Made by a program: the position numbers and the translations under genes. A stretch of DNA of 64,000 bases, taken from assembly GCF_003226535.1 (NCBI RefSeq), contig NZ_QKOB01000004.1, forward strand, positions 62,001 to 126,000. The letters are read 5' to 3'. Each line of letters opens with the position of its first letter. The first letter of the stretch is position 1. Origin of the DNA: Meiothermus sp. Pnk-1 (GTDB lineage: Bacteria > Deinococcota > Deinococci > Deinococcales > Thermaceae). Shown here one piece after another: positions 1 through 64,000 of this stretch. The notes under the pieces were generated by a model. That model searched no databases, had not been told where the DNA came from, and saw nothing but the letters and a program-made list of their open reading frames with translations.

Positions 1-2
1 AG

Positions 3-575
3 GGAACCGTGCTGGCTGGCATGTTAGCTGCGCGGGAATTAGGACAGGTCAGCCAAACAGAATTCGTCGCGAACCTGCTGGCCTTGCTCGACGCTGGTAC
101 CCAGACCACCGCTGACTTCATTACGAACAGCGTGTTGGTACTCTTGAGCCACCAGGACCAGCTCAAGCTTCTCAGGGAGGACCCGCAGTTGCTGGGCTAC
201 GCAGTCCAGGAACTCTTGCGCTTCGAAAGCCCAGTGCAGATCGTTGGCCGCTGGGCAACTGAGAGCTTCGTTTTTCAGGGTAAAGGGATCGAGCGGGGCC
301 AAGTCGTGTACCTAGTCCTGGGCTCGGCTAACCGTGATCCCAGCTGGGTGAGCGATCCGGACCGGCTTGACTTAAAAAGGAAGCTGGACCGTACAGCAGC
401 CTTTGGCGGAGGAACCCACTATTGCCTAGGTGCCCCGCTAGCCCGCCTGATAGGGGGAAAAGCTCTAGAGATTCTTCTACAGTGGAAAGGCAGCTTGTCT
501 TTGCAGACCAGCAGGCTTATATGGCGGCCCGCGTTCGGGTTTCGTGGGCTTACTGAGCTGAGGGTATCATGGTAA
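3..575 (+). CDS. Cytochrome P450, C-terminal part (5' end outside window)
   Basis: Heme-thiolate monooxygenase, cut by the left window edge; the frame is open from base 3, so the true start lies upstream. Visible landmarks in order are an I-helix with A-G-T-Q-T-T, the K-helix E-L-L-R pair, and the heme-binding loop F-G-G-G-T-H-Y-C-L-G whose Cys is the axial iron ligand. The chain ends soon after the L-helix, the normal place for a bacterial soluble P450 (about 400 residues in full). No membrane anchor is visible in this part. Substrate cannot be read from the fragment. The next ~90 bases are non-coding, then an insertion sequence begins. Confidence 0.9.
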   Translation, partial: GTVLAGMLAARELGQVSQTEFVANLLALLDAGTQTTADFITNSVLVLLSHQDQLKLLREDPQLLGYAVQELLRFESPVQIVGRWATESFVFQGKGIERGQVVYLVLGSANRDPSWVSDPDRLDLKRKLDRTAAFGGGTHYCLGAPLARLIGGKALEILLQWKGSLSLQTSRLIWRPAFGFRGLTELRVSW

Positions 576-700
576 TGGCAGCATGCGTATTTCAGAAGAT
601 TCGAGCCACACTTTTCGTCGGAAGCCGAGCCGGTGATTCAGTAACTCACCTTACGCGGCAAAGCTGAGAGACTGTCGTAAAAGTCCGCTATACTTGAAGG

Positions 701-1754
701 GTGGCTTCTACACGGAGATCTTACCCCAGCGACCTGTCGGACGCGGAGTGGGCCATCCTGGAGCCGTTGATCCCCGCCCCCAAGCCCGGTGGCCGACCCG
801 CAAAGGTGCCGAGGAGGGAGATCGTCAGCGCCATACTTTACGTCCTGGAAAACGGCATCAAGTGGCGGGCCATGCCCCATGACTTACCCCACTGGTCTAC
901 GGTCTACCACTACTTCCGCAAGTGGCAGAAGGAGGGGGTCTGGGAGCGGGTGGCCCAGGCCCTGGTCCGGTGGGATCGGGAGCGAGAAGGAAGGCAGGCT
1001 TGCCCCAGCGCTCTTGTCATGGATAGTCAGTCCGTCAAGACCACGGAAAAAGGGGGCCCCGGGGACACGACGGGGCGAAGAAGGTCAAAGGGAGAAAGCG
1101 GCAGAACACGGGGGGCCGTCTCTTGAACGGAAGGGGTGTGGGGCGGCAGTCCCCGACCAGACCGCAGTTCGGTTGGTCGGGGAAGGATAGCCCCGCCAGG
1201 ACAAAGTCCTGTATACTGTTTTTGTAGGTCGTCCCCGGAACGGGGATGCGCGTAAAGGGAGCCGCAGGCGAGTGTCCTACACACGTTTGAGCCTGTGAGG
1301 ATGGTCGCGCGAAACTCCAACCAAAGTTGGTTGCGAGTAGTTCATGGCCTTTGTCCACCCGGCCAATGAGCACGACAAGTGGGGTGGGCAGGCGTTGCTT
1401 TTGGGGATGGACCTCTCCTTGTGGCCCCGGGTGCGCAAGCTCTTTGTGGACTGGGGCTACCGGGGTTTGCGGGAGGTGGCTAGGGGGCTGGGACTGGAGC
1501 TGGAGGTGGTGGCCCGTCCTTACGCGGGGGTGCGGGGGGTCTGGGTGCGGGAGGGGGAGGAGGTGCCGGAGATCCCGCGGGAGGGTGGGTTCAAGCCCCT
1601 GCCCAAGCGGTGGGTGGTGGAGCGGACCTTTGCCTGGATGGGGCGAAACCGACGGCTGGGGAAAGATTACGAGTACCCCCCTGAGGTAACGGAAGCCTGG
1701 ATGTATTTAGGCATGATACGCTTGCTGGTGAAGCGGCTGGCCAGGGCCGCTTAA
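701..1754 (+). pseudogene. IS5-family transposase, frameshifted and interrupted
   Basis: The first part (701-1060) encodes the typical N-terminus (Y-P-S-D-L-S-D-A-E-W start; M-D-S-Q-S-V-K-T motif with the first catalytic Asp). At the C-run 1057-1060 one base is missing: the frame one step back continues with R-G-H-D-G-A-K-K-V-K-G-R-K-R, the canonical family sequence. About four residues are lost near 1104 (family I-L-V-D region). The frame reaches T-G-G-R-L-L at 1125 and resumes at 1344 with M-A-F-V-H-P-A-N-E-H-D, ending with the W-V-V-E-R-T-F-A-W motif that holds the catalytic Glu. Removing bases 1126-1343 restores a continuous L-L-M-A-F junction. Some IS5 relatives use programmed frameshifting, but the deletion and insert make this copy probably inactive. 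Confidence 0.85.
1126..1343 (+). ncRNA. Structured ~218-nt insert inside the IS5 transposase gene
   Basis: This segment has no transposase homology in any frame, and its removal joins the two halves of the gene in frame. It is dominated by stem-loops: 1151-1182 (9 bp CCCCGACCA/TGGTCGGGG plus ACCG/CGGT), 1197-1211 (CAGGAC, AAA, GTCCTG), 1232-1246 (TCCCCG, GAA, CGGGGA), 1272-1282 and 1318-1333 (CAACCAA/TTGGTTG). A GGGGC/GCCCC pair (1139-1143 with 1190-1194) can enclose the first. Its ends show GAAC (1125-1128) and GTTC (1340-1343). No target duplication is seen. Possibilities are a small non-autonomous IS200/IS605-type element carrying an omega/HEARO-like RNA, or an intron. I could not identify the conserved core of a group I or group II intron. 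The class is unresolved. Confidence 0.5.
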
Positions 1755-1806
1755 GCTGGAGGAGGGGACTTTTACAACAGTTTCTGAAATGGCATAGATT
1801 GAAAAG

Positions 1807-2908
1807 GTGAATCCCCAGCCCCTGGATTTGTACACCGATTACTTGTTGAGCAGCTTTGGAGCGGCGACGGCCACAGGATTGTCGCGGATGGTGGATGGAG
1901 CCATAAGCCACGACCAGATCACCCGCATGCTGGGGGGAGATTGACAAGGCTCGGTGCAGTTGTGGCGCAAGGTCAAAGCCACGGTGCGAAAGATACAGCG
2001 TGAGGAAGGGGTGCTGATTCTGGATGATAGCATTTTGGAGAAACCCTACACGGACGAGAACGATATAGTGGCCTGGCAATAGCAAAGAGCGGATGGTCAA
2101 GGGGATCAACTTTGTGAGCCTGTTGTATCACAGCCAGGGGCTGACCTTGCCGGTAGGCTACGTGCTGGTGGAGAAGACGGAAGTCTATGTAGATCAGAAA
2201 AGTGGCCAGCGCAAACGCCGCAGCCAGGTGAGCAAGAATGAACACGCCCGCTACCTGCTGCAAACCGCAGTGCATAACCAGATTCCCTTCCAGCACGTGC
2301 TCAACGACGTCTGGCTTGCCTCGGCGGCGAACATGCGATTTATCGTGCTGGACATGAAGAAGCACTTTGTGATGCCGCTCAAAAGCAATCGCAAGGTAGC
2401 GCCAGGTTATCGGCACCGCCGGTATGCGCTGTGCGCACCCCCTATGAGCCAAGAACAACAGCAAAGGGGTCAATGGACAGGAGTGGAGGGTCTGGACTAC
2501 CAAGACCCCACCCCCCGGCAGGTATATCTGGAAGGGGTTCCCTTCCCCCTGCTGCGGGTTCGGCAAGTCTTCACCCACGAAGATGGGAGCCAGGGGGTGT
2601 TGTATTTGTGTAGCAGCGATACCACCCTGGACTTTGAACGGATGATCGAGCTCTATCAAAAACGATGGGAGATCGAGCGCTTTCATCAATCCATCCGACA
2701 AAACGCTGCCCTGGCCAAGTCGCCTACCAAGACCCTGACCACCCAGGCCAACCATTTCTTTGCGGCTATGTGGGCCTTTGTCAAGCTGGAACTCCTCTCC
2801 CACCAGACCCAAATCAACTACTTCGCCCTCAAGGCCAAGCTCTATCTGGTTGCCAGTCGGGCTGCTTTTCAGGAACTACAGCAGATCAAAGCTCAACTGA
2901 CCGCGTAA
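1807..2908 (+). pseudogene. IS4/IS701-like DDE transposase, broken
   Basis: Reading from GTG 1807, the frame gives a transposase N-terminus, meets an in-frame TGA at 1942, continues with L-I-L-D-D-S-I-L-E-K-P-Y-T-D-E-N (catalytic Asp region) and stops at a TAG near 2081. The next frame takes over with M-V-K-G-I-N-F-V-S-L and runs to 2908. That part holds Y-Q-K-R-W-E-I-E-R-F-H-Q-S-I, the Y-x-x-R-W-x-I-E signature with the catalytic Glu. The shift near 2082 looks like a 2-base loss. A stop plus a shift means no full transposase is made. No terminal repeats were found. It lies directly downstream of the IS5 element. Confidence 0.75.
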
Positions 2909-2934
2909 GGTATACCTTCGTTTGCTACCGCATA

Positions 2935-3103
2935 GCCCCACCCCAGCCATTCTGAGGAGGACATGACTGCGAACCAGATTGTGGGCTAGGATGAGGAGGT
3001 TTATCCGGGCTACGAGGCCCCCGAAGCTCTTGCTCTCTACTTGGCGAAGCCGGAAAGACCTGACCAGGACGCCAAAGCGCACCTCTATCCAGTTTCTCCC
3101 CAT
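2935..3103 (-). pseudogene. Transposase C-terminal relic
   Basis: On the minus strand the frame reads W-I-E-V-R-F-G-V-L-V-R-S-F followed by Q-V-E-S-K-S-F-G-G-L-V-A-R-I and L-L-I-L-A-H-N-L. This resembles the last helix region of IS982/IS5-like transposases (catalytic Glu in W-I-E). Nothing upstream continues the protein, so this is a tail left after deletion. The call rests on resemblance only. The rest of the gap to 3227 holds a GC hairpin and no gene. Confidence 0.45.
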
Positions 3104-3127
3104 CCACTCCCTCCACCTAGCGGAACC

Positions 3128-3147
3128 CCCGGTCCCCCAGGACCGGG
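3128..3147. other. GC-rich hairpin before the accessory island
   Basis: CCCGGTCC (3128-3135) and GGACCGGG (3140-3147) form a perfect 8-bp stem with a CCCA loop. No T-run follows, so it is not a classic intrinsic terminator. It lies about 80 bases before the first island gene. Confidence 0.5.
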
Positions 3148-3226
3148 CCCAAGCCCGAATCTTCCACCCGGCCCCGGGCCCAGATCTCCCCGGTGTTGCC
3201 CGGCAGGACGCCCCAGCGCACGGGGT

Positions 3227-3754
3227 ATGAAAACCTATGCTGGGGTAGGAAGCAGGCGTGCGCCCGAGGATGTGCTAAAGCTGATGGGGAAGATTGCCCG
3301 GCGGCTGGCGGAGCGGGGCTGGGCGCTGCGAACGGGTGGGGCAGAAGGGGCTGACCGGGCGTTTGAGCGGGGGGCCCGTGCGGGCGGTGGAGCAGTTGAG
3401 GTGTTTCTGCCGTGGCCGGGATACAACGGCTACCGGGAAGGGGCGCTGAAAGCCCCGAGCCCGGAGGCGGTGCGGCTGGCGGCAGCATTGCATCCGGCCT
3501 GGGGGCGTCTGTCACCGGCGGTACAGCGGTTGATGGCCCGGAACTCCCACCAGATCTTGGGGCTCGACCTGAACGACCCGGTGGCCTTCGTCCTCTGCTG
3601 GACACCGGACGGGGCCGAGTCGGAGCAAGAATGCGGGCCGGAAACTGGTGGCACGGGGCAGGCGATCCGGCTGGCCTCGAGGTGGGGCGTGCCCGTGGTC
3701 AACCTCAAAAGAGAGGACGCGTTGGAGAAGATAGCTCGGCTGGTCAAGGGTTGA
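3227..3754 (+). CDS. SLOG-family (DprA/YpsA-like) nucleotide-binding protein
   Basis: A Rossmann-like SLOG protein of 175 residues, a type frequent in phages and plasmids. The N-terminus M-K-T-Y-A-G-V-G-S-R carries the glycine-rich strand-loop, followed by the second loop T-G-G-A-E-G-A-D-R-A-F and V-E-V-F-L-P-W. SLOG proteins bind nucleotide-derived ligands or single-stranded DNA; the ligand here is unknown. The frame is open further upstream, but that part is proline-rich and unlike the family, so ATG 3227 is chosen although its ribosome site is weak (CACGGGGT). A copy of the island stem-loop follows the stop at once. It is the first gene of the island. Confidence 0.75.
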   Translation: MKTYAGVGSRRAPEDVLKLMGKIARRLAERGWALRTGGAEGADRAFERGARAGGGAVEVFLPWPGYNGYREGALKAPSPEAVRLAAALHPAWGRLSPAVQRLMARNSHQILGLDLNDPVAFVLCWTPDGAESEQECGPETGGTGQAIRLASRWGVPVVNLKREDALEKIARLVKG

Positions 3755-3758
3755 ACCA

Positions 3759-3780
3759 GGGGGCGGCAGGAGCCGCCCCC
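3759..3780. repeat. Island stem-loop, copy 1
   Basis: GGGGGCGGC, loop AGGA, GCCGCCCCC: a perfect 9-bp stem, preceded by ACCA. The next start codon (3792) is 11 bases downstream, the shortest spacing of the set. Confidence 0.85.
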
Positions 3781-3791
3781 CTCCGGTGGGC

Positions 3792-4013
3792 ATGAAAACG
3801 CTAGCGATCACCATCGGGGTCTTCAGGAATCAGGTCTATGCCTACCGGCTGCGGCAGGATGAGGAGGGGCGGGTGCGGCTCGAGCTCGGCCTCAAGGGGA
3901 GCGAGCGGGTGTGGGAGTGGCGGCCCTGGAAGGAAGGGAACCTGGACGAGATGCGCATTCTCTACCAGACCCTCCAGAGCCACGACCGGGGGCGGTGGCT
4001 GAAGACGGAGTAG
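3792..4013 (+). CDS. Small hypothetical island protein (73 aa)
   Basis: Not recognised. The protein begins M-K-T-L-A-I-T-I-G and is rich in alternating hydrophobic and charged residues (beta-rich look), ending G-R-W-L-K-T-E. ATG 3792 is preferred over the upstream GTG 3786 because GGTGG lies between the stem-loop and the ATG. The gene sits between two structured spacers and keeps the strong GC third-position bias of its neighbours, which supports real coding. Confidence 0.6.
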   Translation: MKTLAITIGVFRNQVYAYRLRQDEEGRVRLELGLKGSERVWEWRPWKEGNLDEMRILYQTLQSHDRGRWLKTE

Positions 4014-4026
4014 TGCTACGTGGGAG

Positions 4027-4061
4027 GGTTCTTGCCCGTGAGTAGCGAGGGGACAAGAACC
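4027..4061. promoter_or_regulatory. TTCTTGCCC-type inverted repeat, copy 1
   Basis: GGTTCTTG (4027-4034) pairs with CAAGAACC (4054-4061), extended by CCC/GGG with one bulged A. The core recurs at 7895-7939 and 8314-8361. Here it lies 47 bases before the start codon at 4109. It could be an operator or an RNA hairpin. Confidence 0.55.
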
Positions 4062-4108
4062 GTACTGTATTGCCTCTCTGTGGTATCCTATTACCAGGAG
4101 GTAAAACC

Positions 4109-5278
4109 ATGATCAGCACGGCTATATGGAGCAGTCGGATTCAGGCGGCTCTGGGGCGTGAGCCTCGGAGCGTACAGGAAGCCCTCGAGGGTTTGAGGGT
4201 GGTCCTCAAGGGGGACGGGGTGAGCAAGGAGGAGTTCTTCCAGGCCGCACGTAAGGGGGAGCGCTTCGAGCGTTTCTCGCGTGACGACAGGGTAGCCCTG
4301 ATCACCTGGGCGGCCCTGAAGGAGGCCCTGAATAAGACCCGCCGCTCACTCGTCCAGGAGACTGCCTCCACCCTGGTCGTTCGCAAGGACGACTCGGTAA
4401 AGGAGGAGGTCAGGGGGGTCAAGCCCGTGGGTACGTGGAAAGGCCCGGATCGGGTCTACGACGTATACCTCTGGGACTTGAAGGACACCTTGCGCAAGGG
4501 TGTCCAGGTCAGGCACCCCCAGTACGGCAGCGGCTATGTCCAGGCCGTGGAGGGTCACACCACCACAGTCAGATTCGCCTGTGGAACCAAGAAACTCCAC
4601 ACCAGGGCGGTGAGGAGCATGGTCGTGCGCCGCGACTGGGAGGATCGCCGGGTAGCCGACGCGAAGGGCTGGCTCGAGCGCTTCCTGGCTTCCGCTGAGG
4701 AAGTCCGGGGGATGAGCCGCCTCGAGCGGGAAGAGGAACTCGCGGGCAACCCGCACTTCTCCGAGGGCCTCGTCTCACGCGAGACGGTGAGCCTGCTGGA
4801 GCGGGTAGGGTACCGGGTGGACCCCCATAGCCTGGAGGAACTGGCTTCGCTGGTGGATTCCCTCCCCACCAGGGAAGAGAAGTTCAAGGAGGGCGTCCTG
4901 GGGATCGCTATCCTCAGAACCCGTGACGGCAAGACCGTCGGCTTCCGCAAGCCGGGCTTGTGGGAGACGAAAGTCGCTCCCGATGCAGAGCAGGAAAGCT
5001 TTGCAACGCTCATCGAAGCGCAGGGGGCCTACGCGGTTCTGGCGGAGATGCTCCAGGAAGAGGGCTGGTCGGTGGGCGAGGTGCGTGGGCACCTGAGCAA
5101 GCTGGCCCGGGCTCTTTCATCGGCTGATGCGAAGCGGCTGTTTGGTCTCTTACAGGAAATCGCCGCCCTCCGCCGGTTGAAGGTGGAGTTGCATCGCGCC
5201 GGATTTTCCCCCGTTCGGGCCGTCGCTTACCGCGACTCGAGCGGGGAGGTGGTCTACACCGCGCCGGTTTACGGCTAA
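4109..5278 (+). CDS. Hypothetical protein with UvrD-like Tudor segment
   Basis: A 389-residue protein of unknown role. Around residues 130-175 it has G-V-Q-V-R-H-P-Q-Y-G-S-G-Y-V-Q, then a strand pair T-V-R-F-A-C-G-T-K-K-L. This resembles the Tudor-like module at the C-terminus of UvrD/PcrA helicases, which contacts RNA polymerase or nucleic acid. The rest is helical and charged, and no helicase motifs are present. ATG 4109 is chosen for the strong AGGAGGT eight bases upstream. A terminator-like hairpin with a T-run follows at 5297. A role in nucleic-acid binding is an inference. Confidence 0.7.
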   Translation: MISTAIWSSRIQAALGREPRSVQEALEGLRVVLKGDGVSKEEFFQAARKGERFERFSRDDRVALITWAALKEALNKTRRSLVQETASTLVVRKDDSVKEEVRGVKPVGTWKGPDRVYDVYLWDLKDTLRKGVQVRHPQYGSGYVQAVEGHTTTVRFACGTKKLHTRAVRSMVVRRDWEDRRVADAKGWLERFLASAEEVRGMSRLEREEELAGNPHFSEGLVSRETVSLLERVGYRVDPHSLEELASLVDSLPTREEKFKEGVLGIAILRTRDGKTVGFRKPGLWETKVAPDAEQESFATLIEAQGAYAVLAEMLQEEGWSVGEVRGHLSKLARALSSADAKRLFGLLQEIAALRRLKVELHRAGFSPVRAVAYRDSSGEVVYTAPVYG

Positions 5279-5296
5279 GGTAAGCGTCCTTCTCTG

Positions 5297-5337
5297 CCTC
5301 TCAGGGAATGTCCTTTTCTCTGAGGGGTTCTTTTTTT
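5297..5337 (+). terminator. Terminator-like hairpin with T-run
   Basis: CCTCTCAG (5297-5304) pairs with CTGAGGGG (5320-5327) with one mismatch, followed by TTC and seven T (5331-5337). The GGAGGT of the next gene starts on the following base, so the site sits inside the leader of the next gene, like the stem-loop family. Confidence 0.6.
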
Positions 5338-5347
5338 GGAGGTGGCG

Positions 5348-5794
5348 ATGAAGGTTCTCTCTTATCCCAGGTTCCCCTACCCCAACTTCTGGCAGGGCCA
5401 TGCCTGGTGCGATGTGGACGTGTACCGGCAGGGGCTGAACGTCCTGGTGGTGTTGCGCGACCAGGCCGACCACGGGGGCACCAGTGTGACCAACGCCCTC
5501 GAGATCGTGGCCCGGGAAGTGCGGGAACGGCTGCTGGCTCCGCAGGGGCTGGAGCGGATGACCACATACTGGATCGAGTGGAGCCGCACCGACGGGGTAG
5601 CCAGCACGGTAGTCTTCCGTCACCCGGAGCGGCTGGAAGGCCCGACCTGGCAGTACCTCTCCCCCGAGGAGTTCCAGAAAATCCTGGCGGCCTTTGAAGC
5701 CCCCGATCAGCTGGAAGCGTGGATTCGGGAGGGGTCGCTGGAACTCAAGGAGTGGGAGGACTTCGAGGGGCCGGAACTGCCCGGCGAGTGGTAG
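5348..5794 (+). CDS. Hypothetical island protein with WEDF...LPxEW tail
   Basis: A 148-residue protein of unknown function. ATG 5348 has GGAGGT five bases upstream. The body (residues 1-125) is mixed alpha/beta. The last 15 residues, K-E-W-E-D-F-E-G-P-E-L-P-G-E-W, recur almost exactly at the end of the protein encoded at 6713-7204 although the bodies differ. A shared acidic tail suggests a common partner or localisation signal; this is inference. Island stem-loop copy 2 follows. Confidence 0.7.
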   Translation: MKVLSYPRFPYPNFWQGHAWCDVDVYRQGLNVLVVLRDQADHGGTSVTNALEIVAREVRERLLAPQGLERMTTYWIEWSRTDGVASTVVFRHPERLEGPTWQYLSPEEFQKILAAFEAPDQLEAWIREGSLELKEWEDFEGPELPGEW

Positions 5795-5815
5795 CGGTAT
5801 ATAGCAGAACAACCA

Positions 5816-5837
5816 GGGGGCGGCAGAAGCCGCCCCC
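5816..5837. repeat. Island stem-loop, copy 2
   Basis: GGGGGCGGC, loop AGAA, GCCGCCCCC, preceded by ACCA and followed by a CT-rich stretch. The next start codon is 23 bases downstream (5861). Confidence 0.85.
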
Positions 5838-5860
5838 CTTCTTTGGGCGAGGAGGCCAGC

Positions 5861-6664
5861 ATGAAAGCCGACGCGCTCATGGAGAAGGTCAAGGGCTGGC
5901 TCGAAGAACTCGAGAGGGGGCTTCGGGAGGGGCACACCGGGGACTTCCTCTCCTTCCTGGAGGGGATGGGCCGCTTCCACCAGTACAGCGCCCGCAACGT
6001 GGTGCTGATCCAGATGCAGCGCCCCGGCGCCACGCTGGTGGCGGGGATCAAGCGCTGGAACGAACTGGGGCGGCGGGTGAAGAAGGGGGAGCGGGCCATC
6101 GCGATCCTGGCTCCCACCCTCAAGAAGGTGGAGGTTCTGGACGAGGGGACCGGCGAGGTGCGGGAAGAACGGCGGCTGGTGGGCTTCCACACCGCCTACG
6201 TCTTCGACATCGCTCAGACCGAGGGGAAGCCCCTCGAGTCCCCGCAGGACACGCCCGAAAGGGCGGAAGTTTACGGCCGGCTCTGCTCGAGGTGCCCGGT
6301 GCCGGTGGAGGAGCGGCTGACCGGCGGCGCGATGGGCTACACCAACGGCAAGCGGATCGTCATCTCCGCGATGCTCTCCCCCACCGCAAAAGCCGAGACC
6401 CTGCTGCACGAGTGGGCGCACACCCGGCTGCACTTCGACGGGGTGAAGCGCCCGGCGGAGGTGGAGGAGCTCGAGGCCGAGGCCACCGCCTACGCGGTGG
6501 GGCGGGGGCTGGGGCTCGAGGTGAAGGGCAGCCGCGACTACATCCTGCACTGGCAGGGCACAGTGGAAGACCTGGAACGTTCGCTCGAGCGGATCAGCCA
6601 GACCGCCAGGGAGATGCTGGTGGCCCTCGAGGGGGCCCGGCCAGCCCAGGCGGAAGCGGCCTAG
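5861..6664 (+). CDS. ardC: ArdC-like antirestriction protein / zincin
   Basis: Two-part architecture of ArdC. The N-terminal single-strand-DNA-binding domain (about residues 1-120) has S-A-R-N-V-V-L-I-Q, then W-N-E-L-G-R-R-V-K-K-G-E-R-A-I. The C-terminal metallopeptidase domain has L-L-H-E-W-A-H-T-R-L-H (HExxH zinc motif) and the downstream E-A-E-A-T-A-Y-A-V helix. Plasmid ArdC protects incoming DNA from restriction. ATG 5861 is chosen over 5843 because GAGGAGG precedes it. The C-terminus Q-A-E-A-A resembles that of other island proteins. Its presence beside a DISARM system suggests the island once travelled between cells. The family call is firm; activity is not shown. Confidence 0.85.
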   Translation: MKADALMEKVKGWLEELERGLREGHTGDFLSFLEGMGRFHQYSARNVVLIQMQRPGATLVAGIKRWNELGRRVKKGERAIAILAPTLKKVEVLDEGTGEVREERRLVGFHTAYVFDIAQTEGKPLESPQDTPERAEVYGRLCSRCPVPVEERLTGGAMGYTNGKRIVISAMLSPTAKAETLLHEWAHTRLHFDGVKRPAEVEELEAEATAYAVGRGLGLEVKGSRDYILHWQGTVEDLERSLERISQTAREMLVALEGARPAQAEAA

Positions 6665-6669
6665 AACCA

Positions 6670-6689
6670 GGGGGCGGGCAACCGCCCCC
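6670..6689. repeat. Island stem-loop, copy 3
   Basis: GGGGGCGG, loop GCAA (a GNRA tetraloop), CCGCCCCC, preceded by ACCA. The next start codon is 23 bases downstream (GTG 6713). Confidence 0.85.
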
Positions 6690-6712
6690 TGTCCTTCGTG
6701 CAGGAGGTAAAC

Positions 6713-7204
6713 GTGAGCCACGTAGCCCGCTGGAAAAGAGAACAGGGAAGCGACCCCCTATCGGGCAGCCTGGGAGAAGCCCGGCCCCTCCCCTACCCCT
6801 CGGAACTCGAGGAGGGCAGCTGGGCCTTCCGCCACGGGGGGAGGGTCTGGTACTGCGCCCCCGAAGACCTGGAGCTCCTCCGGCCGTGGGAGGAGGGGGT
6901 GCGGGTGGGCGACCTCGAGGACGGGCGCTACCTGCTCGTGAGCGACTCGCAGGACCGCCGGGCGGTGCTGGAGAGCCTCGGCCTGGAGGAGGAAGCCTCG
7001 GAGTGGCCCCACCTCTTCGTGTGGGCGGGGGACGGGGAGTACGTGGAGGTGTGGGGCTGCCGCTTCGACGTCCCCCGGCTGGACGACCCCGCCGTGCCCC
7101 TCTTCCCCCCACAGGGACTCGAGACGCCCTCCGACGACCCGGACTGGCTCGAGGCCAAGGAGTGGGAGGACTTCGGGGGTCCCGATCTGCCCTCGGAGTG
7201 GTAG
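6713..7204 (+). CDS. Hypothetical island protein with WEDF...LPxEW tail
   Basis: A 163-residue acidic protein, not recognised. GTG 6713 is chosen because AGGAGGT ends five bases before it; the upstream GTG at 6698 overlaps that site. The sequence is rich in Trp, Glu and Asp. It ends K-E-W-E-D-F-G-G-P-D-L-P-S-E-W, nearly identical to the end of the protein at 5348-5794. Stem-loop copy 4 follows. Confidence 0.7.
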   Translation: MSHVARWKREQGSDPLSGSLGEARPLPYPSELEEGSWAFRHGGRVWYCAPEDLELLRPWEEGVRVGDLEDGRYLLVSDSQDRRAVLESLGLEEEASEWPHLFVWAGDGEYVEVWGCRFDVPRLDDPAVPLFPPQGLETPSDDPDWLEAKEWEDFGGPDLPSEW

Positions 7205-7217
7205 CAGAGGAGCACCA

Positions 7218-7239
7218 GGGGGCGGCAGGAGCCGCCCCC
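7218..7239. repeat. Island stem-loop, copy 4
   Basis: GGGGGCGGC, loop AGGA, GCCGCCCCC, preceded by ACCA. Unlike the other copies, it is not followed by a gene but by a structured non-coding stretch, although an AGGAGGT-like site occurs at 7250-7256. Confidence 0.85.
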
Positions 7240-7515
7240 TAGGGAAGGGCAGGAGGTAGACCGGGAGAGAGAAGCCCAGCGTCGGTAAACCTCGACGCAC
7301 TGGCCGGTAGGGCTGGCATCCCTGCCGGGCGACGCCCTCGCGATGCCGCCTGCCCTGGACTCCTTCCCACGGGAGCAACCGGGGTTGCAAGGCGGAGTGG
7401 GCTCGCGGGACGATCCCCTATCGGGACGGGCGTAGCCCGTACACCGAGGGGAATCTCGTCACCCCCAGGGTAGGGGGGCGGAGGTCCGCCCCCCGATGGG
7501 GTGGCGAGAACAGAA
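7240..7515 (+). ncRNA. Structured non-coding stretch (candidate RNA)
   Basis: About 275 bases without a plausible gene and full of inverted repeats. TCTCGTCACCCC (7454-7465) pairs with GGGGTGGCGAGA (7498-7509) with one G-U. Inside it GGGGGGCGGA (7473-7482) pairs perfectly with TCCGCCCCCC (7485-7494). GCAACC/GGTTGC (near 7376-7389), GCGTCG/CGACGC and GGGC/GCCC hairpins lie upstream. The long minus-strand frame crossing it also runs over several plus-strand genes and has no recognisable domains. It sits between stem-loop copies 4 and 5. Function unknown; no known RNA family was recognised. Confidence 0.4.
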
Positions 7516-7529
7516 GAAAGCAGGGACCA

Positions 7530-7551
7530 GGGGGAGGCGGAAGCCTCCCCC
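7530..7551 (+). repeat. Island stem-loop, copy 5 (terminator-like)
   Basis: GGGGGAGGC, loop GGAA, GCCTCCCCC, then seven T. The paired positions co-vary relative to the other copies (A-T replaces C-G), which supports a conserved RNA stem. ACCA precedes it. The next start codon is 23 bases downstream. Confidence 0.85.
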
Positions 7552-7574
7552 TTTTTTTGGTTGAGGTGATCGCA

Positions 7575-7715
7575 ATGGCGAAGAAGCAAAAGCTCAGGTT
7601 CGCAAGGGGCCACGAGTGGGGGATGGGTCGGCCCACCCAGACCCACGGCGACCAGAGGCACAAGCGGATGGGCACACGTGGGGCCCGGCTGCGGGCAGCG
7701 CTGAAGGAGGAGTAA
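7575..7715 (+). CDS. Small basic island protein (46 aa)
   Basis: Begins M-A-K-K-Q-K-L-R-F-A-R-G and is strongly basic with many Arg, Lys and His. It ends A-L-K-E-E with TAA overlapping the next ATG (TAATG). GAGGTGA lies just upstream. No family recognised. Its charge would suit nucleic-acid binding, which is inference. The spacing to the stem-loop matches the other island genes and supports it as a real gene despite its size. Confidence 0.6.
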   Translation: MAKKQKLRFARGHEWGMGRPTQTHGDQRHKRMGTRGARLRAALKEE

Positions 7716-7894
7716 TGCAGGTGCAGCTTTCCGAGAAAGAGGCCAGGGCGCTGCTCGAGCTTTTGCAGGAACACCTGTACTACGGCTGGATCGAGGGGGA
7801 GGGCGAGTTCGGGGTGACCGCCAGCGGGCGGGTCTCCGAGGCCCTTCGGGAGCTCTACCGGCGGCTGCGGCAGGGTCAGGCCAAAGCAGCCTGA
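7715..7894 (+). CDS. Small hypothetical island protein (59 aa)
   Basis: Starts at the ATG that overlaps the previous stop; GGAGGAG lies five bases upstream, so the two genes are translationally coupled. The protein M-Q-V-Q-L-S-E-K-E-A-R-A-L-L-E is helical with a middle Y-Y-G-W-I-E-G-E-G-E-F turn, and ends R-Q-G-Q-A-K-A-A. The C-terminus A-K-A-A is shared with the SWIM protein at 10513-10782. Not recognised. Confidence 0.6.
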   Translation: MQVQLSEKEARALLELLQEHLYYGWIEGEGEFGVTASGRVSEALRELYRRLRQGQAKAA

Positions 7895-7939
7895 TCTTGC
7901 CCCCCTGGAGGTGGGTATGAGCATAGACCTGGGGCAAGA
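7895..7939. promoter_or_regulatory. TCTTGCCCC inverted repeat, copy 2, enclosing a start site
   Basis: TCTTGCCCC (7895-7903) pairs perfectly with GGGGCAAGA (7931-7939). The loop contains the GGAGGT ribosome site and ATG 7917 of the next gene, so folding could sequester initiation. Same core as the repeats at 4027 and 8314. Confidence 0.55.
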
Positions 7940-8312
7940 GCGGGCGCGGGCGGTGCGGGCGCTGGAGGGGCTGCTGGGGCGCATCCAGGAGGCCGAGCGC
8001 GACCTCGAGCAGGCCCAGGCCCGGCTGGAGGGCCTGATCCCCATGCGGGTTGTCTGGAAGAAGAAGACCTGCGGCAAGGACAAATGCCGCTGCACTCGGG
8101 GAGCGCTGCACGGCCCCTACCCCTACCTGGTGGAGCACCGGGAGGGGAAGAAGCAGGAGCACTACCTCGGCAAGGGCTGGAGCCCACCGGAGGGGATGAT
8201 CGCCCCGGAGCGTTTCCGGGTACTGATGGGGGAGTTCAGGGAGCGCCGGGCACAGCTGGATCGGTTGCTGGATCGTCTGGACCAGGCCATAGAGGTCATG
8301 CGGGGATGGTAG
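7917..8312 (+). CDS. DUF6788-like protein
   Basis: A 131-residue protein. The N-terminal half is a coiled-coil helix (residues 5-40). A Cys-rich core K-K-K-T-C-G-K-D-K-C-R-C-T-R-G is followed by L-H-G-P-Y-P-Y-L, the pattern of DUF6788-type proteins often found beside transposons and plasmid genes. A second helical stretch closes the chain. ATG 7917 has GGAGGTG at good distance and is preferred to GTG 7911. The start region lies in the loop of an inverted repeat and a related repeat follows the stop, so expression control at RNA level is plausible. Function unknown. Confidence 0.7.
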   Translation: MSIDLGQERARAVRALEGLLGRIQEAERDLEQAQARLEGLIPMRVVWKKKTCGKDKCRCTRGALHGPYPYLVEHREGKKQEHYLGKGWSPPEGMIAPERFRVLMGEFRERRAQLDRLLDRLDQAIEVMRGW

Positions 8313-8313
8313 G

Positions 8314-8361
8314 TTTCTTGCCCCCTTATGCCGTATCCAGATGTTTCGAGGGGGCAAGAAA
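8314..8361. promoter_or_regulatory. TTTCTTGCCCCC inverted repeat, copy 3
   Basis: TTTCTTGCCCCC (8314-8325) and GGGGGCAAGAAA (8350-8361) form a perfect 12-bp stem with a 24-base loop. The next start codon (8382) is 20 bases downstream, the same spacing as the GC stem-loops. Confidence 0.65.
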
Positions 8362-8381
8362 AATCCATCAGGAGCAAGGGC

Positions 8382-8849
8382 ATGAAGGTCATCAAAGGCA
8401 ACTTCCTCAGAGGGCTCTCCGACCCGGCGGGGGTGGTGGTGGCCTCCACCAACGGGGCCATCACCCCTGTCGGGCTGGTCATGGGGGCCGGGGCTGCGCT
8501 GGCACTGGCCGAAGAGTACCCCTGCTTGCGGCAAGCCCTGGCCCACCGGATCGAGCGGGAGGGGGTGCGGGCGGGGCGGTACTGGCGCTACGGCTTCGTG
8601 GCCGTGCGGCTGGAGGACCGCCTGTACGGGGCCTTCCAGACCAAGCTGGACTTCCGGCAGGGGGCCGACCTCGAGCTCATCGGCTACAGCGCGCGGCGGC
8701 TGGCGGCGTGGCTGGCCGAGCACCCCACCTTCAAAGTTCACCTGGCCTTCCCCGGCATTGGGTTGGGGGGGTTGGAGCCGGAGGCGGTGCTGGGGGCGCT
8801 TGCGCCCCTGGAGGGTTTTGGCGAGCGGGTCAGGCTGTACACGCTCTAG
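8382..8849 (+). CDS. Macro-domain-like protein
   Basis: A 155-residue protein resembling compact phage-type macro domains, which bind ADP-ribose. M-K-V-I-K-G-N-F is followed by V-V-V-A-S-T-N-G-A-I-T-P and V-M-G-A-G-A-A-L-A-L-A (the N-G plus glycine-rich loop pattern). The late loop F-P-G-I-G-L-G-G-L precedes a final helix. Known macro proteins remove or read ADP-ribose marks; here this is inference from the loop pattern. ATG 8382 is used because AGGAGC precedes it and upstream codons lie in the inverted repeat. It could instead be an unrelated Rossmann protein. Confidence 0.55.
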   Translation: MKVIKGNFLRGLSDPAGVVVASTNGAITPVGLVMGAGAALALAEEYPCLRQALAHRIEREGVRAGRYWRYGFVAVRLEDRLYGAFQTKLDFRQGADLELIGYSARRLAAWLAEHPTFKVHLAFPGIGLGGLEPEAVLGALAPLEGFGERVRLYTL

Positions 8850-8857
8850 GAGGAGGT

Positions 8858-9517
8858 ATGGGGTACACACACTACTGGCACGTAAAGGATATGCGGGCGG
8901 TAGGCGAGGCCCTGCCGTTGGTAGCCAACGACCTGAAGCAACTGCTAGCGAAGCTACCGCCCCTGGTTGGGCCGGACGGGACGGGGAAGCCCATCCTGGG
9001 GCCTGAAACGGTGGAGTTCAATGGGGTTGCACCCGATGATTACGAAACTTTCTGGCTGGACACCAACCCCAAGGACTACCTGGAAACAGAACAGGGCCTC
9101 TTCAACTGCTGCAAGACCCAGTACCGGCCCTACGACCTGGCGGTGCAGGCGGTGCTGGTGCTCCTGAAGTACCACAGCGAGTTCTTCAAAGCCGACTCGG
9201 TGACGCTCAGTTCAGACGGCAACCTGCTGGACTGGATCAAAGCGTGTCAGTTGGTAGAGGGCTTGGGCTATCCCGTTGACCCTATGTGGGCTTTGGGACG
9301 CGAGGTGTGGCAGGTCAAGACCCGAGCAGGGGCGGTTTTCTACGTCGAATGGCCCAAGCAGCCCGATAAAGACCCCGCCGAGTGGCTAGGGCAGATGCAC
9401 CAGCACGGGATTATCCCGTTCGCACCACCGTTCAGCTTCCACGGCCCGCTCAAAGGCTACCCACCCGGCAAGCCCATCCAGGAAGGCTCGGGCATCTACA
9501 CCACCAGGGGGCGTTAG
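8858..9517 (+). CDS. Conserved phage/plasmid-type protein (MGYTHYW start)
   Basis: A 219-residue protein beginning M-G-Y-T-H-Y-W, the hallmark start of a family of conserved hypothetical proteins in phages and plasmids. AGGAGGT precedes ATG 8858 directly. It contains F-N-C-C-K-T-Q-Y-R-P-Y-D and a central A-V-L-V-L-L-K-Y-H helix. Its stop codon TAG lies in the loop of stem-loop copy 6, so the hairpin overlaps the end of the gene. Function unknown. Confidence 0.75.
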   Translation: MGYTHYWHVKDMRAVGEALPLVANDLKQLLAKLPPLVGPDGTGKPILGPETVEFNGVAPDDYETFWLDTNPKDYLETEQGLFNCCKTQYRPYDLAVQAVLVLLKYHSEFFKADSVTLSSDGNLLDWIKACQLVEGLGYPVDPMWALGREVWQVKTRAGAVFYVEWPKQPDKDPAEWLGQMHQHGIIPFAPPFSFHGPLKGYPPGKPIQEGSGIYTTRGR

Positions 9518-9524
9518 CGCCCCC
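9507..9524. repeat. Island stem-loop, copy 6
   Basis: GGGGGCG, loop TTAG, CGCCCCC, preceded by ACCA. The loop contains the TAG stop of the upstream gene. The next start codon is 20 bases downstream (9545). Confidence 0.8.
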
Positions 9525-9544
9525 TTCCTTCTTCCGAGGTGCAT

Positions 9545-9772
9545 ATGCGAGAGATCAGCGTCCTCATCGGCGGTGCGGTGGCCCACTGCAAGGTGGTACG
9601 GGAGACGGGCAGGGTGGTCGCGTTAGGAACCCCGGCAGGGGTGGTCTGGCTGCCCCGCTGGGCCCTCATCCCCGAGGGGAGCTACTACCGGCTGTCCTGC
9701 CGCTACGCACTCAGCCCCGAGGAGTGGCGGCGGCTGGAGTCGGCGCAGTGGGTTTCGGGCTTCAGTATCTGA
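9545..9772 (+). CDS. Small hypothetical island protein (75 aa)
   Basis: Starts M-R-E-I-S-V-L-I-G-G. CCGAGGTG lies just before the ATG and fits better as its ribosome site than as part of a GTG start at 9539. Beta-rich look with two Cys far apart, ending W-V-S-G-F-S-I. Not recognised. Confidence 0.6.
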   Translation: MREISVLIGGAVAHCKVVRETGRVVALGTPAGVVWLPRWALIPEGSYYRLSCRYALSPEEWRRLESAQWVSGFSI

Positions 9773-9805
9773 AATAGCCCAGTATTCCGATAGGTCATGG
9801 GTCCA

Positions 9806-9827
9806 GGGGGCGGCAGAAGCCGCCCCC
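9806..9827. repeat. Island stem-loop, copy 7
   Basis: GGGGGCGGC, loop AGAA, GCCGCCCCC, followed by TTTCCCCTT. The next start codon is 21 bases downstream (9849). Confidence 0.85.
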
Positions 9828-9848
9828 TTTCCCCTTCCGAGGTGGGAT

Positions 9849-10031
9849 ATGCAAGAAGAAGTCTGCCCGGAGTGCGGTGGGGATGGCTACCTGATCCATG
9901 TGGGCGGCCCCGGCTACTACAGCGCCTCGTTCGGCAACTACCTGCCGAGCGAGCGGGTAGCGGAATGCCCGGTGTGCTTGGGCACCGGGGGTGTGGACCA
10001 CGATGAAACTTTTGAGGAGGAAGCGGCATGA
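9849..10031 (+). CDS. Zinc-ribbon protein, DnaJ-type CxxCxGxG repeats
   Basis: A 60-residue protein with two Cys pairs: C-P-E-C-G-G-D-G-Y near the start and C-P-V-C-L-G-T-G-G near the end, the CxxCxGxG pattern of the DnaJ zinc centre. The linker contains Y-S-A-S-F-G-N-Y-L-P. Its close paralogue at 11056 carries the same linker but is interrupted by an IS3 element. GAGGTGG precedes the ATG. The stop overlaps the start of the next gene (ATGA). It probably binds one zinc; the role is unknown. Confidence 0.75.
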   Translation: MQEEVCPECGGDGYLIHVGGPGYYSASFGNYLPSERVAECPVCLGTGGVDHDETFEEEAA

Positions 10032-10459
10032 ACGTGAGCGTGATGGAAGAGCTTGAACGGCATCTGGAGGAACTGGCCGGGGCCCAGATCGAACGCAACC
10101 GTGCTAAGGAGGCGCTGGAACTCGCCCGGGCCCGGGCGCTGCTCTCGGGAGCCATCGGTGGTAAAAACGCTGAGGAGCGCGAAGCCCAGGCCCGCAGCAC
10201 CCTGCAGGAGGCGTACCGGGCCCTCGAGGCTGCTGAAGAACGACTGATCTGGGCCAGGGCCCGAGCCGAAACCGCCAGGGCGCGGTTTGAACTGGCAAAG
10301 GAGGGGAAGCTAAGCCTGGCGGAAGAGAAGGCCCGGCTCGAGGCCCGCCTGCTGGAGGTCGAGGAAGTCCTTTCCATCGAGCGGGCCGAGATGAGGGAGG
10401 TCGAGCTAACCCGGCAGTTCCTTGAGGAGTACGAGAACCAGGACGAACGGGGCAGATAG
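10028..10459 (+). CDS. Coiled-coil protein (143 aa)
   Basis: Overlaps the previous gene by ATGA, and GGAGGAAG precedes it, so the two are coupled. Nearly the whole chain is Ala/Glu/Arg/Leu-rich heptad sequence (residues 5-140), predicting a long coiled coil without membrane or catalytic motifs. It could be a structural or scaffold protein. No family recognised. Stem-loop copy 8 follows the stop. Confidence 0.7.
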   Translation: MNVSVMEELERHLEELAGAQIERNRAKEALELARARALLSGAIGGKNAEEREAQARSTLQEAYRALEAAEERLIWARARAETARARFELAKEGKLSLAEEKARLEARLLEVEEVLSIERAEMREVELTRQFLEEYENQDERGR

Positions 10460-10465
10460 AGGCCA

Positions 10466-10486
10466 GGGGGCGGCGGGTGCCGCCCC
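10466..10486. repeat. Island stem-loop, copy 8
   Basis: GGGGCGGC (10467-10474), loop GGGT, GCCGCCCC (10479-10486), preceded by CCAG. The next start codon is 26 bases downstream (GTG 10513). Confidence 0.8.
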
Positions 10487-10512
10487 AGCTCTTTTGGTGA
10501 AAGGAGGAGGGC

Positions 10513-10782
10513 GTGAACAAAATAGAGAGGATCACAGGCTTTATCAACCGGTTGGAGCGGGCCGAGGCCCTCCTGCTGGAGGGTCGGATTCACCGGGTGG
10601 AGGGGCTGCCCCAGGTGTACGTGGTGCGGGGGAGCGAGCATTACCTGGTGGACCTCGAGGCCGGCACCTGCACCTGCCCGGACGCGGGCAAGGGGAACAC
10701 CTGCAAGCACCTGCTGGCGGCGGTGCTGCTGGAGCGGGCCGAGCACAAGGCCCGAAAAGAAGTCCAGGCCAAAGCCGCCTGA
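10513..10782 (+). CDS. SWIM zinc-finger protein (89 aa)
   Basis: The C-terminal half holds Y-L-V-D-L-E-A-G-T-C-T-C, then eight residues and C-K-H-L-L-A: the CxC...CxH pattern of SWIM domains, a zinc fold that binds DNA or proteins. The N-terminal half is helical (R-I-T-G-F-I-N-R-L-E). GTG 10513 is the start, with AAGGAGGAGG upstream. It ends V-Q-A-K-A-A, like the 59-residue protein at 7715. The next gene begins 10 bases later, so the pair is probably co-transcribed. Confidence 0.75.
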   Translation: MNKIERITGFINRLERAEALLLEGRIHRVEGLPQVYVVRGSEHYLVDLEAGTCTCPDAGKGNTCKHLLAAVLLERAEHKARKEVQAKAA

Positions 10783-10792
10783 AGGAGGAGCT

Positions 10793-11008
10793 ATGTGGAT
10801 CCAACACAAGGACCGGCTGTACAACACCGACCAGCTGAGCAGGATCGAGCAGAAAGGGGACGCGCTGTACTTCTACTACGGGGAGCGCTACTACACCACG
10901 TTCCTGGATACCCCGGAAAAAGCGCGGGAGGCTTTCTCGTGCATCGTTGCCCGTTTGGGGGGTAAGGAGGAGGTGCTGAGGCTCGAGGACCTCGGGTCCG
11001 GGGGCTGA
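10793..11008 (+). CDS. Small hypothetical island protein (71 aa)
   Basis: ATG 10793 follows AAGGAGGAG. Begins M-W-I-Q-H-K-D-R-L-Y-N-T and contains a tyrosine-rich strand A-L-Y-F-Y-Y-G-E-R-Y-Y, then a helix. The pattern suggests a small PH-like or beta-sheet protein, but no family is recognised. Stem-loop copy 9 follows the stop. Confidence 0.6.
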   Translation: MWIQHKDRLYNTDQLSRIEQKGDALYFYYGERYYTTFLDTPEKAREAFSCIVARLGGKEEVLRLEDLGSGG

Positions 11009-11013
11009 AAGGG

Positions 11014-11033
11014 GGGGCGGCAGGAGCCGCCCC
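11014..11033 (+). repeat. Island stem-loop, copy 9 (terminator-like)
   Basis: GGGGCGGC, loop AGGA, GCCGCCCC, then GC and a run of T into 11042. The next start codon is 22 bases downstream (11056). Confidence 0.85.
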
Positions 11034-11144
11034 GCTTTTTTTCGAGGTGATTGAAATGCGTGAAGAACTCTGTCCAGACTGTCAGGGCAACGGCTACGTC
11101 GAGTACATCGCAGGAAGCTACTTCAGCGCTTTGTAGTGCTTCAC

Positions 11145-11993
11145 CTAAACGATACCAGTTTCCTGAGCTGACCGGATAACCTCCAGTGGGGTCTTGTAAT
11201 CCAACGCCTGGTGCGGACGCCGGGTGTTGTAATCCTCGCGGAAGCTTTCCAGCACTCTATTTAGCTCATCCAGACTCTCCACCTCCTCGTACTGTAAGTA
11301 TTCCTCCTTGAGGGTGCGGTGAAAGCGTTCTACTCGACCCATGCCCTGGGGCTTACCTACCGCAGATAAGGTTTGACCACAGCAGCTAGCCTCCAGAAAC
11401 TCGGTGAAGGCGTTGGCCTTGAAAGCTGTGCCCTGGTCGCTCTTGACCTCGATGCCTTGAGTGGGGAGCTTGAGCTGCTCAGCCTGAAGAATGGCTTGGC
11501 TCAGGGCATTGCTCGCCGCCTGGGCATCTTCGGTCAGGGTGGCTACTGCCGCCAGGCAGTAGCGGCTCTGATACTCGATCACGTTGCAAAGCCTGGCTTT
11601 ACCCCACCTGGTAAAGTCCAAACCCACGGTCAAACCCATACGCTCGGGTCGTGGGGGTGGGCTGTAGCGGTAACCCCTGCGTCTAGGGCTTTGTTGCAGC
11701 TGCCCAAAGCGCTTCATCAGGCGATAGACCGTGCTGGGGCTGGCCGAGATGCCCTCCCGGGCCAACAAGGCCCACACTCGGCGGTAGCCATAGCGGGGAT
11801 GTTGTTCGGCGTAGTTACTCACCTCCTGGACGATCTGTTGCTGCGCTGGGCAAGAACGGGCCTGGCTACCCTGTTTTCGGCGGTAGTAGGTGGCCTTGGC
11901 TATCCCAGCCAGTTTCAAGAAACGATTCACCCCCAATCCCAACTCTCCTCGCACTTGCTCCATCCGCTCGAAGCTCAGGCTGCCCTCACTCAA
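11145..11993 (-). CDS. IS3-family transposase OrfB (integrase domain)
   Basis: A 282-residue DDE integrase. An N-terminal HTH-like segment (Y-Y-R-R-K; Y-R-L-M-K-R-F-G) precedes the rve fold with V-G-L-D-F-T-R-W (first Asp), V-K-S-D-Q-G-T-A-F (second Asp) and V-E-R-F-H-R-T-L-K-E-E-Y (Glu). The start ATG overlaps the OrfA stop by 4 bases. OrfB or an OrfAB frameshift product carries out excision and joining. No lesion is seen, so it may be active. Confidence 0.9.
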   Translation of the reverse strand: MSEGSLSFERMEQVRGELGLGVNRFLKLAGIAKATYYRRKQGSQARSCPAQQQIVQEVSNYAEQHPRYGYRRVWALLAREGISASPSTVYRLMKRFGQLQQSPRRRGYRYSPPPRPERMGLTVGLDFTRWGKARLCNVIEYQSRYCLAAVATLTEDAQAASNALSQAILQAEQLKLPTQGIEVKSDQGTAFKANAFTEFLEASCCGQTLSAVGKPQGMGRVERFHRTLKEEYLQYEEVESLDELNRVLESFREDYNTRRPHQALDYKTPLEVIRSAQETGIV

Positions 11994-12277
11994 AGACCCT
12001 TGAGTTTTTTTTGGATCTCCAGCTTCAGCACCGTTTCGGCCAGGGCCTCCTTGAGCTGGCGGTTCTCCGTCTCCAGGGCAGTCAACCCCTCATCTTTGCG
12101 CCCTGCCAGACCGGCTTTACCTCCTTCCAGAAAGCGTTCCTTCCACTTGTTGAGGCTGTTCTCGGTGGTGCCATACCTGCGGCACAACTCAGCCGCGCTA
12201 GCCTCACCCCGCAGCAAGCTCAACACGATGGTTACCTTTTCTTCCACGCTGCGTTCCTTTGGCTTGAGCTTTCCCAT
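11990..12277 (-). CDS. IS3-family OrfA (helix-turn-helix)
   Basis: A 95-residue protein with a DNA-binding HTH (A-S-A-A-E-L-C-R-R-Y-G-T-T-E-N) followed by a leucine-zipper-like helix (L-E-T-E-N-R-Q-L-K-E-A-L-A-E-T). It binds the element ends and sets the frame for OrfB. The overlap with OrfB is ATGA. The lysine-rich K-K-L-K segment just before the overlap is a place where IS3 elements often shift frame. Confidence 0.9.
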   Translation of the reverse strand: MGKLKPKERSVEEKVTIVLSLLRGEASAAELCRRYGTTENSLNKWKERFLEGGKAGLAGRKDEGLTALETENRQLKEALAETVLKLEIQKKLKGL

Positions 12278-12425
12278 ACTTCACCTCGGCTTGCCACCAT
12301 CTTAGGTGGTCTCGCTTTTGTGAAGCACTACACTTCTTTCGGCAACTACCTGCCCCGCGAGCGGATAGCGCGGTGCAGGGTGTGCGGCGGTAGCGGATAT
12401 GTGGCAGAGCGAGGGGAGGTGTGCG

Positions 12426-12632
12426 ATGAAGGCGAAGCGGTTTTTGAAGAAGGTGGGTCGGCTTGAGCTTTCCTACCTGCCCGAAGCCCCGGATCACGGC
12501 CTGAGCGAACTGGCGGTGGTGCTGCCCGATAGCCGCCGCTACGTGGTGGTGGCGGTAGGGGAGCAGGCCGAGAGCCTGTTTGCCTGCCCGGACGAAGACC
12601 GGCTGCGGGCCCTGGCTGAGAAGGGGGCCTGA
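12426..12632 (+). CDS. Small hypothetical island protein (68 aa)
   Basis: ATG 12426 has GGGAGGT upstream and overlaps the end of the interrupted zinc-ribbon gene. The protein starts M-K-A-K-R-F-L-K-K-V-G-R-L-E-L-S-Y with a beta-rich middle (R-R-Y-V-V-V-A-V-G). Not recognised. The IS3 insertion may have reduced its transcription if the promoter lies upstream of 11056. Confidence 0.6.
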   Translation: MKAKRFLKKVGRLELSYLPEAPDHGLSELAVVLPDSRRYVVVAVGEQAESLFACPDEDRLRALAEKGA

Positions 12633-12644
12633 CGCCCCAACCCG

Positions 12645-12664
12645 GGGGCGGCAAAAGCCGCCCC
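12645..12664. repeat. Island stem-loop, copy 10
   Basis: GGGGCGGC, loop AAAA, GCCGCCCC, followed by GCTTCTTT. The next start codon is 28 bases downstream (12693). Confidence 0.85.
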
Positions 12665-12692
12665 GCTTCTTTGAGCGAAAGGAGGAAGCAAC

Positions 12693-13208
12693 ATGAACCC
12701 ATTGGAAATCCTGACGGCACCCCTGACCAGCGATGAGATCGAGTGGAAGGTCATCGCCAGCAAGAACGGCCAGACCACCCTGGCCCCCTACATCGACGCG
12801 AGGGCGGTCATGACCCGCCTGGACCGGGCCTTTGGGGCCTTCGGCTGGAGCGTGCGCTACACCCCGGCCCAGGTAGGGTCCGAGCACGGGGTCATCGCCA
12901 GCATCGCCATCCGTAACCCCGAGACCGGGGAGTGGGTGGAGAAGCAGGACGGGAGCGGGGCCAGCGACATGGAGCCCTTCAAGGGGGGGATCAGCGGGGC
13001 TTTGAAAAGAGCCGCCACCGCCTGGGGGATCGGGCGGGAGCTCTACACCTACCCCCGGGTGATCGTGGAGGGGGAGCACCGCTTCATCCCCTTCAAGGTG
13101 CTGGACCGGCTGAAGGGGCTGCCCAGGGCCGTTGCGGAGGGTAAGCCTCTACCGGAGGTCATCCGGCTCAACGCGGAGGGGGAGAGTGTGCGGAAGGGGG
13201 GTGGGTAG
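12693..13208 (+). CDS. Rad52/DdrA-like single-strand annealing protein
   Basis: A 171-residue protein of the Rad52/Rad22 (DdrA) superfamily. R-A-V-M-T-R-L-D-R-A-F-G-A-F-G-W is followed by a strand repeat, then G-A-L-K-R-A-A-T-A-W-G-I-G-R-E-L-Y, the conserved Rad52-type helix. Such proteins coat and anneal single-stranded DNA. DdrA protects DNA ends in Deinococcus, and plasmid or phage copies serve recombination. AAAGGAGGA precedes ATG 12693. It is the last gene of the stem-loop island and lies just before the DISARM operon. Confidence 0.85.
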   Translation: MNPLEILTAPLTSDEIEWKVIASKNGQTTLAPYIDARAVMTRLDRAFGAFGWSVRYTPAQVGSEHGVIASIAIRNPETGEWVEKQDGSGASDMEPFKGGISGALKRAATAWGIGRELYTYPRVIVEGEHRFIPFKVLDRLKGLPRAVAEGKPLPEVIRLNAEGESVRKGGG

Positions 13209-13238
13209 AGGGCACCCTACCCCTTCATGCCCTGCTTT

Positions 13239-13254
13239 GGTATCCCCTGATACC
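13239..13254. promoter_or_regulatory. Inverted repeat upstream of DISARM operon
   Basis: GGTATC, CCCT, GATACC: a perfect 6-bp inverted repeat in the 171-base spacer before the methyltransferase gene. It could be an operator. No clear -35/-10 pair was identified in the spacer. Confidence 0.35.
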
Positions 13255-13379
13255 GCCATTACCGGGTACCGTCCAACCGCCCTTATTCGTCCTAAACTTC
13301 TGGTCGTGATGCCAGAACCAATCGCTATTCAGTAGCTGAGTTTTAGGTGGAAGATAAGGTTATTCTGGGTACAGATGCT

Positions 13380-14333
13380 ATGAAGGTCATCGATCTTTTT
13401 TGTGGCATGGGTGGCCTGGCGCTGGGATTCGCCAGAAACGGCTTTGAGGTCACCGGTTATGACAGCTACCGCCGGGTAGGAGAGATCCTGGAACTCAACG
13501 CCATCGGCAAAGCGGAAGTGAAAGATCTTTCCCTTCAGGGGCAGGTTTCCCGTCCCTTATCAGTTGAGCCACTGGTGGTCACGGGAGGGCCACCCTGTCG
13601 GCCCTGGAGTAACGTTAACCGGCGACCGGATCGTTACCGGCAAGCTCACAGAGACTATGCATTGCTCGAAAGCTACTTCCGCTACGTAAGGAAGCTGCAG
13701 CCAGAGGCTTTTTTGATGGAGAATGTCCTCCCCGTCAGCACCGACGCCACCTTCCTGCGCTGGAAAAACTCACTGGCGAGACTGTACTGGATTGAATCCG
13801 GGCCGATCCGTTACTCCGACTTCGGGGCCGCTACTTCCCGCCAACGGTTCTTCGTGGTGGGCTTTCGCCGGGGGCGGCGGGTAAACCTCGCAAAGGAGTT
13901 CTTTGAGCGACTCGATAACCACCGGGCTCCCGCCCAGACGGTAGCCCAGGCCCTGGAATACCTGCTGCCGCTGGGCTATGGAGAAATGGCTGACCACCAC
14001 TGGCCGAACTTCAGAACCATCAACAACTACCTCGACAAATACTCGGAGAATCGCTTTGGCTGGTACAGGCTGGACCCCGATCGCCCCGCTCCCTCATTTG
14101 GCAGCGTGATGAAGACCTATATCCTCCATCCCTACGCCGGGAATGGCCACGGGATACCTCAGAGGGTCATCTCGGTTAGAGAGGCCATGTCGATCATGGG
14201 TTTTGACAAAGAATTCCGCTTCCCTGAACCCATGGGTATGAAGCATCGCTATCAGATGGTGGCGGACGCCGTGAGCCCTGTGTTCTCCAGCGTGGCAGCC
14301 AGGGTCATGCGGGAACTCCTGTATGAACTCTAG
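13380..14333 (+). CDS. drmMII: DNA (cytosine-5) methyltransferase, DISARM DrmMII type
   Basis: A 317-residue C5 methyltransferase. Motif I is D-L-F-C-G-M-G-G-L, motif IV is G-G-P-P-C-R-P-W-S (catalytic Cys), motif VI is M-E-N-V, motif VIII is S-R-Q-R-F-F-V-V-G-F, and motif X is near A-V-S-P-V-F-S-S-V. It methylates host DNA so that the DISARM nuclease machinery spares it; the target sequence is unknown. ATG 13380 gives the usual family N-terminus, although the frame is open from GTG 13347. It overlaps the glycosylase gene by 11 bases, so the operon is translationally coupled. Confidence 0.9.
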   Translation: MKVIDLFCGMGGLALGFARNGFEVTGYDSYRRVGEILELNAIGKAEVKDLSLQGQVSRPLSVEPLVVTGGPPCRPWSNVNRRPDRYRQAHRDYALLESYFRYVRKLQPEAFLMENVLPVSTDATFLRWKNSLARLYWIESGPIRYSDFGAATSRQRFFVVGFRRGRRVNLAKEFFERLDNHRAPAQTVAQALEYLLPLGYGEMADHHWPNFRTINNYLDKYSENRFGWYRLDPDRPAPSFGSVMKTYILHPYAGNGHGIPQRVISVREAMSIMGFDKEFRFPEPMGMKHRYQMVADAVSPVFSSVAARVMRELLYEL

Positions 14334-14985
14334 CAGCACCATCCATCAGCTTCGGGAGACCCTTATTGAATGGGGTCGCGACAACCTGAGGGTCTATCCC
14401 TGGAGGGAGACCCGGGAACCCTACCACATACTGCTCGCTGAGGTGCTGCTCCACCGCACACGAGCTGACCAGGTGGTGCCGATCTACCACAGGGTTCTGG
14501 AGCGCTACCCTACCGTCCACGCCCTGGCCGCAGCCCAGCTTGAAGACCTGGCTGACCTGCTCCGGTCACTGGGTCTGCACTGGCGGGTACCCCTACTACT
14601 TGAGATGGCACGGGAAGTGGTAAGTCGTTTTGGCGGTGACATTCCCGCCAGCGTGGAAATGCTCAGGACACTGCCCGGGATCGGCCTGTACATTGCTGCC
14701 GCAACGTCCTGTTTCGCCTTTGATCGGCCCGAGCCAATCCTGGATACCAACACCGTACGCGTGCTTGGCAGGCTTTTCCGGCTGGATGTTCAGGAGTCTT
14801 CACGCAAAAGCAGAAAATTTCGCACAATAATGGCAGAGCTGCTGGACAGAGACCGACCGAGGCTATTCAACCTCGCCCTGCTCGACCTTGCGGCTCTTAT
14901 CTGCACCCCCGCCATGCCTGCGTGTCATCGATGCCCGCTGCAATCCATCTGTCTTTATGGGAGCCAGTATGCCACTGCGAAGTGA
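14323..14985 (+). CDS. Mig-like G:T mismatch (thymine) DNA glycosylase
   Basis: HhH-GPD glycosylase of 220 residues. The helix-hairpin-helix reads L-P-G-I-G-L-Y-I-A. Tyr stands where endonuclease III has its catalytic Lys, as in the archaeal Mig G:T glycosylase. The general-base Asp is in I-L-D-T-N-T-V-R-V. A C-terminal [4Fe-4S] cluster follows: C-x6-C-x2-C-x5-C. It should remove T arising by deamination of 5-methylcytosine, protecting sites made by the methyltransferase next door, a need that grows at high temperature. It overlaps both neighbours (11 and 17 bases). MutY-like activity is the main alternative. Confidence 0.85.
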   Translation: MNSSSTIHQLRETLIEWGRDNLRVYPWRETREPYHILLAEVLLHRTRADQVVPIYHRVLERYPTVHALAAAQLEDLADLLRSLGLHWRVPLLLEMAREVVSRFGGDIPASVEMLRTLPGIGLYIAAATSCFAFDRPEPILDTNTVRVLGRLFRLDVQESSRKSRKFRTIMAELLDRDRPRLFNLALLDLAALICTPAMPACHRCPLQSICLYGSQYATAK

Positions 14986-17900
14986 ACTTGTATCGGAAGT
15001 TGTGTGTGATCTTCTCGGCCCCAGGAAAGGGGTGAGGGAAACCCTGGACGAAAGTCCGCTGGGCGAGTACATCACTGGCGTTTTGCAACCTGCAGACCTC
15101 ACTGCTCAGATTCGCGACCTGGACACCGAGGCGGAGACCCCTGAGGAAGATTCCGAAGCCGGTGAGGAGGATCGGGACGGTGACCTAGACTCTGTCGCCC
15201 CGGTCTTTTCACCGGCTCTTGATCCGAAGAGCCGTCCCTCGGTGCTTGGCCTCTCTTTTGAGGTGGCGGGGGCCCTGCCCCTCAAACTGAGTTTCTGCGT
15301 GACCTGGGCACGTTACTTCGAAATCAACCAGGGCGGCCGTCGTAACTGGAGCCGCCGGCCCCGTGTCTGGATCGCCGATTCGGTTGAGGTGAGCAACGGG
15401 TTAACGCTGTGGCTGGATGAATCCGGCCGCGCAAGCTCGGAAAGGCAGACGACAAGCGAGCTTTCGCTTCACCTTCGCCTCATCCGGGAGGGTGAGGGGG
15501 TAAGGATATGGCTGCAGCTCGTCAATCGCATACCGCCGGCCGACAAAGAAGTGCTTTCGGCAGCAGAGTGCATCTATCAACCCTCAGTACGGATACTGCT
15601 GGGGGAACGTATCCGCCTCATGCCCATGCGTTCGCAGGGGGAAGCAGAGGAGGGCAGGCTCGAATTTCTCTATCGAAACCGTCCGGCCTATGCACGCGGC
15701 CACCTGTGCTCCGCTATCTGGCGTGAGATAGACCCCGAGCGACCCTTCGGCAGTCCAGGCAGGAAAACCAGTTTTACCTGGCCTGATGGCGAACTTCTCG
15801 ATGAGCATGACCGTGAGCGATTCCTGGCTCCGGATGTTCGTTCCGAGTTCATACCGATGTATGCTCTGCAGGCTCCGAGCTGGGAATGGGAGGAAAGGTA
15901 CGGGCGGGCTCCGGAACTCGACGCCGCTGTGCTCTCACGCTCGTGCGAAGTCCAGCATCTGGTACCCATGCTCGAGCCCCTGGTGCACGGTTATGAGAAG
16001 TGGATTGATGAGTGTTCTGCCCGGGCTGTGGCATTCGAGGGACGGGATGCAACAGCCGCCCAGGAGCTTCTCGAAGAGGCGAAGCAGGTGCTGCACAGGA
16101 TGAGGCGCGGCCTCGAGGTGCTGCGCAGCGATCCGGATGCCCGCCTGGCCTTCTGCTTTGCCAACCGGGTGATGTGGCAGCAGGCTTCCTGGAAACAGCC
16201 GGGTGGGGCTGGCACTTTGCGCTGGCGACCCTTCCAGCTCGGGTTCATGCTCTCGATCCTGGAGTCGGTGGTGAACCCTGGATCCGACGACAGAACCGTC
16301 TGTGATCTGCTGTGGGTTCCCACCGGAGGCGGGAAGACCGAGGCATATCTTGCCATGGCTGCGTTCACCATGGCTTATAGAAGGCGGCGTGCCCTGCGCC
16401 AGAATAGTGGAGGCCATTCGGGTGCGGGTACAGCCGTAATCTCGCGATATACCCTCAAGCTGCTTACCCTCCAGCAGTACCGCCGCGCCCTGGCGATGGT
16501 TACGGCCTGCGAGTTCCTGCGCGTCCAGGGACTCGAGAGGGGGCAGGCAGGGTGGAGACCGGAGGGTTGCACGGACACCTCGAACTTCATCTGGGGAACA
16601 GCACGCTTTTCCATCGGACTGTGGGTCGGCGGAGGACTGACCCCCAATCGACTTAACGATTTCCGTGACCAGCGCGGAGCGATCAGCATTTTGCGCGGGG
16701 AGTATGGTCAGGGGGAGCCAGCCCAGGTGCTCAACTGCCCTGCATGCGACGCGCTGCTTGCCCTTCCCAGACGGGGTCTTCCCGCCGGTAAACATCGAGT
16801 CCACCTTGTCCTCAGGCAGTCAAAGGACGAGGTGGACCAGCATCTGCCGCATATCCACAGGATGCGCGAGGCCAGCAGCCTGACATGCACCTCTACCGCC
16901 TTACCCTCGAACCACACTGTCCTTACTCTGGATTTCACCCTGACACGATCCCTTACCCAGGCAGCGTTTGATGCCTGGTGGAAGAACGGCCCGGGGCGGA
17001 CACTTACTCTCTGCCCTCTCAGCGCCGCACGACCCGGGTACTTTGCCAGGACACGGCGCAACATCAAGTCAGGAGGCGCGGAGATCCCGGTGGATTTTGA
17101 GATCTGGTGCCCTGACCCTGACTGCCCCCTGGGCAGGACACTCTGGTGCGAGAGCGCCCCGGCTGATGACTCATACTTTCTTAAGTCCACAGGAATTGCA
17201 CGCAAAGGACTGAATGGGGGATATCAGCACACACGTATCGGAACAGTCGAGGTCAGGCTCCCCCATTCCGGCGCTGGCAGACTCCGCCGGGTCATCCCCC
17301 CGTGGCAGGCCCGGGGCTCAACCCTGGCTGCTTCACGTGTTCCCATTCCTGCTCAGACCGTCGATGAGCAGCTGTACGCTCACCCTCCGTCTTTACTCAT
17401 TGCAACCGTGGATAAGTTCGCCCGCCTGGCCTTTGAGCCCCGTGCAGCGCGTCTGTTCGGAAACGTGGGTTATTACCACCCCTGGGATGGTTACACACTG
17501 GACCGCGAAGAGTGCTCGGCCATGGCTGACCTCGGCACAGCCTGTCAGCCCCTCGACCCACCAGAGCTCATTCTTCAGGATGAACTCCATCTGCTGGAGG
17601 GACCCCTGGGCAGTATGGTCGGGCTGTATGAGATCGCTATTGATACCCTTGCCTGCAATCAGGGCTATCCTGCGAAATACATATCCTCATCGGCGACGGT
17701 GCGAGAGGCGGGCAGCCAGATCCAGGCTATATTCAACCGCAGGCTGGCGGTCTTTCCGCCTCGCGGACTCGAGGTGGATGACCGTTTCTTCCTGCGCACT
17801 GCCGAACCCCACCCACTCGATGAATCGCGGCCAGGTCAGCTGTTCGTTGGCCTTGCCGCACCCGGCACCGGTCCGCTCAAGCCGCTCTACAGGTTATGGT

Positions 17901-18868
17901 CGATTCTGCTCCAGGCAGCTCATGTGCGCTCTGGCGACCCGGACTTCGACTACTTCAAAACGCTGGCAGGCTATTTCAATGCGGTACGGGAGCTCGCAGG
18001 CGTGCGTGCCCTCACCCGCCAGGATATCAAGCTGCATCTGCAGACCCTGGCGGACAGACGGGGAGAAAGTCCCCGACCGTTCGATGAGGATGGCATCCTT
18101 GAGCTTTCAAGCCGTGAAGATTCCACTGACCTGCCAGCGATTCTGGAGCGTCTGAGCAGAAGTGGTTCTGAGTCACCGGATGCCCTGCTGGCCACCTCCA
18201 TGTTCGGAACGGGTGTGGATGTTTCACGGCTCTCCCTGATGGTGGTGCATGGACAGCCGAAGACAACATCCTCCTATATCCAGGCTGCCGGACGTGTTGG
18301 TCGCGCCCGTGCAGCCCTGGTGCTGACGTTTTTGCGAGCCAGTCGGCCTCGCGACCTGAGCCACTACGAATTTTTCTGTGGTTATCACCGACAGATCTAT
18401 CGGCACGTTGAACCGGTGACCGTCATGCCCTTCTCTCCGGGGGCTCTGGATCTTGCGGTGGGGCCGGTTATGGTGGCGCTGCTGATCAACAGGCGCCAGA
18501 CCAGCGCTCGCTGGAAAAACAACCCGGGGTACATAAAATCTTCCGATCCACTGGTTCGTGCTGACATCTCCGATCCCCCGCGAATTATCGAAGCGCGTGG
18601 ACAGACCCAGCCAGAACTGCGGAGGCCGCTGCCGGGAGATGCGCAGTTATTTGCAGCTTCAGAACTCGATCGCTGGAGGATGATCGCCCGCAGCCAGGAT
18701 GGATTGAAGTACTGGGAGTACTCGCCCTATGATCCACCCAGACATCCAGTGGTCCTTGGGGATCCTGCACACCAGGGAGCCGGACTGCCAGTGGTCTATG
18801 AAAATGCCCCGCAATCCCTCCGGGAAGTTGAGGAAACCATCAGCATTGATACGGGAGGAGACAGCTGA
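14969..18868 (+). CDS. drmA: DISARM helicase DrmA
   Basis: A 1299-residue superfamily 2 helicase. Walker A is V-P-T-G-G-G-K-T-E-A-Y (about residue 450). The DExH-like box is L-I-L-Q-D-E-L-H-L-L-E-G (about 870). A large ~400-residue insert separates them and contains paired cysteines. Motifs V/VI are M-F-G-T-G-V-D-V-S and Q-A-A-G-R-V-G-R (about 1075-1110). DrmA with DrmB binds and translocates on invading DNA. ATG 14969 is chosen because GGGAG precedes it and upstream codons belong to the glycosylase gene. Its stop overlaps the drmB start (TGATG). Confidence 0.9.
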   Translation: MPLRSELVSEVVCDLLGPRKGVRETLDESPLGEYITGVLQPADLTAQIRDLDTEAETPEEDSEAGEEDRDGDLDSVAPVFSPALDPKSRPSVLGLSFEVAGALPLKLSFCVTWARYFEINQGGRRNWSRRPRVWIADSVEVSNGLTLWLDESGRASSERQTTSELSLHLRLIREGEGVRIWLQLVNRIPPADKEVLSAAECIYQPSVRILLGERIRLMPMRSQGEAEEGRLEFLYRNRPAYARGHLCSAIWREIDPERPFGSPGRKTSFTWPDGELLDEHDRERFLAPDVRSEFIPMYALQAPSWEWEERYGRAPELDAAVLSRSCEVQHLVPMLEPLVHGYEKWIDECSARAVAFEGRDATAAQELLEEAKQVLHRMRRGLEVLRSDPDARLAFCFANRVMWQQASWKQPGGAGTLRWRPFQLGFMLSILESVVNPGSDDRTVCDLLWVPTGGGKTEAYLAMAAFTMAYRRRRALRQNSGGHSGAGTAVISRYTLKLLTLQQYRRALAMVTACEFLRVQGLERGQAGWRPEGCTDTSNFIWGTARFSIGLWVGGGLTPNRLNDFRDQRGAISILRGEYGQGEPAQVLNCPACDALLALPRRGLPAGKHRVHLVLRQSKDEVDQHLPHIHRMREASSLTCTSTALPSNHTVLTLDFTLTRSLTQAAFDAWWKNGPGRTLTLCPLSAARPGYFARTRRNIKSGGAEIPVDFEIWCPDPDCPLGRTLWCESAPADDSYFLKSTGIARKGLNGGYQHTRIGTVEVRLPHSGAGRLRRVIPPWQARGSTLAASRVPIPAQTVDEQLYAHPPSLLIATVDKFARLAFEPRAARLFGNVGYYHPWDGYTLDREECSAMADLGTACQPLDPPELILQDELHLLEGPLGSMVGLYEIAIDTLACNQGYPAKYISSSATVREAGSQIQAIFNRRLAVFPPRGLEVDDRFFLRTAEPHPLDESRPGQLFVGLAAPGTGPLKPLYRLWSILLQAAHVRSGDPDFDYFKTLAGYFNAVRELAGVRALTRQDIKLHLQTLADRRGESPRPFDEDGILELSSREDSTDLPAILERLSRSGSESPDALLATSMFGTGVDVSRLSLMVVHGQPKTTSSYIQAAGRVGRARAALVLTFLRASRPRDLSHYEFFCGYHRQIYRHVEPVTVMPFSPGALDLAVGPVMVALLINRRQTSARWKNNPGYIKSSDPLVRADISDPPRIIEARGQTQPELRRPLPGDAQLFAASELDRWRMIARSQDGLKYWEYSPYDPPRHPVVLGDPAHQGAGLPVVYENAPQSLREVEETISIDTGGDS

Positions 18869-20721
18869 TGCCCAGATATCAGGAGGTACGCCTTTCACAG
18901 CTCATTCTGCAGCTCGGGCCCGGAGCCATTGTGGAAACCACAGGGGGCCCGCGGCTGGTGCCCCTTGCTCAGCACGGACTCTTCCCTCAAGGTGTGGACC
19001 CGGATAGATTTGCCCTGGACACGCCACATCTAAAGACCATTCTGGGTGACCGCCGTGTTTTTCGGGTGCCTTCAAATGCGATGCTGGGCCGTCCAGCGCA
19101 CAGGCCCCTCTATCGAACCAGGGCTTTCCCGGTGTGGAAGCTCTGCGTGAAGCACTCCATTCTTTATCCCCGAGCCTGCCCTGATTGTGAGAAATCCGGT
19201 GAACAATCACGTCGCATCGAGGCCATCCGTTTCGTGATGGCCTGCCCTGAAGGACACCTTGATGAGGTGAACTGGAATCTCCTGGTCCATTCGAAGAAAC
19301 CATGCACGGAGGAGGCTGCACCGGAGTACTTCCTGTGGCGCAACCAGGGAAGCAGCCTGAGCGCCACGCTGATCAGGTGCCCGCGCTGTCACCAGCAGAT
19401 CAGCCTCGGGGAGGCGTACAACCGTCCTTGGCCGTGTTCAGGCCGCTATCCAGAGCGCGAGCAGCTCGATAGTGGTCCTCAGAGGAGTGGCTGCAGCCAG
19501 CGGGCCTGGATCATTCAGCGACAGGCCACAAGCCTTCGTATTCCAGAACTGCTCACCTTCATCACCGTACCGCCACTGGAGACCCGGCTGCACCAGCTCC
19601 TGGGCCGGCCGAGAGTGAGGGAAAGCCTGGAGAGCGCCCTCGCGATGCTGGGACGGCTGAATCGATCACAGCAGCGTTTAGAAGACCCTGCAGAACAGGA
19701 ATTCCAGCAGTGGCTCGGAAGTGCCTGCCCGAAAGGGCCGGGTGGGCTGCGGGATGACGAAATTGAATACATACAGCAGCAGGACTTCGGGGCCATCAGG
19801 TCTGCCGTCCGCGATCTCCTCACCCATCATCCCGCTCCCGACATGCAACGAATACTTCTGGACGAGTTTCGCGCCTTTCGGGTCGGGGCTGTGCAGGGAG
19901 TGCCTCCGAAAGTGACGACAGGTCCGACAGGACCGAAGCCCGTATCACTGCTGGAAATCAATCCGGCACGGGTAAGGGTGGTTCCGGGCGCCCGGGGCAG
20001 CATACGGTTCAGGGTGGCTCCCGTCGAGAAGCTTCACTCGGTAACTGTTCAGATCGGATACAGGAGGGCTGTTGGTCCGGCTCTTGAAGGCATACCCGGG
20101 AAGTTCGTCCCCATCGATTCCAGCTTCGAAGGGCAGACCTGGCTTCCAGGGTATAAGGCAATGGGAGAGGGCATCTTCCTGACTGCTGACGGGGACGGAT
20201 GGCACCCTCCTCTCCGGGGGGCCTCTGCAGGAAAATGGCAGGAGGGCTTTGAGGAAGCGGGGCGGTTACCTGACCTGGCCGGCATTCATCCGGGAAACCA
20301 TGGACGCAACGCATTGCATCCGGTCTTCGTCTGGTGGCACACGCTTTCCCACCTGCTTGTGCGAGCATTATCGGTGGAATCTGGATACAGCCTTGCATCC
20401 ATCCGTGAGCGTATCTACCTTGAGGTAAATGAGGCGACCGGTCAGGCATGCGGCGGCATCCTTCTATACACATCAGGATATGGTTCAGACGGAACTCTCG
20501 GTGGATTGATCGCCCTTGTACCCAGATTTGAGCATATTCTGGCCTCGGCAATATCAATGGGGGAAACCTGCTCAGCGGATCCGCTATGTCGTGAGCACCA
20601 CTTCATTCTGGGTAAGCACTCCGGCGCTGCCTGTTATGCCTGCTCGCTCATCTCTGAAACAAGTTGCGAACAGCGGAATCTATGGCTGGATCGCAACGTT
20701 CTTCTTGATAACCTACCCTGA
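18868..20721 (+). CDS. drmB: DISARM protein DrmB (DUF1998)
   Basis: A 617-residue partner of DrmA. The N-terminal part has Cys pairs (A-C-P-D-C-E, I-R-C-P-R-C-H) that probably bind zinc. The C-terminal DUF1998 region reads G-I-L-L-Y-T-S-G-Y-G-S-D-G-T-L-G-G-L followed by Cys-rich A-C-Y-A-C-S-L-I-S-E-T-S-C-E. In DISARM, DrmA and DrmB form the core complex that recognises DNA and blocks phage entry. ATG overlaps the drmA stop, so expression is coupled. No lesion is seen. Confidence 0.9.
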   Translation: MPRYQEVRLSQLILQLGPGAIVETTGGPRLVPLAQHGLFPQGVDPDRFALDTPHLKTILGDRRVFRVPSNAMLGRPAHRPLYRTRAFPVWKLCVKHSILYPRACPDCEKSGEQSRRIEAIRFVMACPEGHLDEVNWNLLVHSKKPCTEEAAPEYFLWRNQGSSLSATLIRCPRCHQQISLGEAYNRPWPCSGRYPEREQLDSGPQRSGCSQRAWIIQRQATSLRIPELLTFITVPPLETRLHQLLGRPRVRESLESALAMLGRLNRSQQRLEDPAEQEFQQWLGSACPKGPGGLRDDEIEYIQQQDFGAIRSAVRDLLTHHPAPDMQRILLDEFRAFRVGAVQGVPPKVTTGPTGPKPVSLLEINPARVRVVPGARGSIRFRVAPVEKLHSVTVQIGYRRAVGPALEGIPGKFVPIDSSFEGQTWLPGYKAMGEGIFLTADGDGWHPPLRGASAGKWQEGFEEAGRLPDLAGIHPGNHGRNALHPVFVWWHTLSHLLVRALSVESGYSLASIRERIYLEVNEATGQACGGILLYTSGYGSDGTLGGLIALVPRFEHILASAISMGETCSADPLCREHHFILGKHSGAACYACSLISETSCEQRNLWLDRNVLLDNLP

Positions 20722-20729
20722 GGCCTGAG

Positions 20730-21191
20730 ATGCCACTCAAAGCCATCCTCGCCACTGGTGACCGTCTTGTAGGCGCGGGAGTACGTTCCTTCGAGCCGGT
20801 CATTGAGGAACTGATCGGGGCCGCCAGGTCAGAGATTCAGATTGCCGCTTACAGTTTCGACCCGTCATTTGTGCGGATTCTGGAGAATCTTGTCCACATA
20901 GGAAGAACAGGTGTCGGGATAACCATCATAACCCGCGCAATCTCAGCTCAGCATTCAAAAGTGCAGACAGCCTTGAAGAGGCTGTCTGAAGATCAAAGGG
21001 TGTTCGAATTCCCTGACTCCCCCACTGGCTGCTTGCATATGAAGGTGCTGGTGGTTGACCGTGATAACGCCATAGTTGGCTCGGCCAACTTTACTATGGG
21101 TGGTCTCGTGTCGAATCACGAGCTGGGTGTGTGGCTGACAGGACCAGAAGCATGGCAGATTGGCGCCCTTCTTGATCGACTGATTGCTTGA
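20730..21191 (+). CDS. drmC: DISARM phospholipase-D-family protein DrmC
   Basis: A 153-residue PLD-type nuclease domain with one HKD motif: H-M-K-V-L-V-V-D, then G-S-A-N-F-T-M-G-G. One motif means the active site forms in a dimer. DrmC accompanies DrmA and DrmB in DISARM but is dispensable in the systems tested. It begins eight bases after drmB with CTGAGG upstream. It is the last gene of the operon. A drmE gene of class 2 systems was not found in the window. Confidence 0.85.
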   Translation: MPLKAILATGDRLVGAGVRSFEPVIEELIGAARSEIQIAAYSFDPSFVRILENLVHIGRTGVGITIITRAISAQHSKVQTALKRLSEDQRVFEFPDSPTGCLHMKVLVVDRDNAIVGSANFTMGGLVSNHELGVWLTGPEAWQIGALLDRLIA

Positions 21192-21276
21192 TAGCACACA
21201 AGGTATAGCCCCTTAGTAGAAGCTTTCGGTCACGTGTACCTGGAAGGGTGTCATCCCTCTATGACTCTCCTGTCGT

Positions 21277-22026
21277 TCACCTCTTCGTGAACACCCGCCG
21301 GTAGCTCTCCCCCACGCTCGCCAAGGAACTCTCGGCGTAGATCTGGGTGGTCTTGGGGTCCTGGTGCCCCAGGAACTTCTGGAGCTGCTCGAGGGGCATC
21401 CCCCGGTCGAGGAGGATCTGCGCCACCGAGTGCCTGAGCAGGTGCGGGTAGACCCGCCGCTCGAGGCCCGCCTCCTTCGCGGCGGCCTGGATGAGCTTCT
21501 GGATGGCCCGGGGGGAGTAGCGCTGGTGGCGGTTGGACTCGAAGAGGTAGCCCCGGGTACGCCCCGCCAGGTGGACCCGAAGCTCCTGGGCCAGGGCGGG
21601 CAGGATCGGGACGTAGCGCACTGAGTCCTTTTTGGCCTTGTGGACGTAGAGGTGGGGGGCCTCCCCGTCGAGGTGGAGGTCCTGGGCCCGGAGAAAGACG
21701 AACTCGCTGACCCGGCACCCGGTGTAGAAGAGCGTCTTCAGCATCAGGCCGTAGACCGGCCTCCTGGCGTTCAGGCGATACGCCGCTTCCAGCAGACGGC
21801 TCACCGCTTCGGGGGAGAGCCGCTCCACCACCCGGCGGCGCTGCGCAGGCGGGGCGAGGTCCAGCATCCGGCGCACCCGCTCGACCACATACTTGCTCTG
21901 GTCATAGTCCAGGTGGGCCTTGCGCCAGAGCTTGGCGGTCTCCCGGATCACCGCTTCAAGTTCAGAGTTCGCTTTCGTTTTCTTACCGCGCACTTCGACC
22001 AGCTTGAGGGGGGTTGCGCTCTCCAT
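21277..22026 (-). CDS. Tyrosine recombinase / integrase
   Basis: A 249-residue XerC/D-like recombinase. The N-terminal core-binding part is short. The catalytic domain shows G-C-R-V-S-E-F (first Arg), H-L-L-R-H-S (His-x-x-Arg) and T-Q-I-Y-A-E (nucleophilic Tyr). It catalyses site-specific strand exchange. It faces the DISARM operon and lies at the change from island to metabolic genes, so it is a candidate for moving the island. A perfect 8-bp inverted repeat lies just upstream of its start (22049-22078). No attachment-site duplication was found by eye. Confidence 0.9.
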   Translation of the reverse strand: MESATPLKLVEVRGKKTKANSELEAVIRETAKLWRKAHLDYDQSKYVVERVRRMLDLAPPAQRRRVVERLSPEAVSRLLEAAYRLNARRPVYGLMLKTLFYTGCRVSEFVFLRAQDLHLDGEAPHLYVHKAKKDSVRYVPILPALAQELRVHLAGRTRGYLFESNRHQRYSPRAIQKLIQAAAKEAGLERRVYPHLLRHSVAQILLDRGMPLEQLQKFLGHQDPKTTQIYAESSLASVGESYRRVFTKR

Positions 22027-22048
22027 GACCCCCTCAGTCTAGCCGGAA

Positions 22049-22078
22049 AAGTTCGCTGTATGTAGATTGTGCGAACTT
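22049..22078. promoter_or_regulatory. Inverted repeat upstream of integrase gene
   Basis: AAGTTCGC (22049-22056) and GCGAACTT (22071-22078) are perfect inverted arms separated by 14 bases, starting 23 bases before the integrase start codon. It could be a recombinase core site or an operator. Confidence 0.45.
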
Positions 22079-22096
22079 ACCCTACGTGACGGCTCC

Positions 22097-22375
22097 TCAC
22101 GGCTTCGCGGTTCTTATCGACCTTGCCCTGCCCATCCCCGCAGACCCCGTCCAGGCCAAGCGGCGTAGTTCCGCGGCGATGGCTGGGTAGACCTTGTCGC
22201 CGTATCGGCAGGCGTATGGCAATGCTTCTAGTTCTGCCTTGTTGGGGCGGATGTCCCAGGTGTTCGTTGGGAGTTTCACCCCTCGAACTATCCGATGGAA
22301 CCCTACTCCACACTTCAAGGTGCATGGGGAACGTTGTCCCCAAGGGGATTTTGCCGCACATCCGCCACCCACCAT
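22097..22375 (-). CDS. Doubtful small protein (92 aa)
   Basis: Minus-strand frame whose second half (T-N-T-W-D-I-R-P-N-K-A-E-L-E-A-L) has a natural amino-acid mix, followed by Y-A-C-R-Y-G-D-K-V-Y-P. The first half looks random. It could be the remnant of a mobile-element gene next to the integrase. No family or ribosome site supports it. The remaining ~280 bases to the IclR gene hold a GC hairpin near 22447-22470 and no gene. Confidence 0.3.
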   Translation of the reverse strand: MVGGGCAAKSPWGQRSPCTLKCGVGFHRIVRGVKLPTNTWDIRPNKAELEALPYACRYGDKVYPAIAAELRRLAWTGSAGMGRARSIRTAKP

Positions 22376-22630
22376 GTTATGTCCAACTCAAATGTACGCC
22401 CGTTGGGCGTGACCCGGACTGAAGTTCCGGGGGATTATAGCCCCCCACCCCCCTTTCTCTAAGAGGGGAGTATAGTAGACGGGGGCAAAACAAAGAGAGT
22501 AAGCAAGACAGGGACGTGATTATGCGCCCTTCCCAATATTTGACCAAGGTTTGGTATACATAGCTCCGACCTCACTCATGTTTCTCACTTGAAAAACTAT
22601 ATAAACTCCGTTTGTACCAAAAGTAAACCG

Positions 22631-22650
22631 GCGTTTCATATACGAAAAGG
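22631..22650. promoter_or_regulatory. Possible IclR operator
   Basis: TTTCATATACGAAA, an inverted repeat (TTTC/GAAA), lies about 15 bases before the IclR start codon, in the place and form expected for autoregulation. Evidence is positional only. Confidence 0.3.
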
Positions 22651-22658
22651 TAGCCTTC

Positions 22659-23465
22659 ATGCCAAACCAGCCCTTGACACCTGCAATCCACGTAGCGGTT
22701 CGCATTCTGGATGTTCTGGCCGACTCGAGCCAGCCCCTCACCCTCTCTGAGATTAGCCGACGGGCTGAAGTACCCAAAGCTTCGGTCTATCGTGCGCTTA
22801 ACTCTTTGTGTGCTGAGCGGCTGGTAGAGATGGAGAGTGGAGTGTACCGATTAGGGCCTAGAGTGCTCGAGTTCAGTGCAGCGTATTCTCGCCAGCTTGA
22901 CATAGTACAGATCTTTCAGCGGGTGGCCGTTAATATTGTGCAGGAGATTGATGAGACTGTACAGATGGCCCAACTTGAGGGCAAAGAAGTAATCTTCATC
23001 GCCAAAGCTGACTGCACCAAACTGATTCGCCCGGCCACCTTTGTAGGGCGACGGGTTCCCGCTCACGCCACTGCAGTGGGGAAGGTTCTGCTCTCGGAAT
23101 TGCCGGAATCTCGGTTCTTCCAGCTCTACGGTGAAGAGCAACTGCCTGCTCTAACGCCCTACACCATCACCTCCCGCCATGAACTTCGCAAGGAACTCTT
23201 ACGGGTACGCGAACGGGGCTATGCCGCCACCCGGCAGGAGGGGACTCGCAATCTTTGTTGTGTGAGCGCGCCAATCCGAGACGGCTCGGGGAATGCTGTG
23301 GCTGCGTTGAGTGTGTGCATGGCCACCGAGGAGCCTGAACCCGAACGGCGTGAGCAGGCCCTGCGGTATCTGTTATGGGGTGCTAAGGAGATCTCTGCCC
23401 GGCTGGGCTGGAGCGAGCCCGCCCAAAGAGTCCTTGGAACAGTCACCAGTGGAGGAAAGCTATGA
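22659..23465 (+). CDS. IclR-family transcriptional regulator
   Basis: A 268-residue regulator with an N-terminal winged helix (A-I-H-V-A-V-R-I-L-D-V-L; L-S-E-I-S-R-R-A-E-V-P-K-A-S-V-Y) and the C-terminal effector domain (G-R-R-V-P-A-H-A-T-A-V-G-K-V-L-L-S). IclR proteins sense small carbon-source ligands and control adjacent operons. AAAAGG precedes the ATG. Its stop overlaps the start of the binding-protein gene (ATGA), so it is the first gene of the catabolic operon and probably controls it. Confidence 0.9.
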   Translation: MPNQPLTPAIHVAVRILDVLADSSQPLTLSEISRRAEVPKASVYRALNSLCAERLVEMESGVYRLGPRVLEFSAAYSRQLDIVQIFQRVAVNIVQEIDETVQMAQLEGKEVIFIAKADCTKLIRPATFVGRRVPAHATAVGKVLLSELPESRFFQLYGEEQLPALTPYTITSRHELRKELLRVRERGYAATRQEGTRNLCCVSAPIRDGSGNAVAALSVCMATEEPEPERREQALRYLLWGAKEISARLGWSEPAQRVLGTVTSGGKL

Positions 23466-24496
23466 AGAGAGCTATACAGAAAGCCCTAGGGGTATTGGCC
23501 ACAGTGGTGGCAATTGCGACGCTGGCCCAAGCCCAGAGCACTTCGGCCTACTGTGCCTCAGGAAAGCCCGTGAAGCTTGCCGGGATTACCTGGGAAAGCG
23601 GCCAGTTTACCACCGAGGTAGTGCGCTACATCCTCGAAAAGGGCTATGGTTGCAAGACCGAGGTAGTGCCGGGCAGTACGGCGGTGACTGAGACGGCGTT
23701 GGTCGCGGGCGACATTCAGATTTGGGGCGAGCAGTGGGAGGGAGTCAGCGCGATCGTCAACAAGGGAATCGCCGAGGGCAAGGTACGCCTGGTGGGGGAT
23801 ATTCTCGATGGCGGTACGGTGGAAGGCTGGTACGTGCCTGCTTATGTGGTCAAAGGCGACCCTAAGCGTAACATCAAGCCAATGGCCCCTGACTTAAAGA
23901 GCGTGACAGATCTGATCAAGTACAAATCCCTCTTCAAGGACGATGAGCGCCCTAACATGGGCCGTTTCTACAACTGTCCGGTGGGTTGGGCCTGTGAAAA
24001 GACCAACAACCAGAAACTCGTCGCCTACGGTCTGGATAAGGATTTTGTCAACTTTAAGCCAGGCAACGGTGCAGGTCTCGACGCTGCCATAGCGGGTGCT
24101 TATGAGAAGGGTCAACCCATCCTTTTCTATTACTGGGCCCCTACTGGCTTCATGGCACGCTATGACTTTGTTCGCCTTGAAGAGCCAAAATACAATGAGG
24201 CCTGCTATAAGACCCTTATCGATGAGAAAAATCCCAAGCCCTGCGGCTCTGCCACCCCATCTACCAACCTCAGGTTTGGAGTCTCCAACACTCTGCCCGC
24301 GAACGACGCGATCAATGCGCTGCTCACGAAGGTGCAGTTCCCGTTAGCTTTCTTCAACAAGGTGATCTCCGAGATCAGCGACGCTAAAAAGCCGGTTGCT
24401 CAAGTAGCCAGAGAGTTTCTGGTAGAGCAGCAGGCTATGTGGACCAAGTGGGTTCCGGCAGATGTGGCAGCCAAGGTGCAGGCTAGCCTGAAATAG
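23462..24496 (+). CDS. proX: Glycine betaine/quaternary-amine ABC binding protein
   Basis: A 344-residue ProX/OpuAC-type periplasmic protein. A signal peptide covers residues 1-24 (A-T-L-A-Q-A-Q). The family pattern G-I-T-W-E-S-G-Q, then I-W-G-E-Q-W-E-G and V-E-G-W-Y-V-P-A-Y supplies tryptophans that can cage a quaternary ammonium group. The ligand could be betaine, carnitine, choline or a related amine; the downstream enzymes indicate use as nutrient rather than osmoprotectant. ATG overlaps the regulator stop. Confidence 0.85.
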   Translation: MKRAIQKALGVLATVVAIATLAQAQSTSAYCASGKPVKLAGITWESGQFTTEVVRYILEKGYGCKTEVVPGSTAVTETALVAGDIQIWGEQWEGVSAIVNKGIAEGKVRLVGDILDGGTVEGWYVPAYVVKGDPKRNIKPMAPDLKSVTDLIKYKSLFKDDERPNMGRFYNCPVGWACEKTNNQKLVAYGLDKDFVNFKPGNGAGLDAAIAGAYEKGQPILFYYWAPTGFMARYDFVRLEEPKYNEACYKTLIDEKNPKPCGSATPSTNLRFGVSNTLPANDAINALLTKVQFPLAFFNKVISEISDAKKPVAQVAREFLVEQQAMWTKWVPADVAAKVQASLK

Positions 24497-24547
24497 CAAC
24501 GCTAACCGCGGGTAGCCGATAGCCCTGGCTACCCGCAAAAGGTGAAC

Positions 24548-25453
24548 ATGTTCATCAACATCAGTTTTGCCCCGGTGGAGGCAGCCTTTCGCGAGTTCGT
24601 CCGGAGCTATGGCTTCATCTTCGATGCCATCAAGCACGTTCTGTTGCAAGGGTTCTTGGTGCCGCTAGAGAACCTTCTGCGCAGCGCGCCGCCCTGGCTG
24701 GTATTGCTGGTGGTGGGCCTGATCGCTTTCCACGCTACCCGCCGTTGGCTGCCCAGCCTCGCATTCGTGCTGTGCTTGTATTTAGTGGGTTGCTTCGGGT
24801 TATGGGACAAACTGATGTCGACCACAGCCTTGATGCTGGTATCGACAGCCATGTGCGTGGTGATAGGGATCCCGATAGGAATCCTGGTTGCGCGCAGCAA
24901 TGGGTTGCGGGCGGTTACATTGCCGATACTCGACGTGATGCAGACTATGCCCAGCTTCGTCTATCTAATCCCCATGATCTTCCTTTGGGGCGTGGGTCAG
25001 GTCTCGGCTATTTTCGCCATTGTGGTCTATGCCCTGCCGCCCCTGATCCGACTCACTGACCTGGGGATACGGCAGGTCGATCGCGAGGTGGTAGAGGCCG
25101 CCACCTCTTTTGGGACTACTCCGCTGCAGCTATTGCTCAACGTACAACTGCCGCTAGCTCGACCCAGCATTATGGCTGGCATCAACCAGACTGTGATGAT
25201 GGCGCTGGCTATGGTGGTCTTGGCCACCTTGATTGGAGCGCGGGGCCTGGGCGAGACGGTCAACCAAGGAATCGCCAATCTCGAGATCGGCACCGGGTTG
25301 CAAGGAGGAGTAGCGATCGTATTGTTGGCGATCGTTATCGACCGTATCACCCAAGCCTACGGGATGGACGCCCGGCAGCGCCGCCGCCTGCTGTACCGGG
25401 GTGGGGGCCTACCCAGCCTGGTCCGGCGCGCCAAGCCTGGGGAAGAAGCATGA
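24548..25453 (+). CDS. proW: Glycine betaine-type ABC permease
   Basis: A 301-residue ProW/OpuAB permease with about six to seven hydrophobic helices. The EAA-type coupling loop is D-R-E-V-V-E-A-A-T-S-F-G-T-T, which docks on the ATPase. AAAAGGTG fits ATG 24548 better than GTG 24542. The reading frame ends four bases into the ATPase gene (ATGA), so the pair is coupled. Confidence 0.85.
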   Translation: MFINISFAPVEAAFREFVRSYGFIFDAIKHVLLQGFLVPLENLLRSAPPWLVLLVVGLIAFHATRRWLPSLAFVLCLYLVGCFGLWDKLMSTTALMLVSTAMCVVIGIPIGILVARSNGLRAVTLPILDVMQTMPSFVYLIPMIFLWGVGQVSAIFAIVVYALPPLIRLTDLGIRQVDREVVEAATSFGTTPLQLLLNVQLPLARPSIMAGINQTVMMALAMVVLATLIGARGLGETVNQGIANLEIGTGLQGGVAIVLLAIVIDRITQAYGMDARQRRRLLYRGGGLPSLVRRAKPGEEA

Positions 25454-26280
25454 ACAAAGTCGAGGTCAAAGGCGTTTACAAGATCTTCGGAGCGCGGGAG
25501 AAGGAAGCGCTACGACTAGCCCAGCAGGGCTTAAGCAAGGAGGAGGTACTCCGGCGCACCGGGTGCACGGTAGGTCTTCAGAATGTGACCCTCTCCATTC
25601 CTGCGGGGCAGATCTTCGTGATTATGGGGCTTTCGGGATCAGGGAAGTCCACCCTGGTACGGCACTTCAATGGGCTGATTCGCCCCAGTGCAGGTGAGAT
25701 TCTCATTGACGGGCAGGACATAACCAAACTCAACGCCCGGGGTTTGCAGGAGTTGCGACGGCACAAGGTCAGCATGGTCTTCCAGGGCTTCGGTCTACTG
25801 CCGCACAAGACTGCTCTGGAAAATGCCGCCTTCGCCCTCATCACCCGTGGCGAGAAGCGGGAGACTGCCCTGGCTGTGGGGTGGGAATGGCTTGAGCGAG
25901 TAGGCCTCGCAGGCTATGAACAAAAGTACCCCGACGAACTCTCGGGGGGGATGCGCCAACGGGTGGGGCTGGCCCGTGCTCTTGCCGCCAACACTGACAT
26001 TGTGCTCATGGATGAGGCCTTCAGCGCACTGGATCCCCTTATCCGCAGCGATATGCAAGAGCAGCTATTGCAGCTACAAAAAGACCTGCACAAAACCATA
26101 ATTTTTATCACCCACGACCTTGACGAAGCTTTGCGCCTTGGCAACCGCATCGCCATTCTCTACCATGGCCAGCTCGTGCAGGTGGGGAGTCCACAGGAGA
26201 TTCTCATGAGCCCGGCCAACGACTATGTACGCCGCTTCGTAGAGAAGCGAGCTATCAACCTTGCGGCCACACCGCCCTAG
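25450..26280 (+). CDS. proV: Glycine betaine-type ABC ATPase
   Basis: A 276-residue ProV-like ATPase. It has the family's characteristic N-terminal insert (A-L-R-L-A-Q-Q-G-L-S-K-E-E-V), Walker A G-L-S-G-S-G-K-S-T, signature L-S-G-G-M-R-Q-R-V-G, Walker B I-V-L-M-D-E-A-F-S-A-L-D and switch His in F-I-T-H-D-L-D-E-A. It ends without the CBS domains of osmoregulated ProV/OpuA proteins, which supports a nutrient-uptake role. The ATG overlaps the permease gene. Confidence 0.9.
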   Translation: MNKVEVKGVYKIFGAREKEALRLAQQGLSKEEVLRRTGCTVGLQNVTLSIPAGQIFVIMGLSGSGKSTLVRHFNGLIRPSAGEILIDGQDITKLNARGLQELRRHKVSMVFQGFGLLPHKTALENAAFALITRGEKRETALAVGWEWLERVGLAGYEQKYPDELSGGMRQRVGLARALAANTDIVLMDEAFSALDPLIRSDMQEQLLQLQKDLHKTIIFITHDLDEALRLGNRIAILYHGQLVQVGSPQEILMSPANDYVRRFVEKRAINLAATPP

Positions 26281-26382
26281 AAGATCTGACTTAAAGATCT
26301 GAAAAAATCTTGTCGCCAACTTGGAACGATGTTTTACCGGTGAACCACTGTTATAGCAGCGAGTACTCAGGAGGAAGCCAAC

Positions 26383-27876
26383 ATGAGTGTAGTAATGCAG
26401 ACCAACTGGCGCAGCCTGGCACAAAGTCTCCAGCCGCGCAACCAGGCCTTTATCGGCGGGAAATTCGTGGATGCCTTATCGGGCAGAACCTTTCCTACCT
26501 ATAACCCGGCTACCGGCCAGCTCATCACTCAAATAGCCGCCTGTGATGCGGCAGATGTTGACAAAGCGGTTCAGGTTGCCCGAAGAGCTTTCGATTCGGG
26601 GATCTGGCGTGATCTCAAACCGACCGAGCGCAAGGCTATCTTGCTGCGCTGGTCCCAGCTCATCCGCGAACACCTGGAGGAACTCGCCCTGCTGGAAACC
26701 CTAGATACCGGCAAGCCTATTAAAGAAAGCGTCAGTGTGGATGTTCCCTCATGTGCCAGTGCCATCCAATGGTACGCCGAGTGTATCGACAAGCTTTACG
26801 ACGAGGTGGCTCCCAATGGTCCCAGCAGCTTGGTGCTGGTCACCCGCGAGCCCATAGGAGTGGTGGCGGCGGTGGTGCCATGGAACTACCCGCTCATTAT
26901 TAGCAGCTGGAAGATTGGCCCGGCGCTGGCAGCAGGTAACTCGCTCATCCTCAAACCTGCCGAGCAGTCCACGCTCTCCGCGCTCAAGCTAGCCGAGCTG
27001 GCGCAGCAGGCTGGCATCCCCGATGGGGTCTTTAACGTCGTACCTGGTCTGGGCCCCGAGGCGGGACAGGCTATTGGTCTGCACCCTGACATCGACGCGG
27101 TACTTTTTACCGGCTCTACTGAGGTTGGCAGGAAATTCCTGGAATATAGCGCTCGCTCCAACCTCAAGCGGGTAGGACTCGAGCTGGGGGGCAAGAGCCC
27201 GCACATCGTCACCAAGGATGCAGACCTCGAGAAGGCCGCTATGTATGTGGCCTATGCCATCTGGTACAACATGGGCCAGACCTGTAACGCAGGTTCGCGG
27301 CTTATCGTCCATCGCAGCATCAAGGACCAGCTCTTTGAGCTGATGCGGCCATGGGCCAGGCGTCTTTACCCTGGTGATCCTCTCGAGCCCACTACCGAAC
27401 TCGGCGCTCTAATCAGCGCTGAACACTGTGACCGGGTGAAGTACTATATCGAACTCGGGCAGCAGGAAGGGGCCAGAGTTGCTTTCGGGGGTAGGCAGAT
27501 CCTTCAAGAAACCGGGGGCTGGTTTCTCGAGCCCACTGTGCTCGAGAACGTGCATAACGACATGCGAGTAGCAAGAGAGGAGATCTTCGGGCCAGTACTG
27601 GTAGCCATTGAATACGACGAGTTAGAGGAGGCCGTTGCTATCGCCAATGATTCCGAGTACGGTCTGGCTGCGGCTGTTTGGTGCCGCGACATCACCCAGG
27701 CCCACCTGGTCGCCCGTCAATTGCGGGCCGGCACTGTCTGGATCAACGCATTCGACCACACCTCCATCAATGCCCCCTTTGGTGGCTACAAACAGTCCGG
27801 CCATGGGCGCGACAAGAGTCTACACGCTTTCGACAAGGTGACCGAGCTCAAAACCACCTGGGTGGAGCTGCACTGA
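26383..27876 (+). CDS. Aldehyde dehydrogenase, PuuC-like
   Basis: A 497-residue NAD(P)-dependent aldehyde dehydrogenase. V-P-W-N-Y-P-L-I-I binds the cofactor, F-T-G-S-T-E-V-G is the Rossmann loop, L-E-L-G-G-K-S-P carries the catalytic Glu, and G-Q-T-C-N-A-G-S-R carries the catalytic Cys. The end P-F-G-G-Y-K-Q-S-G-H-G-R-D-K-S-L-H resembles gamma-glutamyl-aminobutyraldehyde and betaine-aldehyde dehydrogenases. With the amine transporter upstream, it probably oxidises an amino- or trimethylamino-aldehyde. GGAGG precedes ATG 26383. A ~200-base spacer without features follows. Confidence 0.9.
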   Translation: MSVVMQTNWRSLAQSLQPRNQAFIGGKFVDALSGRTFPTYNPATGQLITQIAACDAADVDKAVQVARRAFDSGIWRDLKPTERKAILLRWSQLIREHLEELALLETLDTGKPIKESVSVDVPSCASAIQWYAECIDKLYDEVAPNGPSSLVLVTREPIGVVAAVVPWNYPLIISSWKIGPALAAGNSLILKPAEQSTLSALKLAELAQQAGIPDGVFNVVPGLGPEAGQAIGLHPDIDAVLFTGSTEVGRKFLEYSARSNLKRVGLELGGKSPHIVTKDADLEKAAMYVAYAIWYNMGQTCNAGSRLIVHRSIKDQLFELMRPWARRLYPGDPLEPTTELGALISAEHCDRVKYYIELGQQEGARVAFGGRQILQETGGWFLEPTVLENVHNDMRVAREEIFGPVLVAIEYDELEEAVAIANDSEYGLAAAVWCRDITQAHLVARQLRAGTVWINAFDHTSINAPFGGYKQSGHGRDKSLHAFDKVTELKTTWVELH

Positions 27877-28081
27877 GAAGCGAGGGCCAGAAGGCGCACT
27901 CCATGACGATGGGACTTGAGAGTGGTGAACAACCCCACCAGAGCAGCGATGGTAAGTAGCAAGCGACGCTGGATGCCAGAAGTGAGGGGCTAGATCAAAC
28001 AAAAAGTTCGCATCTTCTGGGATCTATTCAAGCTAAGTGCAGACTATGTTTGGTTTGCCGGTTGCTAGGAGATTTTGAGTG

Positions 28082-29230
28082 ATGACTGCGTACGAACTGG
28101 GAAGAGTACCGCGCATCTTGGTAGGCGGTGAGATGGTCAAGGGGTTGGGTACTTTAGTCAGAGGGCTGAGCGGTAAAAGTGTTGCCTTCGTGGTAGATGG
28201 AGCCGTGGCCAGGGGGGGGTACCTCGAGCACCTCCAGCGGGCTCTGGGCGGCATCCCCTCAGCCACCTATCTGGTACCGCCCGGCGAGCCTACCGTAAAA
28301 GTAGTCAACGAAGCAGCCACAATGGCCCGTGGTCTTACGGAGCCCGTAGTAATCGGGGTGGGGGGAGGTTCCACGCTTGATACGGCCAAGCAGGTTGGGG
28401 GAGTGATTGCTGCCCATTACCCTATCGAGCACTACCTGCTCTGCGCCAACCCCTGGGGCGGGCACAGACCGATCATCGCGATCCCTACTACCGCCGGTAC
28501 CGGTTCCGAGGTAACCCGTACCTGCATCGTCAGTGATGCCGAGGGACGCAAGATGTGGACCTGGGGCGATGAACTTCTGCCCGACGTGGTGATTCTAGAC
28601 CCGGCGGTCAGCGCTACCATGCCTGCTTGGGTCACCGCCTCGACGGGGCTAGACGCTTTGGTGCACGCCCTCGAGGCCGCCACTGGACAGCGAAGAAATC
28701 CTATCTCGAAAGGCATCGCGCTTCATGCGATCCGGCTGGTGATCAGGTATCTCCCCACTGCGGTGCGTGAACCCGGAAACTTGGTAGCCCGCCAGGGTAT
28801 GCAGGAAGCTGCACTTTTAGCAGGCATGGCTATTGATAACTGTGGCACGGGCATCGCTCACAACATCGGTCATGCGCTCGGAACGCTCTATCACATCCCC
28901 CATGGCATCGCCGTCACCGTGGCGCTCGAGGCCGCTCTGCCCTGGAACCTTCAGGGCAATGCAGCAGTCTACACAGAGGTTGCTGGGTGCTTCGGGGTGA
29001 GGCCGGAAGACCTCCCTCGGGCCTTCCAAGGGCTGCTCGAGGCCAGCGGCTTCGCGACAGCACTCCAAGGGATACAAGTTGAGGCTATGAACGCCGATGA
29101 CCTCGCCACCGCCATGCAGGCTCCTGAGAACCAGCCCATGCTCAAGAACAACGTGCAGGTAGCCGATCAGGTTGCGATACTGCAACTGGCGGAGAGAACT
29201 GTCAAAGTTTGGCAATCCCACCGGGGCTAA
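28082..29230 (+). CDS. Iron-containing alcohol dehydrogenase
   Basis: A 382-residue group III alcohol dehydrogenase. G-V-G-G-G-S-T-L-D-T-A-K binds the cofactor and P-T-T-A-G-T-G-S-E-V-T is the family signature. Metal ligands fall in S-T-G-L-D-A-L-V-H-A-L-E and in H-N-I-G-H-A-L-G...P-H-G. It should interconvert an alcohol and aldehyde or ketone with NAD. AGGAG lies before both GTG 28079 and ATG 28082; either may be the start. It ends three bases before the next ATG. Confidence 0.9.
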   Translation: MTAYELGRVPRILVGGEMVKGLGTLVRGLSGKSVAFVVDGAVARGGYLEHLQRALGGIPSATYLVPPGEPTVKVVNEAATMARGLTEPVVIGVGGGSTLDTAKQVGGVIAAHYPIEHYLLCANPWGGHRPIIAIPTTAGTGSEVTRTCIVSDAEGRKMWTWGDELLPDVVILDPAVSATMPAWVTASTGLDALVHALEAATGQRRNPISKGIALHAIRLVIRYLPTAVREPGNLVARQGMQEAALLAGMAIDNCGTGIAHNIGHALGTLYHIPHGIAVTVALEAALPWNLQGNAAVYTEVAGCFGVRPEDLPRAFQGLLEASGFATALQGIQVEAMNADDLATAMQAPENQPMLKNNVQVADQVAILQLAERTVKVWQSHRG

Positions 29231-29232
29231 TC

Positions 29233-30357
29233 ATGGCCATCATCCGCATCGAGATCACCCACCATCAGCTCCCACTAAACCCGCCCTTCCCGGCCTCCTG
29301 GGACCCTCAGCCACGCACCAAGTTTCCGGTCACCCTGATTCGAGTTTTTGACGATTCAGGACACGTGGGGATCGGTTCTGGGGACGCCATGTATGGCTTT
29401 GCCGATTATCAGCGCTACTTTATCGGCCAAGACCCGTTAGACCTGGAGCGTCACCACGCAGTGCTCTCCAATATCGACTTTCATGCCGGGAGGCCCTGGC
29501 CAATGGACGTAGCCCTTTGGGATCTGGCTGGCAAGATCCGCGGCGAGCCGGTGTGGAAGATGGTGGGTGGGAGCTCCAATCGCATCCGCGCCTACGCCAG
29601 TAGTGGGGTGCACCGTCCGGTGGGCGAGATGGTGAAGCTGGCCAAACAGGTGCTCGAGCGGGGCTTTCCCGCTTTCAAGGTGCGATTCGGGCGGGAAAGC
29701 CTGGCAGAGGATCTGGCCGTAGTGGCCGCCATCCGCGACGCGGTGGGAAGCGATCTGGAAATCATGGTGGACTGCAACCAAGGCTGGCGGATGCCCTGGG
29801 ATACCCAGTCGCCATGGAACCTGGAGAAGGCCCTGTATGTAGCGGAAAAACTTCAGGACGAGCGAGTTTATTGGATGGAAGAACCCCTCCACCGCGGCGA
29901 CTACACAGGCTACAGTGAGCTTAGGAGGCGGGTTTCGATCCGTATCGCGGGGGGCGAAATGACCCGCGAGCCTTACGAGTTTCGTGAACTGCTAGAGCGC
30001 GACTGCCTCGACGTGTTCCAACCGGACGCAGTGTGCACGCTGGGTATCAGCGGGCTACGCAGTCTGGCCTATGCGGTGCATGCCGCTGGAAAAATCTTCA
30101 CCCCTCACACCTGGGGCAATGGCATCGGATTGATGGCCAACCTGCACCTCACCGCAGGAACCGTGGGAGCACCTTTCATCGAGTTTCCCTATGACCCACC
30201 GGAGTGGAGTCTAGAGCGGCGCGATTACCCGCTCCAACATGTTATCGATGTGGACGAAGCAGGCTGGATAACCCTGGGGGAAGCACCAGGGCTGGGGCTC
30301 GAACTCAATGAGGAGCTGTTGGCGGCGACGGTCAGCAAGCAGGCTACTTTTGCCTGA
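29233..30357 (+). CDS. Enolase-superfamily enzyme (mandelate racemase/MLE type)
   Basis: A 374-residue enzyme with the capping domain and TIM barrel of the mandelate racemase group. A Lys sits in F-K-V-R-F-G-R (second barrel strand). Metal ligands are Asp in M-V-D-C-N-Q-G-W, Glu in W-M-E-E-P-L and Glu in G-G-E-M-T. The His base is in F-T-P-H-T-W-G-N. Such enzymes abstract the alpha-proton of a carboxylate, usually dehydrating a sugar acid or racemising. The substrate is unknown. ATG 29233 directly follows the previous stop and gives the normal N-terminus. Confidence 0.85.
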   Translation: MAIIRIEITHHQLPLNPPFPASWDPQPRTKFPVTLIRVFDDSGHVGIGSGDAMYGFADYQRYFIGQDPLDLERHHAVLSNIDFHAGRPWPMDVALWDLAGKIRGEPVWKMVGGSSNRIRAYASSGVHRPVGEMVKLAKQVLERGFPAFKVRFGRESLAEDLAVVAAIRDAVGSDLEIMVDCNQGWRMPWDTQSPWNLEKALYVAEKLQDERVYWMEEPLHRGDYTGYSELRRRVSIRIAGGEMTREPYEFRELLERDCLDVFQPDAVCTLGISGLRSLAYAVHAAGKIFTPHTWGNGIGLMANLHLTAGTVGAPFIEFPYDPPEWSLERRDYPLQHVIDVDEAGWITLGEAPGLGLELNEELLAATVSKQATFA

Positions 30358-30372
30358 GAAGCGAGGAGAAGC

Positions 30373-30879
30373 ATGGATATGTACATCGGAGAATCCTTTG
30401 TTGGCAGCGGCCCCAATGCGGCCCACATCAACGTAGTGCTGGGACCAAGAAGCGGACCGGTAGGCACCGCCTGGGCCAATGCCCTGAGCAGCCCCAGCGC
30501 GGGGCACCTGCCCTACATGGTGGTGTTGCAGCCGGGGATTCCAGTTAAGCCCGCTACAGTGTTTGTCAATAAGGCTGCACTTTCGGGGGAGCGTCACGAA
30601 ATGATGACCTGGGGTCCAGCCCAAGCTGGAGTGGCTAAGGGCATCCAGGAATGCCTGCTCGAGGGAGTCCTGCCCGCCGACGCCGAGGATGGATGGTGCG
30701 TGATCGCAGCGGTCTGGGTGGATCCTAAGGCAGACCAGGCCGACGAGGTGTTCGCCAATAACTACCGAGCTGCCAAGGACGCGGTGACCAACGCCCTGGC
30801 ATTGCTACCGCGCTTGAGCGAGGTGCGCGAAGCGGTCCGCGACGTGCATAACCCCTTTTATACCCCAAAGGGCTATTAA
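30373..30879 (+). CDS. fae: Formaldehyde-activating enzyme (Fae) homologue
   Basis: A 168-residue Fae-family protein. M-Y-I-G-E-S-F-V-G-S-G-P-N opens the chain, A-A-H-I-N-V-V-L-G-P-R holds the catalytic His, and K-P-A-T-V-F-V-N-K and G-P-A-Q-A-G-V-A follow as in methylotroph Fae. Fae condenses formaldehyde with tetrahydromethanopterin. Neither that cofactor's genes nor other C1 genes are visible here, and the cofactor is not expected in this lineage, so the substrate may be another aldehyde or carrier. In this operon it could detoxify formaldehyde from N-demethylation. GAGGAGA precedes the ATG. Confidence 0.85.
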   Translation: MDMYIGESFVGSGPNAAHINVVLGPRSGPVGTAWANALSSPSAGHLPYMVVLQPGIPVKPATVFVNKAALSGERHEMMTWGPAQAGVAKGIQECLLEGVLPADAEDGWCVIAAVWVDPKADQADEVFANNYRAAKDAVTNALALLPRLSEVREAVRDVHNPFYTPKGY

Positions 30880-30904
30880 CCAACCAAGCCGCAGTGGGAG
30901 AACT

Positions 30905-31897
30905 ATGGAATACGTGCGTTTTGGCAACACCGGCCTCAAAGTTTCCAGGCTATGCCTGGGCACCATGACTTTCGGCACTCCCCAATGGCGGCCCTGGGTA
31001 CTGGATGAGGGGGCCTCAGCCCCTATCCTCAAAGCGGCCCTCGAACGGGGAATCAACTTCTTCGATATGGCGGATTTCTATTCGCTAGGCGTGGGGGAGG
31101 AGGTGGTGGGGCGCACCCTGCTTTCCCAGGTCCGCCGGGAGGAGGTGGTGCTGGCTTCCAAGGCTTACTACCCAATGGGCCCCGGTCCCAATCAACGGGG
31201 CCTCTCGCGCAAGCACCTTTTCCATGCCATTGATGCTTCCTTGAAGCGTATCGGTACCGATTATCTCGATCTTTACATCATTCATGCTTTCGACCCTGAG
31301 ACTCCCATCGAGGAAACCCTGGAAACTCTTAACGATATCGTGCGCTCGGGGCGGGTGCGCTACATCGGAGCCAGCACCATGTACGCCTGGCAATTCGCCA
31401 AGATGGTTTACACCTCGAGGCTGCATGGCTGGAGCGAGTTTGTTTCGATGCAATGCCAGCTCAACGCGGCCTACCGTGAGGAAGAGCGTGAGATGATTCC
31501 TTTCTGCATCGATCAGGGTATTGCAGTGACCCCTTTCAGCCCGCTGGCCCGGGGCCTTCTGAGCGGCGACCTTGAGAGCTTGCGCAACCGTACGGACGGC
31601 TTTACCGCCGACATGTACGGTGACGAGACTTCATACAACATTGCCAAAGCCGTGGCTCGGGTCGCTGAGGGACGTGGGGTGAAGCCGGCTCAGGTGGCCT
31701 TGAGCTGGGTAGTCAACCGCCCAGGGGTAACCTCGACCTTGTTTGCCGTTGAGAGCATTGCCCAACTCGATGAGCAGATCGCCGCTCTAGAGCTCCGGCT
31801 AACTGCTGAGGAGCTATGGGAGATCGATCGCTGGTACACCCCCTGTGATGTCATCAACGATCACCACCCCCATCGCATCCCTCGCACCCCGCGATAG
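30905..31897 (+). CDS. Aldo/keto reductase
   Basis: A 330-residue NADPH-dependent oxidoreductase of TIM-barrel type. Catalytic residues are Asp and Tyr in F-F-D-M-A-D-F-Y, Lys in V-V-L-A-S-K-A-Y, and His in D-L-Y-I-I-H-A-F-D. The length and D-L-Y-I-I-H pattern fit the YghZ/Gpr59-like group acting on small aldehydes. GGGAG precedes the ATG. It is followed eight bases later by gabD. Confidence 0.9.
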   Translation: MEYVRFGNTGLKVSRLCLGTMTFGTPQWRPWVLDEGASAPILKAALERGINFFDMADFYSLGVGEEVVGRTLLSQVRREEVVLASKAYYPMGPGPNQRGLSRKHLFHAIDASLKRIGTDYLDLYIIHAFDPETPIEETLETLNDIVRSGRVRYIGASTMYAWQFAKMVYTSRLHGWSEFVSMQCQLNAAYREEEREMIPFCIDQGIAVTPFSPLARGLLSGDLESLRNRTDGFTADMYGDETSYNIAKAVARVAEGRGVKPAQVALSWVVNRPGVTSTLFAVESIAQLDEQIAALELRLTAEELWEIDRWYTPCDVINDHHPHRIPRTPR

Positions 31898-31905
31898 GAG
31901 AAAAA

Positions 31906-33336
31906 ATGCTCAGGCAAACCTTCAACACCCAGGCGTTGATCGACGCGCAATGGATCACCCCAGGCCGGACCTTTGCGGTGCATAGCCCCTACTCGGGCGA
32001 GGTCATCGCTCAGGTGGCCGACTGCGGCGAGGCCGAGGCCCGGCGGGCCATCGAAGCTGCGGTTACGACCTTCGAGGCCTGGCGCCACACCACTGCCTAC
32101 GAACGCGCGGCGCTGATGAGAAAGTGGCACGCCCTGATCCTGCGTGACGAGCAGACCCTGGCCCAGACCATCGCCATGGAGATGGGTAAACCGGTCAGCG
32201 AGGCGCTGGGCGAGGTGCGCTACGCGGCCAGTTTCATCGAGTGGTACGCTGAGGAGGCCAAGCGCATCTACGGCGAGACGGTGCCCAGCCAGTTCGCCCA
32301 CAAGCGGCTTTTCGCCATCAAGCAGCCGGTGGGGCCGGTGTACGGGGTGACCCCCTGGAACTTTCCCGCTGCTATGGCTACCCGCAAGATCGGCCCGGCT
32401 TTTGCCGCAGGCTGCACCTTCATCCTCAAGCCCGCCGAGCAGTCCCCCCTCACCGCCCTCAAGCTGGCCGAGCTGTGGCTGGAGGCGGGTGGGCCGCCCG
32501 GAGTCTTGCAGGTGCTCCCCACCTCCGACCCGGTGGCCCTCACGCGGGTGATGATGGCCGACGAGCGCGTCCGCAAGATCACCTTCACCGGCTCGACCGA
32601 GGTGGGCAAGATCCTCGTGCGTCAGAGCGCCGACACCCTAAAACGCATCTCCATGGAACTCGGCGGGCACGCGCCTTACCTGGTCTTCGAGGACGCCGAC
32701 CTCGAGCAGGCCGTCAAGGACGTGGTGGCCTGCAAGTTCCGCAACGCGGGCCAGACCTGCGTGTGCACCAACCGCGTCTACGTGCAGCAGAGCATCGCCG
32801 AGGCCTTCAGCCAGAAGCTGGCCCAGGCCGCCGCCGGGCTCAAGGTGGGCGACCCCCTCGACCCCAGTACCCAGATCGGGCCGCTGGTGGACCGGCAGGG
32901 CCTGGAGAAGGTCAAGGCCCACGTCGAGGACGCCAGGGCCAAGGGCGCTACCGTGCTGACGGGAGGGGAGACCATGGGCGGGTTGTTCTACGCTCCTACC
33001 GTGCTGGAGGGGGTTCGGGAAGACATGCGCATCATGAGCGAGGAAACCTTTGGCCCCGTAGCCCCGGTGATCACCTTCAAGACCGAGGAGGAAGCCATCC
33101 GGGCCGCCAACAACACTCCTTACGGCCTGGCAGCCTACCTCTGGACCAGGGATCTCAGCCGGGCCATCCGGGTAGCCGAGCGACTGGAGTACGGCATTAT
33201 CGGGCTCAACGATGCAGTTCCTTCCACCGCCCAGGCCCCCTTCGGCGGGGTCAAGCACAGCGGCTTTGGCCGCGAGGGCGGGCACTGGGGGCTCGAGGAG
33301 TACCTGTATGTGAAGTATGTTTCAGCGGGACTGTAA
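31906..33336 (+). CDS. gabD: Succinate-semialdehyde dehydrogenase
   Basis: A 476-residue aldehyde dehydrogenase. T-P-W-N-F-P-A-A-M-A-T-R-K-I-G-P and M-E-L-G-G-H-A-P-Y are GabD-like, and the catalytic site G-Q-T-C-V-C-T-N-R has the double Cys of succinate-semialdehyde dehydrogenases. It delivers succinate to the TCA cycle, so the operon may end in four-carbon semialdehyde. GGAG precedes the ATG. Other semialdehydes are possible. The minus-strand frame across it is a shadow. About 150 featureless bases follow before the convergent gene. Confidence 0.85.
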   Translation: MLRQTFNTQALIDAQWITPGRTFAVHSPYSGEVIAQVADCGEAEARRAIEAAVTTFEAWRHTTAYERAALMRKWHALILRDEQTLAQTIAMEMGKPVSEALGEVRYAASFIEWYAEEAKRIYGETVPSQFAHKRLFAIKQPVGPVYGVTPWNFPAAMATRKIGPAFAAGCTFILKPAEQSPLTALKLAELWLEAGGPPGVLQVLPTSDPVALTRVMMADERVRKITFTGSTEVGKILVRQSADTLKRISMELGGHAPYLVFEDADLEQAVKDVVACKFRNAGQTCVCTNRVYVQQSIAEAFSQKLAQAAAGLKVGDPLDPSTQIGPLVDRQGLEKVKAHVEDARAKGATVLTGGETMGGLFYAPTVLEGVREDMRIMSEETFGPVAPVITFKTEEEAIRAANNTPYGLAAYLWTRDLSRAIRVAERLEYGIIGLNDAVPSTAQAPFGGVKHSGFGREGGHWGLEEYLYVKYVSAGL

Positions 33337-33486
33337 GGGTTGCCAGTGCTGTGAGCCAGGAGCGAACAGTTTTGGTTTTCAACGCTTTCATCAACAAGCG
33401 TATCTAGCCTTGGTACATCCACGCTTCGCTTGCCTTAGGAAAGCTGCCCGAGCACTGGCGTGTAGTCACGCGATCGGGGCGCAAGT

Positions 33487-35088
33487 TTAACTCTCACGCA
33501 GTTCCTCGGCCACCCAATCCACTGGCAGGGAGCCATAAGAAAGCAACCGGTCATGGAAGGTTCGTGTCTCCCAGTTGAGTTCCTGTCTCAGTTGACGGAT
33601 GGCCCGAGTGCCGAGCCAGTACATCAGCCGGGTAGCTGGATAGATGGAGTTACGAGTGGTCTCTGACCATACCCGGCCCCCGGCTATACCTACTGCCTCG
33701 CGGTAGAAGGTGCGCATCTCCTCGAGCCCCCACCTCCCCCGGTGCAGCCGAATATCCGCCACACACATCGCTGCGTTGCGCAGCTCAGCGTGTTTGAGCG
33801 CCAAGCGCTCAGCGGGGGTGTAAAAGCTCTCGACCTCGTTCATCAGATCCTGAACGTAGCAGGCCCAGCCTTCGATCATCGTCCCCCCCGAGAGCATGGC
33901 GACTCCCGAGGCGCAGTCGGTTCCCGCGAGCTGTCCCAATCGTACTTGAGAAGTCCTGGCTCGAGCATTTTGGGTGTGGTGCCCGACCGAGCCGTGGTGC
34001 ACCACGTGGGTGATTTTAATGGTGGCGAGGTTTTGTTGACGCAGGTACGCTTCGATGTCATCGCCCGGTGGGAAGACCCAGTAGATGCTGCCCGATCCTG
34101 CCCGCTCCACAGGAGGTGATCGGTAAAAGAGAAAATACAGTTCTCCGACGATGCTTTTAGCCCACTCTGGTAAGTTTTTAAAGCTCAGACTATATTCCTT
34201 CGCGGGAGTCACTAGCCCTGCCGCGTCCGCCAGCTCGAGCGCCCTCAGGTTCCAGTGCTCATAGGTAGGGATCACATCCTCGAGCGCCGGATGGTCGTTC
34301 TCCAAGGCGGAGAGCTGTTCTCGCCAATTTCGGGAAGGGTCAAGCTGATCGCCCATCCTCGCGAGTTCGCGCCTATATTGCTCGAATCCCGCAAGGGCCA
34401 GTTCTTCAGCTTCGAGAGGGCCAAACGGCAACCCATGGACCTCGCGCATGAGGAACTCGAGGAATTCTTCGCCACAAGCCGGGTTGGTGTCGGGATGCCT
34501 CTCAAGACTGGCGAAGAACGAGCGGGCAGCTTGACTAGCGGTTTTCGACGGTACCTCGAGCTTCTCCGACCAGCACGGATGAAGCCGCAATCCTTCGTCT
34601 AAAAGCCGAACGAGTGCAGTGCACTCGAGCTTTGCCCGGCGTACCCAGTCGGTGGGAACGGCTCGGTTGGCTAACCATTGCTCGCCCAATTTCAGGAATC
34701 CAGGGAGAGTCTCGAGCCGTTGGCGCAAATCGTCAGGGTTGCGCGGCGGATCGCTAGGTAATAAGAGGGAAATCAGCCCAAAAGCAGCTTCCCCGGTGTA
34801 CCAAGCGGGGTTATGGAAACGCGGGCGCACCTCAAGCTCGCGGATTGCCAAGCGCAGCTGGGCGCGAAGCATCCGGCCCTCCAAACGCTCCGTGCTGGAA
34901 GCTCCCGGAGGACAGCTTTCCGCCTCTCGCAGGAGTGCTTGCAAGGCGAAAAGCTCTCGCTCGATCACCCCGGCATCGGCAGGCGGCAACCGGTGGTCGT
35001 GACCGTCCAACCCCATGAAGGTCGCGTCTACCGGATGAAACTCGGCGTAGAGCTTGAGGAATTTCTCAACCAGAGCGAACAGGCTCAA
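33487..35088 (-). CDS. DUF885-family protein with altered metal motif
   Basis: A 533-residue cytoplasmic protein (no signal peptide) of the DUF885 metallopeptidase-like family. The usual H-E-x-x-P-G-H-H signature appears as H-H-G-S-V-G-H-H (in H-V-V-H-H-G-S-V-G-H-H-T-Q), so the general-base Glu is replaced by His and the Pro by Val. The distal E-G-W-A-C-Y-V-Q-D-L-M is kept. The protein may therefore be a non-classical hydrolase or act on a different bond. The stop of the downstream oxidoreductase overlaps its start (35085-35088), so it belongs to the importer operon. Confidence 0.8.
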   Translation of the reverse strand: MSLFALVEKFLKLYAEFHPVDATFMGLDGHDHRLPPADAGVIERELFALQALLREAESCPPGASSTERLEGRMLRAQLRLAIRELEVRPRFHNPAWYTGEAAFGLISLLLPSDPPRNPDDLRQRLETLPGFLKLGEQWLANRAVPTDWVRRAKLECTALVRLLDEGLRLHPCWSEKLEVPSKTASQAARSFFASLERHPDTNPACGEEFLEFLMREVHGLPFGPLEAEELALAGFEQYRRELARMGDQLDPSRNWREQLSALENDHPALEDVIPTYEHWNLRALELADAAGLVTPAKEYSLSFKNLPEWAKSIVGELYFLFYRSPPVERAGSGSIYWVFPPGDDIEAYLRQQNLATIKITHVVHHGSVGHHTQNARARTSQVRLGQLAGTDCASGVAMLSGGTMIEGWACYVQDLMNEVESFYTPAERLALKHAELRNAAMCVADIRLHRGRWGLEEMRTFYREAVGIAGGRVWSETTRNSIYPATRLMYWLGTRAIRQLRQELNWETRTFHDRLLSYGSLPVDWVAEELRES

Positions 35089-36236
35089 GCGCGACTCTCC
35101 TCAGTTTCTGCGCTATAGGGCCTAGATTGCGGAAAATCTACCCAGCGTCGCTCGAAGTGGGCCTGGACAATAGCATCCACGGCCTCCTGGCTTTTGGCCC
35201 CATCGTAGAAGGTGCATTCTTCGGGTGTGTCGTCCAGAATCTCGTCCACGAAGTGCCGCACCAGGTTGCGGTAGTAGAGTTCGGGCCAGGGGGTGTGCAG
35301 GTCGGTTCCCGGCGGATAGGCTGAGGCGGGCAGCTCGACCCGCTTGAACTCCACGTCGTCAGGGGTGGCGAAATGCAGCGTTTCCGCAACCCCGAACTCG
35401 GTAACAAGCCGGGCTACCGCCGCTCCCTTGGAACCGTAAACCCGCAATTCCACGCCGGGATAGTTTCCTATCGCCACGTATGAAGTTTGCAGCATTCCCT
35501 GAGCTCCCGAGACAAACTCCGCGATGGCTACGGTGCCATCTTCAACTTCGATACGCTGGAGGCTATCGCCATAGCCCCGTACCACCCGCTCGGGTACGAA
35601 GTTACGCATCGTTGCGGCCACACTCTTGTACTCACCAGCGCACCATCGCACCAAGTCGAGCAGGTGCGAGCCATAGCCCACGATACTGCTGGGAATCAGC
35701 TGGTTCCAGTCGGCTCCTTCAGGGACTTGCCGCAGAGGGAAGTAGGGGTCAAGAAACTGCGAGTTCTGCTCGAGGCCGTGCACGTGAAAAATCTGCCCCA
35801 GTGTACCGTCGGCGATCCACCGCTGCACTTGCCGGATGGCAGGGGAATAGCGGAAGGTGAATCCAAGCTTGGTGCGTACACCTCGTTCCTGGGCAGCTTG
35901 GGCTACGGCAAAGGCATCCCTGGCGTTTCTAGCCAGGGGCTTCTCGCATAGCACGTGCTTTCCAGCCTCGATCACGGCATAGCTGAGCGGCAGATGGGTA
36001 TCGGTAGGGGTGCATATATCCACCATCTCCACTTCGGGGTCGGCGATGAGTTGCTGGGCGTCGGTGTACACTCGCTCGATGCCGAAGCGCTCGGCCATCG
36101 CTTGCGCCCGCTCGGGCACGAGGTCGCAGATGGCGACCAGGTGGGCACGCTCGTAGGCTGCGTATCCTGGCAGGTGAGCTTTTTCGGCCCAGGCATGAGC
36201 GCCCAGCACGCCCACACCGAGTCTTCGTATGCTCAT
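35085..36236 (-). CDS. Gfo/Idh/MocA-family oxidoreductase
   Basis: A 383-residue NAD(P)-dependent sugar- or polyol-type dehydrogenase. The N-terminal Rossmann fold reads L-G-V-G-V-L-G-A-H-A-W and the active-site loop C-E-K-P-L-A carries the catalytic Lys. The C-terminal beta-sheet domain holds a helix G-S-H-L-L-D-L-V-R with the usual His. The substrate is unknown. It overlaps both neighbours by four bases, which marks a single transcript. Confidence 0.9.
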   Translation of the reverse strand: MSIRRLGVGVLGAHAWAEKAHLPGYAAYERAHLVAICDLVPERAQAMAERFGIERVYTDAQQLIADPEVEMVDICTPTDTHLPLSYAVIEAGKHVLCEKPLARNARDAFAVAQAAQERGVRTKLGFTFRYSPAIRQVQRWIADGTLGQIFHVHGLEQNSQFLDPYFPLRQVPEGADWNQLIPSSIVGYGSHLLDLVRWCAGEYKSVAATMRNFVPERVVRGYGDSLQRIEVEDGTVAIAEFVSGAQGMLQTSYVAIGNYPGVELRVYGSKGAAVARLVTEFGVAETLHFATPDDVEFKRVELPASAYPPGTDLHTPWPELYYRNLVRHFVDEILDDTPEECTFYDGAKSQEAVDAIVQAHFERRWVDFPQSRPYSAETEESRA

Positions 36237-37333
36237 GGCAGTTCCTTTCCGATACCGCGTACGTACGCCTCGAGTTCGTCGTAGTTATGAAACCCTAGTT
36301 GCCGCTCGCCGCGCTCGATCTCGAAGATCATGTTCGCCAGTTTCTCCACCAGCTGCGTGTCCGCCCCGGCTTTTTTGCCGTACTCGATCAGCTTGCCGTT
36401 CATGGCCCCCACCTCGGAAGGTCGCTTGCGGTACACGATGTCCCACCAGATCCCCGAACCCTTCTTCTTGAACTCGTGCTGAGTGGGCTTCTGGTCTTTT
36501 TTGAGCAGCCAGATGGCGTGCTGAATGTTGGCAATGAGCTTCTGCGTGTCGTCAGGGGTTTGCGGTTTGTAGTTAGCGGGGTCGAAGAAGTCGAAAGCTT
36601 CCACCTTGATCCCGTTGGCCTCGGCAATTTCTAACGCCTCGCGTACCACCGCTCCGGCAATGCGGGCGTAGCGCTCCACCCCCAGGGTCTCGTGAATCGG
36701 GGCATCAGCTAGAGCGCTGAATACGACTTGTTGCGAGTAGACCTCCTTGGCCCAGATCTGCCCCCAGATGTTGGGCGAGAGTTGAACGTTGGTCAGGGAC
36801 TCGAGCATCTTCGCCAACTCCAGGAGCCTCGGGGTGAACTCCGGCGTACTCATCTCCCCCAGCTGGATCGGCCCCTCGTGGACAAACTCGAGGTAGCCGG
36901 GATCCACCAAGGCCCCACCGTAGTTGGGAATCGAGCCCACCACCCGCTCCATCCCGCCTAGCCCGGCTCTATTCAAAATTGTCGCGATGAGCGGTTCATT
37001 GAAGCCGTTTTGGAAACTGACGATAAAGGTTTCGGGGGAAATCAGTGGCAGGATTTGCTGCAAGGCACCTTCGGTGTGCTGCGACTTTGTGGCGATCAGC
37101 ACGGCCTCGAGCGGGCCATTTTTCCGTGTGTGCTCGGGCAGTTGGTCGGGGGTGAGAGCTCGAACCGGGACGGTCATCTCCCCGCGGATACCATCGATGA
37201 AGACTCCACGGGCATTCATAGCCTCTACATGTTCCTTCCATTGGTCTACCAGTACCACGTCATAACCTGCGCGGGTCATATACGCTCCCGCCAGGCCGCC
37301 GATTGCCCCGGAACCGATGATCGTGATTTTCAC
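36233..37333 (-). CDS. Ketopantoate-reductase-like dehydrogenase (PanE/ApbA family)
   Basis: A 366-residue protein with N-terminal Rossmann motif V-K-I-T-I-I-G-S-G-A-I-G-G and a helical C-terminal ApbA_C domain around A-K-E-V-Y-S-Q-Q. Family members reduce 2-ketoacids with NADPH; ketopantoate is one substrate, and longer members like this often serve other catabolic ketoacids. GTG 37333 is chosen because GGGAGG lies upstream; an extension to 37393 would overlap the permease gene out of frame and lacks homology. Confidence 0.8.
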   Translation of the reverse strand: MKITIIGSGAIGGLAGAYMTRAGYDVVLVDQWKEHVEAMNARGVFIDGIRGEMTVPVRALTPDQLPEHTRKNGPLEAVLIATKSQHTEGALQQILPLISPETFIVSFQNGFNEPLIATILNRAGLGGMERVVGSIPNYGGALVDPGYLEFVHEGPIQLGEMSTPEFTPRLLELAKMLESLTNVQLSPNIWGQIWAKEVYSQQVVFSALADAPIHETLGVERYARIAGAVVREALEIAEANGIKVEAFDFFDPANYKPQTPDDTQKLIANIQHAIWLLKKDQKPTQHEFKKKGSGIWWDIVYRKRPSEVGAMNGKLIEYGKKAGADTQLVEKLANMIFEIERGERQLGFHNYDELEAYVRGIGKELP

Positions 37334-37358
37334 CTTAGCCTCCCTCGTGCCTACGAAG

Positions 37359-38240
37359 CTATAGTCTGGGGTCGAGCGCGTCGCGCAGCCCATCCCCTAA
37401 AAAGTTGACCGAGAGTACCGTGACCAGGATGAACAGCCCTGGAAAGGCCGCCAGCCAGGGAGCTGTCTCGAGCCAGTCGCTCGCTCCGTTGAGCAGGTTG
37501 CCCCAGGTAGGGGTAGGCGGTTGAACGCCAAGCCCGAAGAAGGAGAGGGCCGACTCGAGCAGGATGGCCCCACCTACCGCCAGTGTGGCACTCACCACGA
37601 TGGGGCCCAGGGCGTTGGGCAGGATGTGGCGGAACATGATCCGAGCATTGCTGCTGCCCAAAGCCCGCGAAGCCTCCACGTACTCCCTCGCGCGCAGGCT
37701 CAGGAACTGGCTGCGCACCAACCGAGCGGTGCTCATCCAGCCTAGGCCCCCGATGATCAGCACTAATAGCCCCAGGCTGGGCCTCAAGAACCCCGAGAGT
37801 GCGATTACCAGCGGCAACACCGGGATCGAGAGTATCATGTCGGTGAAGCGCATCAGCACGGTGTCGACCCAGCCGCCGTAGAACCCGGCCAGCGCACCGA
37901 TCAAAGTACCCAGCAAGGTCGCCACTAAGGCGCTGGAAAGCCCCACCAGGAGCGAGACCCTAGCCCCATATAGGATACGCGTTGCGTTGTCGCGGCCGAG
38001 CTGGTCGGTGCCCATGGGGTGCTTGAGGCTCGGCGCGGTGGGCTGGCCGAGCAGGGCCGGATCCTGGCCATCGAAGGTATAGGGTGTGAGGACAGGGGCA
38101 AATACCGCTGCGAGGGCAAGCAAAATCAGAACCACCAGCCCGGCCTGAGCCAGCTTGTGGCGACGGAATCGGCGTAAAGCGAGAGCGAGAAAGGACTCAT
38201 GGTTACGGGAGACCCAAAGGGTAGGGGTAACCTCATTCAT
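37359..38240 (-). CDS. Peptide-type ABC permease (DppC/OppC family)
   Basis: A 293-residue inner-membrane permease. A first helix after a charged N-terminus (H-K-L-A-Q-A-G-L-V-V-L-I), the ligand-side loop Q-L-G-R-D-N-A-T-R-I-L-Y-G-A, and the coupling loop E-A-S-R-A-L-G-S-S-N-A-R-I are typical of OppC. ATG 38240 (M-N-E-V) is chosen; it overlaps the DppB-type gene by eight bases. No ATPase gene follows, so a shared ATPase pair must be encoded elsewhere. Confidence 0.85.
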   Translation of the reverse strand: MNEVTPTLWVSRNHESFLALALRRFRRHKLAQAGLVVLILLALAAVFAPVLTPYTFDGQDPALLGQPTAPSLKHPMGTDQLGRDNATRILYGARVSLLVGLSSALVATLLGTLIGALAGFYGGWVDTVLMRFTDMILSIPVLPLVIALSGFLRPSLGLLVLIIGGLGWMSTARLVRSQFLSLRAREYVEASRALGSSNARIMFRHILPNALGPIVVSATLAVGGAILLESALSFFGLGVQPPTPTWGNLLNGASDWLETAPWLAAFPGLFILVTVLSVNFLGDGLRDALDPRL

Positions 38241-39189
38241 AGCGAATCCGGGGGTCAATCAGCGAATACACCAGATCGGTGAGGATATTGGTCAGGATCA
38301 AAGCCAGGCTGCCGATCATCAGCAGAGCCATCAGCACCGGGTAGTCGCGCCCGTTCATAGCCTCGATGAAGAGCCGCCCCATCCCCGGCCAGGCGAAGAT
38401 GGTCTCTGTAACCACCGCCCCCGAGAGGATCCCAGCGAAGTCCAGGGCGACCACCGTGACTACTGGAACCAGGGCGTTCCTCAGGGCATGGCGGTAGGTT
38501 ACCACCCGCTCAGAAAGACCCTTGGCCCGGGCGGTGCGGATATAGTCCAGCCCCAACACATCCAGCATCGAGCTGCGCACGAAGCGGCCCCAACTGGCAA
38601 TGTTGGCGACGGCCAGGATGCAGGCCGGAAGGATCAAGTGACGCAGTCGGTCTGGCAAACTCCCGTCGCCAATGGTCTCGAGCCCTGCCGAAGGCAATAA
38701 ATGTAGCCGCACCGCGAATAGCGCCTGGAGCATTAGGGCCAGCCAGAAAATGGGCATCGAGATGCCCAAAAAAGACAGAAAGGTGAAGGTATAATCTACT
38801 GTGCTGTAGCGCCTCAAAGCACTCAGTATACCCAGCGGCAGGGCCACTAGCAACGCCAGGACAAACGCGGTGCCCCCAAGGATCAAGGTCGGGCCGATAC
38901 GCTCGGAGATATCCAAGGTCACGGGCCGCCCTGAACGGATGCTGTAGCCCCACTCTCCTTGCACGAGAGCCTTCAACCAATGCAAATACTGGATCGGTAC
39001 CGGCTGGTCAAGGCCCAATTCACGCTCGAGATTTTTCAGCGCTTCCGGGGAAACCGAAGGGTTATCGGCGTACACGTCCAGCGGCCCACCAGGGGCCAGA
39101 TGCAGCACGGCATAAAGGAGGATGGAAACCCCGAGCAGCAGAGGAATGCTGCTCAGGAGGCGGTGGGCGAAGTAAATAGGAAAGCTCAT
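38233..39189 (-). CDS. Peptide-type ABC permease (DppB/OppB family)
   Basis: A 318-residue permease beginning M-S-F-P-I-Y-F-A-H-R-L-L with six predicted helices. The OppB hallmarks are H-L-A-P-G-G-P near residue 30, Q-P-V-P-I-Q-Y-L-H-W-L before the second helix, and the EAA loop Y-I-R-T-A-R-A-K-G-L-S. It forms the channel with the OppC-type partner. About 40 bases separate it from the binding-protein gene. Confidence 0.9.
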   Translation of the reverse strand: MSFPIYFAHRLLSSIPLLLGVSILLYAVLHLAPGGPLDVYADNPSVSPEALKNLERELGLDQPVPIQYLHWLKALVQGEWGYSIRSGRPVTLDISERIGPTLILGGTAFVLALLVALPLGILSALRRYSTVDYTFTFLSFLGISMPIFWLALMLQALFAVRLHLLPSAGLETIGDGSLPDRLRHLILPACILAVANIASWGRFVRSSMLDVLGLDYIRTARAKGLSERVVTYRHALRNALVPVVTVVALDFAGILSGAVVTETIFAWPGMGRLFIEAMNGRDYPVLMALLMIGSLALILTNILTDLVYSLIDPRIRYE

Positions 39190-39228
39190 CGGGCCTGGAG
39201 AGAAAAGCCACGGGCTTTAGCCCAGCTT

Positions 39229-40836
39229 CTACTTTTTGAGCCACCAATCGCTGGTGTTGCGGAAGTTGGTCTGGTTGGTAGGGTTGGGTTTGAAGTTTTG
39301 CAGCTTCTCGGTTACCGCTATGATTTGAGGGGCCTCAAAAAGCGGTAGAGTTGCCAGGTCAGCCAACACCTGGTACTGTACCCGAGCCATATATAGTTTG
39401 ACCAACGAGGGGTCAAGGCTTTGTGAGGCTTTCTCGAGGAAAGCGTCCACGGTGGGGTTAGAGTAGCCGCTGCCGTTATTGAAGCCCTTAGTGCTGTAAA
39501 ACGAGATGTAGGAATCAATAGGATCAGCGGGGGTGATCCAGCCGGAGTACCAGACGTCGTAGCCGCCCTTGCGCCGCGCGTCGGAGAGGGCTGCCCCAGT
39601 CTTGTTATCGGGGATAAGTTCCACTCCCAATGCTTTCATCTGCGCGATGATGACCTGCTGGGCCAGCTCGTACTCGGTGCGCCCGGCCTGGGTCATGAAC
39701 TTAAAGCTCAGCCGCTTGCCGTCCTTGACCATGATTCCATCCGATCCCGGAGTGAACCCGGCTTCCTTGAGGGCGGCCTTGGCCTTGGCTGGGTCGTATT
39801 TGTAGGTCGGCACCGCGTTACTGGCGAAGTCGAAGCTCGAGACCACAAAGGTGTTGAGCGGCCTCAAATACCCACCCAGGGCTTTATTGATGGCATCGCG
39901 GTCAATTCCGTAGGCAAAGGCCTTACGTACGTTTAGGTCCTTCAAGAACTCGTTTTTGAAGTTAAAGGTCAGGTGACGGAAGGCTAAGGTTTTGGCGTTG
40001 ATGACCTTGAGCCCTGGCACGTTGTCAATGCTGGGGGCTAGCGTAAAGGGGATGTTATAGGCAAAGTTGACCTCGCCCGATTTGAGCTGGGTGATGATGG
40101 TGTTGGTGTTAGGGATGATTTTAAAAATTATCCGATCCAGGTAGGGAAGCGGGTTTCCTGCCGCGTCCTTGCGCCAGTAGTTAGGATTGCGCTCGACGAC
40201 CACATACTGACCGCGCTTGAACTCGGTCACGCGGAAAGGCCCCGCACCGAAGGGTTTTTCCCAGAAGGGGTCTTTGTTGAGGTCCTTACCCTCGAGTACA
40301 TGCTTGGGCAAGATGCCGTAGCTGAACAAGGCCGACTTGAAGCCGGAGAATATCTGTTTATAGTAGATCACCACCGTGAGTGGATCCGGGGTCTCAATCC
40401 GCTCGATCTCTTCGGTGCCATCCTTCTCGGGGCCTAGGTATTTGGGATCCTTGATGGCTTCCCAGGTAAACTTTACGTCCGCCGAGGTGACCGGCTCGCC
40501 GTCCGCCCATTTGACGCCCGGGCGCAGCTTGTAGGTCACCACCATTTTTTTGCCGTTATCAGTAATCCGGATGCCCTTGTTGGCTAGGGTGGGGACTTCC
40601 ACTGCCAATGCGGGCTGGAATTTGGCATTTTCGTCTGGGTAGACCAAAGGCTCCAAGAAAGTCGACTGCACATCGGTGAGAAAGCCGCTGGCGTAGGGGT
40701 CGAGAGTATCGAGATCGTAGCCCAGGGCTACGGTCAGTGTGCCTCCCCGGTCTTGGGCAGCCGCCATTCCACCTAGCAGAATAGATAAACCCAGCAGTGG
40801 TGCCGCGAACGACTTGAGGCGATTCGCTATTCCCAT
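39229..40836 (-). CDS. Peptide-type ABC substrate-binding protein
   Basis: A 535-residue family 5 solute-binding protein. The signal peptide (residues 1-27) ends A-A-A-Q-D-R. The mature part has W-A-D-G-E-P-V-T-S-A-D-V-K-F-T-W, the family signature, and G-A-G-P-F-R-V-T-E-F. It binds oligopeptides or similar ligands such as nickel chelates or glycosides. AAGGAGGGAG precedes the ATG. It is the first gene of the minus-strand operon 33487-40836, and the divergent promoter region (40837-40990) contains an IclR-like inverted repeat. Confidence 0.9.
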   Translation of the reverse strand: MGIANRLKSFAAPLLGLSILLGGMAAAQDRGGTLTVALGYDLDTLDPYASGFLTDVQSTFLEPLVYPDENAKFQPALAVEVPTLANKGIRITDNGKKMVVTYKLRPGVKWADGEPVTSADVKFTWEAIKDPKYLGPEKDGTEEIERIETPDPLTVVIYYKQIFSGFKSALFSYGILPKHVLEGKDLNKDPFWEKPFGAGPFRVTEFKRGQYVVVERNPNYWRKDAAGNPLPYLDRIIFKIIPNTNTIITQLKSGEVNFAYNIPFTLAPSIDNVPGLKVINAKTLAFRHLTFNFKNEFLKDLNVRKAFAYGIDRDAINKALGGYLRPLNTFVVSSFDFASNAVPTYKYDPAKAKAALKEAGFTPGSDGIMVKDGKRLSFKFMTQAGRTEYELAQQVIIAQMKALGVELIPDNKTGAALSDARRKGGYDVWYSGWITPADPIDSYISFYSTKGFNNGSGYSNPTVDAFLEKASQSLDPSLVKLYMARVQYQVLADLATLPLFEAPQIIAVTEKLQNFKPNPTNQTNFRNTSDWWLKK

Positions 40837-40949
40837 AGCTCCCTCCTTTTTTGCCCATCCTACTCTACTATTACCGAGCTTTTCGAGGTGGATGTGATTG
40901 CAACTTTACCGATATAGAGTAAGATTGTCAATGACTTCCAAAGAGATTG

Positions 40950-40968
40950 TATTCCACTCTGCGGAATA
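40950..40968. promoter_or_regulatory. Probable IclR-type operator in divergent promoter
   Basis: TATTCC (40950-40955) and GGAATA (40963-40968) are perfect 6-bp arms with a 7-base spacer, between the binding-protein gene (minus) and the DUF885-like gene (plus). The IclR gene at 42187 in the same block is the obvious candidate for the bound regulator. Confidence 0.5.
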
Positions 40969-40990
40969 AACCGGCTTTCGGAGGACACGT

Positions 40991-42187
40991 ATGAGCGATC
41001 CCCAACCTCAGTCCCCAGAACACGACTTCGACATAGGGCGGCGACTCACTGCACTGGCGATAGGAATAGACCAACTTGAGCGCCGTCTCTCGAAGGGCCG
41101 AGGTACGCTGGATTCCGAGGGTCTGGTGCCGATCTATCTGGGCTCAGACCTCGTGCAGCCTGCGGAGTATTCCAGCTGGGAAGAGGCGCACGAATGGCTC
41201 GAGGGCTTGGAGCAAGAAGCCCGAAGCTACCCCGCAGGACCCCGCCAACGCTTTTTGCTCGATATGATCGATTCACTTAGGGCAGCGGTGCAGCTATTCA
41301 GCGGGCAAGATCTGAGTTTTGCCGAGAAGCTAAAGCGGTTAGTAGGGGTGCCAGCAGAACCGATTGAACCTGAACGGCTCGAGGCCTTGCAGTCCGAGTT
41401 GGACAGCCTCTTATCCGGGTTGGGCTACCGTCAAGGCACCCTCGCCGAGCGGGCTGCACGCTGGGAAGAGGAGCGTTTCGTAGAGTCAGATCAACTCGAA
41501 CCGCTTTTCCAGCGCTTTATGGCCGAAGCCCAGCGCCGCACCGACGAGCGGGTATTTCCCACCGGGGATTACAGCATGCGGCTAAATCTAGTACAGGACG
41601 TGCCCTACAGCGCCCGGTGCAATTTCGAGCAGGGCCAGATGGACCTCAACGCTGACTTGCGATTCACTCCCTCTGGGCTCAAACACCTGGTCTGTCACGA
41701 GGTGTTTCCTGGGCATTCCACCCAACTCCTATACACCCTCGAGGCAGCCCGACGCGGCGAGAGTACCCCTGACGTGCTGCTATGCACCGCCAACACCGTG
41801 GTGGGGGCGATCCAAGAGGGGATCGGCGATCAGGGGATTCACCTCATAGATTGGATCGAGACTCCCGACGACGCGATTTACCTCACCTTGCGCCGCCTGC
41901 GCACCGCCGCCGCAACCAGCGCGGCCTGGTATCAGATGGCAGAAGGCTGGCCTCTGGAGAAGGTGCGGGGCTTTCTGCAAGAGACCGCCTTTCCGCAGGA
42001 GACCTGGCTCGAGGGGCGCCTGCGCTTTGCGGCACATCCCTTCCGGGGGCCCTTTATCGCCTCCTACTGGTTTGGCGACGAGGCGGTGCGCGAAGCCCGG
42101 GAACGAGCTGGGAAGCGGCAAGCCGAGTTCGTGCGCTTCCTATATGGCACTATGAATAGCGTCGAGAGTATGAGGATGTGGGCCTGA
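40991..42187 (+). CDS. DUF885-like metallopeptidase with HExxxGH motif
   Basis: A 398-residue protein whose core motif C-H-E-V-F-P-G-H-S-T-Q corresponds to the HExxPGH signature of DUF885-type zinc peptidases. G-A-I-Q-E-G-I-G-D-Q-G lies downstream as the likely third ligand region. The N-terminal half is helical. No signal peptide, so it acts in the cytoplasm, plausibly on peptides brought in by the divergent importer. GGAGGACACGT precedes the ATG. Its stop overlaps the IclR start. It differs from the protein at 33487, which lacks the Glu. Confidence 0.75.
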   Translation: MSDPQPQSPEHDFDIGRRLTALAIGIDQLERRLSKGRGTLDSEGLVPIYLGSDLVQPAEYSSWEEAHEWLEGLEQEARSYPAGPRQRFLLDMIDSLRAAVQLFSGQDLSFAEKLKRLVGVPAEPIEPERLEALQSELDSLLSGLGYRQGTLAERAARWEEERFVESDQLEPLFQRFMAEAQRRTDERVFPTGDYSMRLNLVQDVPYSARCNFEQGQMDLNADLRFTPSGLKHLVCHEVFPGHSTQLLYTLEAARRGESTPDVLLCTANTVVGAIQEGIGDQGIHLIDWIETPDDAIYLTLRRLRTAAATSAAWYQMAEGWPLEKVRGFLQETAFPQETWLEGRLRFAAHPFRGPFIASYWFGDEAVREARERAGKRQAEFVRFLYGTMNSVESMRMWA

Positions 42188-42978
42188 TGGCACAAAGCGC
42201 TCCTCCTGAAACCCCGGAGACCTCGAGTACAGTGCGCGCTGTACAGCGCGCACTGCAGCTCATCGAGGTCTTTGCCCGTAGCCGTGGTCCTTTCGCTATC
42301 AGCGAGCTAGCCGCCGAAGTTGGATTGCCACCCAGCACCGTTCATCGGTTGGTGCAGACCCTAATGAGCCTAGATTATGTGGTGCAGTATCAGCAATCCA
42401 AGCGCTACGGAGTAGGCCGGGGCATCGCTGAGATTAACCGGGCCATGCTGCTCAAGTATGAGTTCAGCCGTTTCGCTAAGCCCCACCTCGAGGCCTTGGT
42501 CGAATCCACTGGCGAGACTGCCGGCTTAGCCGCTCTGTACGGCACCTCGGCGATCTACCTGAACCAAGTCGAAGCCCCTGCGATGGTGCGGGTCTCCAAC
42601 CCCGTAGGCACTCCGGTTCCCCTGCACTGCACTGCGGTAGGGAAGGTCTTTCTGGCCGACTTCCGCCCAGCTATGCTCGAGGAGACCATTGCCTATGCTG
42701 GTCTCGCGCCCAGCACCCCCCATACCCTGACCACCAAAGAATCCCTGGAGCGTGAATTGGAACGCATCCGCCACCAGGGCTACGCCCTCGACGACCAGGA
42801 GTACGCCGAGGGGGTGCGCTGCTTGGCGGTGGGGCTACGCGGCAGTTCGGGGGCGGTGGTGGCAGCGCTGAGTGTATGTGGCCCCCTGAACCGTATGAGC
42901 GACAGGCGCCTTCCTGAACTAGCCCAGCTGGTAATGGAAACCGCGGACCGCTTTGCCCGGCAGATGCGCGAACCTTAG
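42187..42978 (+). CDS. IclR-family transcriptional regulator
   Basis: A 263-residue regulator. The winged helix (V-Q-R-A-L-Q-L-I-E-V-F; S-E-L-A-A-E-V-G-L-P-P-S-T-V-H-R) is followed by the ligand domain with P-V-P-L-H-C-T-A-V-G-K-V-F-L. ATG 42187 overlaps the previous stop (TGATG) and is preferred to GTG 42178. It probably controls the divergent peptide-import operon and its own transcript through the TATTCC/GGAATA site. Confidence 0.9.
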   Translation: MAQSAPPETPETSSTVRAVQRALQLIEVFARSRGPFAISELAAEVGLPPSTVHRLVQTLMSLDYVVQYQQSKRYGVGRGIAEINRAMLLKYEFSRFAKPHLEALVESTGETAGLAALYGTSAIYLNQVEAPAMVRVSNPVGTPVPLHCTAVGKVFLADFRPAMLEETIAYAGLAPSTPHTLTTKESLERELERIRHQGYALDDQEYAEGVRCLAVGLRGSSGAVVAALSVCGPLNRMSDRRLPELAQLVMETADRFARQMREP

Positions 42979-42987
42979 AGGATCCCG

Positions 42988-44016
42988 ATGACCAAGGTGT
43001 TGATTTGTTCTTACTTAGAGCCTGAGTACGTGGAGCGCATCCGGGCGGTGGATGCTTCGCTCGAGGTGATATACGCCCCCGAACTCCTACCCAAACCGCG
43101 CTATACGGCAGATCATGTGGGGTTTCCCCTGAAGCGGACGCCTGAGCAACAGGCCCGTTGGGAAGACTTGCTGGGCGAGGCCGAAGTGCTCTTTGACTTC
43201 GATTACACGGGGGTTAAGGAGTTGCCCGAGCGGGCTAAGCGGGTACGCTGGATCCAGGCCAGCAGCGCAGGGATCGGACAGTTCGTCCGGCGAAATGGTT
43301 ACGAGCGTATGAATACGGTCTTCACCACAGCCAGCGGTATCCACGCCCGGCCTTTAGCCGAGTTCGTGCTTATGGTGATGCTCGAGAAGGTTAAGCAAGC
43401 GTCTCTCGCTCGCAAACAGCAGCAAGAACGCCTGTGGCAGCGCTTCGCTACTGAAGAGCTCACCCAAAAGACCTTGGCCATTGTCGGACTGGGCAACATT
43501 GGGCGGGAGGTAGCCCGGCTGGCCAAAGCCCTGGAGATGCGGGTGATCGCCAACAAGCGCCACCCCAACGGCCAGACCCCCGCTTCGCTTGGGGTGGATC
43601 AACTCTTTGCCTGGAACGAGCTTCACCCCATGCTCTCAGAGGCCGATTTCGCCTGCCTAATCACCCCACACACCCCGGAAACCGAGGGGCTGATGAATCG
43701 AGCTGCCTTCGCTGCGATGAAGCCGGGGGCGATGTTGATTAACATCGCGCGAGGAGCGGTGGTCGTCGAGGCAGATCTGCTCGAGGCCCTCGATTCCGGC
43801 CATCTGGCCCACGCCGCGTTAGACGTAGTTGCAGTCGAGCCGCTGCCCCCACAAAGCCCGCTCTGGGCGCACCCAAAGGTCACCATCTATCCGCACTCGG
43901 CCAGCACCAGCGCCTTCGAGAACGCCCGACTTACCGATCTATTCTGCCGAAACCTGCGCCGCTACCTGGATGGCGAACCGCTTCTCAATCGGCTTGACCT
44001 AAAGAGGATGTACTGA
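42988..44016 (+). CDS. D-2-hydroxyacid dehydrogenase (NAD-dependent)
   Basis: A 342-residue dehydrogenase. The cofactor loop is I-V-G-L-G-N-I-G-R-E-V and the catalytic triad is Arg in N-I-A-R-G-A-V, Glu in D-V-V-A-V-E-P-L-P and His in I-Y-P-H-S-A-S. Members act on glycerate, phosphoglycerate or other 2-hydroxyacids; this one is phosphoglycerate-dehydrogenase-like but without the ACT regulatory domain. GAGGAT precedes the ATG. It is the last gene of the plus-strand transcript 40991-44016. Confidence 0.9.
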   Translation: MTKVLICSYLEPEYVERIRAVDASLEVIYAPELLPKPRYTADHVGFPLKRTPEQQARWEDLLGEAEVLFDFDYTGVKELPERAKRVRWIQASSAGIGQFVRRNGYERMNTVFTTASGIHARPLAEFVLMVMLEKVKQASLARKQQQERLWQRFATEELTQKTLAIVGLGNIGREVARLAKALEMRVIANKRHPNGQTPASLGVDQLFAWNELHPMLSEADFACLITPHTPETEGLMNRAAFAAMKPGAMLINIARGAVVVEADLLEALDSGHLAHAALDVVAVEPLPPQSPLWAHPKVTIYPHSASTSAFENARLTDLFCRNLRRYLDGEPLLNRLDLKRMY

Positions 44017-44132
44017 GAGCCTATCCGAAAAGTCCCGTAGCTCTGAAGCAAATCAGCTCGCAAGCCAGGTGCTGGAAAGCCAAATCCGACATCCCGCACC
44101 CCCTCCCGGCTTTAGGGTTTTGGGCTGGAAAT

Positions 44133-44370
44133 CACGCTCAACCTAGAGGTGTGCGACCTGGCCCACCTGGGCTGGGTGGCCGGCACCCTGGACCGGATCG
44201 GCCTGGTAGAGACCGTGGATTGGTTCGTAGGGCCAGGGCCGGGGCACGGCGTGGCCCTGTACTGAATACCCTGGGCTTTGTCCCTCTCACTACCCATTCG
44301 GCCATTTTTCCCAGGGCAAGCCCATGATCCGGTGGGCCTTTCAGCTATTCCTTTGGAGGCTGGTCTAAGG
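44133..44370 (+). pseudogene. IS1634-type transposase relic
   Basis: Plus-strand pieces of a transposase. 44133-44262 reads L-E-V-C-D-L-A-H-L-G-W-V-A-G, then R-I-G-L-V-E-T-V-D, matching the DUF4277 start of IS1634-type transposases. About 45 bases later G-K-P-M-I-R-W-A-F-Q-L-F resembles the C-terminal end of the same family. Over 90% of the gene is missing. It fills most of the 424-base gap between 44016 and 44441; the rest holds nothing recognisable. Confidence 0.55.
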
Positions 44371-44440
44371 GGACATCTCTGAACTGAGCGAGTTCGCTTT
44401 TTCCTATCCTGGCAAGGCAATCAAGTAGCTTATGGAGGAA

Positions 44441-45373
44441 TCACTCTCCGTCTGAATCACTTTTGATATAACCCCAGCTTCGACGTATCGTTCCCACGCT
44501 GACTTGAACATCTTCCCATACGTAATCATCAGCAGCCTCAAATGGATAGAACAGTTCCAGGACCACCGGAATTCCTTCAGGACCATCTTTTAGCAGATCG
44601 CGAATTTTGAAAAGGTCAACAATTCCAGGGGTGCTGAAACCCCAGTGCGAGTCGCTTTGTCCATCCGTTTGTTGTAGATGGAGCATACCTATCCTGTTCC
44701 CAAGCGCTAGCCAGGGCTCAAGGCGGGCGTGCTCTTGATACAAGGGTCGATACAAGGCGTGACCCACATCGATACAAAGTTTTACTGGAATAAATCCGGT
44801 TAGGTGTTCTAGGAGACGTACCGATTCCTCTGGAGAAACAGGGGTTTCCCTAGGCAATGGGGTTGGTTCAATAAGCCACTCACGTATACCAAGCTTACTG
44901 GCGTATTCCAGAAGCGTACGTAGATCCTCTACAAGCCTGTCTAGACGCTCTTTGCGACTGGCAGGATTGACATTGTCACGTACAGACATCCCTCCAACTG
45001 GCCCACCAATTCTAGGGGTTTCGAGTTCAGCAGCCGTTTCGATCGCAGCGCGCCACCAATTCATGGCGGCTTCTCGCCCTTCGGGCAAAGGATGCAAGAG
45101 GTTATTATAGGTGTAGCAAGCCAACCCCACGAACGCACTGTGGATCTCAAGGCCGAAAGCCTTGGCCGCTTTGCTGTGCTGTTGTGCGAGAGATATGCGC
45201 AAGAGAGCAGGCCAGAGAGGATCCAGCAGATCAAAGCTAAACTGAACCAGCTCTAACCCGCACGCTACAACCCGCTCAGCCCAAGCCTCAGGTTCTACCC
45301 AGCGTTTGACCGCGAAGCTGAGGTTTATCCCTAAAGGGTTAGGGGTGGCGATCACCTGCTCAGAGCCGTTCAT
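44441..45373 (-). CDS. Sugar isomerase/epimerase-like TIM-barrel protein
   Basis: A 310-residue xylose-isomerase-like (AP endonuclease family 2) TIM barrel. Metal-site candidates are Glu in W-L-I-E-P-T-P, Asp and His in C-I-D-V-G-H-A-L-Y, and His in M-L-H-L-Q-Q-T-D with H-W-G-F-S-T-P-G. Such enzymes isomerise or epimerise ketoses. AGGAGG precedes the start. An inverted repeat lies just upstream (45391-45406). The gene is adjacent to a sugar importer, 500 bases away in the same direction. Confidence 0.8.
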   Translation of the reverse strand: MNGSEQVIATPNPLGINLSFAVKRWVEPEAWAERVVACGLELVQFSFDLLDPLWPALLRISLAQQHSKAAKAFGLEIHSAFVGLACYTYNNLLHPLPEGREAAMNWWRAAIETAAELETPRIGGPVGGMSVRDNVNPASRKERLDRLVEDLRTLLEYASKLGIREWLIEPTPLPRETPVSPEESVRLLEHLTGFIPVKLCIDVGHALYRPLYQEHARLEPWLALGNRIGMLHLQQTDGQSDSHWGFSTPGIVDLFKIRDLLKDGPEGIPVVLELFYPFEAADDYVWEDVQVSVGTIRRSWGYIKSDSDGE

Positions 45374-45872
45374 AGAAACCTCCTATGGAAGCTTGCAGAT
45401 GCAAGCACGCTATACTAGTTCACAGCGTGCCCCACATTCAGGTAACCAGAAAGCGTCTACTCTCCTTCCGCGAAAATTATGTAGATCCTCAAAGCGAACC
45501 TGAACATGTGGATCCTGGGAGTGAACTGGCAGTGTCCACTTACTACACGGTTCTTGCATTTTTTGGCAAATAGTACTTACGAACAAGTAAAGCTTTGCAC
45601 AATCTGAGCGGCTACACCATCTGTCAGAAGGCTCTACAAGCTTGACTAAGAATTCTGGCGTAAAGCCCTTCGAGCCGGGAGGCCGCAGACCTGGCTTGGA
45701 TTTGCCAATCACTGCGCTATCGACTCTCACCGTAAGATCCTTCAAATGTATTAGATGCGGCGCTCATCTCTTGTACCTTGATTTGGGGCTGTTGGGTTGT
45801 TTTTCCGGTGCAAAAAGTGCTTCGCCGCAGCAGATCGCCATAGGTTCGAAGTGCCGTGAGCTGGTCGGTGGT
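45374..45872. other. Intergenic stretch without recognised gene
   Basis: About 500 AT-richer bases. Apart from the inverted repeat at 45391-45406 and a possible minus-strand -10 (TAGTAT near 45408-45414), nothing coding is convincing on either strand. It could carry decayed insertion-sequence material. Confidence 0.5.
45391..45406. promoter_or_regulatory. Inverted repeat upstream of TIM-barrel gene
   Basis: GCTTGCA, GA, TGCAAGC: a perfect 7-bp inverted repeat 17 bases before the start codon of the minus-strand gene and next to a possible -10. It suits an operator. Confidence 0.4.
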
Positions 45873-46745
45873 CTATTTTATGGCCCCTAAAGTGAGACCT
45901 CGTACAAGATGCCTAGACACTAATACAGCGAAGACAATCACTGGTAGCACTATCATAGTTCCTGTGGCCATAATTTCACCCCACGGCAGATCGTACCCAC
46001 TCATGAATGCAGTGGCAGCAACAGGAGCAGTACGAGCAGCTGCCCGCGTAAGCACAAGGGCATATAGCAACTCGTTCCAGCTAAAGATGAAACAGAGGAT
46101 GGCAGAGACCACCACCCCTGGGGTAGCCAGCGGCAAGACCACTCGAAAGAAGGCTATAAAGGGCGTAGCTCCGTCTACTACTGCAGCTTCGTCAAGCTCC
46201 CGAGGAACTGCTCGGAACTGATCCATTACAATCCATACCACGAGCGGCACGTTAAAGGTCAGATAAATGGCCACCAAGGTCCAGGGGTTGTCAAGAACCC
46301 CTAGCGCCCTTGCCAGGAGAAAGAAGGGCAGAGCAAGCACTACCGGGGACATAAATCGGTTGCTAATTATCCAAAACCACACCTCGCGCTTACCTCGCCA
46401 CTCCCATCGTGCCAAGGCATAAGCTGCAGGTGTTCCTACCAAAAGCGCCAGGAAGGTAGATGCAGTTCCTATGATGAGGGAGTTAAACAGTGAGCGGGCC
46501 ACATCTACTCGGGAAAGCGCTTCGCGGTAGTGGTCGAGGGTAGGGGTGAAGATCCATACTGGCGGGAAGGCTAACACGTCGGCCCGAGTCTTTAACGAGG
46601 CTGCGACCATCCAGAAAAAGGGAAAGACGGTGGCCACGATGACTAGCACTAGCGCTACCCCCACTGCGAGGTGCCCTAGATCAACCCGTGGACGTGACAC
46701 TGCTTTTTCACGAACTATATCGGCATCTATCATCTTTCCAGCCAC
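45873..46745 (-). CDS. Sugar ABC permease (MalG family)
   Basis: A 290-residue permease with six helices. The N-terminal helix [17 protein letters not shown] is typical of MalG, and the EAA coupling loop is [13 protein letters not shown]. It pairs with the MalF-type permease upstream, which ends at the adjacent base. The C-terminus [11 protein letters not shown] is the usual one. Substrate presumably a sugar or polyol. Confidence 0.9.
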
Positions 46746-47624
46746 CTATTCTGTTTCACGGTAGAACACACGAATGTATAGCCTCGCAAGTACTATGGTC
46801 ACTACCAGCGATAGAACGGCCATAGCGGAAGCCACCCCGAGATCGAAGACGCGGAATCCAACGCGCTGGGTATATACGCTGATCAGCTCAGTAGCGGAGC
46901 CAGGACCACCTCGCGTCATCACGAAAATCAGATCGAACAACTTCATCGCATCCGCCGTACGCAAAATCAGTACGGCGGTAAGCCCCGGAAGCAGGTAAGG
47001 CCACTCCACGAAGCGAAACAAATCCCACCGCCGATCCGTTTCGAGAGTGGCCGCTTCCACAGCCTCGTGGGGCACCGAAGTAAGGCTTGCTAGAAACACC
47101 AGGGCAAAAAAGGGCGTCCACTGCCAGGTGTCCATGAACGCCACTGCCAGCAGTGCCAGATTAGGATCTCCCAAGAAAGTGACCTTGGCACCACCGAGCA
47201 GATAAACTATCCAATTTGCCAGGCCAAAGTCACTATCGAAGATGAGCCGGCCTATCAGACCTACCACCGCAGGGGTAGTTGCCAGCGGGATTACCAGAGC
47301 GACCCGAGCAACCGAGCGAAGAAACCCCCAATCCTTTCGGTACAGCAAGAGCGCTATGAACAAGCCCAGCAGAAACTGTACCGGAAGGGTCAAAATTAGA
47401 AAGAAAAAGGTGCGCCCTAACGATCCCCAAAAATACGGGTCGCTGAAGACCTGCAGATAGTTGGCAAAGTTGTTCCATCCAAAGCCCAGCGCGGGTTTAG
47501 TGATTTGGTAATCACGCAAGGAAACATCCACCGCAAACAGCAGGGGAAAAATCCCGACTCCAAGCAAAACAATAACTGCGGGAGCGAGAAAAAAGTTGCG
47601 GGTTCGGGGTGACCACATGCTCAC
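46746..47624 (-). CDS. Sugar ABC permease (MalF family)
   Basis: A 292-residue permease starting with [17 protein letters not shown] and six helices; EAA loop [14 protein letters not shown]. It is directly adjacent to the MalG-type gene and overlaps the SIS-domain gene by four bases. No ATPase is encoded nearby, so a shared MsmK-type ATPase is expected elsewhere. Confidence 0.9.
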
Positions 47625-48181
47625 TCCAGGTTGGTATGCCTCAAGCGCATTTGGGCAGGATCTTGACCTAACCGCTCACGCAGCAAAATGGAAATCAGAT
47701 CAGCGAACACCATCAGCACGGCCTCGTACAGGCTACCCATGGGCAGTATTGAGGTCGCCTCGCCCTGGTCATTTGCCATGGTCTGAGCAGGCAGATACAC
47801 AATCACATCACACAGCTGAGGAACTGTGCCCTGCGGCTGTGCGGTGAAGCAAAGGGTTCGGGCCTTGGCCTGCCGGGCAGCACGGACAAGGCCCTCTACG
47901 GTGAAAAAGTGACCGGGGCCTGCACTTACCAACAGCAAATCACCATCACTCAAAGGCGGCGTGGTCATATCACCCACCACGTGGGCGTCTAAGCCGAGGT
48001 GGAACAGCCGCATACACAAGGCCTTCATCATCAGCCCTTCGCGACCGACGCCATATGTAGCGATACGGCGAGCGTGCAAAACCTCATTGAGTAGGGTTTC
48101 CGTCGCTTCAGGACTTACCTTAGCAAACACCCCTTCGATCTCGGAAAGAGCTTGGGCTGCCATTGCTCTCAAATCATGCAT
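47621..48181 (-). CDS. SIS-domain protein, 6-phospho-3-hexuloisomerase-like
   Basis: A 186-residue SIS protein. [11 protein letters not shown] is the phosphosugar-binding loop, [10 protein letters not shown] is the second, and the end M-R-L-R-H-T-N-L-E is the hallmark of 6-phospho-3-hexuloisomerase, which isomerises 3-hexulose-6-phosphate to fructose-6-phosphate. ATG 48181 is chosen for AGGTGG upstream and family length; the longer frame from 48259 lacks a site. Here it sits in a sugar-import operon without hexulose-phosphate synthase, so it probably acts on a ketose phosphate from the transported sugar. Confidence 0.75.
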
Positions 48182-48269
48182 AACTCCACCTGGTGTTGTT
48201 GCCTGCACGGGCCTTCTTAGGTACTCTCGAGCGCTCCGCGCAGGCAACACATCAGCCAACCACTCGAGG

Positions 48270-49619
48270 CTATTGCAATTTCGGTTTTTTGCCGTCGTAG
48301 TATCCGGCTTTCGTCAGAATCTCTTTCACTTTGGCGTTGATTTGAGCAGCACCATCCTTCACCGAAACCTTGCCCAGCATCATCTCGGTGCCAATTTGTG
48401 CGATAACCTCAGAGATCTCAGGCCACTCGGGGAAACGTGGACGGAAGATAGGGTTACCCTGTTCCCAGGCCTTTACCATCGGTACCGTAAAGGGGAAAGC
48501 TTTCTGGATAGCCGGATCCTTGTACACGCTCATCCGAGCCGAGACACCGCCAGCTCTGACGTAATCCTTGGCCTTAGCCTCGCTGGTGATCCACTGGATG
48601 AACAAGTATGCGGCAGCTTGCCGCTCCGGCGGGCTAAACGCGTTGACTCCGTAGCTGAAACCACCCAAAGCTCCCTTGAGACCCGCAGGGCCTGCAGGCT
48701 CAGTGGCCACACCGAGGCAGTTGCCAAGCTTGGAGGATTTAGGGTCTGCGAGGGTAGTGTAAAATGCGCTCCACTCGGTGATCATGGCGACCTTACCCTG
48801 CGCCAGGGCGTTTACCGCTTCGTTGTGGTCATAGTCGACTATGCCCGGAGGCATGTACTTCATGAGATCCTGACGGAATTGCAGGCCACGCAATGAGGCT
48901 GGAGAGAGCAGATTAGGCTCGAAGGTTTTGGGATCGATCAAAGAGCCGCCAAAAGGCCAGAGCATCCGCATAAAGCTGTCTGCGCTCTGTGTCTCTCCGC
49001 GTCGGGACTGTAGAGCAAAGGCATACACCCCCGCTTTAGGGTTGGTGAGTTTGGGGGCGTATACCTTCAGGAGTTCTTCCCAGGTAGCCGGTGGCTTGCT
49101 AAATCCAGCTTTTTGCAGCATGCATTTGTTATAGAACAACAGCCCAGCGTAGTTATCGAAGGGAAGTCCGTAGATCTTTTTGTCCCAGGTGCCGAAGCTG
49201 TCGAGTAGAATGGGGAAAAACCCTTTGAGATTGAGCGCCGGGTCAGCCAGCTTCGGATCGTTATAGAACTTCTCAAGAGGTACCAGCCAGCCGTTGGAGG
49301 CGAACTCTCCAATCCATACGACATCGGTGAGTACCACGTCGTACTCCCCGCCGCGGGCAGTCATGTCAAGGACAATCTTCTCCCGAGTGTTTTCGTAAGG
49401 GATCACTTCAGTATTCACCTTGATCCCGGTTATCTTCTCGAACTCCGGCAATAGCTTGGCTGCGGCCTTGTACCCGGGACGGTCGAGGAAGATAGCTTTG
49501 ATGCTGGTGCCAGCATACGGTTTGGCTGCCTCTGCTAGCGACCATCCCTGAGCTGCTCCTATTCCCCCTATGGTGATACACAGAGTGAGGGCCGTAACGA
49601 GTGCAACTAGACGCTTCAC
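48270..49619 (-). CDS. Sugar ABC substrate-binding protein (family 1)
   Basis: A 449-residue extracellular solute-binding protein. GTG 49619 with AAAGGAGG upstream opens a signal peptide ([13 protein letters not shown], cleavage near G-A-A-Q-G). Family 1 features include [10 protein letters not shown] and [11 protein letters not shown]. It captures a sugar or polyol for the MalFG-type permeases downstream. A longer frame to 49667 lacks a ribosome site. Confidence 0.9.
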
Positions 49620-49667
49620 AACTGCCTCCTTTCCACAATGCGGGGCATTCCCCGCCTCATCGTCCAT

Positions 49668-50711
49668 TCAGCCATCGATCGGGGTTTGTGGCTGAATGTG
49701 GATGACGCTTTTGATAATCTCCTCCTTACGCGCAGCCTGAAGGGAGAAGGCTAAAGGGGCTTGATCCAGGGTGAATTGATGCGTAGCCACCGCCCGCAAG
49801 TTGACACGGCCGGATGAGGCAAGGCGGATTGCTCGTGGGTATACGTGGCCCATTCGCCTAGAGAGTTTGATCGTGAGTCCCTTACGCCGCACCTGCGAAG
49901 CTGTGAGGCTAAAGCGATCACCCTCAGGTATACCGACCAGCACCACTCTGCCACCGATGCGTGCGACCGTGCAGGCGTCTTCTGGACCTTGTGCGCTGTC
50001 AGTGGCCTCCAGCACCACCTCCGCTCCCAGCCCTTCGGTGGCCTGTAAAAGTTCCTCTGGGGTGCTATGAACAGCATCTGCGCCAAGCTCCAGAGCTTTA
50101 CGGCGGCGATACTCTAGCGGCTCAAGGACGTGCACCTCCCCGGCCCCAGCTACCCGGGCTACCTGAAGGAGATACATGCCAATCGCCCCGGCCCCCACCA
50201 CAGCTACTCGGCAGCCAAGGCGAATCTTCGCGTGGTCCACCGCGTGAATCGCAACTCCGAGCGGCTCCAGCAAAGCCGCGTCCACCGCGTCAAACCCTTT
50301 CGGCAGAGGGAAAAGATTGCTCGGTTTGGCCCAGAAGAACTCCCGCATAGCCCCGGGGACTGGGGGAGAACCTGCGAATTCCACGTTGGGACAGAGATTT
50401 GGGGAGCCCGCCAAGCACCACTCACAACCACCACAAGATTCGGCAGGATCTACTGCGACCAGTGTACCTTCCGGCAAGCCAAACCTTGCCCCATTCGGAT
50501 CGTCTACTATGCCAGAAAACTCATGTCCTACTACAAAGGGTTCCCGTACCACTGCACTGCCGATACCGCCTTCGAGAAAGTAGTGTAGATCTGAGCCGCA
50601 CACTGTTACGGCCTGTACCGCGATGCGCAGCCGCCCTTCCACGTCCGTGGGGGGTTGCTCGAACTCCCCTACCCTGACTTTCCCTGGGCCATCGATCAAA
50701 AGAGCTTTCAT
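49668..50711 (-). CDS. Zinc-dependent medium-chain dehydrogenase (sugar-alcohol type)
   Basis: A 347-residue MDR enzyme. Catalytic zinc ligands are Cys in V-T-V-C-G-S-D and His in V-V-G-H-E-F-S-G. The structural zinc site has four Cys in the S-C-G-G-C-E-W-C-L-A loop and P-N-L-C-P. The cofactor loop is V-V-G-A-G-A-I-G. Relatives oxidise sorbitol, xylitol, L-idonate or threonine; in this operon a polyol to ketose step is the best guess. The start overlaps the DeoR gene stop (50708-50711). Confidence 0.85.
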   Translation of the reverse strand: MKALLIDGPGKVRVGEFEQPPTDVEGRLRIAVQAVTVCGSDLHYFLEGGIGSAVVREPFVVGHEFSGIVDDPNGARFGLPEGTLVAVDPAESCGGCEWCLAGSPNLCPNVEFAGSPPVPGAMREFFWAKPSNLFPLPKGFDAVDAALLEPLGVAIHAVDHAKIRLGCRVAVVGAGAIGMYLLQVARVAGAGEVHVLEPLEYRRRKALELGADAVHSTPEELLQATEGLGAEVVLEATDSAQGPEDACTVARIGGRVVLVGIPEGDRFSLTASQVRRKGLTIKLSRRMGHVYPRAIRLASSGRVNLRAVATHQFTLDQAPLAFSLQAARKEEIIKSVIHIQPQTPIDG

Positions 50712-51481
50712 CGTTTGTCCTCAACTACCTCTACTAGGGTTACTGCCACATCGCGAGCTTGTAGATACTCCACCGCCGACTTGGGCAAGGCTGCATCGCT
50801 TATGAGGACATGCACCATCTCCACAGGCGCTACCTGTGGCCCCATCACCTTGCCCCATTTGCTGCTGTCCGCCACCAAGATTGTCTTGCGGGCAGACCGT
50901 AAGGCCGCTTGCAAGACCCTGGCCTCGCTCTCTGAATAAACAGTCAGTCCACCCACCGGATCCATGCCGGTGATCCCTACAAAAGCCAGATTAACGAAGA
51001 CCTGAGCTAGACTAGCCTCAGCTGCTGGGCCGACCAAGGCCTCAGCATAACGCCGCACCGAGCCCCCGGTGAGCACTACCTCAAGTTGGGTAGCGTGCAT
51101 CAGCTCTTGGGCAATAGGTAGACTGTTGGTGATCACGGTAAGGTTTTCATTAGGCAGCAAGCGGGCGATCTCGGTGGTGGTAGTTCCGGGTGAGAGATAA
51201 AGGGTGTAGCCAGGCTGAACCAGTCTGACCGCTGCTTCCGCAATGGCGCGCTTTTGGGCATACTGCTGTACTATGCGCTCTCGGTAAGGAACTTCCTGGA
51301 CTCCTGCCAAGGCCACCCCACCGTGTAATTTGCGTACTAAACCCTGGGACTCCAGCAGCTGGATGTCTCGGTGGATGGTCATCTCGGATACACCAAACCT
51401 CTTGGCTGCCTCTGAGATCTTCACACGGCCTCGTTCGGCAGTCAGGCGTAACAAATTATGACGACGCTCCTCCGGTAGCAT
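50708..51481 (-). CDS. DeoR-family transcriptional repressor
   Basis: A 257-residue regulator. The N-terminal HTH (L-P-E-E-R-R-H-N-L-L-R-L; V-S-E-M-T-I-H-R-D-I-Q-L-L) is followed by the DeoRC sensor domain with Y-L-S-P-G-T-T-T-T-E-I-A and D-S-S-K-W-G-K near the end, which binds a sugar phosphate. ATG 51481 is preferred over the upstream TTG. It is the first gene of the sugar operon and probably represses it through the palindrome at 51536-51550. Confidence 0.9.
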   Translation of the reverse strand: MLPEERRHNLLRLTAERGRVKISEAAKRFGVSEMTIHRDIQLLESQGLVRKLHGGVALAGVQEVPYRERIVQQYAQKRAIAEAAVRLVQPGYTLYLSPGTTTTEIARLLPNENLTVITNSLPIAQELMHATQLEVVLTGGSVRRYAEALVGPAAEASLAQVFVNLAFVGITGMDPVGGLTVYSESEARVLQAALRSARKTILVADSSKWGKVMGPQVAPVEMVHVLISDAALPKSAVEYLQARDVAVTLVEVVEDKR

Positions 51482-51535
51482 AAAACGGCGATTACCTCGC
51501 AAAAGAGATACTTCTAGCTTATGAACCGAGTTTGG

Positions 51536-51550
51536 TTATGCGATGCATAA
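51536..51550. promoter_or_regulatory. Probable DeoR operator
   Basis: TTATGC, GAT, GCATAA: a perfect 6-bp inverted repeat 55 bases upstream of the DeoR start codon, inside an AT-rich promoter-like stretch. Position and form suit autoregulation and control of the operon. Confidence 0.5.
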
Positions 51551-51950
51551 TAAGACATCTCTTAAAAAAAGTCAACATTTCCTAACATTTATTGGGAGCC
51601 AACACCCTGATGTGGAACAATATCCCGGTTTACTGGCCGCAGTTTCGGCGGACTGATAAGCGCTCCGGACCGGCACCGTACTATACTTCATAGGTAGAAG
51701 AGTCAAACCGCGCAGGTACCCACTGCCAGTGGAGGTGTGGCAAAATGTTAGAATCTTTATCCCATAGATCCCTGAATCTCCTTGCCGATCCACTTTTCCC
51801 GGTATACCCTCCGGCATCTGGATGTGCAATCACAGCTCCAGAGACGGTCCCGTCAGCATCCGAGGGGCACGGTTATAGCTCCCCATAGGCAGCCACTTCG
51901 TACCGTCGATATAGGTATACTGTTACCCAAGCTTGTCTGGAGAGATCCCT
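51551..51950. other. Intergenic region before the FGGY kinase gene
   Basis: About 400 bases with no convincing gene on either strand. It should contain the divergent promoters for the DeoR operon and the plus-strand kinase. TATACT at 51917-51922 is a possible -10 for the kinase, but no good -35 was found. Confidence 0.4.
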
Positions 51951-53486
51951 ATGAAACGACACGGTCTGTTGGGCCTGGACATCGGCACCAGCGGTTGCAA
52001 AGGGTTGTTGGTGAGCCTGGAGGGGAGGGTTCTGGGCGCGCAGAGCGCGGAACATCCCCTGCTCGTCCCCCGGCCCGGCTGGGCCGAACAGGAGCCCGAG
52101 GTCTGGTGGGAGGCCTCTGTGGCGGTGCTAAAGCGGCTGGCAGAGCAGGCCGAAGAACAAAAGATCGAGATCCTGGCCCTGGGGCTCACCGGCCAGATGC
52201 ACGGCGCGGTGTTCCTGGATAGCCTCGGCAACCCCATCCGGCCCGCGCTATTGTGGAACGACGGACGCACCGCAGGCGAGTGCCGGGAGATCGAGGAACG
52301 GGTAGGCCCCCAGCGGCTGCGGGAGATCGCTGGAAACCCCGCCCTCACCGGCTTCCAGGCCCCGAAAATCCTCTGGTTGCGGAAGAACGAACCGGAGGCC
52401 TACGCCAGGGTCCGGCACCTTCTGCTGCCTAAAGACTTCATCCGTTACCGGCTCACCGGAGGGTTCGCCACCGATGCCTCGGACGCAGCCGGTACCCTGC
52501 TGCTCGACCTGGCGCGGCGCGACTACTCGCCGGAGATTCTGGGGGCGCTCGAGATCCCCCCCGAGTGGCTCCCCAGCGTCCATGAAGGCCCACAAATCAC
52601 CGGGTACGTGAGCCCGGAGGCGGCCCGCCGCACCGGGTTGCCGGCGGGCCTGCCGGTGGCGGCGGGTGGGGGGGATAACGCGGCGGCGGCGGTGGGGAGC
52701 GGGGTGGTACGGGAGGGAACCGCCTCGGTTTCGGTGGGCACCTCGGGGGTGATCTTCGCCCCCAGCGACCGCCTGCGCCTGGACCCGGAGGGGGCTTTGC
52801 ACGCTTTTTGCCACGCCGTACCGGGCAAGTACCACCTGATGGGGGTGGTCCTCTCCGCCGGGGGCAGCCTGCGCTGGTACCGGGACACCCTGGCCGGGGA
52901 AGAGGTGGCCGCCGCCCAAGGAGCCGGGCGCGATCCCTACGAGGTGCTGATGGATCAGGCCGGGCCGATCCCGGCGGGCGCCGAAGGGCTTTATTTCCTG
53001 CCCTACCTGGCAGGAGAGCGCACCCCCCACCTGGACCCCCAGGCCCGGGGGGGCTGGGTGGGGCTCAGCCTGGCCCACCGCAAAGGCCACCTGGTGCGGG
53101 CCATCCTCGAGGGGGTGGCCTTCGCGCTGAAGGACTCGCTGGTACGGATCACCGCCTTGGGAATCCAGCCAGAGGCCTTGCGCACCGTGGGCGGGGGAAT
53201 GCGCAGCCCGCTGTGGCGGGCCATCGTTGCGGCCACGCTGGAAGCCCCATTGCAGGGGCTCGAGGTGGAGGAGGGACCCGCCTTTGGCGCGGCGCTGCTG
53301 GCGGGGGTGGGGGTGGAGGTTTACCCGGACGTGGACGAGGCAGTGGCCAAAGCCGTCCGGCTCAAGCCCGAAACCACCTTCCCCGACCCTAGACTGGCGC
53401 AGACTTACCAGGAACTGTACCGGCAGTACATCCGGCTCTACCCGGCGCTCAAAGAGAGTGGCGTTTTTAGGGTACACCCAAAGTGA
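51951..53486 (+). CDS. xylB: Xylulokinase-type FGGY sugar kinase
   Basis: A 511-residue FGGY kinase. G-L-D-I-G-T-S-G-C-K-G is the phosphate-binding loop; G-L-T-G-Q-M-H-G-A-V and W-N-D-G-R-T are the xylulokinase substrate-side motifs; G-G-G-D-N-A-A-A-A carries the catalytic Asp; V-G-G-G-M-R-S-P-L-W is the adenosine motif. It phosphorylates xylulose or a similar ketose. ATG 51951 (M-K-R-H) with GGAGAG upstream is preferred to 51933. A hairpin separates it from the convergent second kinase. Confidence 0.85.
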   Translation: MKRHGLLGLDIGTSGCKGLLVSLEGRVLGAQSAEHPLLVPRPGWAEQEPEVWWEASVAVLKRLAEQAEEQKIEILALGLTGQMHGAVFLDSLGNPIRPALLWNDGRTAGECREIEERVGPQRLREIAGNPALTGFQAPKILWLRKNEPEAYARVRHLLLPKDFIRYRLTGGFATDASDAAGTLLLDLARRDYSPEILGALEIPPEWLPSVHEGPQITGYVSPEAARRTGLPAGLPVAAGGGDNAAAAVGSGVVREGTASVSVGTSGVIFAPSDRLRLDPEGALHAFCHAVPGKYHLMGVVLSAGGSLRWYRDTLAGEEVAAAQGAGRDPYEVLMDQAGPIPAGAEGLYFLPYLAGERTPHLDPQARGGWVGLSLAHRKGHLVRAILEGVAFALKDSLVRITALGIQPEALRTVGGGMRSPLWRAIVAATLEAPLQGLEVEEGPAFGAALLAGVGVEVYPDVDEAVAKAVRLKPETTFPDPRLAQTYQELYRQYIRLYPALKESGVFRVHPK

Positions 53487-53487
53487 A

Positions 53488-53512
53488 GCGCCCCTGAAGA
53501 ATACTCAGGCGC
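53488..53512. terminator. Hairpin between convergent kinase genes
   Basis: GCGCCCCTGA and TCAGGCGC can pair with a 2-base bulge across the 18-base gap between the two convergent genes and could stop transcription from both sides. No long T-run is present. Confidence 0.35.
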
Positions 53513-55022
53513 CCTCCTGGCCCATCCCGGCGAGGCGGTGCATCAGGGTACGGGTGGCGGCGTAGATTTCCAGGTAAATCCGGTACAACTCGTCATAGCG
53601 GGCTTTGTGGGCGGGATTGGGGGCGACGCGCCCTTTGAGGCGCACCCACCGTTCCAGATCGTCCCAGCGCAGGAGGCCCCCGGCCACCCCGGCTAAGAAA
53701 GCGTCGCCGTAGCTAGCCCCGAGGGTCACCTCGGGCAGGAGCTGTTCCTGGCCGCTGATGTCGCTGACGATCTGTAGCCAGGTGCGCCCCTGGGTGCCGC
53801 CCCCCACCGCTACTACACGCCGTACTGAGGTACCAACCTCCCCGAGGGTCTCGAGGTTGTGGCGGATACCGTATCCCACGCCCTCGAGGGCTGCCCGGAA
53901 CAGCTCCTCGCGGCGGTGCGAGAGGCTGAGCCCGGCGATGAGGCCCCGGGCTTTGGGGTCGTTGATGGGGGTGCGCTCGCCGCTGAAGTAAGGCAGGACC
54001 AGCAAGCCGCGGGCCCCCGCCGGTACCTGCTCGGCTGCCTGGTAGAGTCGTTTGTAGGCTTCGGTCTCGCTCAGGTCGCGGGCCAGCTCGTCACGGAACC
54101 AGCGGGTCAGGCTGCCGCTGGTGGCCATCCCCGCTGCCAGGTTGTACTGCCCCTGGCGGGCCCCGGCGACCGTCCACAGGCGGGGGTCGGGGGTGGGGCT
54201 CTCCTGCACCAGGAGTAAGAACGCGGTGCTGCCGTACATGACCATCAGGTCCCCCGGATGGGCCACCCCCACGCTCACCGCCTCGGCCAGGGCGTCCACC
54301 GCCCCCACGGCCACCGGGGTACCCGCTTTGAGGCCGGTTTCCCGGGCCCCTTGCGGGCTCACCTCCCCGGCCAGTTCGTCGCTCCAGCCCAGGCGGGGCA
54401 GGAGTGAAGGGTCGGCTACCTGCTGGGCGTAACGGTCCGTCCACTCCAAGCTCTTCAGGTCGAAGAGGGGAATGTAGTGGCTGGCGGTATGGCGGTCCAT
54501 GACGTGCTCGCCCGTCAGGCGGTAGGTCAGGTAACTGCTGGCGGTGGTGATGCGCGCTGTTTGCCGCCAGATTTCGGGCTCGTGGCGCCTGAGCCAGAGG
54601 ATCTTCGGTCCTACGGCCTGGCTGGAGAGGGCCATGCCGCTGAGCCTGAAAAGCGCTGCGGGGCCGATGGAGCGCTCGAGCAACTCGATTTCCTCGGTAG
54701 CGCGGGTGTCCACCCCGTACAGGATTCCCCGCCGCAGCGGGCGGCCTTGCCGGTCCAAAGGCAGCAGACACGGTCCGATCGCGCTGAGGCATACCGCGGC
54801 CACCTCGCCTGCGGTATAGGGTCTACCGTCGAGGAGAGTTTTACAGAGGGCCACCACGTCGGCCCACCACACCCTCTCCGCGTCCTGCTCGGCCCATCCC
54901 GGATGCGGGATGTCCAGGCCGTGTTCGACTACCTGACTCTTCAGCACGGTGCCATCGGGCGCTACCAGCACCCCCTTGCTGCTGTAGGTGCCTACGTCGA
55001 TACCCAGGAGCAATTCGCTCAT
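53505..55022 (-). CDS. FGGY-family sugar kinase (xylulokinase/gluconokinase-like)
   Basis: A 505-residue FGGY kinase, a second copy related to the convergent one. L-G-I-D-V-G-T-Y-S-S-K-G is the phosphate loop, G-A-V-D-A-L-A-E-A carries the catalytic Asp, and V-A-V-G-G-G-T-Q-G-R-T-W is the adenosine motif. Here Y-S-S-K-G and D-T-R-A differ from XylB, so the substrate is likely another ketose or sugar acid. GAATAGAG precedes the ATG only weakly. It faces a region of transposase relics. Confidence 0.85.
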   Translation of the reverse strand: MSELLLGIDVGTYSSKGVLVAPDGTVLKSQVVEHGLDIPHPGWAEQDAERVWWADVVALCKTLLDGRPYTAGEVAAVCLSAIGPCLLPLDRQGRPLRRGILYGVDTRATEEIELLERSIGPAALFRLSGMALSSQAVGPKILWLRRHEPEIWRQTARITTASSYLTYRLTGEHVMDRHTASHYIPLFDLKSLEWTDRYAQQVADPSLLPRLGWSDELAGEVSPQGARETGLKAGTPVAVGAVDALAEAVSVGVAHPGDLMVMYGSTAFLLLVQESPTPDPRLWTVAGARQGQYNLAAGMATSGSLTRWFRDELARDLSETEAYKRLYQAAEQVPAGARGLLVLPYFSGERTPINDPKARGLIAGLSLSHRREELFRAALEGVGYGIRHNLETLGEVGTSVRRVVAVGGGTQGRTWLQIVSDISGQEQLLPEVTLGASYGDAFLAGVAGGLLRWDDLERWVRLKGRVAPNPAHKARYDELYRIYLEIYAATRTLMHRLAGMGQEGA

Positions 55023-55153
55023 CTCTATTCCCTAAGAACGCACGCTTTGTAACGGGTATGCGCTTCAAACATCGGTATCAAGTGTTGCCGCTCTCATTCA
55101 GTTTAGCAAAAGGTTGACCCTCCACGAAAAGCGATGAGAAGAAAGGCATAAAA

Positions 55154-55440
55154 CTAGGCTGAAAGCGAAGAAAGCTCGGTCAGAAGCTGAGATCTGAGGA
55201 TTTTTGCAGCATTTTGCTGTGCTGCACGCCAAGAAAGATCTGGATGTAGTTGTTTTTGTTGTCGAACAAGATGTAGGGCAGTGATGGCAAGGTCAGCATG
55301 TTTGAGTTGAGCAGCATAGGAACGAGAAAGGCATTTGAATAGAGCAAGATTCTGTTTGAGCAAGCGATGTACCCGTTCTAAATCCCAACGAGCTTTCCAA
55401 GCCGCAAGGTCTTCTTGGATACCCACATCTAGGGTGGAGA
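55154..55440 (-). pseudogene. IS4-like transposase C-terminal relic
   Basis: Minus-strand sequence with A-R-W-D-L-E-R-V-H-R-L-L-K-Q-N-L-A, the R-W-x-I/L-E catalytic-Glu helix of IS4-type transposases, then a helical tail ending L-T-E-L-S-S-L-S-A. It is read in the same frame as, and directly joined to, the tail of an IS630 transposase, so two relics are fused. The N-terminal two thirds are absent. Confidence 0.6.
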
Positions 55441-55446
55441 ATAAGT

Positions 55447-55775
55447 CAAACAACTTGAAACTTTCCTTCTGTACCGTGAACTGCCAGCTCACCGTGACCC
55501 GACGTCGATTACGCTCCGCCACCCAGGCCCGTACCTCCCGCTCTAATGCCTCTTAGGTTCCAATGCGGCGCTGCAAGCACTGCCGGGAGAGAGTCGATGG
55601 CTCAATCTCCACCATGTTCAGCAAACTGGCCCTGGGCGGGGTGTAGTTCCACTCCCACCGCTCCATCAGGGCAAACGCCTGCGCTGCAGGCAGATGCGCA
55701 TAGAAGGAGGCCGGGCTGTGGGTGGAAAGGTTATCCTGCACCAGGCGGATGAGCCGAGCATGGGGGAACTGCGTA
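55447..55775 (-). pseudogene. IS630-family transposase relic with in-frame stop
   Basis: Minus-strand frame reading R-L-V-Q-D-N-L-S-T-H-S-P-A-S (second Asp of DDE_3) and L-N-M-V-E-I-E (catalytic Glu). It stops at a TAA near 55553 and then continues in the same frame with R-E-V-R-A-W-V-A-E-R-N, the family C-terminus, before joining the IS4-like relic near 55445. The N-terminus is missing. Both relics fill the gap 55023-55848. Confidence 0.7.
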
Positions 55776-55848
55776 CTCCCCGCCTATTCGTCGGTTATAG
55801 ACCTGTATCCGGCCGGGATTCTTGCGACACCGGCTGGTTGGAAGGAGG

Positions 55849-56688
55849 TCAGATCTGCGAAGCCAGGTGGCGCTGCAGAAAATTTCGCACCTCCTGCAAA
55901 TACCGCTCTTGCTCTTCCACATGGGGCGAGTGCCCGCTATTCTCGAAGATCACCAGCTGGCTATTGGGGAGTAGCCGGTGTAACTCCTGGCTGGCCTCGA
56001 GCGGGGTAATCCAGTCGTGGCGGCCTACCGTGACCAAGACCGGGACCTTGATCTCGGGGAGGCGGGCGGTGAGGTCGTAATTGGGCTGGTTGCGGCGGAA
56101 GGCCCAATTGTGGGTCTGGTAGCGGAAGGGGAGGGCGGCCAGCCGCCGGGCTTCCTCCTCGGGGTCGCGCCGGACAGTATAGAGCGGCTGGATCATGGCG
56201 AAGCTCTCGCGAAAGTCCTCGTCGGAGGTCAGGCGGCCGGAGAAGAGCCGATCCAAGCGCTCCCCGTCCATCGGTAAGCCGCTCGCCAGCGCCCGTTGCT
56301 TAGCGGTGTACTGGTACTTGTTGCTCGCGGCGGTGTCGCGCAGGATAAGGGCGTGTAGGTTCTCCGGGTGGCGCAGGGCGTACTCCAGGGCGATAAAGCC
56401 CCCATACGAGCCGCCCAGCAGCACGATCCGGCCCAGGTTCAGCTTCTGGCGCAACCCCTCGAGGTCGGCCACAAACTGCTCGTGAGAATAGGGCTCGCGG
56501 CCCTCCGACTCGCCGTTGCCACGCTGGTCATAGCTGATAAGGCGGAAAGTATCGGTGAGGGGTTGGAACGCTGCCCAGTCCCCCTTGCGGCTACCCATGC
56601 CGGGGCCGCCGTGCAAGGTGACGAAGGGGATTTTTTCGCCGCCCGAGTCGTCGTAAACCAAATTTACCCCGTTGATTTCGATATGCAT
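55849..56688 (-). CDS. pip: Proline iminopeptidase (alpha/beta hydrolase)
   Basis: A 279-residue alpha/beta hydrolase. The oxyanion motif T-L-H-G-G-P-G-M-G, nucleophile elbow G-G-S-Y-G-G (Ser), acid in G-R-H-D-W-I-T-P (Asp) and base in S-G-H-S-P-H (His) match proline iminopeptidase, which releases N-terminal proline from peptides. Residues 110-210 form the helical cap. No signal peptide. It is the last gene of the peptide-import operon, a fitting place for an intracellular peptidase. Confidence 0.85.
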   Translation of the reverse strand: MHIEINGVNLVYDDSGGEKIPFVTLHGGPGMGSRKGDWAAFQPLTDTFRLISYDQRGNGESEGREPYSHEQFVADLEGLRQKLNLGRIVLLGGSYGGFIALEYALRHPENLHALILRDTAASNKYQYTAKQRALASGLPMDGERLDRLFSGRLTSDEDFRESFAMIQPLYTVRRDPEEEARRLAALPFRYQTHNWAFRRNQPNYDLTARLPEIKVPVLVTVGRHDWITPLEASQELHRLLPNSQLVIFENSGHSPHVEEQERYLQEVRNFLQRHLASQI

Positions 56689-56713
56689 TATCGCTCCCCC
56701 GCAGGCTATCTGC

Positions 56714-57916
56714 CTACTTGTACCAGACTTCCTTTAGCACCCGCATGATGTTACCCCCCACCACCTTGGCGATATCCTCGTCGCTATAACCGTGCTTGAC
56801 CAGCCAGCGCACGATGTTAGGGAAAGCTTCAGCTGGGCTCTCCAAGCCGTCCACCCACTCCACTTTGGGATACTCCAGCGCCCCCCGGCTGGCGGCGATG
56901 GACAAGGCCTCCGAGAGGGTGTGGTGCAGACCCACATGATCGCCAAAGAGCACGTCTGGGCCGAAAGCTACGTGGTCAATGCCCACTAAGTCTACGCAGT
57001 ACTCGAAGTGCTCCATAAAGCTATCGATGGAGTGGCGAGGGTTCTTATGGGTGATGGTGGTATGGGGGGCGGCTTCGATGCCGATGACTCCGCCTTTGGC
57101 CGCGCAGGCCTTGATCACCTCATCGGGCTTGAGGCGGTTGGAGTTCCACAAGGCCCGGGCCCCGGCGTGGGTGATGAAGACCGGCTTCTCGCTGATTTCG
57201 ATGGTGTCCATGGAAGTGCGGTCGCCGGAATGGGAGATGTCGATGGCAATGCCCAGCTTGTTCATCCGCTGAACCGCCTTGCGTCCGAACACGGTGAGCC
57301 CGCCGTCGTTGGGCTCGCGTAAGCCCCCGCCGAGTTGGTTGCCCTCGCTATAGGCGATTCCCAAACAGCGTACCCCCAGGCCATAGAGGATGTCCAAGCG
57401 ATCGAGCTCGTTCTCGATCATGGCCGCGCCCTCGAGCGAGACCACGAAAGCAATCTGCCCATTTTGCTTGGCCCGCACGATATCCTCAGTGGTGGTAGCC
57501 AATACCACCATGTCCTGGTGGGCAATATCCGAAAGGCGCATCCCGATGTCATAGATGATGTCGTCCCACTTCCAGCCCGAGCGTGAAGTGATCATGGCGG
57601 TGCCGTTCATGAGGTTGTCAAACACGCAGTCCAGACCGCTTACACTGAGGCCTTCGTAGCCAGTCCAATCCCGGCCTTGGCGGCGAAATTCGAAGAACTC
57701 GGCGAGGTTTTCAGGGGCTACGAAACAGTGATCGTGCAATGAGATGATGAGGTTTTCCCGGAAGATGCGCTTTACCCGCTCCTCCTGCTCAGGGGTCACC
57801 TCTACCTTGCGGCTTGGCACCCGGTCCAGCTCCTTGGCCAGCTTGAAGGGCTTGTAGTCAACACCGGGCTCGAGGTACTGGAAAGACTTGTATCCGCTAT
57901 AGCGTTTATTCTGCAT
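56714..57916 (-). CDS. Membrane-dipeptidase-type peptidase (M19)
   Basis: A 400-residue zinc dipeptidase of family M19. Metal ligands are H-D-H (residues 61-63 region, S-L-H-D-H), the bridging Glu in V-S-L-E-G-A, and His residues in D-I-S-H-S-G and I-T-H-A-G-A-R. It cleaves dipeptides, including those with D-residues. No signal peptide, so it is cytoplasmic here. The start overlaps the upstream gene stop by 11 bases. Confidence 0.9.
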   Translation of the reverse strand: MQNKRYSGYKSFQYLEPGVDYKPFKLAKELDRVPSRKVEVTPEQEERVKRIFRENLIISLHDHCFVAPENLAEFFEFRRQGRDWTGYEGLSVSGLDCVFDNLMNGTAMITSRSGWKWDDIIYDIGMRLSDIAHQDMVVLATTTEDIVRAKQNGQIAFVVSLEGAAMIENELDRLDILYGLGVRCLGIAYSEGNQLGGGLREPNDGGLTVFGRKAVQRMNKLGIAIDISHSGDRTSMDTIEISEKPVFITHAGARALWNSNRLKPDEVIKACAAKGGVIGIEAAPHTTITHKNPRHSIDSFMEHFEYCVDLVGIDHVAFGPDVLFGDHVGLHHTLSEALSIAASRGALEYPKVEWVDGLESPAEAFPNIVRWLVKHGYSDEDIAKVVGGNIMRVLKEVWYK

Positions 57917-59258
57917 GATTCACTCCTGTGAGGGGCACGATCTCCGGCAGAGCCAGGCCGTTCGCCGCGGCGAAGGCCGTGGCTTGGAGGGCTGCCCCGG
58001 CGATGAGGCCGCCAGCGCTCAAGTAGGTGCTGGCGACCAGATGATAAGGATGGCTGAGAAACTCATTGTAAGCGCCGCTGAAGGCGGGCCAGGCTTCTGG
58101 CGGGGTGTCTAGAGCTTGACGGGCCATCTCGAGCGCTCGAGTAAGGAGCTGCTTCGCCCCGGCGAAGCCGAAGTCCTGGTTGGGTCGGGGTGCACTGTCG
58201 AGGAGGAAGGGAGCGGCCAAGCCCTCCCCGACTGGGCTGTTCGTCAGCCAGAGCCGCATCCGCTCGAGCACTTGCCGGGACTCCTCGAGAGCTGCCGTCC
58301 ATAGCTCGGGGCCACTCTGCCCCAGAAAAGGCGGGGTGTTCGGCGGAAGGTGTAGCTGCAAAGGGGCCAGGCGCTCGAGCACCACTTCCAGCTCGTGGAC
58401 GGTACGGGTGGCCTCGGATAGCGTTTCGCGGCCGACCGTACCGGTCTTGGGGCTGACGCTTCCGTGCGCCCTGACCGTCTTCAGGGCGTTGGCGAGCAGC
58501 CTCGAGGCGGGGAGCCAACCCAGTTGCAGGGCGCTGGCCCCGAACTCCGGGTGTGAACCGAACAGGATGATCTGGCCGGCGCCCACCGGCTGGTGGTAGG
58601 CGATGCGGGCGCCTCGGGCGATGGAGCGCTCGAGGGTAGTCTCGCCGTCGAGCCCCAGCGACCGCTCGAAGGGGGTGAAGGCTTCGGTTGCCCGCAGTAC
58701 TTCCCCTGCCGCCCCTGGTTCCGGCGGGAAGAGGGGACCGTTGTAGTGAACGATCTCGAAAGGCTCGGAGAATCCCTCAAATAGCGGGTGATCCTCCGGC
58801 CTGACCTGTATCCGGCCCGTTCCTGGCGAGTCCAGACCCCACTCGCCGGTGGAGGCATTCAACGGGGTCACCTCGCACATCTGAAATTGGGCCGCCGCCG
58901 GTAGGGCTTCGCGGTAGGGGTCGCTCATCCTGAGTGGGTGACAGGAGCCTGCGCAGGTGCCGATGTATGTGCCCCCGGAATCGACCCAAGCGCGAACCCT
59001 GGCGACTCCTGTGGCTCCTAACGGCTCGAGTTGCCCGGCCATCGCTAGAAGCCCGCCGCCAGGGAAGATCACCGCGTCGAGACTGTCGAGGCCGCCCGCG
59101 GTGATCTCCTCCGCGTAGATCACCCTGGGCTGGCCCCCCCACAAGGCCAGCAGGGCTAGGTGGTGCGCGGGGGCTCCGCCGGAGGCGTAGACGGCCACCC
59201 GCAGGTTCCTCAACTGGGGAGGCCCCGAGAGCGTGGTCTCATTCCGCCGGTTTGTCAT
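57906..59258 (-). CDS. BPL_N-domain (amidotransferase-like) protein
   Basis: A 450-residue protein. The first ~240 residues resemble the biotin-protein-ligase N-terminal (BPL_N) glutamine-amidotransferase fold: V-A-V-Y-A-S-G-G-A-P, V-I-F-P-G-G-G, G-G-T-Y-I-G-T-C-A-G-S (nucleophile-elbow-type Cys) and A-Y-H-Q-P-V-G-A-G-Q. The rest is helical without known domain. It could be an amidohydrolase for a peptide-like or cyclic ligand carried by the neighbouring importer; that is inference. AGGAGA precedes the start. Confidence 0.7.
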   Translation of the reverse strand: MTNRRNETTLSGPPQLRNLRVAVYASGGAPAHHLALLALWGGQPRVIYAEEITAGGLDSLDAVIFPGGGLLAMAGQLEPLGATGVARVRAWVDSGGTYIGTCAGSCHPLRMSDPYREALPAAAQFQMCEVTPLNASTGEWGLDSPGTGRIQVRPEDHPLFEGFSEPFEIVHYNGPLFPPEPGAAGEVLRATEAFTPFERSLGLDGETTLERSIARGARIAYHQPVGAGQIILFGSHPEFGASALQLGWLPASRLLANALKTVRAHGSVSPKTGTVGRETLSEATRTVHELEVVLERLAPLQLHLPPNTPPFLGQSGPELWTAALEESRQVLERMRLWLTNSPVGEGLAAPFLLDSAPRPNQDFGFAGAKQLLTRALEMARQALDTPPEAWPAFSGAYNEFLSHPYHLVASTYLSAGGLIAGAALQATAFAAANGLALPEIVPLTGVNHAE

Positions 59259-59311
59259 TTTCTCCTTTCATACCGTCTACCTGGATACTGTGATCTTCCC
59301 CGCCTCGAGCC

Positions 59312-60178
59312 CTAATTTCTCGGATCCAGGAGGTCCCGCAGCGCGTTGCCTAAAACATTGAAAGCCAGCACCGTCACCGCGATGAAAAGCCCTGGCCAGA
59401 TCGCCAGCATGGGGTTGGAGTAGAGGTAAGCCTGGGCGTTTTGCAGCATGTTGCCCCAGGAAGCCAGTGGGGGCTGAATGCCCAGCCCCAGGTAGCTGAG
59501 GGCGGCCTCGGTGAGAATAGCCCAGCCTACCCCCAGGGTGGCCAGCACGATAGCCTGAGGCAGTACCTGGGGAAAGATATGCCGGAACATGATGCGTGCG
59601 TGGGAGGCTCCCAGGGCGTGCATCGCCTCCACAAACTCGCGCCCCCGGTACTTGGCGAACTCGGCGTAGACCACCCGCGCCATCTGAGCCCAGAAGCCGA
59701 TTCCTACCGTGACTACCACGGTCAGGGGATGATTGCCGAAGACCGTCACGATCACCAGCACCAAGAAGAAGCTAGGGATGGACATAAACACGTCCACCAA
59801 CCGCATCACTAGGGTTTCAGCCCAGCCTTTGAAATAGCCGGCTATGCTCCCGGCTAAGCTTCCGATGGTGAGCCCCACCAGCATGGAGAGCAGACCTACA
59901 GCGAGCGAGACCCGCCCCCCATAGAGCAACCGACTCAGCATGTCTCGCCCCAGCTCATCGGTACCAAAAGGATGGGCGGGGCTCGAGGTGGCCAGGATGT
60001 TAAGCGGGTCGGTGGCGTCTGGGGCTACCCGGTATAGGGTGGGACCAAAAACCACCAGTAAGGCTAACAGGCAGATTATTAGAAAAGCTCCTAACCCCAC
60101 CGGGTTGCGGCGAACCCGCAGCCAGAAGCGACTGCGGGGGCGGGAGGGGGCGGAAGAACTCGGGATGGCGCTATTCAT
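59312..60178 (-). CDS. Peptide-type ABC permease (DppC/OppC family)
   Basis: A 288-residue permease of the second peptide importer. R-R-N-P-V-G-L-G-A-F-L-I-I-C precedes the first helix. D-E-L-G-R-D-M-L-S-R-L-L-Y-G is the external loop motif and E-A-M-H-A-L-G-A-S-H-A-R-I the coupling loop. Its start overlaps the DppB-type stop by eight bases, the same arrangement as in the first importer. Confidence 0.9.
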   Translation of the reverse strand: MNSAIPSSSAPSRPRSRFWLRVRRNPVGLGAFLIICLLALLVVFGPTLYRVAPDATDPLNILATSSPAHPFGTDELGRDMLSRLLYGGRVSLAVGLLSMLVGLTIGSLAGSIAGYFKGWAETLVMRLVDVFMSIPSFFLVLVIVTVFGNHPLTVVVTVGIGFWAQMARVVYAEFAKYRGREFVEAMHALGASHARIMFRHIFPQVLPQAIVLATLGVGWAILTEAALSYLGLGIQPPLASWGNMLQNAQAYLYSNPMLAIWPGLFIAVTVLAFNVLGNALRDLLDPRN

Positions 60179-61118
60179 GGCTGATCCGGGGGTCTACGGC
60201 AGCGTAGAGAACGTCCACCAACAAGTTGACCAACACCACGATGGCTCCCACCAGCAATGTGACCCCCAGGATCACCGGGTAGTCGCGCCCGTTGGCGGCC
60301 TCAATGGCGAGCCGGCCCAGTCCGGCCCAACCAAAAACGCTCTCCACCACCACCGAGCCCGAAAAAAGCACGGTGGTGATGAGGCCCAGAATGGCGATGA
60401 CCGGAACCAGGGCATTCTTGAGAGTGTGCTTGAGCAGCACCACCCGCTCCGGGACCCCCTTGGCTCGGGCGGTGCGCACGTAGTCTGAGGTGAGCACGTC
60501 CAGAAGGGCCGTGCGGGTAATGCGGATGACGTTGGGCATCAGGGTGAAGGCCAGCACCCCGGCGGGCATTGCCAAATGACGCAGGCGGTCTATGAGCGAG
60601 AACTCCTGGCCTACTGTGAAGATGCCCGAGGAGGGGAGCCACTTGAACTGCACCGCGAAGACGATGATGGCCACGATACCTAGCCAAAAGGCGGGTACTG
60701 ACATGCCCACTGTGGCCAGGCTGCTGATCAGGTGGTCGGGCCAGCGGTTTTTGTACAAAGCCGACAGTACACCCAGCGCCACTCCTAATATGGCCGTGAG
60801 GGTCAGCGCGGTGAGGGCCAGCTGGAGGGTGTTACCCATCCGCTGCGCCAGCAGTGAGGCAACAGGAAGGCCTTGGTTGTAGGATTTGCCAAAATCTCCC
60901 CGCACTACCCCAGTCAGCCAGTCGAAGTAGCGCACCAGCACCGGGCGGTCTAGGCCATATTGTTTGAGCACTGCTTCACGCTCTTCGGCGGTGCGGCCCA
61001 AACTCACTGCCGAGGTGGGGCCTCCCGGGGCCAGGTTGATGAGTAAAAAGGTGACCGCCGAGATCAAAAACAGCACTACCCCCCCTTGGAGGAGCCGGCG
61101 GATGATGTAAGCGGCCAC
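60171..61118 (-). CDS. Peptide-type ABC permease (DppB/OppB family)
   Basis: A 315-residue permease. M-A-A-Y-I-I-R-R-L-L-Q-G starts the chain, L-A-P-G-G-P-T-S follows the first helix, and Y-V-R-T-A-R-A-K-G-V-P is the coupling loop. It begins nine bases after the binding-protein stop. No ATPase genes follow in the operon. Confidence 0.9.
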   Translation of the reverse strand: MAAYIIRRLLQGGVVLFLISAVTFLLINLAPGGPTSAVSLGRTAEEREAVLKQYGLDRPVLVRYFDWLTGVVRGDFGKSYNQGLPVASLLAQRMGNTLQLALTALTLTAILGVALGVLSALYKNRWPDHLISSLATVGMSVPAFWLGIVAIIVFAVQFKWLPSSGIFTVGQEFSLIDRLRHLAMPAGVLAFTLMPNVIRITRTALLDVLTSDYVRTARAKGVPERVVLLKHTLKNALVPVIAILGLITTVLFSGSVVVESVFGWAGLGRLAIEAANGRDYPVILGVTLLVGAIVVLVNLLVDVLYAAVDPRISHE

Positions 61119-61127
61119 ATTCAGCTC

Positions 61128-62723
61128 CTAGCGCTTGATGAACCACTCCGAGGAGTACTGGAAGGCCGTAGCGGTGTTGATGTCGGCCATCCCACCGACC
61201 CTTTCGTTACGCACGGAGATGATGTCGGGGTACCACAAGTAAAGGTAGGGTAGCTGCTCGGCCAGCAGACGCTGGATGCGTCGGTAGATGAGCACCTGCT
61301 CCTGCACTCCGGTGGCCTTGAGCCCCTCCTCGAGCAGTTTGTCTAACTCGGGATTTTTGTAGTTGGGGATGTTGTTGCCCTTGTCGGCAGCGGAGGAAGC
61401 ATAGTAGGGGGTTACATCGGGGGTCGGAGGGGTGCTCCACCAGGCCAGGGTGGCTTCGTACTGGCGGTTGACGAACATCTTCTGGATGTAGGCATTCCAC
61501 TCCATCACGTTGACGTTGGCCTTCACCCCGATGGCCTTCCAGTACTGCTGTACCAGCAGCGTGGCCGGAACCAGATAGCCGAACTGCCCGGTAGGCATGT
61601 CGATCTCGAAGGGCTTGCCATCTTTTTGCAATACCCCATCGGGGCCAGGGGTCCAGCCGGCCTGGGCCAGCAGTTGCTTGGCTTTCTCTGGGTTATAGGG
61701 ATATTGGGGCACGTCCTTCACGTAAAAAGCTTTTTGCAAGGGGGCAATGGGACCGGTGGCGATAGTCCCATAACCGCGCACCACCGAGTCAATCATAGCC
61801 TTGCGGTCGATGGCGTAGAGCAGGGCCTGGCGCACCCGCACGTCGCGGAAGCGAGGGTCGTTCTGATTGAGCGCTACGAAGTAATAGAGGTTTTGACTCT
61901 GGCGCAGCACTTGCAGCTTGGGGTTGCGCTCCGCCCCGGCCAGCAGAGCGGGGTTAGAGACCCCCACGAAATCCAGTTCCCCGGAGATCGCCTGGGCCAT
62001 CTGGGTGTTGGGATCGGGCACGATCTTGAACACGATCGAACTGATCTTGGGAGTACCGCCCCAGTACTTTTCGTACTTGACCAGACGTACGTAAGAGCCC
62101 GGCACGAACTCGGCCACCTGGAAAGCCCCGGTGCCGATGGGGTTCTTCTTGTTAAAGCTGGCTACCTGAAGGGGATTGTCGGCGTTGCCTAAAACGTGCT
62201 TGGGGAGGATGCCGGCATAATAGGCCAAGTAGTAGGGCAAAGAGGAAAAAGGCGCGTTGAGCACAAAGCGCACCGTGTAGGGGTTGACCACTTCCACGGT
62301 TTTGACTTTGCTGAAGTTACCGGCGTTTTGCGCGCCCAACTTTTTATTGAGCACTACGTCGTTGAAGGTAAAAGCCACATCTTCCGCGGTGAAGGGCTTG
62401 CCGTCGTGCCAGGTCACCCCTTTACGTAGGTGGAAGGTCCAGGAGAGCCCGTCTTGGGACACTTTCCAACTTGTAGCCAGACCGGGGGCTGGGCTCAGAT
62501 CTTTCTTGTTGTAACGCACCAATTGATCGAAGACGATGGTGTTGATCAGGTTGGACTCCACCACGGCCCCCGGGGTCCAGGGGTTTAAGGTGGGGTCCGC
62601 ATTGGTTGCCAGGTTTAAGGTCGCGCTGGGGTCATAATCCTGGGCCAGCACTCGGCTCAGGCTAAGCGTCCCTGCCAGCAACACCGCGCTTATACTGCCA
62701 AACTTCCACCGTATACCTTTCAT
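61128..62723 (-). CDS. Peptide-type ABC substrate-binding protein
   Basis: A 531-residue family 5 binding protein. The signal peptide (about residues 1-27) ends S-R-V-L-A-Q-D. The mature part holds W-H-D-G-K-P-F-T-A-E-D-V-A-F-T-F and I-G-T-G-A-F-Q-V-A-E-F. AGGAGG precedes both GTG 62726 and ATG 62723. Thirty bases separate it from the IclR gene, so regulator and transporter probably share a transcript. Confidence 0.9.
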   Translation of the reverse strand: MKGIRWKFGSISAVLLAGTLSLSRVLAQDYDPSATLNLATNADPTLNPWTPGAVVESNLINTIVFDQLVRYNKKDLSPAPGLATSWKVSQDGLSWTFHLRKGVTWHDGKPFTAEDVAFTFNDVVLNKKLGAQNAGNFSKVKTVEVVNPYTVRFVLNAPFSSLPYYLAYYAGILPKHVLGNADNPLQVASFNKKNPIGTGAFQVAEFVPGSYVRLVKYEKYWGGTPKISSIVFKIVPDPNTQMAQAISGELDFVGVSNPALLAGAERNPKLQVLRQSQNLYYFVALNQNDPRFRDVRVRQALLYAIDRKAMIDSVVRGYGTIATGPIAPLQKAFYVKDVPQYPYNPEKAKQLLAQAGWTPGPDGVLQKDGKPFEIDMPTGQFGYLVPATLLVQQYWKAIGVKANVNVMEWNAYIQKMFVNRQYEATLAWWSTPPTPDVTPYYASSAADKGNNIPNYKNPELDKLLEEGLKATGVQEQVLIYRRIQRLLAEQLPYLYLWYPDIISVRNERVGGMADINTATAFQYSSEWFIKR

Positions 62724-62756
62724 CACTATGAGCCTCCTCTTACTGAAGCCGTTCCT

Positions 62757-63542
62757 CTAAATGGGGTAGCCGAGCTGCCTTGAGATGGCCCGGGCTACCT
62801 GGACAATGAGTTCAGTAAAGCGAGCCAGGGTTGGGTCATCCACCCGGAAGGCTGGCCCTCCCACGCTGATTCCACCGGTTACCTGGCCGCTGTGGTCGAA
62901 GATAGCCGCTCCTACCCCGCGGGCAGCTAGATCAAAGTCCCCGTCGCTTACCGAATATCCTTGCTCCCGGATCTGGGTCAGTTCCTGCCGCAGTTTGGCT
63001 GGCTCCATCACGGTGCGCTCGGTATAGCGCGGATAGCTGGATAGTCGGCTCAGGATGCGTTCTCGCTCGGTCTCGGGGAGGTTAGCCAAGATGGCCTTGG
63101 GAACCGCTCCGGCGTGAAGCGGCACCGATTGGCCCAGCACCGAAGCCACCCGTACCCGCTGGGTGCTGTCCCGCCGATCAACGCATACTGCCAGTTCGCC
63201 TACCAGCACGAAGAGGTTAACCGACTCCCCGGTCTCGGCAGCCAGCCGATCCATGAACGGAGCTGCTATGTCTACTAGCGAAGATGGTTGGTTGCCTGCA
63301 GAGGCAGCGGCCAGTACCCCCAGGATTGGGGTTAGCGAAAAGCGTCCGTCGGCATCGGTGCGCAAGAAGCCAGCTTCTTCGAGGGTTTTTAAGGAACGGT
63401 ACACCTGGTTTTTCTCCAGACCCATCCTTTGGGTCACCTCGGTCAGGGTGAAGCGGTGCGGCGGGGCCGCAAAGGCGAGCAGCACCTGGAGGGTGCGGTA
63501 GGAAGAATTCATAACATACTGGTTCGGGCTCTGATTCACCAT
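62757..63542 (-). CDS. IclR-family transcriptional regulator
   Basis: A 261-residue regulator. The winged helix (T-L-Q-V-L-L-A-F; L-T-E-V-T-Q-R-M-G-L-E-K-N-Q-V-Y) is followed by the effector domain (L-G-Q-S-V-P-L-H-A-G-A-V-P-K-A-I-L). ATG 63542 is chosen because AAAGG lies upstream; a shorter start at 63512 is possible. The start region overlaps an inverted repeat that looks like its own operator. It heads the minus-strand peptide-import operon. Confidence 0.85.
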   Translation of the reverse strand: MVNQSPNQYVMNSSYRTLQVLLAFAAPPHRFTLTEVTQRMGLEKNQVYRSLKTLEEAGFLRTDADGRFSLTPILGVLAAASAGNQPSSLVDIAAPFMDRLAAETGESVNLFVLVGELAVCVDRRDSTQRVRVASVLGQSVPLHAGAVPKAILANLPETERERILSRLSSYPRYTERTVMEPAKLRQELTQIREQGYSVSDGDFDLAARGVGAAIFDHSGQVTGGISVGGPAFRVDDPTLARFTELIVQVARAISRQLGYPI

Positions 63543-63551
63543 GTGATAACC

Positions 63552-63566
63552 TTTCACAATGTGAAA
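63552..63566. promoter_or_regulatory. Probable IclR operator
   Basis: TTTCACAATGTGAAA, a perfect 6-bp inverted repeat with a 3-base centre, just upstream of the IclR start. A weaker related copy (TTCACCATGTGATAA) overlaps the start codon at 63536-63550. The pair suggests cooperative autorepression. Confidence 0.5.
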
Positions 63567-63749
63567 ATTTCCTAACAAGCTATTACAACCCTTTACATCT
63601 GTCAAGCCGAGATCTTCGATGCTTCGATGCTTCGAGGTTCCAAAGTTTTTCTGTCACTGCACTTTACGAAATTGAGTGGGTAGCGTATCATTGGGTAAAT
63701 CTGTTTTATTTAGTAAAGCACAAAGAGTTTCATCTAAGTGCTCCCCACC

Positions 63750-64000
63750 ATGGACCGATATGTCATTCAAGCGGCATACAAGACCTTACAAATACTGTTG
63801 GTGTTTGGTGAGGCGCCCCATCGCTTCACCGCAGCCCGCGTCGCGGAGCTGACCGGGATGGATCGCGGCCAGGTATTTCGTTCGTTGCGCACACTCGAGC
63901 GGGCCGGGTTGGTGCGGCTAGAGGACGACCAGCACTACGTTCTCTCGAGGGTGATCGGTACCCTAGCCCTGGCTGGGCACCGGGTTAATTCCTCCCTAAC
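63750..64000 (+). CDS. IclR-family regulator, N-terminal part (cut by window end)
   Basis: Begins M-D-R-Y-V-I-Q-A-A-Y-K-T-L-Q-I-L and shows the winged helix (F-T-A-A-R-V-A-E-L-T-G-M-D-R-G-Q-V-F-R). It runs open to the window edge, so only about 83 residues are seen. The N-terminus resembles that of the divergent IclR protein, suggesting a paralogue pair sharing the 63543-63749 promoter region. The ribosome site is weak. Confidence 0.75.
   Translation, partial: MDRYVIQAAYKTLQILLVFGEAPHRFTAARVAELTGMDRGQVFRSLRTLERAGLVRLEDDQHYVLSRVIGTLALAGHRVNSSL

What the first reader, a model, noticed from the sequence alone, without database searches (positions are those of the whole stretch)
13380..21191. 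DISARM operon with a Mig-like G:T glycosylase between methyltransferase and drmA
Directly seen: five genes in one direction, overlapping by 11, 17 and 1 bases and then separated by 8, encoding a C5-methyltransferase, an HhH-GPD glycosylase with Tyr in place of the endonuclease III Lys and a C-x6-C-x2-C-x5-C cluster, DrmA, DrmB and DrmC. Known: 5-methylcytosine deaminates to T, faster in heat, and some thermophile methyltransferases travel with a Mig glycosylase. Inference: this DISARM carries its own repair enzyme against the mutagenic cost of its methylation, perhaps a thermophile-specific module. The class 2 gene drmE was not found.
Basis: partly seen in the sequence, partly recalled or inferred. 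Interest (0 to 1): 0.7.

Follow-up and report, generated by a model that had tools for sequence, protein, structure and literature searches.

The report
DISARM defence carrying its own mismatch-repair enzyme
A bacterial anti-phage operon that marks its own DNA with methylcytosine also carries an enzyme predicted to repair the mutations such marks cause, and the same pairing recurs in unrelated microbes with different repair enzymes.

Summary
In detail: drmMII, an HhH-GPD glycosylase (G), drmA, drmB and drmC form one tight operon at 13380-21191. G is not the cell's MutY or EndoIII, which lie elsewhere in the genome. In a tree, a well-supported MutY clade (99/98) excludes G, which groups moderately (88/81) with Mig thymine glycosylases. 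Three of four pocket positions that separate Mig from MutY match Mig; the fourth is the aromatic Tyr for Phe. The M-G-A-B-C order recurs at about 50% identity in another Deinococcota genome and in Chloroflexota. In a census of 95 drmA loci, 15 of 21 with a C5-methyltransferase within 3 kb carry an HhH-GPD gene (11) or Vsr (4), against 4 of 74 without one. Gene orders differ, and one locus fuses an EndoIII-like domain to the methyltransferase. G therefore follows the methyltransferase, most likely as insurance against 5mC deamination. Strict thermophile specificity is not supported: a haloarchaeal plasmid and an apparently boreal MAG carry the pairing. Activity is untested. I file it as a new DISARM variant; Mig-methyltransferase pairing itself is known.

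The parts
13380..14333 (+). drmMII, C5-cytosine DNA methyltransferase (317 aa); the only PF00145 gene found in the genome
   Evidence: PF00145 2.7e-31; PADLOC DrmMII 1.9e-130; own-genome search, one match
14323..14985 (+). Mig-like HhH-GPD [4Fe-4S] glycosylase (220 aa, no MutY C-terminal domain), predicted G:T/G:U mismatch thymine glycosylase
   Evidence: PF00730 4.4e-13; PDB 1kea Mig 8.5e-37 over 14-215; tree; pocket residues R, A, L as Mig, Tyr for Phe27; AlphaFold model best TM to 1kea 0.84/0.85
14969..18868 (+). drmA, long-type DISARM helicase (1299 aa)
   Evidence: PDLC02571 E=0, NF038326 DISARM_DrmAL 1461.9 bits over cut-off 999
18868..20721 (+). drmB, DUF1998/MZB protein
   Evidence: PDLC02583 1.6e-187; NF038324 over cut-off; PF09369
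20730..21191 (+). drmC, short PLD-family nuclease with one HxK motif
   Evidence: PF13091 2.7e-18; PDLC02614 4.8e-44

Best explanation
This is a drmE-less, drmMII-type DISARM system. Its C5-methyltransferase marks host DNA as self, and the co-transcribed Mig-like glycosylase is predicted to remove the thymine left in G:T mismatches when 5-methylcytosine deaminates, leaving an abasic site for base-excision repair to restore C. G is thus an accessory of the methyltransferase (insurance against C-to-T mutation at methylated sites), not of the DrmAB helicase or the DrmC nuclease. Shown: the operon, its conservation, the tree position, the pocket residues, and the statistical association with C5-methyltransferases with Vsr in the same place elsewhere. 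Inferred: substrate, motif, and benefit to the host.
For: Same M-G-A-B-C order in L038 (95%), L037 (48-58%), Thermanaerothrix L046 and L140. In 111 Deinococcota genomes exactly the three with this drmA have a G homologue over 400 bits; the next best is MutY at 173. Census: HhH-GPD within 3 kb in 11 of 21 DISARM loci with a C5-MTase versus 2 of 74 without, Fisher p 2.8e-7; HhH or Vsr in 15/21 versus 4/74, p 1.4e-9; Vsr confirmed by PF03852. Gene order varies, always with the MTase close by: A-B-M-G (L152, L154), G-M on the opposite strand (L153), EndoIII-like-MTase fusion (L050). Outside DISARM, Mig-type genes examined also lie by C5-MTases: haloarchaeal plasmids, Caldicellulosiruptor, and three further loci in the window's family. 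MutY clade 99/98 excludes all DISARM G. Residues equivalent to R47, A50, L187 match Mig; MutY has Q, V, Q/E (PMC2714593). The genome has its own MutY and EndoIII.
Against: No biochemistry. Joining of G with Mig is only 88/81, and an AU test does not reject placing the window group with MutY (p 0.295). Relatives have Tyr, Trp, Val or Thr at the 187/50 positions. Six of 21 MTase-bearing loci have neither enzyme, four of them cyanobacterial, so it is not obligatory. Census loci are partly related, and the search models contain some census sequences.
Confidence: 0.76

Rival explanations
1. G is an anti-phage effector: a restriction-type glycosylase that removes bases from incoming DNA (unmethylated or carrying modified bases), making abasic sites or nicks on which DrmAB can load.
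For: Co-transcribed with defence genes; glycosylases do act in defence: Brig1 (PMC11078745) and R.PabI (PMC10273834); DrmAB binds ssDNA and 5' overhangs (PMC9142583). PADLOC labels the family a nicking endonuclease.
Against: G follows the MTase, not drmABC (2/74 versus 11/21); Vsr, a repair enzyme, takes its place in other DISARM loci; the same family accompanies MTases outside DISARM. Brig1 is of the uracil-glycosylase superfamily and R.PabI of another fold.
Confidence: 0.12
2. G is a MutY-type adenine glycosylase (A:G or A:8-oxoG) that happens to sit in the operon.
For: MutY is the top PDB sequence hit (149 bits versus 130 for Mig) and top Foldseek hit by E-value; Glu40 is kept; grouping with MutY not rejected.
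Against: No C-terminal 8-oxoG domain; the genome has a separate MutY; MutY clade 99/98 excludes it; none of the Mig-type DISARM G proteins has Gln/Glu at the 187 position; the association with C5-MTases would be unexplained.
Confidence: 0.07
3. G is a 5-methylcytosine glycosylase that erases methylation, tuning self-marking by DrmMII, as plant DME/ROS1 do.
For: Same superfamily as DME/ROS1 (general knowledge); adjacency to the MTase.
Against: Pocket resembles Mig; replacement by Vsr, which cuts T:G, argues for mismatch repair; erasing the self mark would risk autoimmunity.
Confidence: 0.03

Closest known systems
Mig.MthI (PDB 1kea), thymine glycosylase of Methanothermobacter, described as acting on deaminated 5mC
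   Same: Single-domain HhH-GPD with FeS cluster, Tyr126/Asp144 pair, R47/A50/L187 pocket equivalents, gene beside a C5-MTase
   Different: Here built into a DISARM operon between drmMII and drmA; about 30% identical; activity not tested
Class 2 DISARM (drmMII, drmE, drmA, drmB, drmC)
   Same: drmMII plus drmABC, in order
   Different: No drmE; a glycosylase gene in its place; long-type drmA
Vsr endonuclease with Dcm-type C5-MTases
   Same: Predicted same job: repair of T:G left by 5mC deamination next to a C5-MTase
   Different: Unrelated fold and chemistry (nick, not base excision); found in the analogous place in other DISARM loci (L141, L204, L205, L088)
MutY adenine glycosylase
   Same: Same superfamily and fold; Tyr, Glu, Asp catalytic positions
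   Different: Lacks the C-terminal domain, has a Mig-type pocket, lies outside the MutY clade; genome has its own MutY

Membership tests
DISARM (core system) | drmA, drmB and drmC in one operon | tested here: met
DISARM (core system) | DNA methyltransferase in the operon | tested here: met
   DrmMII PDLC02655 1.9e-130
Class 2 DISARM | drmE present | tested here: not met
   No room between the overlapping genes; none of the five operon proteins or the downstream integrase gave a DrmE hit. Not searched genome-wide
Mig / thymine-DNA glycosylase (HhH-GPD) | Sequence and structure kinship with Mig rather than MutY or Nth | tested here: met
   MutY clade 99/98 and Nth clade 100/99 exclude it; joins Mig group at 88/81, moderate; best TM-score is to 1kea
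Mig / thymine-DNA glycosylase (HhH-GPD) | A50/L187/R47-type pocket instead of MutY V/Q/Q | tested here: met
   determinants from PMC2714593
Mig / thymine-DNA glycosylase (HhH-GPD) | Excises T or U opposite G | not testable with these tools
   needs assay
MutY | C-terminal 8-oxoG-recognition domain | tested here: not met
   220 aa, profile and PDB matches end at about residue 211-215; own MutY is a separate long ORF
Endonuclease III | Catalytic Lys in the HhH motif | tested here: not met
   Tyr123 at that position

The most novel reading that the evidence does not exclude
DISARM systems that use a C5-methyltransferase have repeatedly and independently taken on a deamination-repair enzyme (Mig-type glycosylase, EndoIII-type domain fused to the MTase, or Vsr), with glycosylase favoured in hot hosts and Vsr in temperate ones, so that keeping such a defence has a measurable mutational price that selection pays for.
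Probability: 0.5. Interest if true: 0.68.

Novelty: new variant of a known kind. Interest (0 to 1): 0.52.

Why it matters
The mutational cost of methylation-based immunity is known for Dcm/Vsr but has not, in the papers I could search, been linked to DISARM. If right, DISARM is a mobile defence that carries its own damage control. The cost can then be measured by deleting one gene, and a gene now labelled 'nicking endonuclease', 'MutY' or 'hypothetical' would be re-annotated in several phyla and in haloarchaea.

Tried and rejected
Genome-contig scan with G alone: no relative. Viral-contig scan with the G alignment: none. IVYWREL growth-temperature estimates from about 20 kb per genome: too noisy, since Bacillota that look mesophilic by 16S scored 53-59 C, so not used. 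First tree held a misread row and two long-branch rows; rebuilt without them. Tyr as a Mig marker: rejected, MutY has it. Restriction-glycosylase idea: considered and ranked second. Papers with DISARM plus drmA plus glycosylase: none; related searches gave no report of the pairing; the original DISARM paper is not held.

Full report
Observation. Curated models identify DrmMII, DrmA (long type), DrmB and DrmC strongly. The glycosylase G hits HhH-GPD, PADLOC PDLC03398 'Type II nicking endonuclease' (I infer this model was built from V/Mig-type entries) and, in the PDB, MutY (149 bits) and Mig 1kea (130 bits, 14-215 of 220). No drmE lies in the operon. The genome (G000, 3.5 Mb, 16S GC 0.63) looks like a Thermaceae member: the element upstream of the operon matches Allomeiothermus silvanus and Thermus plasmids. 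It has its own MutY and EndoIII, and DrmMII is its only PF00145 gene.

What G is. In a tree of 38 HhH-GPD proteins, MutY (99/98) and Nth (100/99) form clades that exclude G; G and the other Mig-type DISARM proteins join Mig.MthI, haloarchaeal and Caldicellulosiruptor Mig-like proteins at 88/81. This is moderate: an AU test does not reject the window group with MutY (p 0.295). PMC2714593 names A50 and L187 of Mig.MthI as the counterparts of V45 and Q182 of MutY, and also contrasts F27 and R47. G has Tyr, Arg, Ala and Leu at F27, R47, A50 and L187; MutY proteins have Leu, Gln, Val and Gln/Glu. Relatives vary at 50 and 187 but no Mig-type one has Gln or Glu at 187. The AlphaFold model (pLDDT 78, three-sequence alignment) has its best TM-score to 1kea (0.84/0.85), though MutY ranks first by E-value. 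The catalytic Tyr is shared with MutY and does not discriminate.

Conservation. The order M-G-A-B-C is found in G034 (L038, 95%, recent transfer), G011 (L037, 48-58%), a Thermanaerothrix MAG (L046) and G292 (L140); L138 has it with a different MTase; L048 has G-A at a contig end. Among 111 Deinococcota genomes, the three with this drmA (over 1400 bits) are exactly the three with a G homologue over 400 bits; the next is MutY at 173.

Census. I collected drmA loci from Deinococcota (111 genomes), the class of Thermanaerothrix (396), the phylum of Desulfallas (398), the phylum of Nostoc (292) and plasmids, and annotated 95 loci with local profiles. With a C5-MTase within 3 kb of drmABC: 21 loci, of which 11 have an HhH-GPD gene or domain and 4 a Vsr gene. 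Without: 74 loci, 2 and 2. Fisher p is 2.8e-7 for HhH and 1.4e-9 for either; with full flanks and the near-copy removed, 8 of 17 versus 1 of 42, p 8e-5. Caveats: loci are partly related, profiles include some census sequences, some contigs are truncated. Pfam confirmed the L152, L153 and L154 glycosylases and all six Vsr hits tested; L200's glycosylase stays below the HhH-GPD cut-off. Gene orders differ (M-G-A-B-C; A-B-M-G; G-M on the opposite strand; M-A-B-C-G; A-B-C then fusion), so the constant is closeness to the MTase, with L200 the exception. In Desulfallas (L050) a 678-aa protein fuses an EndoIII-like domain (Lys kept, profile score under the Pfam cut-off) to the MTase.

Outside DISARM, the Mig-type genes I examined also sit by C5-MTases: haloarchaeal plasmids, a Caldicellulosiruptor plasmid, and three loci in genomes of the window's family. 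One haloarchaeal plasmid (Natronobeatus, L084 plus L349) carries MTase, Mig, a 905-aa protein, DrmA, a hypothetical protein (likely DrmB, not tested) and a PLD protein, that is, an archaeal DISARM with Mig. In the Anaerolineae sample ten short Mig-type genes stand above the MutY background, six of them at DISARM loci.

Temperature. Where 16S was found, HhH carriers have GC 0.630, 0.625, 0.587 and 0.640; Vsr carriers 0.540, 0.552, 0.544 and 0.561. This fits glycosylase in hot hosts and Vsr in temperate ones, but n is 8 and lineage is confounded. Against a strict rule: the haloarchaeal DISARM, and L048, whose title (Umea1p4) suggests a boreal pond; I could not confirm the site in PMC8121793.

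Mechanism and novelty. The most economical account is that G removes T from G:T left by deamination of 5mC made by DrmMII. Replacement by Vsr, whose role in T:G repair beside Dcm is established, is the strongest independent argument. The effector rival is weaker because G does not follow drmABC. Mig-MTase and Vsr-MTase pairings are known; their recurrence inside DISARM was in no paper I could search, with the limit that the original DISARM paper is not held. I therefore call it a new variant of a known kind.

Noticed in passing
window 3753-12678: Eight copies of a 41-nt G+C-rich hairpin (CAGGGGGCGGCAgaAGCCGCCCCC core), several lying just before gene starts on the + strand. A near-exact genome search finds six matches, all in this stretch; chance expectation for the looser window pattern is 0.01 against 10 found.
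   Followed up: partly
window 3000-13300: Element resembling Thermaceae plasmid DNA just upstream of DISARM: an ArdC-N/M78 anti-restriction-like protein (5843-6664), Rad52-like protein (12693-13208), SWIM zinc finger (10513-10782) and an IS3-type transposase.
   Followed up: partly
window 21277-22026 (-): XerC/D-like tyrosine recombinase directly downstream of drmC on the opposite strand, possibly the mobility gene of the island.
   Followed up: no
L050:16367-18403: 678-aa fusion of an EndoIII-like HhH-GPD domain to a C5-methyltransferase beside drmABC in Desulfallas sp. Bu1-1; L201 has a related unfused EndoIII-like gene about 2 kb from drmC.
   Followed up: partly
L200:5977-14260: G856 drmA-like gene read with three in-frame TGA and split into two frames, yet scoring higher than the window's drmA: decayed gene, assembly error or recoding; a long-branch glycosylase-like gene follows drmC.
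   Followed up: no
L088:14215-15906: Vsr plus C5-methyltransferase directly downstream of an adenine-type (class 1) DISARM on an Antarctic Deinococcus plasmid.
   Followed up: no
L084 and L349: Haloarchaeal plasmid DISARM (Natronobeatus ordinarius) with MTase and Mig-like gene, and a 905-aa protein of unknown family between Mig and drmA.
   Followed up: partly
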